From Apostichopus japonicus (Eukaryota; Echinodermata; Holothuroidea; Aspidochirotida; Stichopodidae): 64,000 bases of DNA. The notes under the pieces are model-generated. The model searched no databases, was not told where the DNA came from, and worked only from the letters and a program-made list of their open reading frames with translations. Within the stretch, counting starts at the first letter, position 1, and every line of letters starts with the position of its first letter. Below are positions 1 through 64,000 of the stretch, piece by piece. The translations under genes were made by a program, and so were the position numbers. The stretch is from assembly GCF_037975245.1 (NCBI RefSeq), contig NC_092565.1, forward strand, positions 8,466,999 to 8,530,998. Direction: 5' to 3'.

Positions 1-2138
1 CCCAATCAACCTTACCATGTCAGGAATTTCACACCTCCTTTATATCAAATAAGTATTACATTAATGACAGACCTGGGAGCTACCCTGGCTTTCACACCTT
101 CACAACAGGCTGCCAGCCATAATGCAGCTCCAAAGTAAGCAGAGTGGTATTGCTTAGGAATTTACCCTCGTGTCATCCATATGTTTTTATGGATACATTT
201 TTCTGTTACAACTTACACCAGTTCGATAACAGTCCACATTCGCAAGTATGTAGCTGTTATTATTATTTTCAGTTTCAACTTACTGAAAGGAACTTGTTGA
301 ATCTATATGTGTAAACCCTGGTTCATCACGCCAAGATCCATTAGATTCAAACAAGGCAAGACGTCAACAGGGGAAGTCTGGCACAGATACTGATTTGATA
401 GAAGATATACTTCATTTAGTAACCTAACATAAAGTTCTGCTAAATTGAAGCCTTCTTGTAATTCTTGTGCAAACTCAGCTCTGATACAACCATCCTTATA
501 CAATTCCCTACCTTTCTAAGCAGCCTCAAACCCATTGTGCTGGGTATAAATATCACATGTCTAACCCAGCATTGTTACAAATGTAAAATTCTGCTTCCCT
601 GATACAAGGCTTTTAGCATGGATGAAAATTCTTCAGACTGCTTGTGACATACGGTCGCAATCCCAGATACACACTAACAACTAGGCCTATGCAAACTATG
701 AAAAAGCATCTTTATTTAGTTAACATAACCCCCTCCTTTTCTCCCCCCCCCCCCACACACAGACACACACATCTCTTACAACATCAGAAAGCTAAAGAAA
801 TTACTTGCAATGTGAGCTGTCAATCTTCACTCAAATTGCCGCTTGTTTAAGTTTTGCCTCAATTTTATGCTTGGCACTTTGCTGACCTAAAAAGACCTTT
901 CTCTGTATCAATTGAGGTTCTTGTGCACTTCCTCAGAATTCAAATTTAATGTTTAATTCCATCATTGTGGTGTGAACCTTAAAAGACCACTGACTTCATT
1001 AACAGAAAACCTCTTGAGCTTATTAAAGAGGGCTTAGTGCATTTGGGGCTCATCCAAACTATGCATGTTGAGTAACCATTGTTACTTTTTTTACCACCTA
1101 ATGATTCATTTTATGAAATAACTTGCAACTACTAATAACAATCAAGTTGTACAAACTGCAAATTTGGCTCCAAACTGTAGGGTATAATGCATGCTGAACT
1201 TTTGCAGTATATACTTGCACAATACCAGAATCCAAAGTTTTACTATCAGATGTGTTTTAATACATGTTGTCAGGCTGTGCATGTTCCGTGTTGATCAACA
1301 TGAGCTGTGATAATTCAGTATAAGCTTTAAAGCAATGAGTATTAGGTAACACTGCACTATATCTGAGCCTCCAGATCCCATTATTAAAGATACTACAAAC
1401 CTTGGGTGTTTGCAATAGCTGAAATTGTTAGAGCAAAATCAATACACTATCATGCTCTTAACAATAGCCTATCCAAGTCATTAGACTATAGTCTACTTCA
1501 AAATGGCTTACTTTGATACACAACCCCATGACAATAGAACAATGAGATGGTCTTAGCATGAAGCAGTACTTTAGTCACATACAACACAGCTTTCAATATG
1601 TGCTGACACATAAATGATAGGTTCCCAAATGCTGCAATGCAGGTTTAACATACACCCAAGTAGATCAACTTCTTCAGTAATCATAAAAACAAAAGATGTA
1701 CATGGTAACACAAAAATATTTGCTTTGAGCACATTCTGTATTCTTGATCTTTGACCAATCACTCACATGGTTTGATATCCACAGTTGCGGGTTACAATGA
1801 TATATCATATGTTAGGTCATTATGCATTTAATACAGAGCTGTACAGTTCAACACTTGGCCACACAGACTAAAGACTGGTTGTAATGCAGATCTTTTTCCT
1901 GGATACATGGTACAAGGGAGCCACCATACATTCAACACATATTTTGGCTACTAATTTTATCGGCATATATACATGCAGTCCACTACCACTCTGTGTCCAC
2001 AGAGATTCAGTTTTGACAAGTAGAAAACATTAGAGGTACTGTAGTTTAAGTACCTGGACTAATTGTAGAACAACATGGGACCTTACCTCATAAACTACAC
2101 TAAATCAGACGGGTGAATTATATCATTTATAATAATAG
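1..2138 (-). other. probable 3' UTR and downstream flank of the FAM53-family gene
   Basis: I see no coding exon here on either strand; the short open frames show no conserved motif. If the last FAM53 codon is the stop at 2139, this stretch holds its 3' UTR. The first canonical AATAAA on the minus strand after the stop is at 711-716, which would give a UTR of about 1.4 kb. If splicing occurs at the donor-like site near 2150, a further coding exon could lie here or left of the window. A C-run with CA repeats sits near 745-770. Confidence 0.35.
711..716 (-). promoter_or_regulatory. candidate poly(A) signal for the FAM53-family gene
   Basis: The plus strand reads tttatt, so the minus strand reads AATAAA. 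It is the first canonical hexamer I find downstream of the FAM53 stop codon. Variant ATTAAA hexamers lie closer to the stop, near 1255 and 1828, so the true cleavage site is uncertain. Confidence 0.3.
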
Positions 2139-2935
2139 TTAAATGCCTCTCACCTCTGCCATCTTGTAAAAATCTAGTTTTGGTCTAGCCTCTTCATCCC
2201 GCCTCCTCTTCTTCCCGCCTCCGCCGTGTCTCGACACCGGCACACAAGGTTGTGACTTGCATCTTTGGACCACCTTTTGATTTCTCAATTCCATGTCGTG
2301 AAGAGTGTCCGACCTACTACTGGAGACGGAGGTGACCGATCCGGAACTCTCGGACATACGATCTCGATCATCCACGGATGAGAAAGCATACATAGTCCTC
2401 GGTAGACACACAGGCCGGAAAGAATTGAACCTCTCAAACCAGAACGGAGGATTGGTACTGCCATCCCACGACGTTGCCGACACTGGCCTCTGTACAGGCG
2501 AATCCGGGGGAGTGGAATATTCTGAAATGTTTGAAGATGTTGCACCCGCATTTTGACTTGAAGGAATGTGGCTGGAAAGTCTGTGGTAATTAAAACAAGC
2601 AGTCTTTGAGAGGGGGGAGTGCCCCTGATACCCATCCAGTTTTGATCTTGTGCGGACTGGTCTCCAATGCTTTGTCGCCCGTGGTTTAAACCGGCTGCTG
2701 GCTCTACTTCTCTCTGTTACCTCCCCAGCTGACATTGACCTGCAGTGTCTCTTTTTGGGAGGTGCAGAAGGAGGTGTGGCTGAGAGGACTTTGCCCCCAT
2801 CTTGTCTGTCAGCTACGTCACTCTGAAGAAAATAGCATGCTGCTGAACCCGCTGTGTGAGATCTACTCCTTGGTCGCTCTTCAGGAGAGATATCATTGAC
2901 TGTTACCGGTGGGGCATCAAAGACGGTCCTACTCC
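2139..2935 (-). CDS. FAM53: FAM53 coding exon 3 (main exon)
   Basis: The acceptor on the minus strand is ttttccag just right of 2935. The exon enters with two bases that complete a Gly codon (phase 1 intron). It encodes residues 45-309, including the RHCRS, CKSQPCV, KKRRR and LDFYKM motifs, and ends in TAA at 2139-2141. Confidence 0.85.
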
Positions 2936-5900
2936 CTGGAAAAATAAACCAGAAATCAAACAGGTTTTAATTATTCCTTACCAAATTTTGAGCAAGAATA
3001 TTTAACATTTAAACTCTGTACAAGATGTTCAGGTTGGGATCATTGGTGACAGCTGAGTTGTTGCACCAATGTGTGGACCTATACTATGTATCACAAATGA
3101 AGTTTATCAAAGATTTACTGTAAGATGTATCATATATTTACAATGTTATCAGACTGCTACCTGTTGACCTTTGGCCTCAACAAACAACAATATCGTTCTT
3201 GTTCGTTCTGCCAATCCATGACCACAGAACACATTATACTACATTAGTGTTGCTACATCAGCATCACATGAATAACAACACATAAACTCAAATTTGTAAA
3301 AGTCTTTAAAAAACACAACAAAATGGTTATTTGGTTAGCAAATTTTTATGAACCAGAATGAATGCTTCAACTTCCCAGTGTGAAGAGATACTAGGCACCA
3401 ATTGAACAGTTATGGTAGGATGAGTTAGTTACGTTGTCTACATCTGAAGGGGTAAAAGGTACTGTACATGAACTACTTCTCAATTATCTAAACTTGCATG
3501 TTGCCAATTTCAATCATAATCAGCCAAGTTAATTCTGGCAAGTTCTCATAGGGAGACTACTATTTGTGATCACTGGACTAAACAACATTCATAGTTAGAG
3601 TGAGCAATATAACAACCTCTATGTCCAGCATTACCAGTCTCTGTATGATTACCTGCTGGGATAACTAATAATACAGAAATTTCCCATCATGCACAGCTAG
3701 TGCATCCAAACAACCTACCATGTCCAGTAATACCAGTCTCTGAAACAGTGATTGCTGAACTGACCTAACTAATAATTTTCCATCATGCACGGCTAGTGAA
3801 GCCATACAACCTACTATGTCCAACATAACAAGTTTCTGAAACAGTGATTGCTAGATTGACTAATATTTAGTAATTTCTATCGTGCACGGCTAGTGTAGCC
3901 TAAAAACCTTTCATGACCAGCATTTCCAGTCTCTGAAACAGTGATTGCTAGACTGACTAATAATCATTTCCCATCAAGCACAGCTACTTCAGCTTAGCAG
4001 CCTTTCATGTCCAGCATTACCAGTCTTGGAAACAGTGATTGCTGGACTGACTAATAATCATTTCCCATCAAGCACAGCTACTTTAACCTAGCAACCTCTC
4101 ATGTCCAGCATTACCAGTCTTGAAAACAGTGATTGCTGGACTGACTTACTGTATAATACTTTCCCATCATGCATCTTTAGTGCAGAATTACTACCTCACA
4201 TTTCCAGTATTAACAGTCTTAGAAACAGAGATTGCTGGACTGACTAATAGTAATTTCCCATCATGCACAGCTACTTCAACCTAGCAACCTCTCATGTCCA
4301 GCATTACCAGTCTTGGAAACAGTGATTGCTGGACTGACCTATAATACTTTCCCATCATGCATCTCTAGTGCAGAATTACTACCTCACATTTCCAGTATTA
4401 ACAGTCTTAGAAACAGAGATTGCTGGACTGACTAATAGTAATTTCCCATCATGCACAGCTACTTCAACCTAGCAACCTTTCATGTCCAGCATTACCAGTC
4501 TTGGAAACAGTGATTGCTGGACTGACTTACTGTATAATACTTTCCCATCATGCATCTTTAGTGCAGAATTACTACCTCACATTTCCAGTATTAACAGTCT
4601 TAGAAACAGAGATTGCTGGACTGACTAATAGTAATTTCCCATCATGCACAGCTACTTCAACCTAGCAACCTCTCATGTCCAGCATTACCAGTCTTGGAAA
4701 CAGTGATTGCTGGACTGACCTATAATACTTTCCCATCATGCATCTCTAGTGCAGAATTACTACCTCACATTTCCAGTATTAACAGTCTTAGAAACAGAGA
4801 TTGCTGGACTGACTAATAGTAATTTCCCATCATGCACAGCTACTTCAACCTAGCAACCTTTCATGTCCAGCATTACCAGTCTTGGAAACAGTGATTGCTG
4901 GACTGACCTGTAATACTTTCCCATCATGCATCTTTAGTGCAGAATTACTACCTCACATTTCCATTATTTACAGTCTTAAAACAGAGATTGCTGGACTGAC
5001 TAATAGTAATTTCCCATCATGCACAGCTACTTCAGCTTAGCAACCTCTCATGTCCAGCATTACCAGTCTCTAAAACAGTGATTGCTGGACTGACTAATAG
5101 TAATTTCACATCATGCATCTCTAGTGCAGAATTACTACTGTACCTCACATTTCCAGTATTAACAGTCTATAAGGCAGTACCATCAATCAATGTCAAGGAA
5201 GCCTGTTCCAATTACTCTTATCCAAACAAAGTTCAGCCATCTCACAAACTGTGGCCATCTCTCAAAGGTAAACATTTGTTGACATTCTGAAATAAATGGT
5301 CCATTTGTACAGTGTGCATTCACGTGCATGCTGAGTGTAGCCTACATCATGATCTAAAGGTAGCTCTCCCCTTCTTTTCCTTCATATAGGAACTGGCATA
5401 ACAATAACAATGTTTAAACTGATCAACTGAGTCCAGAGACTTAATATCTACTGGAAATGAGTTCTCCAAACGGGGGGGGGGGGGGGGGGGGGGTGGAGCA
5501 GCATGATGAAAGCTACTGTACGATCCCCCTATCGTTTTCAGATGAGACACAGGAACAATAAGCTGGTTAAGATTGTGATGTAGATGGCCTGTTTTTAGTT
5601 TGTTGATGCAAGATATCACACATAGGTCACTTGGGATATTTCATTCAATAGCACGCAAGTATCTATGTATAGATTTAGTATCTATGTAGAAATTTGTAGG
5701 AGTAAAGGCAGTTAATATATGTCTGCTCTGTGAAGATAATTTGGGTAGAAGTTGCGCCAGCTAGTAAGGAATTTCTGTAATCAATCCTACAGGAGATTAC
5801 TGCGTGAATAAGTTTTTCAGTTGCAGACTTGGTAGCCACTTCCCAGCAAACAAAAGGCCTATAAACAAACCCCAACTGCTGGCTATTCAAGGTAACAATA

Positions 5901-8900
5901 ACTGCTTTGTCATTATTGATCCTCATTATTTCCACACAAGGAAATGATCAAGCTTCATTATGAGCTACATATAAAAATAGACTGATATCTTTATTGTAAC
6001 TTGAGACATCCTCTTGCAATACTTAATAGACAATCTACACTTAACATCAATACCACAATGGCATCTATAGATATATCTTTCCAAAGTTAGTATGTTTCAT
6101 AAACGAGCAATGTTTCAATTTCAAAGCATTGCAGGTCTCCTAATTCATATATGACATATAAACAGTAAGATGCTAGTAACAGAATTCAAGCTATAGAGCA
6201 TACAGCACATTGATGTATCAGCAACCCACTGAGCAATAAGACTGCCTGCATTACTGTATGTCCCTTCCTGCTTGCTGTCTACAATAAGTACTGTACTACA
6301 CTGTGTGGGGAGGAAGTGTACAATTTTAAACAAATTTTTTATGTCTTGCAGAATATTATTGCTGGTGGCAAAGGTAACCATGACCTTGCTATCTATAGAC
6401 ATGCAAAACCTGTTTATTTAAAAGAGTAACTTTCATATTGTTGGTTAATGATGACAAGCAGAAGCAACTTTGAAGATGTGGCACTAAACACCTGCTCCCA
6501 ATATCCTAGTATATGAACTTTTGGAATTCTCAAAGATTTGGGTGTTTGTCACCCTGCACTGAACCTCTCCATATTGTGTTCCAAGGCCTCAGCCAAAATT
6601 GAGGTACATGACGTGTAGGGATTCAAATTTGCATCATGGGAGTCAAATTTAATGTAAACTTGTACAGATCATCCCAACAAATTGGAGAATGAAGCAAAAC
6701 CTACTAATACTAGATATAACAATATCAAAAGTAACAAAAGCATTTTTCAGCTTTACACATCAACTCTACAATAACAGTAACTCAGTTATTTCTACAGGCA
6801 ACACTGGCATAAGCATATTTGATAAATTTATGTCCCAAAAATCCAAAAGGATAGTTTCTACATTCATGATGCAGGAAAAAATATACTCATGGACCCACTT
6901 CTGATTGCAATATAGAGAAAATTAGAATTCAAAATTTAGCCAGGAGTATTAGCACATAAATTCAAGAGTGTGAAATTTGAGTTAAAAAGCCAGAAAACTC
7001 CAGGGAAAACTGGAAGGATTGGTCGGTCTGGTTCTTTGAGTAATCCTATTACCAGCTCATTTTTTTCTGTTAATTCCCCCTGGTATCATATGAAGTAGGT
7101 AGTTCTTGTACAAGTAGAGCTAATATTGTGGTATCATGTTGTCATATGTACTAACCCTGGAGATGATTAGCCAATGTGTGTAATAATTACCTAGTCAGAC
7201 AACTTGCAGGTTGTCTGACCTACATACCTTCAGTGCTGGTTCTTGTTGGGACTACCAGAAATGATTCACCACAGCTCTACAATACTAATAAATGATAAAT
7301 TGATACAATTTCTTCTTTTTTTGTACCATCTCTGCAATTATTGTTTATTTTTAGTGTACTCTACACCTAACATTTATTGGAACATTTCATGTGTACTATA
7401 CACAATCACATTGAAATAGAATATATTGTTGCATGTTTCATTAATCAGAGGAGCCCTTTGTTTCAGGTGCAGGAATTAGTCACTCTTTCCAAGCATTGAT
7501 TATGGTAAATGTGTTAGCTCAGTGGAACAAATGAAAGCTATCAAATAAATATGGTACATTTTGCAAAACTATGTAGTTTAGTGATGCAAAGGATAAAGGA
7601 ATGATTAATATCTAATAAAATATGGTGCATTTGGCAGAACTGGCTAAATTGTTAGTTCAGTGAAACAAAGGAATGCTATCTAATAATTATGGTGCATTTT
7701 GCAGAACTGCCTAACTGTGTTAGCTTAGTGACACCAAGGAATGCTACTATATCTAATAAATATTGTACAGTTTGTGTTCGGCATGAAACAAAATGTTGGA
7801 AAGGAGAATCAATGGTTAAGAAACGTACAGTATGCTGTATACTGGGGTCAGCTTTTCCCTGTCTCTTAATTTTCAAACTGTTTTTAATTTTCTCACAGAT
7901 GCAACTTAAAATCATAGTTTAATTTTCATGAAGTCATTACAGTAGATTATCTTACCAACATAGAATAACATCCAGACACAGTTGACATATTTACATATTT
8001 CATTTCAAAAGGAAAAGAATGCAGTTGTTTGACAATCCATCGATCATCCCTCCCTCTGCAACCCCTCTCCCCCCCCCCCACCCCAGGCCCCCTTAAAAAC
8101 AATTATCATTACATGCCATTGGAATATAGTTGCTACTGTGATGGCTTTCTGTGATGGCTTGCCGTGCTCCCTTGCTGCAAGTTCATCAGTCTTGGCTTGA
8201 AATCATGAGATTGGCTTACAGGGCCACCTTGTACAGAATGACAAATCATTCAGCTTAACGTACATTGAAAAAAAATAAATGGAGCAATTTCTGAAGTGAT
8301 CTCACAACCCATCCAAATTCCTTTACGACCAAAACAGTGATTCACTACTGCACCCATAGGTTGCTAACTTTCGGTCTACTCCACAGGTAGGAAAAGCATG
8401 ACATGGCAGGAAAATGTTCTGTAGCCTGTGAGGTTTTAAAAGCTTCAAAAATGCAGCTCTTGTATTATGAAGTAACATTTTTATCCAATTGATAATAAAA
8501 CAACCGAAACAATGTTTTGAAAGGAAAACAAGAGGTATGTGTACTTTGGGCAATTTTTAGGGCTTCCTGGTGATAACTTATATACCACAAGGACAACTGT
8601 GCATGTAGAGCTTTCAGATCATTCATTTCCCACATGATGTAATGTATTTCCATTATAGTTCACAGGAATAGGTTCAAGGATTCTTGCAAATACTCACCTG
8701 TGCATAAGTCATGGTCTAAGCGTAACTGTTGGGCTCTTGTCTTGCTTCTGGTTTGATATGGGATCTGAAAATCAAGTTTTACAAAGAAAAGTAAGTTCCA
8801 TTGTCATTATACAAGTTATCTAAATGTGGTTTGTTCACATGATTCAAGTTATTTAAGTGTGGTTTGTTCACAACAACATACAAGGTGGTTCTGTATGCAG

Positions 8901-11900
8901 TCTTGATGCTGTCAACAACCTTGGAAGTTGACTGTACTGTATATGGCTTTCACTAAATACACATTGTCAGACATGTATCAGATATCAGCTGAACAGATTA
9001 AGAGGGTTTGTGAGCTTTGCAGAACTATAACCTTTATACTTCAATCCTAAGTTATGAAATGAACCACATCTTTAACTAAAATTAAGGGGAAGGGGGAGGG
9101 GATGAAGAAAAGGTTAACTATTTTATAAATAGGAGAATGTATTTGACGTTTGTTGACTTATCAGGTAATGTAAAATAATCTAGAGCTGTTGATCACAATG
9201 GACCTCAACCAAATGATTTGTAGTACTGTATGCCACATACACAAAACATTGGCATTAATTCAGACTTCTTTTGTAAATGTCTTAGTTGCATTGGTACCTT
9301 GTCCTCATACCAAGAAACAAAGGCTACTGACCCCTGGCATGGCCCTAGCTTCGCTGTTTCACAGGAATTGGCCGGCACGCCCCTCATTTCACCCCCCACC
9401 CTGCCCCTCTTTTGACCGACTTTCACTGCCCAGACCCTCTTAACTTTCCTTGTCAACAATAATGGTCGCCGCCACTTTGGCGAGTGACTCATGGCTAAGT
9501 TAAACCACAATATTAGCAAGACTACCTTTACAAACATTTCACCGTATGATAAAGCCATACCGAGGCGAACAATCTCAATGGTGATTTACTGTGTAAAATG
9601 GTTTGCTATCTGCACATGCATTAATGTACATACAGGAATTTTACTTGTGCAGAGGATGTTCAGGAACTTCACACAGCTTCCTCTTCAATTCATTTGTAAA
9701 CACACAGCTAAACATGATTTAAAAACTACTATTACCATCTATCACAGGTAAAGGTTTAGCTTACAAAGTATGTTCTAGAAGGATTCATAAACATGTAGTG
9801 TTCATATATTCATTTCTGAACCAATTAAAAATGTTTAGATTTCAAAATTGATTATTGATATCTCATGACTGCTTGATTGCAGTATGTGTAGGCACCCACT
9901 AAACAGCTGAGTATAGCACTAGTGGCCAAAGTAGAATTCTATTACTAACAATAAACATGTGGAAATCCCCACCTGAACTTACAGTAAAATAGAAAGAGCC
10001 CTAAATTACTACAGTATTATACAAAATATTTTAACAAGCTGTAACCACTTTATTCCATGTTTTGTGCTATTAATATCCATTAGGTTATACGCCTTTTGAT
10101 CTGATTTGCAGAAAATAAAATCCAAAAAAACATGATTATCTGTCATATTGGTAGAAAAGTTTTTGCCGAAGAAGCATGAAACGGCCAATTTGGCTAGGCT
10201 TCAATGTGCCATACACTAACAACGGTAGGATAGCATTTAGGTTCATTAACACAACCAAAGAACCAGTTAGCTTTTTGATTCATTGCCATTTATTTGCCAA
10301 AATGTTAAAGGTCACCCAATTTTCTCAGCATTGTTGACATACTGTATGTATTCATTTCTATGAGCATTATAATGCACCATACATTTTATGAATGACAGCA
10401 CAGCCTGTACTGAAGGTAAGTGTGTATGTATTTGTCATTTGTGTGTGTGTATGTTTGTGTTGGTTTTCCAAGAGGTCAATTCAGTGTCCATTGTTGGCAG
10501 TGTGTCAATGTATGAATGTGTGTGGCGTATGTACTGAAGTTTGGCACGGTTGTTTTTTGTTCTGATAATCATTGACAATATTGAGCTGGTAGATATGATT
10601 AAAGGTGTTCAATGAAGATCTCCAGTCCTGTTTCATATAGCTTAATTTCTTAGCAGGAGGATGCACTTCTGCAATGTATTTCTTCAACCATAAACTGCCG
10701 AAAAAGGTACAGACATTTTTTTTTAAATAAAATAAATATGTCAATGTTCTTAGTCACAAACAACGGAAATTTTTTTATTATTATTGCACCGGTGCTGATA
10801 TAGCGCAAATTCCCAGGGTCCAATGCGCTGAACAAAACACATACCAAATACAAAAATACAATTGAATACACTTGTTTGAAATGAAACAGCTACAACAGAC
10901 TAATAATGTGCCCCAGTGCATTGATTCTGAAAACGGGACAGGCTAATATAGAAGTCTATTCCAGATAAAAACTTTACTACACATTGTTTCTCCAGTTACT
11001 TGAAGCACATATAGCACACATGATATTAAAGAGTTAAAGCCACTTAGCCACATGTATACAGATGGTTTGTGTTTTTAGTAATGATGACATGAAGTCAAGA
11101 AAAATAAAAGAATGCAACAAATTAACAATGTATCTCAGAGTTATGTTTTTTTCTCACAAGTTTCCATACAAGATACTTAGTATCTGCAACCTGCTAATCC
11201 CATAGAGACTCATTTCGTTCTTCTATGTTGAAAGATAAAGGAATGCTTAATTCTGAGTTCGGAGGAAAGCTAAAACCCTGGAGCTTGCATGAACATTTGA
11301 CTGGCTGTGCTGATTCTGATCTTCCATAGAAGATCAGTGAATATGAAGCTACCTCATTCATCTGATCAAGTGACATACTGTACCGTAGCTATACTGGTCC
11401 GCAGCATACCGGTATTCAATCTTATTAACTAGCATCAAACAGAAACTGAGACCTCTACGACCAGTACTTGCTGATTGCCACAACCGGGAACCGGGGTAGG
11501 GATTCTAGACATTTCAACACAATGACCCAACTAGCCAGGACATTATAAAACAGGGACCTCCCCCCGCCCCTGCATATTATGTCCCCAATGTTGTCACATA
11601 GAACAGTGAATATAGTTGTGGTAAAAGATGTGTGCACCCTGTACAGATTTTAGATAGCCTGTTACACATAGCTAGTACAATAGATATTGAAGCCAAGGCA
11701 AAGTTAGTTCTACTGTAACCATGCTGTGTGAACTATGGTTTAGTTCCTTGCTGCTACACCTTTTCTATACAACATCAATAGTACTATATAACCTAGTATT
11801 GTAGGTAATAGAACTAGGCTGACTTCCCAATTGCAGCAGCAGTTCACAACCGAAATATCACAATTTTTCATTTCCTCTAGGCTTTTATAAAACTTGATGT

Positions 11901-12337
11901 AGCACTTAGTTCAAAACTGGTTGAAAATATTCCAAGAATTATACATGTTTAAGAACAGTTGAGAAATTTAGGATGAATAAACAGCAATTTTACGAGTCAT
12001 AAGAATATTGAACAGAAATAGCCTGATAAATGATTTCATCAACAAAATGTTCTGATACTATCACTTTATTGACTATTGTTCATTTGACAAGCGTTTGAAC
12101 CAATCAGGGTGTAACAACTTTTCATTTAATGATCTAAGGTCAACTTGATTATTGTTTCATGTTCGACTCTCCACTAAACAGGAATCACAGTATTGTTTGT
12201 GTACTAAACTACTTTTGTATGAGCAAAAAAAAAAGTGAGTCTCAGCAAAAGAAAAAGCAGATAAAACTTACCACAAGTGGATGGTTAACATCTTCAAGAG
12301 ATTGTTTACTTAATTGCTCACTGAGTTCTGAGATCAT
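2139..12337 (-). CDS. FAM53: FAM53-family nuclear regulator, three coding exons, 309 residues
   Basis: Join of complement exons 12272-12337, 8698-8764 and 2139-2935: 930 nt including the stop, in frame throughout. The N-terminus (MISELSEQLSKQSLEDV) matches the short FAM53 start motif that ends in a QSLDDL-like core. Family hallmarks follow: a KKRHCRS block at residues 105-111, Ser/Pro-rich stretches, CKSQPCV at 270-276, a KKRRR nuclear-localisation-type cluster at 286-290 and LDFYKM at 298-303. Vertebrate FAM53 proteins (the zebrafish member is called simplet) are nuclear and are reported to support beta-catenin nuclear localisation; that role here is inferred. The protein ends only five residues after LDFYKM, whereas vertebrate members continue for several dozen. 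A good donor-like site (GAG|GTGAGA) lies just before the stop, so a further C-terminal exon is possible. Which paralogue (A, B or C) cannot be said. Confidence 0.85.
3600..5170. repeat. tandem array, ~95-bp unit organised as ~190-bp dimers
   Basis: The phrase attgctggactgac recurs about every 95 bp. Two alternating unit types are seen, one with catgcacagctacttc and one with catgcatctctagtgc. Type-specific phrases such as cttggaaacagtgatt recur near 4311, 4501, 4692 and 4881, so the higher-order period is about 190 bp. The left part is more diverged, as expected at an array edge. Confidence 0.85.
7485..7770. repeat. four diverged copies of a ~67-bp tandem repeat
   Basis: Phrases like tatctaataa, atggtgcatttt and gcagaactg recur with gttagctcagtg between them, about every 67 bp. 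Copies are diverged. Lies in FAM53 intron 2. Confidence 0.6.
8698..8764 (-). CDS. FAM53: FAM53 coding exon 2
   Basis: 67 nt. The acceptor is ttgattttcag and the donor is CAG|GTGAGT. It encodes residues 23-44 and the first base of a Gly codon; phase 0 in, phase 1 out. It is included because its frame joins both neighbours exactly. The residues (IPYQTRSKTRAQQL and on) are not strongly diagnostic. Confidence 0.75.
8765..12271 (-). other. FAM53 intron 1 (phase 0)
   Basis: A 3.5 kb intron. The overlapping frames near 9190-9560 on both strands show no conserved motif. A minus-oriented retroposon 3' end lies near 10760-10870. Nothing else recognisable. Confidence 0.65.
10760..10870 (-). mobile_element. 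3' end of a retroposon (LINE/SINE-type tail)
   Basis: On the minus strand the text runs through CAGCGCATTGGACC and TTTGCGCTATATCAGC into a short AATAATAATAA tail. A GCGCTATAT motif followed by a simple-repeat tail is typical of 3' ends of LINEs and SINEs in many marine animals. The 5' limit cannot be placed. Confidence 0.45.
12272..12337 (-). CDS. FAM53: FAM53 coding exon 1 with start codon
   Basis: ATG at 12335-12337 on the minus strand, 22 codons, then donor GTG|GTAAGT (phase 0). The peptide MISELSEQLSKQSLEDV fits the FAM53 N-terminal signature, which supports this start. Confidence 0.8.
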
Positions 12338-13610
12338 GTTCTGCACCCCAGATTTGGGATGGCAGGTACAAAGCAAAAGCCTCTGTTATTACCAAGGGAC
12401 AATGGAATGCCTAAAAACCATTCCTCTGAAGATAATTATCAATTAGCCATTTTAGGGTTGTAATTTAGTGGTAATTTAGGGAAGCTATATTTTCCAAAAA
12501 GACCATTTCATTTCCATGTGTAGGTGTGATACAGGCATGAGTCTGAACCACAGTACTTTTCTATTGAGGTAGATATAGCTAATGATGATGTCACTTCTGA
12601 AGTGTGATGCAGACAGGCCTGTATCTAATCTGAAATATGAATAAAGGAAAGTTTCAATTATTAACAGAAAAAAGTCCCCATCAATATGGAACTCAGAACA
12701 CCTCTTTGCTCTCTGTCTGAAGAAAGTGTAATAGTATATTTTAATACAGTGCTAACTGGATATTAAACTAAAATTGCATAATACCTAACAGGGTCACATC
12801 ACTGATCTACTGTATGCCTCTGCAGTTTGAATGCAACTCCCAAATACCATATTTTATTAAATAATAATTCATACAATAGAAGTCACTTAAAATACTGTAC
12901 TGTATGTTGCAAACAGAATGAGCTCACACAGGTGTCCATCTGTTTCAAGGTGCACATGGTTACAAAATGTTTACAGGCATGTTGAACTCTTGTTATTTCT
13001 TAACTACCTTGGATTTGGAAATAAAATAATAAAAAATGAAAACAATGCAAGTTAGGCCTAAGTTCCATAGATGCGGTGTGGTTAACATAATAAATGTCAA
13101 GGTCAGACATACCTTACACTTGCTATCCTGAAATGGATGCTACATAGGGAATTCTGAGGTGAAGACTCATTCTTATTTTGGGTTCGGAAGTTGGAGGGGA
13201 TGCATAGATGCAGTGTGGGGAAAAGAGTTGACTGGGCATTCGCACACCTGGAATGGATACCAGGATACATCTCTCAAGTGACCCTGCATTCTATAGACTA
13301 ATGGTTGTACCTTTTCAATTAACCTAGCCTATCTTAAATATATAAAATATGCTAGCCTAGGCTGCTGCCTACTGTAACTTAAGATACTTTCGACAATAGG
13401 ACAGTTAGGGATAGGATTGGAATACACTACATGCTACAGTAGGCTACTGTAGGATGCAATGTTTCTTGTGTAAAGCAGAGCAGAGGCGAAGCTTCGGACA
13501 AATCTTGAGAAACATCGTCACTGAAACTGGAAATTGTGCCTTTTATACATCACAGTGAACCTTCTTACAAATAACATATCGAAGTGTTAAAAAGTAACCA
13601 GCCGCAAAGT

Positions 13611-13850
13611 ACTCACACCAGCAAATCACCATTTCCTGTCAGTACAATTTTCCATCATGTTCACGTTCGTTACAAAAAAATAGCCTAATACTATGCATAC
13701 AATATAGCATCTGTGGTACTGTTCCACTTTCGACCCTACCACTAGTACTCTGCTATGTTGCTGCCAATCTACAGTATTGTGTTCGTTTAGTGTGTGTTAG
13801 CTACGTGCGCGGCGGATACGGCCGTCGCTTCAGATTCGACGTGCAGGGAT
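13611..13850 (-). promoter_or_regulatory. candidate FAM53 first non-coding exon and promoter
   Basis: The stretch 13795-13850 is locally CpG-rich (gtgcgcggcggatacggccg) in otherwise AT-rich DNA. A GTGAGT donor on the minus strand lies at 13611-13616, so a 5' UTR exon ending at 13617 could splice to an acceptor upstream of 12337. This is positional inference only. Confidence 0.25.
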
Positions 13851-14434
13851 CACAAAGCTGACACTAAATTGAGGGGGTTCCTATAAAATTGATTTTGTCG
13901 TAAAATAATAGACGGTGTCTATGTACGGGAAAAAATCTCTATTGCCAAATTTTCAAGTCAAGTTGCATGAAAAAGGAGGAACAGAACGACAGTACTTTGT
14001 TTTCCACAACATATCTTTCAAAATCAGACTGTCAAATAAGTGAATAGAGCAGAAATTCACACACGTAAAGAATGTACACTGCATCTGAAGATCTCCTTAC
14101 GAGATCATGACACATGGTGATCTTTTTGCTTAATGAAACTATCTTTCTCTCCATGGCAACGTGTCCTTTAGCTAATCATTGCATTTAAGGAACAGCGTAA
14201 GAGGAGGAGGGGGTAGCAGGGAAAACCCCTCACTTCCATGCTCAGTAGCGAGAAAACGTTCAGCCGAGACCCCATTTCCAATCCCCATATTGCAAATGAA
14301 TTCAAGATCCTGCGGCAAGTAGTTTACAATTCACTTTCCCGCTCAAGTTACACATCCAAAACCTAGAACCTCCACCGCCCTTTTCCTTTCCACTTTTCCT
14401 TCGCCCTTTTAATATGGTATTTCCAGCAACACAA

Positions 14435-14640
14435 AAACGTTATTAAAGCGTTATTAAAACGTTTCGTCCTTTCTTTTGATAACGTTATTTGTGGTGTAAT
14501 AAATTTTTCACGAAAACGTTTTCCGCCTATTATTTCAAAACATTTTTCGTTAAAACATTAATATAACATTAATATATCATAAAAAAGGTTATGCCGACGT
14601 TTTTATAACACCACATTTAACGTTATAAAAACATATTTTA
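14435..14640. repeat. AACGTT-rich inverted-repeat block
   Basis: Many copies of AACGTT, CGTTAT and TTAAAACG occur in 200 bp. Two arms face each other: AACGTTATTTGTGGTGTAAT at 14481-14500, and at 14600-14623 the imperfect reverse complement (read on the minus strand as AACGTTAAATGTGGTGTTAT). This could be a MITE or another palindromic repeat. Confidence 0.6.
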
Positions 14641-16651
14641 GATTTCTTTTAAAATGTTATGATAACGTATAGTGTTTGCTGGCGGCCAGATCCATATATG
14701 GACGTTAAATGGATGTGTGCCGAGAGATTGGCTTCGGTCAGCTTGCGAGTCTACAAGCCTCCATGGCTTCTTTCGCGAGTTCCTGTTTGCGGGAAGATCA
14801 CATATACATACATACATACATACATATATGCAAAGACTTAAAGAACCCAAAACGTGTCACCATAATTTTTTTTACAAAGCCGGCAGAAACTGATTATTAA
14901 TCCCAGGGTTAGGTGCCTGAAACTTATCACGTAGGCCTCAGGATATAGCCAGTGGGTCTGTGATTGTGCTCCTGCCTTCACAAATCACCTTTGTTTTTGT
15001 TTTTAAACAAGAGGGAACCATACCAAGAAAAAGTTACTTTTTAATTATGAGAACCGGCACTCTTAGTTCTTCTCATTTATGAACCAAATGGAGTATATGT
15101 TTAGGTTTTTGCAAAAACTGGAGAAACCCCTTCCCATGCGACCTATAGGACCCCCACCCCCCCCCCCCCACTGTACTGACTCTGTTAACTTCAAAAAGGA
15201 AAAAAGATAGAAAATAAAACAAAATCAAGAACGTGTTATTCTTTTATCTGTAGACTAAGATAAGCATTGTGCAATTACTAGAAAGTTCTTGGGAATTTAT
15301 TTTGCACAATTTATTAATAGTAGTGATTTTTCTGCTGATGTTATGTTAATTTTATACTCTGCATAACATCATCAAAGAGCTCTGTGTTGTTAGAACCATT
15401 GCAATAATTTTCATTTGCAAGTTATTGACCGTTACGCTGAAGATTTATTATGTCGTTTACAGACCAAGTTTTATCATAATTTCGTCACTGCTGATGTGAC
15501 TTTAGTGGCATAAAGTACCAGGTTCTCAAAAGAAAATTCATTTATCTTTAAAACGGTAATTGTAATTTATTTGATCCCAGATAAAAAAAGTTTTTATTCG
15601 TGGGAGGGCGCCAGAGACTTTCAAAGTTATCACATTTTCTGACAACGTGTCCATGCCAAGGCACTGCACTACGCAGAGACCAGGTATAGTGGAACTGAAA
15701 CTACGTAACTGTAAAATAGCAGCACAAACACCAGGCATGCAGACTAAACAATAACAGCTGACTCGACAATCGAAATTAGTTTTAATTAATCAGTATTCAG
15801 TACTGGACAACTAGCGACAGCAGAAGATACGTCCTAAAGATGTAGCTACCGAGACGTATTGTTTTGATAGTTCGTTGTATTCGTAGCGTTGTTTTCTAAG
15901 AGTGACATTGCTGCCGTTTATGGATTGCAGTAGGTTTCAAAGCTTCGCTGCTTGACGTTCTGTCCAATAGTATCCTAACGTAGCCAACAGAATTAAGTTA
16001 GGATACGAGTGATTCCTAGGCTACACTGCAGACTACTGTACACCATTGTTGTTCAACTTCAAGTTGAAGTAGCTTGATGTTAATTATGATCACTTATGCA
16101 TTACACCCGATCTTGGTCTTGTAGAGCAGGAGAAGCCGTTAATGCATTAGCACATAGATTATTAGTGATAATGTAGCACTCAATGACATATATATTTCGA
16201 AGACCGTTAATGCAAGCAATATTGCAAATATATATACTGCCAGTATAACTTAAGCCTAGGCCAATCAATGGTCAATATTATACCATATCGTACGCTTTAG
16301 TCTGCTATTTGTTGCGAAGTCTGCTTGGACTTGTAAATTAGTCTGGCGTAGGCCTACCAAATACTGGACTTGTGGAAGTCAAACGTAGAGGTAGGGTATC
16401 CACAAGTTTGTCTACTCTTTGACAACTTTAAGACCAAGTTGAGCTCTGTATCATGTGGACTGTGGTATTGATTTCATCACCAGCGATAGTAAATATTGAC
16501 ACTTCACAATGTTGCCAGCTCCATTTGCAGCCTAAAAGTACATCTTGCATCCCTGCCTTGCAACCATCACTGATTATTATTTAACATAGGTTGGGAAGCA
16601 CAATTACCGAAGTAGACTACTACTGCTACATTGAACTTAACAGTGGAAGAG

Positions 16652-16979
16652 ATGATGGCTTCCGATGCCTGTTTCAAGTTTGCACTTATTCTGTGTGTTC
16701 TGTCAGCTGTCTTCCTTCAAGGTGATGGAGACATTCACAGGATCAGGAAACCAGCTTCCAGCCTTCATCTTAAATCATCTCAACAAATTAATACTCTTGA
16801 TAAAGAGGATTATGACACAAAAGTATATCCTGGGAACTCTGAGAATTATGATACAGATGAAGATTTAGACCAAACAAAGGACTACATGTGTGCTCTTTTA
16901 GCAACATTCCTGGTTGGCTTGACAGGAATTTTGCCACTTGCTCTTCCAATTGACTCAAAGCAAGTTGGTGAAGGATCAG
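16652..16979 (+). CDS. SLC39A13: ZIP13 exon 1
   Basis: Encodes residues 1-109 plus one base: signal peptide, acidic Asp/Tyr-rich luminal linker and TM1. Donor CAG|GTAAGC; phase 1. A second Met directly follows the first. Confidence 0.9.
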
Positions 16980-19900
16980 GTAAGCAAAGTATCGGTAATA
17001 TTCTACAACTATACTGTAACACAAAAGACAGCTCTAGAATGCAGACACAGAACTGTAAGCATTGCTTGAACTTAATTTCAGCAATTTTTCTTCCATTACT
17101 CAAATCATTTGCTGTCATTCTAATCCTCAAATTCTGTAAGTGCAGGGATGTTTGGTTAAAAAGAAAGACAAATTGTGTGTTAATTAGCTTCTCAGCTTAG
17201 AACTGGGTTGATTTGAATGTAACCTATGAGTGCATTAAACAATGGTTTTTGGACACACTGACTTGTATAGGCTCTTTTTAGTTAACAGTAGGTTCTTTGT
17301 GCTGGCACATTAGATGATTTATCCTCCCAACTTAGCTTAGCAAGTGTCCCAATGTGTTTTTCACAAAAACGGAAGACAAAAGATGATCCAAACCGTTATG
17401 ATCAAAGTAACTTCTTTTGTGTTAGGTTACTATCTGTACATCAGCTAGACTGTTATTTGTGTGTGTCCAATGTTAAGAATGAAAAAATATGGTATGGATC
17501 CCCAAATTATAATTTATCCTTTCTAGGCCTAGAACTTCCTTGTTATACTCAACTTGCATCAATACAAAGGACATTGTATGCAATTAAAATCATCCAAGTG
17601 AATTACGGAGTCCGGATGCATTCTTCTTGTGAATCTGTTGTCATGGAAATGGCTTGTAGCTTTGTCCAAATTTTGTCAAACTACGAATAATGTGGACGTG
17701 CATGTTGGTAACATATTACAACTTTTAGGCTTTATATGTAGAAATTAGAGAATTTATTCAACTGAAACTATAGCTCAAGTCTTGAGTACATCATGGTAGG
17801 ACCCACCATGTAACATGTTAATTGTGTGTCATCCTTACTGTACACAATAAATTATGATGTACATCAATACATATTGCACATGTACAAACTGATCAATGTT
17901 TGTCAGTTCCATTGTAAAAATTAGTATGACCATCAAAGACACAGATTTGATATTTGCAATAAGTTTAGCGTTTAGAACTATATATATTTAGACCAACGGT
18001 TAATGATTACCAACCAAGCAGTAAGTGCTGCACAGTAAGACTTAGGTACTCAAAGATCTGTTAATTGTTTATATAGCAACCTATTGTAGCTATTGAAATT
18101 ATGGTCAAAGAACTATTGTTTTAAAATTAAATACATGTGAATTGTGTCACTAGTAGATTCATTTTTGCCTGTATTGTTAATGAAGTGTTAATGAATGTGC
18201 CATCCATCAAAGGGATTGATGTCTGACTGTTATTCAGTTGTGTAGTGTACTAAAGTACACATCCTAGCAGCAAATAAAGATTCCGAGAGCCTTAGTGATA
18301 ATCTAATTGCTATTGTTCTGGGATTAAATGTTGATACGATGGCACCTTTGACCAAGGGGACCAGATATAATCTCTTATCTCTCCCTGTTCATTCATTGTT
18401 CTTAAATACATACTAAATGTCAACTGGTTAAACTTCAGTTATAACAATTATTTGCTGTGTAATGGAAAATTGGGATTTGTTAGAGTACAATAAGGATGGA
18501 AAATGTAATATGGTATGCCTGTTGTGAGCCAATTTACTGCTCTACGTGGCAAATATCTTAATTATCAAATCAAAATTTCTTGTCTTAGCATGTGCTTGGA
18601 CTGTAACTGTGATATATATGTATACAGTTTATTAACATATTGCATTCTACTGTGTGTACTGTACCTGTAAGGGTAATAATGAAGAGATCTTAATCTGCCT
18701 CTATAATGTATCATGTTTTTTACAGACCAGTAATGAATCATTAATGGAACCTCTTTCTTTTACTCTCTCTCTCTCTGGGTCGTTTCACATCAGGATTTGT
18801 GTCTTTGTGCATCCCAATAGTACCCATGACGTGTTCTGTGAACAGAACAATTCTTGATCAAGTCCTTTTACAAAATTTCTGCAGTGAAAATGTAGCCATA
18901 AAGTACTTGATAAAATGGCTTATATGATAACATTAAGAATGCTTTCCTTCTTTCTACTTAGATGGAAACAGAAAGTTAAATTTGTTCCTGAGCTTTGCAG
19001 TTGGTGGACTACTTGGTGATGTGTTCTTGCACCTACTACCAGAGGCTTTTGTACACTTTAAACCAGGTACAATAGTGTTACCATGTACTGTACAGCAGTG
19101 TTATCTACAATAGTGTTATCATGTATGCACAGGGCTTAACACTAACCTAAAAAATTCCATTGGTAGGGCACTGACCGTCTACACAGCACTAAGTCTTTTA
19201 AGGAGCAGTAAAAGTGTCTAATCAGACCATTTCATTTTGGATATATCAGTAAAAATACAACTCATCAGACTGTAAATTGTTATTTTTCCAGAACGAAAAG
19301 TTGATTACAGTTTGACAGTTTCATTTTTTAAAGGTCTACGGACGCTTTTGAACAGCATTGTCCTAATCACTCTAATAGGCATTGGAAATCATGACAATAG
19401 CTTCAACTCCCATAAAAATCCATTAAAGATTGACCATTTTACCAGTCTTTTCTTCATTCTAGTTTTATTCATGAATAATAAACATTAGCTACTTTTGCAC
19501 ATTGATGACCAGTATAAAGGGAGTGACTATCTAATTTTCTGTTATGTTATTCCCTTTTTCTTACAACATTCATTTCAAGGACACTGAAAACAGGTTTGTG
19601 GCCTAAGCCAATCAACATGTCTCAGTCACTGGAATATACTATATTCCTTCAACTTCTTCTCTCCTTTCTCTTCCAGAGGATAAAGCGGCAAGAGTTAGGA
19701 ACGGAGTGTTTCTGTTGGCTGGACTTTTAGTCTTCTTAATTTTGGAGGTTATATTCGGCGAAGACGACAAACAGATGCAAAATGACGAAACTGTTGCGGT
19801 TAGTGTAGTTCTCTGCTTTCATTCACATCTTTATTGTCACTGCTCAGTTTAATCCAACAATATGTTTTACTCTTTTCGCTTCCTCTAAGCACAAGATAGA

Positions 19901-22900
19901 GGTAATTTTCCAGTGGTGAAAGTATATTCATTGAATACTAGTCACAAGTGTTGAGTGATAGTTGAAGTTGACGGATAGATATGAACCACGGAGTAACATC
20001 AGAGGGATCATCAATTACCATTGTCCTCTAACAGATCATTTGAGCTTTCAGGGTCACAAAAGTTGTGGTGTATGATCCTACCTTGTGTCGCCACTTATCG
20101 CTAATTGAATGTCACATACATACATGCACTAAGTGTATGAGTGGGTAGTACTGTTGCTACATCATCACAGTAATTCAATACAATACAAGCTGTGCATATA
20201 TACTATCTGCAGTATGGTTTTATCCTTAGAGAAAGTAGCCTTCTTTGGGGCAAGGAAGACTATTAAACGTGATAAATGCCAACAAAGATATGAAAGCCTA
20301 ATGTTGTTTATCATTCTTAGGAAGGTTGTAAACTGTCTTGTATTCTGCATATATACAGTAAATGGAGAGTGGTTTCTCCCAACTCAGATTTGTTTGAGAA
20401 TGCTCAGTCAGGCATTGATAACCTCAGCCAGAGTTTGCATGAGCAGGTTCACTCTAAACAAGCTCTGCATAAATTTTAATTAAAATTATCAAGTCAACAT
20501 GGTACTGTAGATGATATATGTATCTGATATTAAAAGTTAATGAAGCGTATGGCCTCATTCTGAGGTCTTTGTCGGTTTAATTATTTTGTGCCCTGGATGG
20601 ATTTTTTTTTTCTCATTATAGAAGTATTAGAACATATTGGCCAACTTGCAATTTAAATTTTCTTTGTGATGCAGACCGCGTGGTTTGTTTTTTGGTTTTG
20701 ATACCAATGTGTCAGTAACTATTGCGATCCTGCTGGCATGTGTATGTGTGCATATGTAATATGTGTTTGTGTGTGTATGTGTGTGTGTATGTGTGTGTGT
20801 TTGGGTGTGCATGTATTTGTTTGTATGTGTGACTGCCAGCTTGTAAACATGGTATCTCAAGAAACAAAAGTTGAGTCAATCTCATGCTTGGTAGATACAG
20901 TAGATGCCCCATGGTGTGTAGATGTGCCCTATTGTTTGTGGTTCCCATCTCATGCATATTGATGAGTGAGCTGGGCTTAACATAAAAGTCTTTTAAATGT
21001 CAATAATGTCAACAGATATCTCAAATGGTGGAAAAATTAGCTCAAGGGGTCAATAGGTTAGCTCAATTGGGTCTCAGATTGGCAATTTGTGTTGTGATTA
21101 TACCAGATGACTTGTAGATTGTCAAAATATTTAACAATTTCATGTAGAGCTCTCAGTTTTTAATATCAAATCTGAAAAGGATGTGCATTAGGAATTGGAA
21201 TAAAAATTCTATTTTTAAGTTACCAGGTGAACTAAATGGTTAAAGCTTTGTAAACATGATAACTGTTTCCTGATACCATTCTTTATAACTTGCTGCATTA
21301 TAGTCAATAGATAATCTTCATTTTGGTGTGCACAAGTTCATGTATATTACCACGAATGGCTTACTACACTATGAATATGTTCAGGCGTCCTAACAACTTA
21401 AAGTTTTCTGATATTTCTGATATCTCTGTGGGTTTAATTTTTGTGTAAATAGTACAATTTGCATAACACATACAAAACGAGAAGGATATGTGATGCTATT
21501 AGAAAACAGTATTGTTCTCTTAATATGTTTATAGTTCTTTATTGGATTTCCATTTAAATGCAATGTCATCAGTATTGATACTAATTCAGGCTGATGTTGT
21601 AATAATGAAGAGAATTGTAAAGAACGAATCAGAGAGGAGGGAGTAATGCATGTACAATCAGCATGACTTTGTTGGCTATGACAGATTGATTAGTAGTCAG
21701 CTGAGTGCTTTTAGAAAGATAATTCAATACTCTAGTGTGTCTCAGACAATGTGAAATATTTTGTTTTGTTGTTTTGTGTGTGAATGAGTCACAGTATACT
21801 GGACAGAACAGACTTAATGGGTCTGAGTGCACTGGTCTGAGGAGACTAAATGGGTCTGAATACACTGGTCTGAGGAGACTAAATGGGTCTGAATACACTG
21901 GTCTGAGGAGACTAAATGGGTCTGAATACACTGGCTAAAGAGACTAAATAGGTCTGAGTGCACTGGTCTGATGAGACTAAATGTGTCTGAATATACTGAT
22001 CTGAAAAAAACTAAATGGGTCTGTGAATATACTGGTTTGAAGAGAATGAATGGGTCTGAATACACTGGTCTGAGGAGACTAAATGGGTCTGAATACACTG
22101 GTCTGAGGAGACTAAATTGGTTTGAGTGCACTTGTCTGAGGAGACTAAATAGGTCTGAGTGCACTGGTCTGAGGAGACTAAATAGGTCTGAGTGCACTGG
22201 TCTGATGAGACTAAATGTGTCTGAATATACTGATCTGAAAAAAACTAAATGGGTCTGTGAATATACTGGTTTGAAGAGAATGAATGGGTCTGAATACACT
22301 GGTCTGAGGAGACTAAATGGGTCTGAGTGCACCGGTCTGAAGAGACTAAATGGGTCTGAATACACCGGTCTGAGGAGACTCAATGGGTCTGAGTGCACCA
22401 GTCTGAAGAGACTAAATGGGTCTGAATACACAGGTCTGAGGAGACTAAATGGGGTGACTACACTGGTCTGAGGAGACTAAATGGGTCTGAATACACTGGT
22501 CTGAGGAGACTAAATTGGTTTGAGTGCACTTGTCTGAGGAGACTAAATAGGTCTAAACACACTGGTCTGAGGAGACTAAATAGGTCTGAACACACTGGTC
22601 TGAAGAGACTAAATGGGTCTGAATACACTGGTCTGAGGAGACTAAATGGGTTTGAGTGCACTGGTCTGAGGAGACTAAATGGGTCTGAATACACTGGTCT
22701 GAGGAGACTAAATGGGTCTGAATACACTGGTCTGAAGAGACTAAATGGGTCTGAATACACTGGTCTGAAGAAACTAAATAGGTCTGAGTGCACTGGTCTG
22801 AAGAGGCTAAATGGGTCTGAATACACTGGTCTGAGGAGACTAAATGTGTCTGAATACACTGGTCTGAAGAATCTAAATGGGTCTGAGTGCACTGGTCTGA

Positions 22901-25900
22901 AGAGGCTAAATGGGTCTGAATACACTGGTCTGAGGAGACTAAATGTGTCTGAATACACCGGTCTGAAGAAACTAAATGGGTCTGAGTGCACTGGTCTGAA
23001 GAGTCTAAATGGGTCTGAATACACTGGTCTGACGAGACTAAATGGGTCTGAGTGCAATACTTAAAGAGAACAGAACTATCCTTGGGTTCAGTAATACTCT
23101 ATTTCTTGTAGGACAATCCTAACTTCTGGTTATCCAAGTAGTCAATTGTATCCAGGCAGTGGGAGTCAACATGCTGTACCTGTAATACAGTAAGAAACAA
23201 GATATATTAGAGTCCTTCCTACTGAGTATGCTACTTTCAAACTGGTATAGAACTGTACTTTGTTTCGCATGCCATTGTTTGAATGTGTGCACACAGTATG
23301 TAACAGGAAGTGAAACCTGGTTGACACTGTTTACACAACTTTCTGAGCAATAGAATAGATCTTGCTGAATATGTCTTTCAGGATGATACATGTACTACAT
23401 AGCTCTACGGGATACATATGGTGAACTCCTAAATTGTACCATTTTTTGATAGCCAGGCAACTGATGTGATATTTCCTTTCATGATTTGAAAAAAAAATGT
23501 ACATAATGTGTATTTGGGTACCCACCCTAATTTTTGACTTGGAAATTTCTGAGAATGCAAAGAAGTGTTAACTATTTAATATATCTCAACTGTTCCTTAT
23601 GTGTTAAGGGTATTTGGGGTTTACCTAACTTAAGTTGCTTAGTATTTCACCTGTTTATTCATTGCAAACATTTCCTATTCATTCACAGAGGGACAGGGGT
23701 TTGTCTCCACATTCCAATGGCCACTCTGCAGTTAGACACAGGACAACAATGAAGAATGGTCATACGAAAACTGCAAAGAATGACCTAAAGAGAGATGTCA
23801 ATGCAAATAAGGTGAAAAATAAAGGAGATGGTAAACAAGGGAAATGTGTTGCTGAGAAGAAACAGGTTTGTTCACAAATACTTGTGGTATTGTACTGTAC
23901 TTGTGGTTTTAAAATGCTATCATTTTGTGCAAAGCCAAGGTTTACTTATGTACAGTATAATGATCAACAATGTCACTTGGAATCATGTGAATGTAACTTT
24001 TTACATATCTTGAACCTTGACAGTCTTGCATATATGTTGTCAGTGTTTTTCCTTTTGTTTGCATAGTTTGATTAAATTATAGCATATAGATGTATTTTTC
24101 TATTAAATCTATTTTGTAGCCAATCTTTTCAGTTCATTAAAGTTGGAAACTCTTCCAGGGAATTGAGTTTCTACAATAATTGGTAACCTTTAAGAATATT
24201 GAAATATTTGTGGTCTCATTTTGTCTTGCAGGTGACAGGGTATTTGAATCTACTTGCCAACTTTATAGACAATTTTACTCATGGTTTAGCTGTAGGAGGC
24301 AGCTTCATGGTTAGCTCAAAGGTGAGTGGTGCCACACCATTTATAGTGACATAACAGGATAGTTTTATGAGAATAAACTCTAGACTAGGGACCGCACATG
24401 AAAAATATGAGCCATGTTTTAGTGACATTTTGTATCCAGTCCTTAGTATGCAATACTTGGGGATGATGGCGAGATTGGAAATATTATGTGGAAACTATAA
24501 AATAATATAAAACTCTACATCCATATTCTTCATCTGTTGGTATATCCTGTGTCAAAGAGCTCCTCTTCCAAAAAAAAAAAATGGCTAATTTGCTAGACTT
24601 TGCCATATCAACACAAAAGTGTGCATGAAGTAACCCTTAATAGTTGAATATTTACAGCATTTATGATCTCCTACTTTCACATTAATTGAAATATTCAAAG
24701 CAGTTTGAATTCCAGTCCACTTAATGATATTAATGTATGACAGCTGTACGACAGCAGCTGATCACACACACTACAGTATTGAGGAAGTACAGTATATATA
24801 CCGTATAGTTCTTGAAATTAGGGCATCATCTCAACACAAATAATGGATATTGGTAGACCTACAATTTAGGTACTACAATTTAGGTCCTGACATCCATATG
24901 ATGTTCACCTTTGTTGGTTAGAATTGTTTATTTTATAAGGAGGATATCGTAAAGATTCTAGGTTCACAGGACCCGCGTGTAAATAACATAGCATATAATA
25001 ATTTAAATAAATTTTGTATTATCGCATGCACAGAGGTGTGTACTATTCTATTTGGTTTGAAAACTTGTATAAGGACACTAATTCCAGACAGTATATTTTC
25101 TGTGTGTGTTGAGAATGAGTTGTGTTGTCTGTTCACTAAATGGATTAAAAATGTACATGGTTTCTAGGTTACTTTGGTGACTGATTACATTTATCATACT
25201 ATTAGCATACTAAATTGAACTGTTTACATTAGCTGGATGTATAGGTTCTGCTGCAGTGACATCTGATGAGTTAAGTAAACAATGATGTACATCTCTAAAT
25301 TTACAACAGCCAGCAGTTTGCATTGGGATATTGCATTTTCAGTTGTTATTCAGTTTTCCTGTCACTACTAACACACACTATTTATAATGGTATCAAGATC
25401 TGTTCAGCTGCAGTGTTTTCAGTTGTTTTATAATGATCCTTATTTTCATAATCGGTCAGTCAACATTTTAGAGGGGATGCGAGAAAGTTGTTATGAAAAT
25501 GGCAAGACATTAATGTAGCAGGTAATGCAAAATCACTTCAATCAATCTTACTACAGTGTGTGGAGTTGAGAACTTCTGCCCTAACAAAAATGTGGCATCA
25601 AAGTTGTGCTGTAAATAAGCTGCTTGATCATACTGTGCTGGGCTTGTTTGCATGATAAAACATGGACGACAAACTAGAGCATTGCTCCACATTGAGTATT
25701 ATTGTAAGCTGATGCTGAGATGATGGTATGCGAGATACCCTTTGACATCTGTGATTTGTTACTTGATCACCGAGTCATTTGATATCGTTCTCCCTAAACA
25801 ACAAGCTAAAAAGTCAAATTGGTTACAAGGTTGATGTACTGTTTAGTGTTACCTTTAAAGCATGTGTAGGCCAGAGATATTTAACATGTAATCTTGAATA

Positions 25901-28900
25901 GGATGAAAGCTACATGTTGAGGAACATTGGGTGTCTTCCTCAATATATCATCTTTTGTTTATTCCAGGAAATCTGTTCATATCTGACCAGACTTGAAAAC
26001 GTGCAGTATATCTTACCAACTGTAGATTTTATGTTAAAAGTCTCAGACTGTGTTAATTCCTCAGAGAGGTATAATTTAGTCGCATTAATGACACAGAGCT
26101 GGGTGAAGGAAAGTTGTTAAAAATGAAAAGAAGTGTTACATTGCTAGCAAGGTACGACTGGATGTTGTTACCTGTCGGTTTGTGTTCAGTTATGTGTTTA
26201 CAGTAGGTCTTGTTCATGTGTCCTGTGTGCAGCTGCTACAGCACCAGGTATGTTTACAGTAGGTCTTATTCATGTTTCCTGTGTGCAGCTGCTACAGCAC
26301 CATGTATGTTTACAGTAGGTCTTGTTCATGGTTCCTGTGTGCATCTGCTACAGCACCATGTATGTTTACAGTAGGTCTTATTCATGGTCCCTGTGTGCAT
26401 CTGCTACATTACCATGTATGTTTACAGTAGGTCTTGTTCATGGTTCCTGTGTGCATCTGCTACAGCACCAGGTATGTTTACAGTAGGTCTTGTTCATGGT
26501 TCCTGTGTGCAGCTGCTACAGCACCAGGTATGTTTACAGTAGGTCTTATTCATGGTTCCTGTGTGCAGCTGCTACAGCACCAGGTATGTTTACAGTAGGT
26601 CTTCTTCATGGTCCCTGTGTGCATCTGCTACAACACCATGTATGTTTACAGTAGGTCTTATTCATGGTTCCTGTGTGCAGCTGCTACAGCACCATGTATG
26701 TTTACAGTAGGTCTTATTCATGGTTCCTGTGTGCATCTGCTACAGCACCAGGTATGTTTACAGTAGGTCTTGTTCATGGTTCCTGTGTGCAGCTGCTACA
26801 GTACCAGGTATGTTTACAGTAGGTCTTATTCATGGTTCCTGTGTGCAGCTGCTACAGCACCAGGTATGTTTACAGTAGGTCTTATTCATGGTCCCTGTGT
26901 GCATCTGCTACAACACCATGTATGTTTACAGTAGGTCTTATTCATGGTTCCTGTGTGCATCTGCTATAGCACCATGTATGTTTACAGTAGGTCTTATTCA
27001 TGGTTCCTGTGTGCATCTGCTACAGCACCATGTATGTTTACAGTAGGTCTTATTCATGGTTCCTGTGTGCATCTGCTACAGCACCATGTATGTTTACAGT
27101 AGGTCTTATTCATGGTTCCTGTGTGCATCTGCTACAGTACCAGGTATGTTTACAGTAGGTCTTGTTCATGGTTCCTGTGTGCATCTGCTACAGCACCATG
27201 TTCTTGTTCATGTTTCCTGTGTGCATCTGCTACACATGTAGTTGTAGGTCTAGTTATAGGGGTACAATATAGTTTGCTGTTCAGACCCTCCAGCAGTGAC
27301 TGCTTTGAGAACAATGTATTTCAACCACAAGAACCAGTGTATTTTAGCACATACTACAAACCTTGTGTATTATATTTTATTTCAGGTGGGATGGCACACC
27401 ACCCTTGCCATTTTACTGCATGAAGCACCACATGAGGTAAGTCATTAAAGTAATTCTTCTGAATTACTCTCCTAAGAATTCCTTCTTAGTCTCTAAATGA
27501 TGTCTCTCTGGTTACAGTAACAAGCTATCTACCTTTTCAATTATCTGTGACATTTGAAATTTGTATGGGAAGTTCTAATTACACGGATACTACAGCCTGC
27601 TAGTTATTATTGTAAGGATCATGCCATGTGATATAGTAATATCCATTAAATAATGCAGTAGTATCCATTAAGTAATATCCATTAAATAATATAGTAATAA
27701 CCATTAAATAATATAGTAATATCCATTAAATAATATAGTAATATCCATTAAACACTATAGTAGTATCCTTTCAATAAGATAGTAATATCCATTTAATAAT
27801 ATAGTATCCATTAAATAATATAGTAATATCCATTTAAGTAATATAAATAAAATAAAATAGTGCAGTATCCATTAACCAATATTGTAGTACCCATTAAATA
27901 ATATAGTAATATCCATTAAATAATATAGTAGTATCCTTTAAATAATATAGTAATATCCATTAAGTAATATAAATTAAATAATATAGTAACAGGTGCGTAT
28001 CCAGGGGGGGGCGTTGGGGGCGCGCGCCCCCCGGGTAAGAAAAAGAGAAGAGAAAAAAAGAGAAGAAAAAAGAGGGGAGAAAAAGAGGAGAAGGAGAGGA
28101 AGGAAGGGAAAAGAAAAAGAAGAAAGAGAGAAAAAGGAGAAAAAGAGGGAGTAAAAGCAAAACGCGAAGACACCGGGAAGAGAAAGAGGAACAGTGACAT
28201 CATTACAGCGCTGAAGGGTAGCCAGTGACGGATCAATGATTTCGTAAAAGTGTGACTCACCTTACCCCTTACACCGACAACTCCATTTTTTGACGTTTCC
28301 ATTTTCCTCTCTCACTAATGATCTATATATATACTATATATGGTCTATCATAACGCGTGTGTAGAATTGTGCTATGAAACCAACTGTGGCTGGTCTCGAA
28401 CTCGACCGTGTCGTCGGGGAACATGACGCATTTTGGGATGGGGGCGACCGCCCGCCCCCCCCCCATTCAGCATTTTTTAAATGATATCGCTAAGTAATTT
28501 CAAAATAGAAAGTGCTTAGAGGAAACTTACAAGGCCTGGGAAGTGTCATTTCCAGCGATCTGGGAGACATTTTCGGCCAAAATTTTCTTGTACGCTTCGC
28601 GCCAACCTATGGTGGCGCTACGCTTAGATAATTTGCCTACAGGCTTCGTCCCTCCCTTGGCAAATTCCTCGCTACGTGCCTGTTCGAATTTGTAACGCAA
28701 ACAGCAGATACCATCATCATATCAGTGAGCATGAAAATGGCGTTCCAGGATGAAAAGCCTCAAAACTGTCCGACTTGCCATCATGTACCGTACGGTCCGT
28801 TAAAATTGCGCAGTATACCGCGGGATGCTAATGTAAACAACGACATGTCTCATGTAGATGTATAAAAAGCATGGAGGTCCAATTATGTAAAAACTCTCTT

Positions 28901-31900
28901 TTACACTAGTAATGGCGAATTAGGGCCTGCACCCCCGCCGCGCAGTGGCGGAGCGTCCATATGGTCAGGGGGTGGATGCCCCCCCCCTGACGGACTCAAA
29001 TGGACTGCTGGCGCCTTTTTCAGCTCTTAACCACTTTTTAATTATTCTAGATTATTGACTTTTTTATTGCGCTCTCATCTACTTATTGACATTTGTCACA
29101 TTTTGTTGGTGTAATTTGGCGATGACACCTTATTCTTCGTTTATCTGCAAATTAGCCAGGCCCGGAAAGGGTCATTTCCTGCGATCTATTGAGTATCTTT
29201 ACTCAAAAATTTTCTGTACGCTACGCGCCAACCAGTGGTGGCGCTCCGCTTAGATAGTGTCGAAAGCGCCCCTTCAGACCATTCTCGCCACTCCTGACCA
29301 ATACCCCTAGCTCCGCCATTGCCGCCGCGCCTCCTACGCCTATGTGTGTAGTGTTCGGTTTCGGAAATATCTGCTATTTTTTCATTTCCTTCAACCAAGT
29401 TTTACAATAGCCGTTATAACAGGTTTTAATATTTGTACACCAATAAATTAACTGTGTCGAAAATTTCTGACCAACATTCTACATCACACTTCCCTCTACT
29501 CGTTTAATTTTGACCGGTCTGTTAGGGGTTGAAGGAAGTTTTTTCTATATTGGTTGTCCATAGATGAAATTTTGTACAAGATTATGGGTATGTTTTGAAG
29601 TGAGTTTATTCACGAAAAAAAGAATTTTCAAATTCTGAACAAATATGGGGCTTGAAACCTTAAAAAGTGGGGCTGACGGGTATTGTGGGCCGCGACGTAG
29701 AATCACCTACAAAAGCAAAGACCCACAGGAGATGCGATCAGGTCGAACATGATGTGTGCCGGGTTGACAATCTTCAAAAAGGTTATGGATGGGGGAAAAA
29801 AAAACTATTAGGAAATACTTGGTTCTCAGGCAAAAAGTGTTCATCTGGTTGGTCATTTCAAGCCCGAGAAGTGCCGTTTCCGGTGATCTGGGGGGTTTCA
29901 AAACAAGAAATTTTCTTGTACGCTGCGCGCCAACCGATGGTGGCGCTCCGCTTAGATAGTAATTCGCGCCCCCCGGGTTTGAAAATCCTGGATACACGCC
30001 TGAGTAATATCCATTTAACACTATAGTAGTATCCATTTAAGTAATATAGTAATATTACATTTAACAATATAGTATCCATTAAATAATACAGTAATATCCA
30101 TTTAAGTAATATAGTCATATATAATATATATTAAACAATGTAGTAATATCCATTTAATAGTATAGTAATATCCATTTAAGTAATATAGTCATATATACTA
30201 ATATATATTAAACAATGTAGTAATATCCATTTAATAGTATAGTAATATAACTGATGACATCTTGAATTCAGTATGGATAATGTAACTTGGCCTTTTTCTT
30301 TTGTTCATTTATAAAATTTACAGATTGGTGACTTTGCTATTCTTTTGAGGTCAGGGTTTAGTCGATTGGATGCAGCCAAAGCACAGCTTTCTACCTCTAT
30401 TGGAGGTCTGGTGGGGTGCTTAGTGGCCCTATTTGCTGAGTCAGCAGACATTACTGGTAACGTAGATTACTGTGGTTTCATGTTAACCTTTTACCAACAT
30501 ACTGGTTTTTAGGTGGTATCTGTATGGCTGTATGTCTGTCTGACCACAATCTTGTTAATTAAGCCTCGGAGTTGATTGTTGATGCATGCTTTATTTGACA
30601 TCAGTGACGGGACGGACTCGATTCTTCCTTCTAGCAATTCATTCTAGGAACATACATGGCCTGTAATTATATGAATTGTACAACTGAGGCCTGTAATGGT
30701 AGGAGTTTTGCATACATGGCCTGTAATATATTAGTTGTACAAACGTAGCCTGTAATTATAGGAGTTGTACAAATGTGGCCTGTAATTATAGGAGTTGTGC
30801 ATACATGGCCTGTAATAGTAGGAATTGTGCATACGTAGCCTGTAATCATAGGAGTTGTGCATACGTAGCCTGCAATTATAGGAGTTGTAAAAATGTGGCC
30901 TGTAAATTGTAGGAGTTGTGCACACATGGCTTGTTATTATATTAGTTGTACAAACATGGCCTGAAATCATAGGAGTTGTACAAATGTGGCCTGTAATTAT
31001 TGGAGTTTTACAAACGTGGCCTGTAAATATAAGAGTTGTAGAAAAATGAGTATTTACAGTTTAAGACTACCATTGTAATATGTTTGATTGTTCTCTTGTA
31101 TGGCATGATATCTATTGAAACAATGGCTTTGTGCTTGTTAATCATAATTTTGTATTTGGTCTCTCATAGGAACCAACACAGCATGGATTCTTCCATTTAC
31201 TTCAGGGGGATTTCTTAACATTGCCCTGGTCTCAATTGTGCCTGATTTGATGAAAGAAACAAATAGCAGGTAAATAAATCATTAAGGTTTTGTATGAAGT
31301 GATTGATGATGCAGGGAACAATGTGTACGTGATAATTAGTATGGAGAGAGCTGGAATAGTTGTTGTTGCTACTTTGCAGTGATAATGTGATAGGTATAGA
31401 GAAAAAGAGTTTATATCACGACCATGTGGTGGTAAGAGAACAAATTCTTGAAACCACAGTCAAATTTAGGTGAAAATGTTCTAGTTTGTTTCCAAAGTGG
31501 AAAACCTTATTACTGGCAGCTTATTACGATCTTATTATCGGTATACATAACCTACATACCGTGGCATTCAATGATCACTGAAATGGTGAACCTGGTGGTG
31601 TAAAGTGGAATAAATTGATGTAAGTTTGGGACTGAGATGCATTGTAACCAGCTGCTTTGATAAAGTTACAAGTTACAAGGTAGCAACAGGTATTGGAGTA
31701 CCACTAATACTGTAAGTAGATACCATTCCTTCATTAGCAAGTTGTATGGGAGTACCACTAATACTGTAAGTAGATATGGCAGTTCCTTCATTTATAGCAA
31801 ATTTCTTCTATTATGTTTTGTTTCAGAGAGTCCGCAAAGCAGGTTCTATGTGTGTTACTGGGAGTTTCAGTCATGGCTGTGGTGAACTTCATTCCAGATC

Positions 31901-31905
31901 ATTGA
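16652..31905 (+). CDS. SLC39A13: zinc transporter ZIP13 (SLC39A13), nine exons, 394 residues
   Basis: Join 16652-16979, 18962-19066, 19677-19798, 23689-23865, 24232-24321, 27386-27436, 30324-30456, 31170-31269 and 31827-31905: 1185 nt, frame kept at every join. ZIP13 moves zinc out of the Golgi/vesicular lumen into the cytosol. A signal peptide (residues 1-24) is followed by an acidic linker and TM1 at about 80-100. LSFAVGGLLGDVFLHLLPEA is at 119-138 and a TM at about 154-170. A long basic loop with few His spans 171-244. Then YLNLLANFIDNFTHGLAVGG (248-267) carries the TM4 metal ligands (Asp257, His261), and HEAPHEIGD (286-294) is the LIV-1-family TM5 signature. AILLRSGFSRLDAAKAQLST and WILPFTSGGFLNIALVSIVP follow the vertebrate ZIP13 pattern more closely than ZIP7. 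The first ATG is at 16652; the frame upstream opens only with TTG. The length is close to the human protein (371). Confidence 0.95.
16980..18961 (+). other. ZIP13 intron 1
   Basis: A 2.0 kb phase 1 intron without an obvious large repeat. The open frames at 17352-17690 and 18654-18857 show no family motif. A CT-rich run lies near 18760. Confidence 0.8.
18962..19066 (+). CDS. SLC39A13: ZIP13 exon 2
   Basis: Acceptor ttctacttag, donor CAG|GTACAA; phase 1 in and out. Encodes residues 110-144, including the TM2 stretch LSFAVGGLLGDVFLHLLPEA. Confidence 0.92.
19677..19798 (+). CDS. SLC39A13: ZIP13 exon 3
   Basis: Acceptor tctcttccag, donor GCG|GTTAGT; phase 1 in, phase 0 out. Encodes residues 145-185: TM3 (GVFLLAGLLVFLILEVIF) and the start of the cytosolic loop. 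Confidence 0.9.
20740..20830. repeat. TG-rich microsatellite
   Basis: Interrupted (tg)n with atgtgtgtgtgt blocks. The opposite-strand open frames that read His-Thr repeats are produced by it and are not genes. Confidence 0.85.
21795..23064. repeat. 33-bp minisatellite, about 38 copies
   Basis: The unit contains gggtctgaatacactggtct followed by gaggagactaaat. Thirty-three bp is eleven codons, so both strands stay open for hundreds of codons: the plus frame reads NGSEYTGLRRL repeats and the minus frame YSDPFSLLRPV repeats. It lies wholly inside ZIP13 intron 3, so the reading frames are best read as a by-product of the period. Confidence 0.92.
23689..23865 (+). CDS. SLC39A13: ZIP13 exon 4 (cytosolic loop)
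   Basis: Acceptor cattcacag, donor CAG|GTTTGT; phase 0 at both ends. Encodes residues 186-244, the variable hydrophilic loop between TM3 and TM4, rich in Lys, Asn and Gly with a few His (HSNGHS). This exon is less conserved, so its boundaries rest on splice sites and frame. Confidence 0.8.
24232..24321 (+). CDS. SLC39A13: ZIP13 exon 5 (TM4, metal site)
   Basis: Acceptor tcttgcag, donor AAG|GTGAGT; phase 0. Encodes residues 245-274, with the metal-binding DNFTHG motif of LIV-1 transporters. Confidence 0.95.
24322..27385 (+). other. ZIP13 intron 5
   Basis: A 3.1 kb phase 0 intron with an A-run near 24570 and the 56-bp minisatellite at 26186-27238. No other feature recognised. Confidence 0.85.
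26186..27238. repeat. 56-bp minisatellite, about 18 copies
   Basis: The unit reads tatgtttacagtaggtctta then ttcatggttcctgtgtgc and agctgctacagcacca. Variant sites (tgtgcag or tgtgcat, caccagg or caccatg) are shared among subsets of copies, as expected for unequal exchange. Several copies carry an acceptor-like and a donor-like site 15 nt apart. Confidence 0.92.
27386..27436 (+). CDS. SLC39A13: ZIP13 exon 6 (TM5, HEAPHE)
   Basis: 51 nt. Acceptor atttcag, donor GAG|GTAAGT; phase 0. Encodes residues 275-291, ending HEAPHE; the last three residues of the HEXPHEXGD signature come from exon 7. Confidence 0.95.
27990..30002. mobile_element. 2.0 kb non-autonomous DNA transposon with terminal inverted repeats
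   Basis: It starts CAGGTGCGTATCCAGG and ends CCTGGATACACGCCTG. These are inverted copies with two mismatches, and each is followed inwards by a CCCCCCGGG block. A 5-bp direct repeat (agtaa) flanks it in the AT-rich array. Inside are a purine-rich tract (28036-28190), a GC-richer body, and a nested hAT element at 28943-29321. No transposase frame is visible. I cannot name the superfamily; the 5-bp duplication is hard to judge because the target is itself repetitive. Confidence 0.8.
28943..29321. mobile_element. hAT-type MITE, copy 1 (379 bp), nested
   Basis: It starts CAGTGGCGGAGCGTCC and ends TAGCTCCGCCATTG. The ends form an imperfect terminal inverted repeat of about 12 bp, and an exact 8-bp target duplication (ccgccgcg, 28935-28942 and 29322-29329) flanks it. 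An 8-bp duplication with CA..TG ends fits the hAT superfamily. It shares most of its length with the element at 55334-55868. No coding capacity. Confidence 0.88.
30324..30456 (+). CDS. SLC39A13: ZIP13 exon 7
   Basis: Acceptor aatttacag, donor CTG|GTAACG; phase 0 in, phase 1 out. Encodes residues 292-335: IGD of the TM5 signature, then AILLRSGFSRLDAAKAQLST and TM6. Confidence 0.95.
30640..31045. repeat. 30-bp minisatellite, about 13 copies, in ZIP13 intron 7
   Basis: The unit contains ggcctgtaattataggagtt followed by gtacaaatgt, with gtgcatacat variants. It fills most of the 713-bp intron (30457-31169). The minus-strand frames reading CTTPIITGYV repeats are artefacts of the 30-bp period. Confidence 0.9.
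31170..31269 (+). CDS. SLC39A13: ZIP13 exon 8
   Basis: Acceptor ctctcatag, donor CAG|GTAAAT; phase 1 in, phase 2 out. Encodes residues 336-368, including WILPFTSGGFLNIALVSIVP (TM7). Confidence 0.95.
31827..31905 (+). CDS. SLC39A13: ZIP13 exon 9 with stop
   Basis: Acceptor tttgtttcag; phase 2. Encodes residues 369-394 (TM8: VLCVLLGVSVMAVVNFI) and ends DH then TGA at 31903-31905. The short luminal tail is normal for ZIP proteins. Confidence 0.92.
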
Positions 31906-32414
31906 AATCAACTGACTGTCATATGCTCTCCTCTTGCCAAGAAGCCTTGCTGCTAAAACCTTGCATCAACCTTCCTTCTTTTGACTTTCTACATTTTTAT
32001 CCTTTTAGTACTTATTTTTTAAAGTAATCATGTTTAAAGATCCTTGATATCTGTGCATACATTTTTTACTGTTCCTTTTCTTTGTTACAGTGCTAGCTCC
32101 ATACAAAGGTTATAAATTGTAACTTTGATTGAGTATCAGGAAAGAGACGGATAATTTATGAATTTCTTAAAGAAAAAAAATGGAAAAGAAAAAGCAAGAT
32201 ACTGCAATGGATTAACTTAGAAAAACATGGTTGAAAATAACTTTTTTTTAATAAGAAATCAATATTACCTTTAAGTATTAAAGTATTTTTGATTTCATCG
32301 TGTAGTTAGAAGCATTTAGCATTTTAACATTTCAGTGACTTATAAGGGTTAGTATCCATTGTAGTAAGTTCAAACTATTTTGGTAACTGTCCCTACAAGG
32401 TGAGTTTGTTTTTG

Positions 32415-33095
32415 TTGTTGCTTCTGAGCTGTACTTTCTCTGTTGTTGCTTCTGAGCTGTACTTTCTCTGTTGTTGCTTCTGAGCTGTACTTTCTCTGTG
32501 GTATAGGTAGAAATGTTCATACTGGTGTTGCTTCTGAGCTGTACTTTCTCTGTGGTATAGGTAGAAATGCTCATACTGGTGTTGCTTCTGAGCTGTACTT
32601 TCTCTGTGGTATCCATAGTGGTTCTCACTACTATTGTTGCTTCTGAGTTGTACATTAACTGGTGTTGCTTCTGAGCTGTACTTTCTCTGTGGTATCGATA
32701 GTGGTTCTCATACTGTTGTTGTTCCTGTGCTGTACTTTCTCTGTGGTATAGGTAGAAATGCTCATACTGGTGTTGCGACCTAGCTATACTTTCTCTGTGG
32801 TATAGGTAGAAATGCTCATACTGGTGTTGCTTGTGAGCTTTACTTTCTCTGTGGTATCAATAGTGGTTCTCATACTGTTGTTGCTACTGAGCTGTACTTT
32901 CTCTGTGGTATCCATAGTGGTGCCTCATACTGTTGTTGCTACTGAGCTGTACTTTCTCTGTGGTATAGGTAGTAGTGCACATACTGGTGTGGCTTCTGAG
33001 CTGTACTTTCTCTGTGGTATCCATAGTAGTGCTCTTACTGTTGATGCTTCTGAGCTGTACTTTCTCTGTGGTATCCATAGTACAGCTCATACTGT
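32415..33095. repeat. 54-bp tandem array with 27-bp half units
   Basis: The unit contains gttgcttctgagctgtactt, tctctgtggt and ataggtagaaatgctcatac. The first copies are 27-bp half units. Being a multiple of three, it gives open frames on both strands. Confidence 0.9.
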
Positions 33096-33658
33096 TGTTT
33101 GTCTTTCTTGTGATAAACACATCAATATAGTGGGTGGCATAGTTATAGTACCAAGTCAGGTAGCTGTGTCCAATGTGAGAGGGTTCTTAGAGACTGGGTA
33201 GTAGCACATACATTCCAAAAGGATGTGAATTGTAACTGCTGCTGTCGGTGGTTGCAAACATCTGTGACTTTCCAAAACATTTTTCTTGGACTTCTCTTAA
33301 TATATCTGTAGCTTTTGTGAATTTTAAGTGCTTCTTTAAAATGGATGTGCCAGAGGTTGTTGATTTATCCCTAGCAACTGTAACACTTTAGAAAGATAGC
33401 ACACATGAGCTGTGGATGACCTCTGTCAGTTTAAATCAGTTTTATGTCATTGCTGTTAATTTTATGCAGATTTTTTTTTTTCCTTCTTGAGATTCTGATA
33501 TTTGCTTCCATGAAGCTTTCTCTATTCACAATCATTGAATGTCTTCTGTGTTGGGTTGAAAGTTGCAAGCTGGTGTGAGTCATTTGTGAGTCATTTTTTA
33601 ACTAATAGTGATAGGTGTGGTTTGAACCTTGTTATTTGGGTTTAGATGGATGGTGCAA

Positions 33659-34101
33659 ATTGTGATCAGTTCTTCCAAACAGTTGCTAACATACTTAAAT
33701 GTGTCCACCAGACTTGATGGTCTGTTTATCTGTTCTGTTTAATATACTTTTCAATCATGTTGCTGTCTTAGCTTAATGTATCTGGTGATTCTTCACAGTT
33801 ATGGTTCTGTGTGTCATTATGGATTATATAATAATGATTCAACTTAACACTACATCATTTTTTCTGGAATCTTTGTGATCAGTTCTTCCAACAGTTACTA
33901 ATATACTTAAGTGTGTCTTCAAGTGTGTCCACGAGACTTGATGGTCTGTTTATCCGTTCTGTTTAATATACTCTACAATCATGTTGCTGTCTTAGCTTAA
34001 TGTATCTGGTGATTCTTCACAGTTATGGTTCTGTGTGTCATTATGGATTATATAATAATGATTCAACTTAACACTTCATCATTTTTTCTGGAATCTTTGT
34101 G
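33659..34101. repeat. direct tandem duplication of a ~215-bp segment
   Basis: The text from tgtgatcagttcttcca through gattcaacttaacac and cattttttctggaatctttg appears twice in a row (33659-33874 and 33873-34101) with few differences. The second copy has a small insertion that duplicates aagtgtgtc. Confidence 0.9.
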
Positions 34102-35194
34102 GTATCGTTATTAACGTTACTTAACTGATTTGCACCTGTCTGGGTTCATGTATGTTTGACAGCATACAGATTCTCAAGTCATACATGTACTGTACTTGGA
34201 TAGTGCAGAGTCAAACTGCTTAATTAAGAAAGACTTTGATTTTTGTTTTTGGGGGTGTGGGGGGGGGGGACAATGAATGCTCTTGCTACAATATCGGGAG
34301 CCTGTCAGGAGGTTATATTGCAAACTGACATTCTGCATGTAGATTTCACAAGATGATTAAAGATAAGTTTGGATTACTTTGACAGTTAGATCTTTTACTT
34401 ATTTTGCCAGTAATTAAGATGGCTTTTCTAAAGTATTACTATGGAGTATTGCACTTGTAACATTATTATTTTTGATTATTATTATGAGAACAATATTTTT
34501 TATGTAAACCATATCCACTTGATCCAGTAAAACATTTTGTAATGCAATTATTGAGTTGTTAGCAATGATATAGACAAACAATGTTTTGTCCTATTGCACA
34601 AACTTTGAAAACTCAAACTTACTTAAAGCCACCCAAAGATTTTTTTTTTTTTAAATTTATAGTTCTTCATTATGAGGCCACAATTATTTTTGAGGGTAAA
34701 TCTTAATGAGTACTCTTTGTACAGACATTCTTATTATTATAAGGCAAATGGTGTTCAAGACTTGATTCTTATCATGTTGAAATTATTTATGCTTGTCACA
34801 GCATTTACTAATTACAGAGAAATATTCTGAAAGCTAATCTGTAGTCATCCCAGTGATATCTAAAACAAAAGGAATTGTTTAAATGAAGTGTTTTCAACCA
34901 CCCCATTGTTATTTAAAGCAACTCTGACTTAAGTCACTTGATACTTATTTTGAAGGAAACTCTGTTACAGAGTCCATATATAGTGGTACTAATATTCTTG
35001 CCAATCATAGCGTCATTTATTTAAATACTTAAGGTCTTCATTCTCACTATTCACATCAAATTGAAATTATAATAACAGCTGCCATGAAGAATTATATTTT
35101 CTAACATTTTTTGCTACATGTCTAAAAGTGCCTTAAAAATAAATGACAGTGTAAAGTATTTTCCATGTTCAGGCTGGTGAGGTTCATTCTGGTC

Positions 35195-35200
35195 AATAAA
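35195..35200 (+). promoter_or_regulatory. candidate ZIP13 poly(A) signal
   Basis: AATAAA in a TG-rich context; another AATAAA is at 35138-35143. It is the last plus-strand signal before the convergent gene B. Confidence 0.25.
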
Positions 35201-35387
35201 CTTATCCAGAGATATATTAAACTGTGCTCATTTGTTTATTCTTTGCAGTCCTCAGGTTGGGTGTGTATATGTATTTGTAAATATATATATTTGGCTGGTG
35301 TCATTTGTCATTTATGTGAGCTTTGAAAACATATTGTCAGCATATAGAAAAAGGATAAGAAATTGGTCATCTATGTTAACATATGAT

Positions 35388-35393
35388 TTTATT
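35388..35393 (-). promoter_or_regulatory. candidate poly(A) signal for gene B
   Basis: The plus strand reads tttatt. It is the first AATAAA on the minus strand after the gene B stop at 36030 and implies a 3' UTR of about 0.6 kb. Confidence 0.3.
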
Positions 35394-36029
35394 AAATGAA
35401 TAAGCAGAAATATGATAGATGGAGATACATAGGGATATAAGCGACTATAAATATACTAATAACCACAGACTGGAAGTAAAATGGTTGTAGGCTTAGCTTT
35501 TTTAGGCGTTTTGAAGTCGCTCATTGTTTCAATTCTCCTTGTATTTAACCTTGTTCAGAAACGGTTGTTTAGTCATCATTTCTGTGTCTACACTTATAAA
35601 TGAATGAAATGAATAGGATATCAACCATCAAACCAGTCTAGTCTCGTTTAGTAAAGAATGTTTTGTCCAGACTTGTGTCTCAAACGGAGTGCCTTACAGG
35701 AGAGAGAGAGCAAATACGTTTGTACAGGGAAGGAGTTTATCAATAGACACAAATCTGAGAATTACTCGATCCTTGGTGGAAAGTGAGCTTGGGTCGCACG
35801 GAAAAAAATGTATTCACTGTTACTAAATCTGATGGGAGAGAGTTACATTACTCAAAGGGGTACCATGACAAATAAAGGTAAATATCAGTAATAATCTCTC
35901 CATATTTGAAATTCACTTTTGCTGATTATGTCAAATTTTAGCATATGTTGTAGTTGATAAATATCAGATCTTCTGCCCACCTCCATCTCTTAATAGTCCA
36001 GGGGTAATCTCGACAGTTGGTCACTTCAT

Positions 36030-36185
36030 TCACGAAGAATTGGAACAGAGTGGGGTCCCCTCGTGGGAATTTAACTTCATCTTGGAAATGTAGTAATCGA
36101 TGGAGTCCAGTATGAAAATAAACTCATCGAGACTGTTCAACATTAGAGCACGTTGGTTTAATTGTCCGGGGGTCGGTGGCGGTAT
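36030..36185 (-). CDS. gene B exon 4 with stop
   Basis: Acceptor gttccatag; phase 0. Fifty-one codons starting IPPPTPGQLNQ, then a strongly amphipathic stretch (LDEFIFILDSIDYYI), ending PLCSNSS and TGA at 36030-36032. Confidence 0.75.
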   Translation of the reverse strand: MPPPTPGQLNQRALMLNSLDEFIFILDSIDYYISKMKLNSHEGTPLCSNSS

Positions 36186-39100
36186 CTATGGAACAATTGA
36201 AATATTTATGGGATTAGCTATATAGGCTAAGCTGTACACAGCATGTGTATAGCAGAAGTTGCTTTATGGGCAACCATATTAGGATTGAACCGTGGTGGTG
36301 GTGGGTGGGGGGGGGGGGGTACAAAATAAGAGAGACAGTTGTTCACGTGACTTTGATTGGTAGGGGTTAATTTGTTTAAACGACATTCATCAACCAAAAT
36401 CATTTTCAAAATGGTACTTTTGAATAGCAAGAAGAGGCACTTTTCAAAAAAAAATGCGTCATGTGATCTTTTATCATTTTAAGACTGAGGAGGCGATGAA
36501 AAGAGAGAGAGAGAAGGAGGAGGACGGGGGTGCTACGGGTGGGGGGGGGGCTTCTTTTGACCTTTGATCCATTCTACTCACACGTATTGAGAACTATCTT
36601 TCATTACATGAAACTCACTCGTTGTAACGTAACTGATCAGCCTGAGGGTCATATTTCTTCCCGCTAAAAAGGCAAAGATTGTACCTTAAACACATTTTAT
36701 GCTAAATTACTGTCCATTACTGTCCAACCCCCCCCCCCCTACCTTCCGGGTTATAAATTTGTGCCTTCTTCTTAATTACGGTGGTGGTGTCTCCCCGAGG
36801 TTCTCATGAGTACGGTGAGCTCGTTTCCAAAACACTTACCCTACAATTACTGACAATGTAACTGTTCTGAGTGATTCTGGATAAATCACACGGACATTCG
36901 TCCTGCATCTCCCGAAGCTGTGTGTAGAGAGAGAGAGAACATTGGTAAATATGATTAAAAACTAGTATGATGAAAAGAAAATATTAATTTGACAATTAAT
37001 CATTTGTATATAATACAAACCATATATCACACACAATTTTAGGGGCGTGATCATATATACGAAGCAACACGCGTCTTTGCTAACTCATGAACAATTGAAC
37101 TTGTCTCATCGTGAAATGAACTCATTTGAAATTACATTCCTCACTAGCCTCCTTGAATTACGTTACTTGAGTGAATCTGTTTAATCTGACATGAACAGAG
37201 GTATAAAAGGACATGCGATTTACATTTCGTACTACAAAACATGTTCATACTTGAATGCAAACCGTTTGTTTAGCTATTGTGTCGAGCCGACTTTTTCTTG
37301 TTTTTTTTTCCTGAAAAGTCGGTTTCCTACCATATATATGTCTTCATGTTTCCATCACTGTATTTGGATTAGATTAATTACTGTAATCTGTAACACCTAT
37401 CATTAGTAAACGCAATGACATGTAATAACACGTCTCATAAATACAATCTGCAGTATGGCTATTCGTTTAATCTATAATACCTCATTAGAATAACAATGAC
37501 ATGTAATAACACATCTCATAAATACAATCTGCAGTATGGCTATTCCTTTAATCAATAATACCTCATTAGTAATAACAATGACATGTAATAACACATCTCA
37601 TAAATACAATCTGCAGTATGGCTATTCCTTTAATCAATAATACCTCATTAGTAATAACAATGACATGTAATTACACATCTCATAAATACAATCTGCAGTA
37701 TCGCTATTCGTTTAATCTATAATACCTCATTAGTAATAACAATGACATGTAATAACACATCTCATAAATACAATCTGCAGTATGGCTATTCCTTTAATCA
37801 ATAATGCCTCATTAGTAATAACAATGACATGTAATTACACATCTCATAAATACAATCTGCAGTATCGCTATTCGTTTAATCTATAATACCTCATTAGAAT
37901 AACAATGAATTGTAATAACACGTCTCATTATTGCAATCTGTAGTATCGCTATTCCTTTAATCTGTAACACCTCATTATTAAACACAATGACGTGTTATAT
38001 AGCCTAACACTTCTCATAATTGCAATCTGCATATCGCTATTCGTTTAATTTATAATACCTCAACAGAATAACAATGACATGTAATAACACATATCATAAT
38101 TGCAATCTGTAGTATCGCAAATACTGTAATGTGTAATAACTCATTATTAATACCAATAACGCGGTTATTAACTGTGTTACATCTCATAATTGCAATCTGT
38201 AGTATTGCAAATACTGTAATGTGTAATACGTCATCATCAATAACAATGACATGTAATAACACATCTCAATTGCATTCTGTAGTATCGCTATTCCTTTAAT
38301 TTATAATATCTCATTAGAATAACAATGACATGTAATAACTTAAAACCATTAGGACGTGCCAAACAAAACTCAACAGGAAAATAAAAACAAGGACACATTG
38401 TCCTAAATGTCATTATAATGTGCTCTGTTGTTTAAGTAGAATTAGCATAATACACGCGGTTCAGTTCTTAACATATGACACACCGGATGGAGCAACATTT
38501 ATGTTTCCTAATTTTCAGCTGAATATCTTATAATGCAAACCGGAAATGGCTATGGAAACATTCACTGGATCTTTTCATGAACTATAACATGTAACAATTG
38601 TTGACTTATCGGACTAAGACGAAATCATTCATTATGTACTGCATTTGATTATTTCTGCTGATGTGACGATATGACAACTACACCTGGTTCCATTCAACTT
38701 ACCGGTCTGAATGCGGAACAAATCATCACTTTTTCCTTTAAGACATGATTATTGAAGTAATTCAAAATCTACAATATGTACACAAATACAATTTTTGTTT
38801 GTTTTGTTTAACAACTTAATAGGTAACAAACACTTACCGATAGTAAGAGCATGAATTTTATTTTGGTTCTTTCCATTACCCAATCATTTCTCTCTCCATC
38901 CCCCCCCCCCCCCTTCTCTCTCCACCCACCTCTCTCACCACCTCTTCCTCTCTCTCTCTCTCTCAAACTATTCTTGTAAATGTTAGAAACTGACGTAATA
39001 CTTACGCATCCCATAATGTTATCAAAAGTGGAATTGGTGGACCACACCAAAGACACAATATCAGAACCGTAATTCTCACGAATAAGTTGAAACCACTTCA

Positions 39101-42100
39101 GCAGAGATGGAAATTGACCAATGCGAGAAGCGATCATGACACCTGGAGTATCCTGATAAGAAAATAGAAATAGACAGACTTCGAGAGACAAGTTGGGGCT
39201 TAGGAAACAATTTTTGCACGCTTTATCCTACAAGCTATGAAAAAAAAACACTATTCTTATCTCATATTTTCCCAAGCCCCTTCATATTTATCTGGGTCTG
39301 CTAATTGACTCCGGCTTCAGTGGCTGTAATTCACTGTATCTCTATACCCTCCCCACGTCAACTCCACCCGCACCGCCCCCCCCCCCCCCCGATTCAGGTA
39401 TTACTCAGAAATCAATTCATAGTCTAGTAGTTTGTCATTATTTTGAAGGAACAACTTTTAACAACTTAAATGTTTTCCCATAAACACATTGAGGAATGTT
39501 TCGATCGTTAGATGACGAAAGCAAAATTGTCATCGGCTGAAATATATTTAAAAATAGTACTTAGTTACGAATCTCACCAACTCGTAGTTGTAACAATTCG
39601 TCGCAAGCCTTCGTTCACGGATATCGGTGGGTCGGGCCTGTAAGTGAACAATAATAGGAGCGATGCTATCAAATATCATGCTACTACAGCCTATTATTTA
39701 TTAAACGTGAAACTGAAATGGTTGTATTGTATGGAACGCGAAAAGGGCAACTTATTTCGTTGCTAAGTTTAACGTAAGTATATAGACAACGACGTAAGTT
39801 TAGACAACGGAATTTTAGACATCAACGTGAGTTTGAGCAACAGCATGGTAAAACAGTAGCAACAACTTTAGTTTAGACAGCAACAAACTTAGTTTAGACA
39901 ACGAATTATGGTTGCCCTTTTCGCGTTCCATAGTATTGAAAGACGCTTGTTTAACATACTCATTTTCTGACCGTATTTTACTTAATTAAGTCATACATCA
40001 TTGTGCCTAGAAAATATACATATAAATATTAACACGAAATCGTGGTCTGTAAATGGTTTCAAATCTGTATTCATTTATTCAGTGGTTCAGCAATCCACTG
40101 GGCACAATCGCGAAGGGCCTTTGAATCTTTAACCATTTTTTTTTTTCAAGTTTAGTACATATCCTTAAAATGTTGGACCCTTGGATGTGATTAAATCATA
40201 TAATGCCAATCTCCAATTAAGGATTTATATGATGTAATTAACAAATGGCTTCAATAGTCATCTATAATTAACAAATGGTTTCATTCTTCACTCTCTAATA
40301 AACAAATGTTTTCATTAGCCACTCTCTAATTAACAAATGGTGTCATTAGTCACTCTCTAATAAACAAATGTTATCATTAGTCGCTCTCTAATTAACAAAT
40401 AGTGTCATTAGTCACTCTGTAAATAACAAATGGTTTCATTAGTCACTCTCTAAGTAACAAATAGTTTCATTAGTCACTCTCTAATTAACAAATGGTTTCA
40501 TTAGTCACTCTGTAATTAAGCAAAGGTTTCATTTAGTCACTCTCTAATAAACAGATGGTGTCATTTTTCACTCTCTAATTAACAGATGGTGTCATTAGTC
40601 ACTCTCTAAATAACAAATGGTTTCATTAGTCACTCTCTAATTAACAAATGGTTTCAATTTCAGTCTCTAATAAACAAATGGTGTCATTAGTCACTCTCTA
40701 ATAAAAAATGATTTCATTCTTCACTCTCTAATAAACAGATGGTGTCATTAGTCACTCTCTAATTAAGCAAAGGTTTCATTTAGTCACTCTCTAATAAACA
40801 GATGGTGTCATTATTCACTCTCTAAATAACAAATGGTGTCATTAGTCACTCTCTAAATAACAAATGGTTTCATTAGTCACTCTCTAATAAACAAATGGTT
40901 TCATTAGTCACTCTGTAATTAAGCAAAGGTTTCATTTAGTCACTCTCTAATAAACAGATGGTGTCATTAGTCACTCTCTAAATAACAAATGGTGTCATTA
41001 GTCACTCTCTAAATAACAAATGGTTTCATTAATCACTCTCTAATAAACAAATGGTGTCATTATTCACTCTCTAATTAAGCAAAGGTTTCATTTAGTCACT
41101 CTCTAATAAACAGATGGTGTCATTAGTCACTCTCTAATTAACAAATGGTTTCATTAGTCACTCTCTAAATAACAAATGGTTTCATTAGTCACTCTCTAAT
41201 AAACAAATGGTTTCATTAGTCACTCTGTAATTAAGCAAAGGTTTCATTTAGTCACTCTCTAAATAACAAATGGTTTCATTAGTCACTCTCTAAATAACAA
41301 ATGGTGTCATTAGTCACTCTCTAAATAACAAATGGTTTCATTAATCACTCTCTAATAAACAAATGGTGTCATTATTCACTCTCTAATTAAGCAAAGGTTT
41401 CATTTAGTCACTCTCTAATAAACAGATGGTGTCATTAGTCACTCTCTAATTAACAAATGGTTTCATTAGTCACTCTCTAAATAACAAATGGTTTCATTAG
41501 TCACTCTCTAATAAACAAATGGTTTCATTAGTCACTCTGTAATTAAGCAAAGGTTTCATTTAGTCACTCTCTAAATAACAAATGGTTTCATTAGCCACTC
41601 TCTAATAAACAGATGGTGTCATTAGTCACTCTCTAAATAACAAATGGTTTCATTAGTCACTCTCTAAATAACAAATGGTTTCATTAGTCACTCTCTAAAT
41701 AAAAAATGGTTTCATTAGTCACTCTCTAATAAACAAATGGTGTCATTATTCACTCTCTTATTAAGCAAAGGTTTCATTTAGTCACTCTCTAATAAACAGA
41801 TGGTGTCATTAGTCACTCTCTAATTAACAAATGGTTTCATTAGTCACTCTCTAAATAACAAATGGTTTCATTAGTCACTCTCTAATTAAGCAAAGGTTTC
41901 AGTAGTCACTCTCTAAATAAGAAATGGTTTCATTAGTCACTCTCTAATAAACAAATGGTGTCATTATTCACTCTCTAATTAAGCAAAGGTTTCATTTAGT
42001 CACTCTCTAATAAACAGATGGTGTCATTAGTCACTCTCTAATTAACAGATGGTGTCATTAGTCACTCTCTAAATAACAAATGGTTTCATTAGTCACTCTC

Positions 42101-43206
42101 TAATTAAGCAAAGGTTTCATTAGTCACTCTCTAAATAAGAAATGGTTTCATTAGTCACTCTCTAATAAACAGATGGTTTCATTAGTCACTCTCTAATAAA
42201 CATATGGTGTCATTAGCCACTCTTTAATTAACAAATTGTTTTATTAGTCACTCTCTAATTAACAAATGGTTTAATTAGTCGCTCTCTAATTAACGTATGG
42301 TTTCATTAGTCACTCCCTAATTAACAAATGATGTCATGAGTCACTCTCTTATTAACAAATGGTTTCAATTTCAGTCTCTAATAAACAAATGGTGTCATTA
42401 GTCGCTCCCTAATTAACAAATGGTGTCATTAGTCATTCCCTAATTAACAAATGGTGTCATTAGTCACTCCCTAATTAACAAATGGTGTCATTAGTCAGTC
42501 ACCAGGTTCTTTTGTGAGAGAAGTTACGAGAACGTGTCTCATTTTTAACAAATAAAAGGCCAAAAAGAACAATTATTTAAACACACAAATTCGAAAAAAA
42601 GTTACATAAATATATTTTGCGTCCCTCTTTATATTACCTTTCTAACAAACATCCATTCAGTTTGCCAGTTTATACATTAATTCATTCTGTAATTTACAAA
42701 TTAATGAATTCTGTTTATGTCTATAGTGCTTTTTAAAGTAACAATTTTTGTTTTAAATCTGCACTCTGCAGAAAGCAAGCTGGCAAGCAAATTATGAAGT
42801 GATAACTTACAATGTTGTCTCTGAGTTCCTGCACAGCGTCCGTAAACCCGATCCCATCCGAACATGCTTCGGGCATGTAACATACGTTTCTCTCCGTGCG
42901 TTTGTAGTTATAACCCCTCTCGTCCTCCATTGCTTTCGACCAGTTCTCATCCATGTATTTGTTGTAGATAGCGTGAGTTCGCTGCGGGTGTTCATTGATC
43001 AATCCCTTATCGGTTGGAAGTTTTTCTGCTGCCAACTTCATGTTGTTGCCCGCTACTTTGGACGCCAACATCCATCGAACGCCATCGCTGCTGCTAGGCT
43101 TCCAGAACACTTTTTGAGTAAAGACCCCGCCAACATGCAGGATACAGAACACGTACAGAGCAACTCGAGTAATGCCGGCTCGTTTCATTGTAGCCTGCGG
43201 TATCAT
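36030..43206 (-). CDS. gene B: unrecognised secreted protein, four exons, 258 residues
   Basis: Join of complement 42811-43206, 39006-39152, 36840-36917 and 36030-36185: 777 nt, all three introns phase 0 with clean sites (three GTAAGT donors). An in-frame TAA lies 22-24 bases upstream of the first ATG; a second Met (residue 7) precedes KRAGITRVALYVFCILHVGG, a signal peptide probably cleaved near VFTQ. The mature part has seven Cys (NVCYMPEACS, IMGC, DECPCD, SNCR, PLCS) and sequons NST and NSS. Hydrophobic, probably helical stretches lie in exon 2 (FPSLLKWFQLI) and exon 4 (LDEFIFILDSIDYYI). No transmembrane segment follows the signal. I do not recognise the family. It is the downstream neighbour of gene A, which has the same architecture. 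A cytokine-like role is a hypothesis only. Confidence 0.75.
36186..36839 (-). other. gene B intron 3
   Basis: Phase 0, 654 bp. Contains G-runs near 36304-36320 and 36541-36550, a GAGA tract near 36500 and a C-run near 36728. No repeat array. Confidence 0.7.
36840..36917 (-). CDS. gene B exon 3
   Basis: 78 nt, 26 codons, phase 0. The acceptor follows ctctctctctacacacag and the donor is AGG|GTAAGT. Encodes LREMQDECPCDLSRITQNSY and on to SNCR: three Cys in 26 residues. Confidence 0.78.
36918..39005 (-). other. gene B intron 2
   Basis: Phase 0, 2.1 kb. Includes the ~82-bp array at 37390-38345 and CT-rich text near 38890-38965. A donor-like site at 38829-38835 has no good acceptor, so I do not call an exon there. 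Confidence 0.7.
37390..38345. repeat. ~82-bp tandem array, about 11 copies
   Basis: Phrases aataacaatgacatgtaata, acacatctcataaatacaat and ctgcagtatggctattc recur about every 82-84 bp. Two unit classes (tatggctattcc and tatcgctattcg) alternate in part; the left edge toward 38345 (in gene direction) is more diverged. Confidence 0.88.
39006..39152 (-). CDS. gene B exon 2
   Basis: 147 nt, 49 codons, phase 0 both ends. Acceptor tttcttatcag, donor TGC|GTAAGT. Encodes DTPGVMIASRIGQFPSLLKW and on through one sequon (NST) to IMGC. Confidence 0.78.
39730..39932. mobile_element. 203-bp MITE with perfect 22-bp terminal inverted repeats
   Basis: The left end TATGGAACGCGAAAAGGGCA (plus AC) is the exact reverse complement of the right end at 39911-39932. 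The flanks carry an exact direct repeat gtattg (39724-39729 and 39933-39938). The interior is a degenerate series of GACAACG / GTTTAGACA words. No coding capacity; superfamily not identified. Confidence 0.88.
40238..42500. repeat. 31-bp satellite, about 73 copies, with ~155-bp higher-order period
   Basis: The monomer reads ctctaataaacaaatggttt plus cattagtcact. A variant monomer (attaagcaaagg) recurs near 40763, 40917, 41072, 41228, 41382 and 41540, so five monomers form a ~155-bp higher-order unit in the central part. Ends are more diverged and lack the higher order. Confidence 0.93.
42811..43206 (-). CDS. gene B exon 1 with start codon and signal peptide
   Basis: 396 nt, 132 codons; donor ATT|GTAAGT, phase 0. 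The start is the first ATG after an in-frame TAA. Encodes the signal peptide, a charged region and the two-Cys segment NVCYMPEACSDGIGF. Confidence 0.78.
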
Positions 43207-43280
43207 GATGTATCGATCGCTCTTATTTTACAGTCTGCTATCTCAAAATTAAAACTATACCATTTAAAAGGATGAAAATC

Positions 43281-43289
43281 GTTTATATA
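43281..43289 (-). promoter_or_regulatory. candidate TATA box of gene B
   Basis: TATATAAAC on the minus strand, about 75 bp upstream of the gene B ATG. Transcription starting ~30 bp downstream would leave a short 5' UTR of about 45 nt. Position and sequence fit, but AT-rich DNA gives many such matches. Confidence 0.35.
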
Positions 43290-46200
43290 ATGTCAGACAA
43301 TTTCGTGAAATATTACCGTCAGCAAACCTGTGTATACCTGGAGCATGTTCTCTCATGAATATATCATGAAGCTTAATATTGGAGAATGATGTTATCTCAC
43401 AATTCTGTTAGTCGAATAACTTGCATTGAGTCTTTGACTAGAGGCAAAATCAGTAGATCAACCGAAAGCGACAAATGATATCCGGATCGATAATATTAAA
43501 TATTGATATCGTTCCGTTAGTTTTAAAAACAAAAAAGTTAAAAAGAGGCTTCAGTAATGTTCCGACAAATAAAGAATGACGCAAATGAAATAAAACTTTA
43601 ATATCCCAAACCACGTAGATGACCTCTGTGTAAAAGCAATGCTAGGCGATTGGTCGCTTAATATCCATAAAGTATATGCTAATTGATCTTACAATTTGCA
43701 TATCTCCTATTGTTGCCTAACCGATCATCTCAAAATGTCATCAAATCAAATGTGAAAACGATGTTAACTTACTCTGAGAATAACAAGACAGAGAGGTATA
43801 ATAGTGAAGTCAAATTAATAACACTCGACTATTCATCAGATATAAATACAGGAATATCGATATTCTGCAAAGGAATTAAGTAGATTCTCCAAATTAACGA
43901 TCTTAATTGTTTTTAGAGAAGGGTCAGAGAAGTCACTGTTGTTATAAACAATGAACAAACAAAAGAAATCTTTCTATTACATAAATACCAGGCTCAGCTT
44001 GTCAGAGAGACTGACGTCTAAACAGCTTTGATTTGAAGTATTAATATGTTTTTCCTACTCGGAGGTCACAACAATAGTCATAAGAATTTTCGTCAAAATG
44101 TCGAATTTTGTTCAACAGCCTATATGCCTCCCATGCACGCCCTGCTCCTCTCTACCTTACTCAAAATATTAAACTACAACAAATTCTTTCCGGCGTTCTT
44201 GCTTTTACCAAATAAACGGACACCTGGGTCAGACTGACGAACAAATAAAAGGAGCGAGAAGGTCCCTCTCACCAAGCCCCCCCCATCCCTCCCAACCCTT
44301 AAAACAATCAACTTTCCTTCTTCAGGTACAGGGCGGGATATTCGACTGATTCTGATCTCATTCTCTGCTAGAATAGCTTTAACTTGTTTTACTGTATAGT
44401 CAAGATTGGCAATAGCATAGTCGAGAAATTAACCGTAGTCGACAACAAGTCATAGGATTATATCAATGCACCCCAGTCAAGGCAGGCATCCCCTTTTTTG
44501 GCAATACGAAAGTCTAATACGGCCTTACGTGAAGCTAACTTCAAACCTGGAACAACGTATAGTTAAAGTTTTTGTGATCGGAGGAGGATATAGTGTTTAT
44601 TTGACATCATAATGTAAATCCCGAGGCTCTACAGACAAAAAGAAACTATGGATACATATGATTAGTTCATGTTCCTAATTCGTCAGATTATTCACAATAA
44701 TGATAAGTATTAGGAGGAACAGTTGAAAATGTTCCTCTCACTATGAACACGGAACCTTATTTACCATCACAGAGATTGTTTAACTCACAAACAGTATAGA
44801 ATAGGATCGATTTGGTTAAAGAATTCGATAAACATTTCAGTGTTTTTTTTTGTAGAACGGTCAAAGAGATGCATCAATCAGTACTAGTTAGCAAGTTACT
44901 GATTGGTTTGATATGTTCGCTAAGGAGAGAGAATATGAAGTGAGGTCGGTGCTCATGATGTAGGGGAAGGAGGGAATACGGGGTCGGTTTGGAAGGCGGG
45001 GTTAGGGTAGTAGAGGTTACAAGGGACGGGAATAGGGGGAAGGGGGAGGCGGAGTAGGAGAGAAGGTTGGGAGACGCAAAGAGGGGTGAGCAAGGTGAAC
45101 ACGCTATAAATAAAACACATTTCATTCATTTAATTGAAACAAGTGCTCAAGGAGTAGTTATATTATGCTCTCTTCTGATAATATATAACTCATTATATTT
45201 GCTATATTTAAATTGATATATTTTTTAAATCACATGAAGGATTTTGAAAGAAGAAAATGCGAACTAAACAATACACATGCCATGTAGCAATAAATTGAAG
45301 ATTGAAATTGATGTTTTAATAAATAAATGAATATTGATATTTGATCATGTTTTTGCAATGATTAGTTTCTGACAGACAACTTGCTTGTCAATTACAATTT
45401 TATTAATTTATAAATAATTTTGGTTATGAAATCAAATTAATTTGCTTAAGCTCGAGTGATTCGAGTACCGATAAAATAACACCCCGCGACATAGTTACTT
45501 ATATGAACATAGTTATATGCATGCTATAACTAGGCCTAAATAATAATGAAGGTTTCTTTTTAAAAAGCATTGAACTACCGTATCATGTGGTAGAAGATGG
45601 ACTCATACGTCACTCCACGCTAGCCCACAACTTCAACACATATTTAGATCAATTTAGATAAATATGCCATTTCGGAATGCACAGAGGATATAATCGTTAA
45701 CTAGAATTGCATTTGCCAGCAAATACGCAGTATTGTAGTGGGCGTGGAGTGCTTGCAGTATATTAGGAAGAACTTTTAGGTTGTTCATGGCGGTTAGTTC
45801 CGTGCAGGACAACAAACTAGGGAGTATAGTCGTATTGTATTGTAGGTAACGACAAAGTGAGGCCGCTTGTGAGCGCCGTGACAGGCAGGCTCAGAATAAG
45901 TTGGCTACGCAGCTAGCCTCTGAAATTGCAAATATACAGATACTATATGAAACTTTTAAGTTTCAACGAGCAGTCATGTAGGTATCGTTCACTTGACCAC
46001 GAATGCCAATATTGTAGCGCGCACGCGCACTACAATAAATATGTTAGCTTTCTTCGCAACCAGTCTTCCGCAGATGACTCAACTTGAATACCACGTTGTA
46101 TTAATATCATATACCAGTATCGACACCACAATGATCACTACAACGGCATTACTATACATACACCTGACTCAAATCGAGTTAGAACAGACGCCATTGTTGA

Positions 46201-46297
46201 TTCAGGTATATAAATAAATGAGGTATATAAATAAAGCCTATACCGGTACATGATTTTAAATCTTTAAAGTTCATGAACCATCTTTTACCAACATTTC
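43290..46297. other. intergenic region between genes A and B
   Basis: 3.0 kb without a recognised coding exon. Contains C-runs near 44278, a G-rich tract near 44955-45060, AT-rich text at 45190-45430, a short inverted repeat (cactccacgc near 45611, gcgtggagtg near 45743) and an NRF1-like near-palindrome at 46011-46036. Confidence 0.5.
46011..46036. promoter_or_regulatory. GC-rich near-palindrome with NRF1-type site
   Basis: The stretch is an imperfect palindrome (ATTGTAG arms facing CTACAAT) with the core CGCGCACGCGCA at 46018-46029, which fits the NRF1 consensus YGCGCANGCGCR. It stands alone in AT-rich DNA about 270 bp beyond the gene A stop and 2.8 kb upstream of gene B. Function unknown. 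Confidence 0.35.
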
Positions 46298-46384
46298 TCA
46301 GTCACGGGCAACTAACTTACACTCATTGAATAGTTGAAGCAGATGATTATTCATAGAAGAGAAATTAGTAACGTTATCTAAAAC
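46298..46384 (-). CDS. gene A exon 6 with stop
   Basis: Excellent acceptor (attctttcttgttgcag); only phase 0 is open. 28 codons with two sequons (NVT, NFS), ending LFNECKLVARD and TGA at 46298-46300. A GTAAGT at 46315-46320 could alternatively splice this exon on in phase 1. Confidence 0.6.
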   Translation of the reverse strand, partial: VLDNVTNFSSMNNHLLQLFNECKLVARD

Positions 46385-49300
46385 CTGCAACAAGAAAGAA
46401 TAATCCCCTCACGGAACACTCGAAACCTCGCCAAATGTTCGCGAGGAACACAGATAACACATCATGCATAGATAGCGTGTAGCTTGATAGTGGAAATGTG
46501 CATCTGTGATTCACGAAATTCCACGAATATGTTCTCCCGAAGAATACAATCAAATTACGTAATGTGTTAGTCAGGTTAACACTCGTCGTAAACTCTTCTT
46601 AAACAATGAAATGAGAATCCATAAAATATTTGCGGCTTAATCTATTACTCATCCAAGCCGAAACCGTCGACAAAATAAACCCTAACCATGCAGTGCGTAT
46701 GTCGCCCACAGTTAAATAATGATATGCAGTGTTGACACCCCCACGGAGATTGGAATCACAAACAACCGAAAGGCAAAGCATGCTATCCAGCCTACAGAAA
46801 TCTGAACAAATCAAAAGAGTAGAACAACAGTGGACGGATCCTGTAGTTACCATGCTAGTTACAACAACTCCTGCTTAACTTTTATTATCGGTGTATTTTG
46901 GACGGCAGAAATAGTGGTAAGTTACTTTTATTCTTGTATTGGTTACGTTATATTTGGTATTACCATATATAGTTAACAGTGCATGCCACTTTGTAGACAT
47001 TCTATGTGTATGGTATTGCCACACATCACCTTCCTTTGTATCGTCAATATCTTTACGTTTTATCTGTTTTCTCTGTCGTTCATTCTTCGTTTATGTTTCG
47101 GGTTTTATTATTACCGCGTTCTTGTTTCTGTCTTTGTTTTTTGTCTTTTTGTTTCTGTTTCTGTTTCTCTTTCCTATCTCGTTTCCTTTGTCTCTTCTCC
47201 AACCTCTCTCTTTTCTTTCTGTCCCTGACTTGTTTCGCCCTCATTTTGTCACAGTATTGTTCGAAGCCATCGATATCGTTGTCACTCGATGAATTACCAA
47301 TGTACTTGCTCAACATGAGCTCAATGGCGCCAGACCATTCCTCTATAGCAGTCGAATAAAAGGAAGTTGGGTCACATCCACTCTCCTGCAAATATAGACA
47401 ATTATTATCTGATTATCATACATTTATATATGAAATAATTATAGGAAAACCTTTGTTAAACTGCAGCTTAGTTAGGAAAGGGCGGATGACAATATCAGTA
47501 AGATAAAGGTGAAATTCATCAGTAAGGTAAAGGTGGATGAAAACTTGACTTAGGTAAATGTTGATGAAAGCATCAGTTAGGTAACACGTCGATGAATGCA
47601 TCAATTATAGGTATACGCACGTTGATGAAAGCATCAGTTAGGTATACGCACGTCGATGAATGCATCAGTTAGGTATACGCACGTTGATGAAAGCATCAGT
47701 TAGGTATACGCACGTTGATGAAAGCATCAGTTAGGTATACGCACGTCGATGAATGCATCAGTTAGGTATACGCACGTTGATGAAAGCATCAGTTAGGTAT
47801 ACGCACGTTGATGAAAGCATCAGTTAGGTATACGCACGTTGATGAAAGCATCAGTTAGGTATACGCACGTTGATGAATGCATCAGTTAGGTATACGCACG
47901 TTGATGAATGCATCAGTTAGGTATACGCACGTTGATGAATGCATCAGTTAGGTATACGCACGTTGATGAAAGCATCAGTTAGGTATACGCACGTTGATGA
48001 AAGCATCAGTTAGGTATACGCACGTTGATGAAAGCATCAGTTAGGTATACGCACGTTGATGAATGCATCAGTTAGGTATACGCACGTTGATGAATGCATC
48101 AGTTAGGTATACGCACGTTGATGAATGCATCAGTTAGGTTGGTATACGCATGGAAACACTATCCAACTGACTTACATTGTGATTAAACCAATTGGATGAA
48201 ATCCTTAAATACGATTTAAATAGTAGCTTAATATTCATGATATTTACCTGGGTGATATTCAGCCTGTTGTTGGATGGTAGAATATTGCAATTAGCCTCCC
48301 CTATCTGTACAAAATGTAGAGAAAAAAAAACTGTAATTCTCTTATGACGTTTAATTGAACTTTTGCCTCTTTACATGTTGAAAAATAATAACATCTTACA
48401 CAGAATGGCATAGAGTACAAACACATTGTAGCTTACATAGAGGATCTGTAAAAGAGTGATTCACGTAAGTCCTTTCCAAAATAACCGTATCAGCTGTGTA
48501 TGAATACACAGGGCCAAGCCACAAACCATGTCTAATTAAACCAGGGAGGTGTTAGAAATAAATAAACAACTGAGTATGGAGCCTAATTGAAGCTATGAGT
48601 TGTATCCTGTAATGATTTTAGTCTACTGTTTCAACCAATTGGTATATACATTAGCATTAACATTGCATAACTACGAATTACGGACTCTCTCGGCGTGTGC
48701 TTACCCTTATGTGATCCCACCCCTCTTATTTACCCCCCACCCTACTGCCCTCATATAACTATTGTAATTCCATCCGTCATATTTTTTTTCAATTACATTT
48801 TAAAGATGACGCGACGAGGGTGTCGCAGTCAATAGCACCATTTTGATAACATATATTCTGTTGCATTACTTTTCGCTCCTCCAATTGTTCTAAAACAGGA
48901 AAACAATGATAACTTTATTCATATAGTCCTTGCTAATGATAACCATATAAGACTCGTAAAAACACTGTGATCTATGGTTCTGAAGATTTGGCATTTCATT
49001 CTATTTTTTAATCTAAAATCAAGGTAGGCTATAGCTGTAAAGATTGTCGGCTAAGCATATATCACTTGAAAGTACTCTTGATGTTCTTGTCGTCATCTGA
49101 AAATCTTCTCAATTGTGAAATATTCAGCATCCCTTTGGGAACGTTAACTAAACTTGGCTTAAAGAGGCAATGAATAGGCCTGCCATCAATCACACCAATT
49201 CCCCAGAATATATTGAGAGTGAGTTACATCCGCAGTCTGAGAGTATCTCCCTCTCTATAACAACCCTCTGAACAAACCAACCAACGTTTAATGCGGTGAT

Positions 49301-50920
49301 TTGTTCGAAGGAACAAGGAAACGGTGCTCAAAAGGGAACAAATATAAAATATCACGTAGGGGTCTCTGTGGAATGGGTTGGGTGGGTGGGGGAGGGTGGG
49401 TGGGTGGGGGAGAAAGTGAGGGTTGAGAGGGAGGGTTGGGGAGGATCAAAACGAGATAAAGGGAGTGATTACGTACCGTTCTAAAGAATGTTTTGTTGAA
49501 GTTAATCAGACGAGGTGGTAACACATCATCATATTCTGTGCATTCAATATCTTCTGACACTTCGAAATTGGGCATATCCCGCACAGCCTCTGTTATGAAA
49601 TATAGACAGCGACTTCGCCCAGATTTCTATATGCAAATAAATACACACGACGGAGATATATGTTGATATTTGCTCATTTTTTTCTCTTATGTACAGTGCT
49701 TGTAATATATATTTCTTTTACGATGTTTATGTATTTTCACTTTTTCATGGCATAGTTAAAGAATTTCATTAGAATTAGTCCTAGAGACTCGCTGCCCCCT
49801 TCCCACCTTCAATTTACACATATAGGTGAAACTAGCATCCGAAGTGTGTGAAGTTTCTAACAATTATGGCAGTTATAATGTCAATGGGCAGCGGTCACAG
49901 CTGATACGATGGCCCCTTAATTAGGGTCTGTGGTTAAAAACGAGCATCTTCATAATTTAGTGGGGGGGGGGGGGGGGCTGGGAATCTAATAGAACACTTA
50001 AGATTTCAAATGCCCTGCTTACTTTCCACATAAGACCCCAACTTTTTTTAAATATATTTACATACCTTAGCTATGGACGAATCACTGCAAATTCCATCCT
50101 CCGTTGTGGCGTTGTTTAAGGCGTCCAACCCCGAGACCTAACAATGGAAAAGGAAATTTATTTATATATATATATAAATATAGATACCATATATATACCA
50201 TATATATACCATGTATTTATACCATATATATACCATATATACCATATATATACCATACATATACCACATATATACCATATATATATACCACATATATATA
50301 TACCATATATATACCATATTTTCTACCATGAAATGGGTGGGCTGGGATGTCGTCATGGTAGAGGTTCTTCAAAAGGTTTATAACCTTATTGTGGATATCT
50401 CCTTGAGTTGGGATGCAGTTGATATATTTGCTTATAGCTGTTTAATGTTCTCATCAGTAAGAATTTCATAATCTTGCAATTTGTTTATAAGAAAATTATC
50501 TTCCTCAATGAATGAGTTACCGCACTGAGAAAGAATTTCTTTTATTTTTATTATTATTTTCAGTCAGTTAGTTTTTAGAATATTGAAACATATATTGGGA
50601 TGATCATACTTCTAAAATACCAGCACTTACCCCTCCCCCCTTCCCAAACCCCGCCCATAATGATATTTACATATATTCCAATGATGACTGGTGACTAAGA
50701 ACACTGTGTTAGAAAGAGCTTAAAAAAAGGAGAAGTGTTTGTAGCCTATATGACTTACTCTACAATGTTCAGCGTGTTCTGATGCAGCTGACGATATGTC
50801 TTTTATCTGTTCGTACAAATCATTTATATCGCCATTCCATACATGACAACATGACAAAGTTATAGTCTCGAATAACAAAACGGCCGTTAGAAGATGGAGT
50901 GCCCAATCGGAAATACCCAT
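46298..50920 (-). CDS. gene A: unrecognised secreted glycoprotein, six exons, about 214 residues
   Basis: Join of complement 50759-50920, 50066-50137, 49477-49587, 48248-48304, 47230-47385 and 46298-46384: 645 nt, every coding intron phase 0. An in-frame stop in the upstream non-coding exon makes the ATG at 50920 the first Met. The signal peptide is MGISDWALHLLTAVLLFETI and ends near LSCC. The mature chain has about nine Cys and six N-glycosylation sequons (NAT, NKT, NIT, NSS, NVT, NFS), strong signs of a secreted glycoprotein. Later exons give probable helices (TAIEEWSGAIELMLSKYI; FEQYCDKM; NNHLLQLFNECK). The weak point is the exon 5 donor (CAA|GTCAGG), non-consensus but the only phase 0 choice. 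Without it the frame runs on to a TGA at 47080 and adds a ~50-residue Lys/Arg-rich tail. I do not recognise the family. Confidence 0.7.
47230..47385 (-). CDS. gene A exon 5
   Basis: Acceptor tatatttgcag; phase 0. Encodes ESGCDPTSFYSTAIEEWSGA on to FEQYCDKMRAKQ. The proposed donor is CAA|GTCAGG. The alternative is an exon reading on to the stop at 47080 through a very basic stretch (KKRERLEKRQRKRDRKEK). Confidence 0.6.
47386..48247 (-). other. gene A intron 4
   Basis: Phase 0, 862 bp, mostly filled by the 31-bp array at 47485-48140. Confidence 0.7.
47485..48140. repeat. 31-bp tandem array, about 20 copies
   Basis: The unit reads cagttaggtatacgcacgtt plus gatgaaagcat, with gaatgcat and cgtcgatg variants. 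The first few copies toward 47485 are diverged; the copies from about 47610 on are nearly identical. Confidence 0.93.
48248..48304 (-). CDS. gene A exon 4
   Basis: 57 nt, 19 codons, phase 0. Acceptor ttttgtacag, donor CAG|GTAAAT. Encodes IGEANCNILPSNNRLNITQ, with one sequon. Confidence 0.72.
48305..49476 (-). other. gene A intron 3
   Basis: Phase 0, 1.2 kb. No repeat array; a GT-rich/GGGT tract lies at about 49370-49445 next to the exon 3 donor. Confidence 0.65.
49477..49587 (-). CDS. gene A exon 3
   Basis: 111 nt, 37 codons, phase 0. The acceptor is cataacagag and the donor ACG|GTACGT. Encodes AVRDMPNFEVSEDIECTEYD on to NKTFFRT. Using the other AG two bases earlier would break the frame. 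Confidence 0.75.
49588..50065 (-). other. gene A intron 2
   Basis: Phase 0, 478 bp, with a G-run near 49962-49977. No array. Confidence 0.65.
50066..50137 (-). CDS. gene A exon 2
   Basis: 72 nt, 24 codons, phase 0. Acceptor ccattgttag, donor AAG|GTATGT. Encodes VSGLDALNNATTEDGICSDS and SIAK, with one sequon (NAT). Confidence 0.74.
50138..50758 (-). other. gene A intron 1 with ATACC microsatellite
   Basis: Phase 0, 621 bp. About 50162-50325 is an (atataccat)n-type AT-rich simple repeat. The frames there reading Tyr-Ile-Pro repeats are artefacts. Confidence 0.7.
50162..50325. repeat. ATACC/TATA simple-sequence repeat
   Basis: Interrupted repeats of accatatat(at). Open on both strands, but plainly low complexity. 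Confidence 0.85.
50759..50920 (-). CDS. gene A exon 1 (coding) with signal peptide
   Basis: 54 codons from ATG at 50918-50920 to AGA|GTAAGT; phase 0. The exon itself begins about 50943 after ctttttcttcag, so it carries some 23 nt of 5' UTR. Encodes the signal peptide, two adjacent Cys and the helix-like INDLYEQIKDISSAASEHAE. Confidence 0.76.
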
Positions 50921-50943
50921 TTCATCAAAGGTGTTGTCTTCCT

Positions 50944-51557
50944 CTGAAGAAAAAGGATTAACATGGGATGAACAATCACTTAATGACGGATAAACTTCCC
51001 TCGGTAAAGTTTAGAGTTTCGGAGGAAGAATTATAATAATAATAATATAATAATAAATTATAAATAATAAAAATTATATTGGTCCGAAAATCTTATTTGT
51101 CTTGACTTTCGTAAGAGGCATTGCAGGTAGTCAAGGAAAGCCAGACTACATGGAGTTGTTTTGTCTAGAATTACGTCATAGAGTGTCCAGCTGGTTTATG
51201 ATATTTGCGAAATTAAAAATTAAAACCCACTCGTGGATTTTGGGGTGATATCAAATTGAAGTTTTTATAAATCTACGCAGGTCGACAAAAGAGAAAGAAA
51301 CCCTTCAGATTGTCCACTCGAGTGTGTATCAGCACGTCAAACAATAGCAGCCATTGTTTTACGACTCGTTGTCAGACAACGTCACAATCATAACAACTTC
51401 TTCAATTTTCGATTTCATTTTGAGTTTTCATAACTTTAAAATCAATAACGGAAATAGAAACAAGGGAATGAGAATGTCAATCAAATAGAAATAAATAAAT
51501 TAATAATATTAATAAATAATTAATAAAATAAATACATATATATATATATATAAATAA

Positions 51558-51624
<67 letters not shown>

Positions 51625-52130
51625 CAAACGAAGCCGTTTCAAGGACCAACAACACTTAAACACTGTACAACTTACATAACAATGGGTAAGTTATGTCCTG
51701 ATAAAAACGTATTTGCCGCGACGGCGTATCATTGTGGAACATGACATTGTATCAATATGATGAACAGTACAGCAACAGGCGAACTAGCGGGTGACTTAGC
51801 TAGATGCTTCATCTAAGCTCGACTAAGTTTTGATGAATACGGTATATAACTAAATAAAATAAAATATGCATTTCAACCCTGCCTGCTGGTCAGTGATATT
51901 TGAAATTAAATTCGGGTTCATATTTTCAGATTCAAACACTTCAATAACCAAGTATTTTGTTATGCAAATTGTAGCATTAAAACATACATCGACACACATA
52001 TTAACAGTTACACATACACGCACAGTATATGTTTAGTTATTTAGAGTGTTAACTATCTTTGATTCCAAATATGGGAAGCAACTTTAATTTATAGTTTATA
52101 ATTAAATGTTTGCTTCTCTCCTAGACTTAC
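50944..52130 (-). other. gene A 5' UTR intron
   Basis: No coding exon seen. About 51485-51625 is (ata)/(aaat) and TA-dinucleotide low-complexity DNA. Confidence 0.4.
51485..51625. repeat. TA-rich simple repeat
   Basis: Runs of tatatata with aaataaat interruptions. Confidence 0.9.
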
Positions 52131-52225
52131 CTTTGACAATATCTGAAATGTTATCAATGAAATTAGTTTACTCGTTGTCGTTACTGAATAGAAATGGCAG
52201 ATAGCTTGAATCGAGAAAGTTTTTC
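52131..52225 (-). other. candidate non-coding first exon of gene A
   Basis: A donor AAAG|GTAAGT lies at 52125-52130. Joined to the acceptor near 50943, the frame of the gene A ATG runs back to an in-frame TAA inside this exon, so it would be 5' UTR. The upstream limit is guessed from the TATA box at 52255. Confidence 0.4.
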
Positions 52226-52254
52226 GAATGTGATGGTTTGTGAAAAGAATCATA

Positions 52255-52261
52255 TTATATA
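52255..52261 (-). promoter_or_regulatory. candidate TATA box of gene A
   Basis: TATATAA on the minus strand, about 125 bp upstream of the proposed first donor. Spacing allows a ~95-nt first exon. AT-rich surroundings weaken the call. Confidence 0.3.
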
Positions 52262-53299
52262 GCCAAAAGATTAAGGAGTTTACTCTCAGTATTGGTTTTC
52301 GTGGTTTTGATATTTCTGAAATCTGAAATCTGAAAGTACAAATGGATTTACAACATTGCAAACATGTAGCTAATAATTACAGTTACAGATAAGAAGTCCA
52401 ATCTGAAAATGATCCTCACATCAAGTGGAACTTGTTGAGTTTTGGAGTGGCCTTTATTTAAATATAATTATAACGACTGTATCAAACAGAGTTGTTGAAA
52501 GTGAAGATACGCAATTTCAACCACGGGACTTTTCACGAAAGCAAGAAACTAAAAATAGTTGAAGGGCAACAAAGTAATTTGTAAATCGAATTGCAAAGAA
52601 CTGATTTGATTGGTAGATGAAGCAACTTTTTTAATGCCATCAAAACGGATGGTTTCTCATATACCTGAATTGATTTAGAAATGATTCCATCAATTCAAGT
52701 GCAGGAAAGACTGGCTTTGTATACCTGAACATTGTACATTTTTACATGTGTCAATGGTTCACTATTTTCAGTGACCATTCTGTTACGTCACATTTGCATG
52801 ACTTCAATGTTCAATTAACTACTATTTTTTTGTTCCCAAAGGGTTGCCGTTCATCTCAGTGAAACGATTGGAATGCCTTTTGTTTAATGTTTCGAATGGA
52901 TTATAGTAATCGTATGTAAATCTTGTCACGTTCATCATCCGACTTTAACCACACTGTTCAATCCTCAACTTTAGCACTGATATGTAACTTAGCTAAACAT
53001 TGGACAATGGAAGTGAGCAATTTATTTTTTAAATTCGTGGTATATACACTGAAACATTGCAATATTAACAGAAAAGAAATTTAGTAAGTAAACATCGAAA
53101 AAAACCCACATATTTGCATCTGGAGATATTAACATATATACATTTTACGGTATAGGTCTTTACATCCTAAAACTAAATCGGTAGTGCAGACAATAGTATT
53201 CCCAGTTGGCGTATTATATATCGCTGATATAATGTCGTGCTTGTTGAAAATCAGATCAAAATCACATTAACATGGAAACTTAAAAGGTTTGCACAACTG
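52262..53299. other. intergenic, nothing recognised
   Basis: AT-rich DNA upstream of gene A. I find no exon, repeat array or element here. Confidence 0.5.
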
Positions 53300-53309
53300 A
53301 CAAAGTAGA

Positions 53310-54660
53310 ACCATAGGTATGTATGTAACACTGAAATGTTTATTAACCAGATAGATCTGAAACACTGAAATGTTTATAACCAGATAGATATGTAATACTG
53401 AAATGTTTATAACCCCATAGGTCTATTACACTGAAACGTTTATAACCACATAGATCTGTAACAATGAAATGTTTATAACCAGATAGATCTGAAATACTGA
53501 AATGTTTATAACCAGATAGATATGTAACACTGAAATGTGTATATTAATGCATATATCTGTAACACTGAAATGTTTACATCCACATAGATCCGTTACACTG
53601 AAATGTTTATAACCACATAGACTCTATAACACTGAAGTGTTTATAACCAGATAGACATGTAACACTGAAATGTTTATAACCACATAGATATGTAGAACTA
53701 AATGTTCATAACCAGATAGGTATGTAACACTGAAATGTTAATAACAACATATATCTATTACACTGAAATGTTAATAACCACATAGATATGTAAAACTGAA
53801 ATGTTAAAAATCACATAGATATGTAGAACTAAATGTTGAAAACCACATAGATCTGTAACACTGAAATGTTTATAATCAGATAGGTAAGTAACACTGAAAT
53901 GTTTATAACCACATATATATATAATACTGAAATGTTAATAACCACATAGATCTGTAACACTAAAATGTTTATAATCACATAGATATGTAGAACTAAATGT
54001 TCATAACCAGATAGGTATGTAACACTGAAATGTTAATAACAACATATATCTATTACACTGAAATGTTAATAACCACATAGATATGTAAAACTGAAATGTT
54101 AAAAATCACATAGATATGTAGAACTAAATGTTGAAAACCACATAGATCTGTAACACTGAAATGTTTATAACCAGATAGGTAAGTAACACTGAAATGTTTA
54201 TAACCACATATATATATAATACTGAAATGTTAATAACCACATAGATCTGTAACACTAAAATGTTTATAATCACATAGATATGTAGAACTAAATGTTCATA
54301 ACCAGATAGGTATGTAACACTGAAATGTTAATAACAACATATATCTATTACACTGAAATGTTAATAACCACATAGATATGTAAAACTGAAATGTTAAAAA
54401 TCACAAAGATATGTAGAACTAAATGTTGAAAACCACATAGATCTGTAACACTGAAATGTTTATAACCAGATAGGTAAGTAACACTGAAATGTTTATAACC
54501 ACATATATATGTAATACTGAAATGTTAATAACCACATAGATCTGTAACACTAAAATGTTTATAATCACATAGATATGTAGAACTAAATGTTCATAACCAT
54601 ATAAATCTGTAACATTTCAATGTTTATAGACGCATAGATTTTATTACTGAATGTTCATAA
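53310..54660. repeat. ~33-bp tandem array with ~295-bp higher-order repeat
   Basis: The monomer contains acactgaaatgtttataacc and acatagatatgta. A distinctive run (tgtagaactaaatgttcataa) starts near 53691, 53986 and 54281, giving a higher-order period of about 295 bp (nine monomers) with three nearly identical copies. The left part is monomeric and more varied. Confidence 0.92.
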
Positions 54661-54949
54661 CCACAATGATTTATTAGGTTAATTGAATTGTACAATAATA
54701 GCTGGTCCGAGTGATGCCCAACCCAAAACGCCACTTTAAAGTAATTTATCGTAACTTCAGATTGCGAAATAAAATGATAATAACGGAATAAATTAGCAAA
54801 TTTGAACTGATAACAAGGAACGTAAATAACTCTTGTCAAAACTCCATTTCCTGGTACCTATGACAGTTTTGTTCATCACTGCAAGTTCATTAAAACTCAG
54901 CCTATGGGTTTAATTATACTTCTTAATTAAATATAATAGCGTATAACAT

Positions 54950-55041
54950 TTAATGTTATGTAACTGGCTCATAGCCCCTTTGAACAACTTTGTTGATATT
55001 GGCGCTATATAAATGTGATTGATTGATTGATGGATTGATTG
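54950..55041 (+). mobile_element. retroposon 3' end with (tgat)n tail
   Basis: The text tgatattggcgctatataaa followed by tgtgattgattgattgatgg is the classic GGCGCTATATAAAT plus 4-bp tail ending of LINE/SINE families in marine animals. The body upstream is too diverged to delimit. Confidence 0.55.
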
Positions 55042-55333
55042 ATATAGACATTTATCCCAAGTTCTCAAGTCTACTTTTCATATAAATAATATATTATTTA
55101 ACGAAACGCGTTACAGGCAAATCTAGTAGGATGGGATGTTGCGAAGATACTGTGTAAGGGTAGAGACAGAGGGAACTTGGGAGTCAGTTCTCGCAAGGAG
55201 CAAATATCTTCGGCTGGGAAAACGTAAGGTACATAAAAAACAGCGGAACTGAGGTTTGGAACTCCAGAGCTAACTTTAAGTTTGAAAATGTTATGAAATA
55301 GTGATGACAGGGAAATATCTCTAGAGGCGGCTA

Positions 55334-55868
55334 CAGTGGCGGAGCGTCCATACAGTCAGGGGGTAGATGCCCCCCCCCCCCTGACGGACTCAAATGGACT
55401 GCTGGCGCCCTTTTCAGCTTTTTACCACTTTTTATTTATTTTTATTTTTTTATTGACTTTTTTATTGCGCTCTCATCTACCTATTGTCATTTGTCACATT
55501 TTGTTGGTGTATAATTTTCTGACAATATGTGGTATTGTTGGCATTTACAGGTCCAAAATACCTAATAGGCACAACAGGCATTGTGTCAGGGCTGCGAAAA
55601 CATGAGCACCCACAAAGATACCACAGGGATTGTGATGAAGCGCATGTACTTTCAACACCCATATAAACTTCCGAGTTATCACAAATGGCGATGATACCTT
55701 TTTATTCTTTGTTTATCTGCAAATTCGGCGATCTAGAGAGTATCATTACTTAAAATAATTCTGTACACTTCGCGCCAACCTGTGGTGGCGCTCCGCTTAG
55801 ATAGTGTCGAAAGCACCCCTACAGACCATTCTCGCCCCCCTTGACCAATACCCATAGCTCCGCTACTG
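55334..55868. mobile_element. hAT-type MITE, copy 2 (535 bp)
   Basis: It starts CAGTGGCGGAGCGTCC and ends AGCTCCGCTACTG. A perfect 8-bp target duplication (ggcggcta) lies at 55326-55333 and 55869-55876. It matches the element at 28943-29321 along both halves but carries about 170 extra bp (about 55511-55684) where copy 1 has none. That extra block is either an ancestral segment deleted from copy 1 or a later insertion. Confidence 0.9.
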
Positions 55869-56159
55869 GGCGGCTAGTCAATTGCGTCAAGTTGAAGGGA
55901 CAAAATATGATTCATTACAAAATGACCGTGTTCCAAGTGGACATACCTCGAGGATTGTTCGCTGTATGTGTCTAAATGATTATATTTACTTTGGTATCGC
56001 ATCTACAACACAATCATTCAGTAGTTTCAAATATCAGACAACTTTTAAGATGATTTGGCATAAACATTATGTATACATATATACATACACACATACTCAC
56101 CTCCACAATAATATTGGGACCAGTAACTTGGTACGTTTTGCATCAACAATTGTTGGACC

Positions 56160-56625
56160 TGATTTGTGGGACCAGAATGTACACCTTATGTGTGTGACCT
56201 TAAAAACACACCTTTGTGGGACCAGTCCAAATATGTGGGACCACAAAAACACACCTAAGAAACATTATTTGTGGGACCAGACCAAATTGTGGGACCAAAA
56301 AAACACACCTGAGAAACATCATTTGTGGGACCAGACCAAATTGTGGGACCAAAAAACACACCTGAGAAACATCATTTGTGGGACCAGACCAAATTGTGGG
56401 ACCAAAAAAACACACCTGAGAAACATCATTTGTGGGACAAGACCAAATTGTGGGACCAAAAAAACACACCTGAGAAACATCATTTGTGGGACCAGACCAA
56501 ATTGTGGGACCAAAAAAACACACCTGAGAAACATCATTTGTGGGACCAGATAAAACATGTTTCGAACTAAATTTGCGGAATCACACCCAATATGTGGGAC
56601 CACAAATCATGCTGTTCCAACATGT
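56160..56625. repeat. ~54-bp tandem array, about 6 good copies plus diverged flanks
   Basis: The unit is tgtgggaccagaccaaattg, tgggaccaaaaaaacacacc and tgagaaacatcatt. Single-base length changes in the A-run shift the frame between copies. The long plus frame starting near 55882 crosses from unique DNA into this array and is not a credible gene. Confidence 0.9.
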
Positions 56626-57453
56626 CTGGGACCAAAAGCAGACCTTTCAAAAGGTTTGGGTACCAATCCCAAAATGCAGGATTAACTCCTTTTTGGGACG
56701 TACCATCAAATGAACACAAATACCGAGTCTCTGTCTCTAAGACAGAAATTAAAGGAGCTTTGGTAGTTGAAAGATAAATTATACATAAGTTTCTGTACTG
56801 TTTCCCCCGAAATCAGCAATAGATATTCATCCTGCGAATATTTTCCCCCAAAAAACTGCCTCAGCAATAGCAATTTCCAACAGGAATTTCTTTAATCGGC
56901 AGAAAAAACGGTATATATATGAATTTTTCTTAAGTTGACATCCCAGCTCAATAAGTTGGAGGAATACTGTACAGGAAGTAAGGAACACGTTTATCTCTCA
57001 TAACTACCTATCCTCCTTTAGCCATTCAGATGTGTCAATTTAAGGAACTGAAAATATGTTAGGAAAAGAACATTTTCAATTTTTCACACTTGTCCTTATC
57101 TTTCAGTCTGCACTGCATATAATTTGACAAATTGACCAGAGTAATTCACTTTTCATTCAGTTTGAGTTTGAACTAATACCTTTTCATGCACAACAAACTT
57201 GGCATCAAGGTATTCTAATTCAAAGTATTTCTCTGTTTAATTGATACATCAGAATAACTGCTGTTTGGTTAAAAGAACTTTTTAAGAAATAATGCTTAAG
57301 TTTTTTTTCTATTAGTAGTGCTCAACAAGGATAGCAGCTTTATATGTATTCATACTGAGCAGAATCAACAATGTTGTCAGTTTGCACTAACATTTACAGT
57401 AGGCTCAAATGAGCACAGAAAATGTGGGACCAACCAACTATATATATGTGTAT

Positions 57454-57484
<31 letters not shown>

Positions 57485-57499
57485 CATATTTAAAGCGGA

Positions 57500-57530
57500 A
57501 GGCCCGGGTTCGAATCCCGGTGGAGGCTCG
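57500..57530 (+). mobile_element. tRNA 3'-half-like sequence, probably SINE remnant
   Basis: A perfect T-arm (CCGGG TTCGAAT CCCGG, 57504-57520) with a B-box GGTTCGAATCC. There is no matching 5' half: AT-dinucleotide repeat lies directly upstream. So it is not an intact tRNA gene; it fits a 5'-truncated tRNA-derived SINE or a tRNA fragment. Confidence 0.5.
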
Positions 57531-59106
57531 AAGTTTTTTCACTGTTCTGGATTTTCCTTCACATTAAGTTTTCAACGTGGACACCCTAATCAACTAGGCC
57601 GTGGACGCTGATTGTATGTCCAGAGGTTCGAAACAGGTCAGGAAGGTCGTAATTCCACTGTAGGCGTTTGACACCTGTATCGACCAATACTAGTTCTGTT
57701 CGTGGTGACATATTTTGCCTTACTCTAGAGATCAAATCATGATGCTAACCAACTCGAAAATCATTTGTAATTCCTAAAGCCGGATATATATTATATATAT
57801 ATATAGTTAAAGATAATTCCTGGCCTAGCATATCCCCCCACAGAATTATTTAAGAAATACTAAGGATGACAGCTTTTTATATATTTCATATTGGGCAGAA
57901 GCAACTGTGTTGTCTGTTACCCCTTTCATTTACAGTATAGGCTTCAATGAGCACAGAAAATGTGGGACTAACTTCCTGCTGTTGGTTAAAAGGATAAATC
58001 CTGGCTAACTTGCACTTCTTGTTTGATATACCCACCGAATCGTTTTACAATTAAAATCTGCTTAGTTTTACTCAATTAGTATAGTTATAACAGGGGTTGC
58101 AGCTTTATATACTACATACTGGGTAGAAGCAACTGTTATGTCTGTTCCCACTATCATCTACAGTACAGGCCCTAATGAGCACAGAAAATGTGGGACCAAC
58201 CTGCCAAATAACCTGCTGTACTGTATATATAGTAAAAGATTATTCCTGGCCTAGCACTTCCTGTTTTATATACCCACAGAACTTTTTAAGAAATAATAAT
58301 AATAAGTTTTTTTTTTCTATTAGTAGTCCTCAACAAGGATAGCAGCTTTATTTGTATTCATACTGGGCAGAAGCAACAATATAGTCAGTTTTCACTAACA
58401 TTTACAGTAGGCTCAAATGAGCACAGAAAATGTGGGACCAACCTGCCAATAACCTGCTGTAAAGGTCAAAGAATAACTCCTGGCCTTTCATATTTTATAT
58501 TAATCCCACAAAATTGTTTTACAAAAAGCGGCTTATAGCTTTACTCAATTAGTAGTCCTTAACAGGAGTTGCAGCTTGACATGTACTACATAACGGGCAT
58601 AAAGCAACTATTATGTCTGTTCCCAATGACATTTACAGTAGGCCCTAATGAGCACAGGAAATGTGGGACCAACCTGCCAATAACCTGCTGTATATATATA
58701 TATATAAGATAATTCCTGGGCTAGCACTTCCTGTTTAATATCCCCACAGAATTGTTTAAGAAATAAGGCTAAATTTCGTTTTATTAGTAGTCCTCAACAG
58801 GGTTGACAGCTTGTTATGTATTTCATACTGGGCAGAAGCATCTGTGTGCTCCTCCACCCCTCACTTTTATTCACTTTTTGGCTACTCAATTAGTAGTCCT
58901 TATCATGGGTGGCAGCTTTATATACTCGGCAGAAGCAACAATGTCAGTTTCCACACACATTTACAGTACGATCTAATAAGCGCAGAAAATGTGGGACCAA
59001 CCTGCCAATTTATTTAGTTCATTTAAGGATAATTCCTGGTTTTGTCTTCATGTTGAATATACCCTTTAAAAACAAATTGCAAAAAAAAAAAAAAAGCTAG
59101 GTTTTT

Positions 59107-59483
59107 AATTTTAATTTTCAGGTTTACAGACTTGTTCAGGGCCAAGGCCTTCTCACACGACTTTACAACTTAACCCTGGTCATTGGTAACTTGTCACACC
59201 TACACACCAAAGTGTGTACAATTCAATCTATCTCTCCTGGGGCACCACAGTGCACCACAACCATGTGTCCCCCGGGGGACGTCCCATAGGGTGCAGCCAC
59301 AAACCGGCGCAAACAACTATATTTACAAGTTACCTCGCAAGTCCCCATTTATACACCTGGGTGAAGAGAGGCAATGGAGATAAAGCGCCTTGCCCGTGGA
59401 CACAACGTAATGATCTGGCCAGGGCTCGAACCTGTAATCCTTAGAACGCAAGTCCACTGCCCACTTGACCACAACGCCCTCCA
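59107..59483 (-). mobile_element. tRNA-derived SINE (~375 bp), minus orientation
   Basis: Read on the minus strand it begins near GGCGTTGTGGTCAAGTGGGC, with an A-box-like TGGTCAAGTGG (59461-59471) and B-box GGTTCGAGCC (59423-59432), as in a tRNA head. A non-tRNA body follows with GCGCTTTATCTCCATTGCC and TTCACCCAGGTGTATAAATG, and the element ends in an AAAATTAAAATTAAAAAC tail near 59107. It interrupts one unit of the 57.3-60.1 kb repeat family. A conserved SINE central domain is possible but I cannot name it. Confidence 0.7.
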
Positions 59484-60709
59484 CAGGGGTTTAGGATATG
59501 CCCTTGATTTGAACACAGAAATTTTGGTTCCCCCATGTGCCCCCCCCCCCCCCCCTCGCTTTCATGTACTTTTTGGCTACTCAATTGGTAGACCTTATCA
59601 AGGGTGGCAGCTTTATATACTGGGCAGAAGCAACAATGTCAGTTTCCACACACATTTACAGTACGATCTAATAAGCGCAGAAAATGTGGGACCAACCTGC
59701 CGACATATTTAGTTCATTTAAGGATAATTCCTGGTCTTGCACTTCATGTTGAATAAACCCTTTTAAAACAAATTGCCAAAAAAAAGAGCTAAGTTTTACT
59801 CAACTAGGAGTCCTAAACAGGGGTTTAGGATATGCCCTTGAACACAGAAAATTTGGTTCCCCCATGTTCCCCCCACCCCCAATTTCATGTACTTTTTGGC
59901 TATACTCAATTAGTAGCCCTCATCAAGGGTGGCAGCTTTATATACTGGGCAGAAGCAACAAATTTGTCAGTTTCCACTAAAATTAACAGTAGGCTCGAAC
60001 GAGCACAGAAAATGTTGGACCAACCTGCATATAGTTAAAAGAATAATTCCTGGGCTTGCACTTACCCTTTTAAAAAAAATTGCAAAAAAGCTTAACATTT
60101 TTCTCAAGTAGAATTCCTTAACAAGGGTTTACAATATATGCCCCTGAGCACTGAAAATGTGTTTCCCTCATGCTTCTCCCCTTTCTCATGTACTTTAAGG
60201 CTACTGTATAACAGTATGTATAATAAGCACTATACAACAGTAAATTTATCCCAACCTTGTACGATATTGTAGGACTGGAAAACTCTTGAGATATTGACTG
60301 GAAACCATAGTTTTCAATAATAATAATATATAGCCAACATGCTTGTTAAACTGTGAGACCAAACAGGCATGAACAATATAGGGCATGGTACAGTTTAGTG
60401 TACCCCATGCCACCCACCCCCCCCCCCCTCTCTAACTCTCTGGTGGAAATAAACCATGGCATTACACTGCATGCAAGGACTGCCAAAAACTTCAGAGGAA
60501 GTTTACCTTCATACTTTTTTTTCCCTTCCACTAAAATAATTCAAAGGCATACTGTAAAACCTAGATAGTACAGGAAACAACATTGATGATCTGTTATTTT
60601 TGTAGTATATGCTGGAAACAAAAATTGTACTGAAATTCAGCCCAATGATGTGAATTGGCAATACATCTATAATTAACACACTTCTTGAATACTGAACATT
60701 ATATTATAG

Positions 60710-60765
60710 ATTAGTATGGCAAGAGAGTGAAATCAGTGGAAATTCTTCTATGAGAACATTTCTAG
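60710..60765 (+). other. weak exon candidate 1
   Basis: Acceptor attatattatag and donor CTAG|GTAAGT enclose 56 nt with one open frame (LVWQESEISGNSSMRTFL). No homology recognised; see the following candidate at 61258. Confidence 0.15.
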
Positions 60766-61257
60766 GTAAGTAATTTCTTTCTCAACTTTAAATGTGTACC
60801 AACAAGTGCAAAAGTGACTGGAGAAAATATATATCAGAATCAATAGTCTGCATGTAAATGCAGTCCATTTGCACACTAATTATAATTAGTCAAGATTACT
60901 TAGCTACTACCTTCAATTGTTCTCCAACAGTCTTTATCCAAAGAGAGTTGAAACAGTTTTCAAATTAATCTAATGGCCTGCAAATTAGAAGCTTCTTCTA
61001 AACTGTTTCCACAGTTACTAATCTCAGACTCTATGATTCAGTTATTTAGGTTACTGAACACATGTACAGTATGCATACTCCACAGACACTGTGATGAAAA
61101 ACTATTCAGAAAACATGGGAACTACAAAACCCTAAAAAAAAAAACATGTGTAAATAAAATTAAGTTTATTGTTATATTTTACACTTTTTACTATACACAT
61201 ACTGTAATCTGTAAACTGTAAACTACAATCGCTCAGTGACTTTTGATTCTCCCACAG

Positions 61258-61297
61258 GACCCATTACCACTAAAGTCAAGAAAATGTGACCTTAAAG
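61258..61297 (+). other. weak exon candidate 2
   Basis: Acceptor gattctcccacag and donor AAAG|GTAAGC enclose 40 nt. In the phase given by candidate 1 it meets a TGA, so the pair would be a C-terminus or non-coding exons of a transcript. Confidence 0.15.
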
Positions 61298-63381
61298 GTA
61301 AGCAAATATAGAGAAACAGTTACCAAGAAGGGCAGACAATTTGACCTTTGGGGTTCACATTGGCTTTTTTTCTGCAGAAGAGGATTCCAGTATATACGCC
61401 TACTACATGCAATATCTAAGGCCCACTATATTTAGTTGTATCATGTATGCAGTATGGAGCTACTTAACATTGGTAAAAATGTCTTTATACAGGTAATTGT
61501 ACACAATTAACTGCAGGCATACTGTGATATTCATGGTAAAGTATGGCAGTTGTATGAAGCATGTGACTGCATACATGTGTACAACAGGTACAGTAAACAC
61601 AATATAGAGAAGTCTTTTTTTTTTTGGTTCTCAAATTTGTCTTAATTTGTATCACAACAGCTTGCATTATATAGTCTATGTACACTTCAAAGGTTCTTAT
61701 TTTTTGGTTTTGCATATTAGAAACAGAAATGTGAACAGGTGTCTTAATCAAATCTTTTGATGTGAAATTGCAGTGAGGAGAAAGCTATAGTTAAAGATTC
61801 CTTGGTTTTTAAATTTCAATCGAAAATTCTTATTGATAGAAATAATAATATCAGTTTCATTCCAATTACTTAAGTTTGGGACATCAAGTTAGAAATGATG
61901 TGTGCTCGTATGGCATTCTCTTCCTTTCAAATAAGAGTTAACTTCCTTTATTCCAATCGAATAGTCTAATACAAGCTGTGACAACATGTGGGATGAAACT
62001 AAAGCAAAACATGGTGCACCTTTGTATGCTAGATACCAACTCCATGAGCAGCTTCTACTTGTCACTATCACAATTCATAACATTGGCCATACTTCCAGTT
62101 TGAGAGAGCTTTTACTAAATTTTCAAAACAGCCTCTGTAGACCTCAAGTGGCCATCAAAAAGCTTTCAAAAACTCATTTCATAAATGCCCCCCCCCCCAC
62201 ACACATATAAGCCGCACAATTGATAATATACACACAAACTTTTGCAATGTAGTGTCCTATTCCCAGACATGATTGAAACATCCCCCCCCCCCCTCTGGAA
62301 CCAACCACTTCAAATGAGGTTGCCTTTAAAGTGATTTAGCTTTCAAATGTGAGATATCAGCTCACCTTAAATGACTAATGAGAAACAATAGAGACAGGGA
62401 AAATATAACACATATTAATTATAGTTGACACCCTTTTTGAAAGCTGGTGGCACCATTCCAACTTCTTCATTCAACTCAGCTACTGTATATACCTACGTTT
62501 CCGGATATGCTATGTGATCTATGTTTATGGAACATAAATTGTCAAGTTATCTTTTAATCAAGTCATTTTTATGTTATATTCACATTATAAAATATTTGTA
62601 ATTTTGTAATTGCCTGTTGTGTGTCACGCTGTAACGCTATGCTAATTTGAATTTTCATTTCATGATTAATGTATTTTTAACAAATTTCCACATCTAAGAT
62701 CAAAGACTGATGCTAGGGACCATCAGAACGATCTACTGCAAGTACCTTCAAAGCACCACTGAAACATGACAGTGTGCCGCTCTACATAGACTTTGCATTG
62801 ACATTTCAATTGTCACGCTGTAACGTTACATTGAGTAAGATTTTATTGCATATTTAAATTAATTGCCAAACAATTTTCACAAATTAGGTGTCATATAAGA
62901 CTTTGCAGAAAGCAACAAAAGAGTTTCCAATATGGTAGCTGTTTAAACTTCACAGAGTTTTGGGTATACATGTTTGTGCAAAAAACTCTTGTTCATTTTA
63001 CGTCACACTGTAACAAGGATGATTTATTAATCATATTTCATAAATACGATAGATGGATCAATGATTCATAGTTAATTTTTATACCTGTTTATCAAGAACA
63101 TAGTTACAGTAGTTATTTTGTATTATTTTATTGCTGATAAATAAATAAGTCTTTGTGAAAGAACCATATGAATATTGAACAAGCCTTCTGATTGTCACAC
63201 TGTAATGCTTTGAACTTGCCCCTAAGCAAAGACATGCAATTGAGTTTACTACAGGTAGTTGTTTGGTGGAATTATAATTGTTTTGCACTTTGACAAGAGT
63301 TGACGCTCGAAATGCTTTATCACCTCTGTACCCCACTAATAACAAATAAGAAGATACATTTTCATTTCTGTATATATATCG

Positions 63382-63540
63382 GGTGCATGTCCAGGTGGGA
63401 GGGGCGTTTGGAGAGTCCCCCACCCCCCCCCCCCCCTAAAAAAGGGAAAAAGAAAAAAGGAAGAAGCAAAATGGGGAAGGCAAACAAATGGGAAAGGAGG
63501 AAAAGAAAAGAATGGGGGAAGAGGAAAGAAAATAGGATAA
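63382..63540. mobile_element. fragment of the 2.0 kb transposon family (5' end)
   Basis: The text GGTGCATGTCCAGG, then GGGGCGTTTGG, a C-run and a long purine tract (gggaaaaagaaaaaaggaag) has the same order as 27990-28150. It appears to be a diverged terminal copy; no right end is seen before the window ends. Confidence 0.5.
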
Positions 63541-64000
63541 AGAGGTCAATTATATGATCATTAGGTCATTTAACATGATGGTTGTATAGGTTACAACATG
63601 TACATGTACATGATCATCATGGTATCAAAGGGGAATATATAGCGGTGAGTCATATACGGATGGTGCTAATATCTGTACTAAACCATATAGCTTCTATTAC
63701 AGGGAAACTGGGCAGGCCCCTGGACCCAAGGCCACCATGCGCAAAGCAAGAGTTAACAAAACAGACAGTCTCCTGATGGTCTCCTCTTTAAAAGTCACTG
63801 AGAACCCTCCTTTTACTAAAAGCTGTATTCACCACTGAAACTAAGGGTGTACAGTATATTTATGGATCTTATATTTGGGGTAGGAGTGCACTGCCTTTGA
63901 AACCATTTTAGACTTTTGATATTCAAAAGAACTGAAATCTTTACAGCGTTTTGGAAGAGTTAAAAGCAGTCGCGTACTAAGCTTGGACAGAGGGGAAATC

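Follow-up and report, generated by a model that had tools for sequence, protein, structure and literature searches.

A minus-strand tandem cluster of candidate five-exon helical cytokine genes in the sea cucumber Apostichopus japonicus

The Apostichopus japonicus genome carries a tandem row of at least four minus-strand genes, in the order B, A, C and D. The chances are about even that this cluster encodes small, secreted, Cys-bearing helical cytokines of the five-exon (IL-10/interferon-like) type. The proteins are likely helical cytokines by prediction, and this is the best available interpretation of the genes. The narrower assignment, a tandem cluster of class II (IL-10/interferon-type) cytokines in a non-vertebrate animal, is doubtful. 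Genes A and B are located in the window, a 64,000-nucleotide stretch of contig NC_092565.1 (positions 8,466,999 to 8,530,998), and all coordinates below are window positions; genes C and D are found outside it.

The cluster may represent a type of signalling protein previously believed to be missing from invertebrates. Passages of PMC10210618 present type I interferons as a hypothesised vertebrate innovation that lacks a clear homologue in invertebrates, and treat it as an open question which genes underlie antiviral immunity in hemichordates. A 2026 survey (PMC13203501) describes, in its excerpted text, IL6R-like receptors in echinoderms and IL6 in vertebrates only. None of the open-licence matches listed, a set that lies largely apart from subscription journals and preprints, named a five-exon IL-10/interferon-type invertebrate gene in its excerpts. 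If the interpretation is true, class II cytokines and the five-exon gene predate vertebrates and the cluster supplies missing ligands for invertebrate JAK-STAT receptors. With their five-exon gene structure, the cluster members are directly testable candidates.

Structure of genes A and B

Gene A
50759..50920, minus strand: exon 1 (54 residues), a hydrophobic signal-like N-terminus followed by an amphipathic segment
50066..50137, minus strand: exon 2 (24 residues), phase 0 on both sides
49477..49626, minus strand: exon 3 (50 residues), two amphipathic segments and Cys residues at +7 and +29
48248..48304, minus strand: exon 4 (19 residues), Cys at +6
47080..47385, minus strand: exon 5, the C-x12-W segment common to A, C and D, followed by a tail rich in Lys and Arg and by the stop
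46927..46932, minus strand: AATAAA 3' of gene A
46298..46384, minus strand: the earlier last exon of A, with an excellent acceptor and no good phase-0 donor leading to it; a possible alternative exon outside the main model

Gene B
42811..43206, minus strand: exon 1 (132 residues), a hydrophobic N-terminus, an extension of ~70 residues, two Cys and an amphipathic segment
39578..39637, minus strand: exon 2 (20 residues)
39006..39152, minus strand: exon 3 (49 residues), Cys as the last codon
36840..36917, minus strand: exon 4 (26 residues), Cys at +8, +10 and +25
36030..36185, minus strand: exon 5, the final amphipathic segment and the stop

A and B look like real genes with phase-0 introns. The two genes form a tandem pair on the minus strand, as the sequence-only reading had placed them, and contain GT-AG introns, four coding introns each. 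The claim that all eight are in phase 0 was confirmed by a gene finder that was free to use any phase and chose nearly identical exons, again in phase 0. The finder is a dynamic-programming method that combines a splice score with a coding score, using approximate matrices. Its best score was 35.3 for gene A, against a shuffle maximum of 14.7, and 66.2 for gene B, against a shuffle maximum of 14.3 (0 of 60 dinucleotide shuffles in each case). Phase 0 was not imposed by the method, since exons of a ZIP transporter within the window were chained with phase-1 starts. The G+C content is above that of the flanks in all ten exons, barely so for exon 3 of either gene. In 14-kb chunks, the finder also joined A to B via weak exons at 44–45 kb; the gene borders therefore need transcripts.

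Gene A probably ends at 47080, and the exon at 46298–46384 is not needed. This exon, which had been taken as the last of gene A, has an acceptor score of 8.5, the highest of any on the window's minus strand. It was set aside because of the AATAAA signals downstream of the stop at 47080 (at 46932 and 46886), the weak donor and the similar, basic-tailed last exon of the paralogue D. No donor in exon 5 scored above 2, and the phase-0 donor there scored 0.9. At a penalty of 7, a seven-exon chain of gene A, in which exon 5 is cut at 47115 and two further small exons follow, reached 35.3 versus 35.1 for the five-exon model; at a penalty of 9, the finder dropped exon 3. For gene B, the finder favoured a longer exon 3 that ends at 38838 and extends into low-complexity sequence.

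Direct reading of the sequence bore out the hydrophobic, signal-like N-termini and the several Cys residues of both proteins. Two details of the sequence-only reading were corrected. The sequons number five in A (residues 63, 122, 144, 178 and 240) and three in B (88, 192 and 276) instead of six and two, and the Cys-pair spacing, given as 14–16, is 17 in A (C134–C151) and 15 in B (C211–C226).

Relatives of gene A

Genes C and D, on the minus strand like A, are relatives of A. The pairwise z values are 3.43 for A–C (0 of 300 shuffles), 3.35 for A–D (0.01; 300 shuffles) and 5.92 for C–D (0 of 300 shuffles). The three genes have in common a last exon with the C-x12-W segment. Over 164 kb, last-exon candidates that carry an early Cys have Trp exactly at +13 in three cases on the minus strand (A, C and D) and in one case on the plus strand. 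The D model consists of five exons and a possible extra exon 4 (two candidate exons 4), and exon 2 of gene C was not found among phase-0 exons. C and D were sought solely among phase-0 exons, and their phase 0 is thus not independent evidence. A first-exon filter picked up C and D and missed A and B. A genome-wide search with A returned the self match only and missed C and D, which indicates that such searches overlook diverged paralogues; the search with B returned the self match and one match at E 10.

Sequence does not support the proposal that A and B diverged from a common family. Their best blastp match has an E value of 1.3 and their exon-anchored z is 0.29; the demonstrable relatives of A are C and D. 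B likewise lacks overall similarity to C (z 0.62) and D (z 0.56). These three z values favour a reading in which A and B are unrelated neighbours, with A, C and D as one family and B as another, and the cytokine interpretation still open for each. We place this reading somewhat short of an even chance. Against it stand the adjacency of A and B on one strand, their shared five-exon phase-0 layout, the similar sizes of their exons 2 and 3 and the B–D comparison of exon 3 taken alone (0.01). By its position and layout, B may be kin to A, C and D.

Comparison with IL-10 and interferon genes

The sequence-only reading had compared A and B with the IL-6/G-CSF group, whose genes encode small, secreted, helical proteins and have introns mostly in phase 0, as in A and B. 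The first intron of that group is in phase 1 and follows a short signal exon, whereas exon 1 of A and B holds the signal-like stretch together with the first amphipathic segment. IL-6/G-CSF was replaced as the nearest group by the five-exon IL-10/interferon type, which fits better. Internal exons 2, 3 and 4 measure 72/150/57 bp in A, 60/147/78 bp in B and 54/186/57 bp in D and resemble those of human IL10 (60/153/66 bp). Relative to exon borders of IL10, the Cys positions are partly IL-10-like (last residue of B exon 3; +6 in A exon 4). Exon 3 of A, B and D (147–186 bp) is nearer in size to exon 3 of IL10 (153 bp) than to that of IL3 (96 bp), which argues against class I short-chain cytokine-like genes (IL3/IL21 type) in place of class II. 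We consider this alternative very unlikely; in its favour, passages of PMC2654155 assign the five-exon unsplit-codon structure to IL3 and IL21 as well, and an IL6R-like receptor is reported in sea urchin in excerpts of PMC13203501.

Five coding exons with unsplit codons are described for the IL-10 family, IL3, IL21 and IFNL1 in passages of PMC2654155, and this structure was, according to excerpts of PMC8863823, among the filters that led to IFN-upsilon. A and B each have five coding exons, with the alternative chains noted above. As portrayed in parts of PMC2654155, PMC8863823 and PMC4929537, the IL-10 family, IFN-lambda, fish type I interferon and IFN-upsilon resemble the sea cucumber genes in five coding exons, four phase-0 introns, a signal-like N-terminus, clustering and little sequence conservation. 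In this comparison, made from genes alone, the sea cucumber cluster differs in the absence of a significant profile match, the long N-terminal extension of B and the long basic tails of A and D.

An exon-anchored fit to the IL-10 family is suggestive for B and D, weak for A and absent for C. The fit of B was reached by 0 of 1200 plain shuffles and by none of 230 decoy segments from E. coli (rotations, 0.005). The values were 0.0025 for D (400 shuffles; exon 3, 0 of 400), 0.01 for A (400 shuffles; 0.14 under rotation) and 0.38 for C, with an IL-10 template picked after the layout had been seen. When residue class was kept in the shuffles, the fit weakened to 0.053 for B and 0.28 for A; together with the rotation value of A, this indicates that much of the IL-10 fit is amphipathic pattern.

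Pfam gave no match over the cut-off for the proteins of the cluster. A PDB search at E 10 returned nothing for A or B and one unrelated match for D (E 0.64), and hhalign gave E values of 0.51 and 0.39 (probability 0.1). The un-anchored alignment to the IL-10 profile was discarded as uninformative. The real members IFN-gamma and IFN-lambda also failed it, so the missing profile match lowers the claim little. The last-helix motif was rejected as sole evidence, being unexceptional by shuffles and open-frame windows: the score of B was reached by 16 of 2000 plain and 302 of 2000 class-preserving shuffles, and that of A by 324 of 2000 plain shuffles. A stretch of B exon 3 outscores the last helix of B, as do 8 of 23,540 open-frame windows.

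Predicted fold and function

The earlier idea of helical cytokines gains support from the five-exon phase-0 structure, and its fold could not be established. The structure prediction that had been proposed as a check was run with AlphaFold without relatives and yielded pLDDT values of 35 and 38, too poor for use; Foldseek with the poor model of A found no match below E 7.3. The 100-degree helix periodicity is above shuffles in A (0.01), C (0 of 300) and D (0.01) and not significant in B (0.113), and the 170-degree periodicity is above shuffles in none of the four. Judged by this alpha-periodicity, the proteins would most likely fold as α-helical bundles.

A profile search with PF01108, which can miss split exons, did not show a class II receptor. 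It gave two matches, one over the cut-off and the other at E 0.222, and the former is better read as an ordinary fn3 domain beside an I-set domain. This outcome would also fit secreted effectors specific to the lineage, such as cationic antimicrobial or matrix-binding proteins, with helices and disulfide links but neither kinship to cytokines nor a cytokine receptor. The Lys/Arg-rich tails of A and D, the absence of a family match over the cut-off and the strong divergence within a tandem cluster point in the same direction. We nevertheless hold the effector explanation to be unlikely. The basic tail is missing in B and in modelled C, B and D fit the exon-anchored IL-10 profile, and passages of PMC2654155 and PMC8863823 recognise five exons with introns all in phase 0 as a mark of cytokine genes.

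As helical cytokines, A–D would be secreted, as their hydrophobic N-termini suggest, and would contain disulfides. They may act as putative extracellular signals through receptor binding and JAK-STAT-type signalling. By description alone, they are likened to oyster CgIFNLP (about 15 kDa), presented in excerpts of PMC8218723 as an invertebrate candidate interferon-like signal. For A and D, the basic tail would keep the ligand close to its source by attaching it to heparan sulfate or other polyanions. B has an RTER|N site ahead of its first core Cys, which may serve to free the mature core from a pro-segment.

Gene models of A and B

The stretch (C5:8466999-8530998 of a 671.6-Mb, 35-contig assembly) carries two tandem genes for putative secreted proteins, each with five coding exons.

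Coding exons 1-5 of genes A and B
50759-50920, 50066-50137, 49477-49626, 48248-48304, 47080-47385; minus strand; gene A
42811-43206, 39578-39637, 39006-39152, 36840-36917, 36030-36185; minus strand; gene B

All eight introns are GT-AG introns in phase 0. The donor begins with gta in seven of them and with gtg in intron 2 of gene B. A gene finder left free in phase returned nearly identical exons, with some ties and alternatives, and its scores for A and B were reached by 0/60 shuffles each. The eight introns and the gene finder agree with the sequence-only reading that both genes lie on the minus strand with introns all in phase 0. Rich in A, G and C, the tail region of A would stay open by composition, so that its open frame alone is no proof of the tail; the last exon and tail are supported by a similar last exon and tail in the paralogue D and by AATAAA signals downstream of A. 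An exon-like segment at 46298-46384 (28-residue frame) has the highest-scoring splice acceptor on the minus strand (8.5) and lacks a good matching donor. Two different minisatellites with 31-base units occupy introns of B (40235-42497) and A (47560-48139).

A tandem family beside gene B

Flanking loci around the window were retrieved in two sets of six, and two paralogues of A were located beyond A on the same strand.

Coding exons of genes C and D (coordinates of flanking loci L008 and L009)
L008: 8517-8702 (exon 1), 6700-6867 (exon 3), 5524-5592 (exon 4), 4861-5067 (exon 5); minus strand; gene C
L009: 7647-7853, 7091-7144, 6356-6541, 5101-5157, 3642-4034; minus strand; gene D

Exon 2 of gene C was not found among the phase-0 exons of L008. 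Gene D has two phase-0 candidates for exon 4, at 5637-5696 (60 bp, SCNGE end) and 5101-5157 (57 bp, SCDSE end), which are possibly mutually exclusive exons. Both C and D were searched among phase-0 exons, and their phases are therefore not independent evidence.

Exon-anchored comparison related A to C (z 3.43), A to D (z 3.35) and C to D (z 5.92). It detected no kinship of B to A, C or D, and the earlier proposal that A and B are diverged members of one helical cytokine-like family is not supported by sequence. In A, C and D the last exon starts with a Cys, followed by a Trp exactly 13 residues on and by a second Cys 36-41 residues past the first. Across 164 kb, among last-exon candidates that have a Cys early on, the Cys-Trp spacing of 13 occurs three times on the minus strand (A, C and D) and once on the plus strand. 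Computationally, A, C and D are solidly placed as a tandem, diverged family with B beside it, encoding probably secreted proteins with a cytokine-type gene structure.

Comparison with helical cytokines

In passages of PMC2654155, all six IL10-family genes, IL3, IL21 and IFNL1 share an identical five-exon structure with unsplit codons, and interferon-lambda, other interferons and the IL10 family are ~5-15% identical to one another, below the reach of BLAST. IFN-upsilon is described in part of PMC8863823 as discovered through five coding exons, phase 0, a signal peptide and helices. Genes A and B share the gene-structure part of these published marks. Exons 1-4 encode 54/24/50/19 residues in A, 132/20/49/26 in B and 69/18/62/19 in D. 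The exon borders of human IL10 give 55/20/51/22 for the first four exons, and the total over all its exons is consistent with 178 residues.

The reading of A-D as class II (IL-10/interferon-type) cytokines was examined by exon-by-exon fitting, with fixed exon ends, to a profile of IL-10, -19, -20, -22, -24 and -26. The fit of B (z ~4) was reached by 0/1200 plain shuffles, 0.005 of rotations (n=1200) and 0.053 of class-preserving shuffles (n=600); the values for A under these three nulls were 0.017, 0.14 and 0.28. With Cys made neutral, B stood at 0.0008, 0.0525 and 0.14 for plain, rotation and class-preserving nulls. Gene D fitted at 0.0025 (n=400) and its exon 3 alone at 0/400, and gene C showed no fit to the profile (0.38). 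True profile members, each left out in turn, gave z 9.9-20.2. Among E. coli decoy segments, which are not Cys-rich secreted proteins, 0/230 matched the fit of B, and 1/230 (raw) or 10/230 (by z) that of A. Given such decoys, run for A and B, and a template chosen after the layout had been noticed, the exon-anchored fit is suggestive only. A search with hhalign found nothing for the IL-10 reading.

AlphaFold2 without relatives gave unusable models (pLDDT 38 for A, 35 for B), all-helical in A and with short strands in B. Three of the genes (A, C and D) showed helical periodicity above that of shuffles; B did not. Exon 1 and the end of exon 3 hold strongest amphipathic windows in each of the four genes. 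Others of these windows fall at the beginning of exon 3 for A, C and D and within the exon 5 helix for B, C and D; the remaining ones lie elsewhere, for example in exons 2 and 4 and, for A, past the exon 5 helix. The chances are about even that the genes encode helical cytokines; class II type cytokines in a non-vertebrate are less likely.

PF01108 was matched twice in a six-frame search, which intron-split domains could escape; the first match exceeds the cut-off and the second has E 0.222. The former was rejected as a class II receptor because its frame fits fn3 better (5e-10 versus 5.1e-7 for PF01108) and adjoins an I-set domain.

Neighbouring features

Other genes in the window
2142-2966; minus strand; FAM53 gene (Pfam E 1.1e-17)
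16616-30509; plus strand; ZIP zinc transporter pieces (PF02535), convergent with gene B

PF02535 was matched by three of the five open frames tested in the ZIP region, each alone below the curated cut-off; the pieces are presumably SLC39A13-like. These proteins and the style of the genome suggest that the animal is probably an invertebrate. An open frame at 9208-9585 (minus strand) has a signal-like start and no Pfam match. In the flanking locus L020, a first-exon candidate at 8613-8771 (minus strand) weakly matches a Sel1 repeat (E 0.03, under the cut-off) and possibly marks a gene at the cluster's far side. Within the window, further arrays with 33-base units lie at 21810-23051 and 53322-54665.
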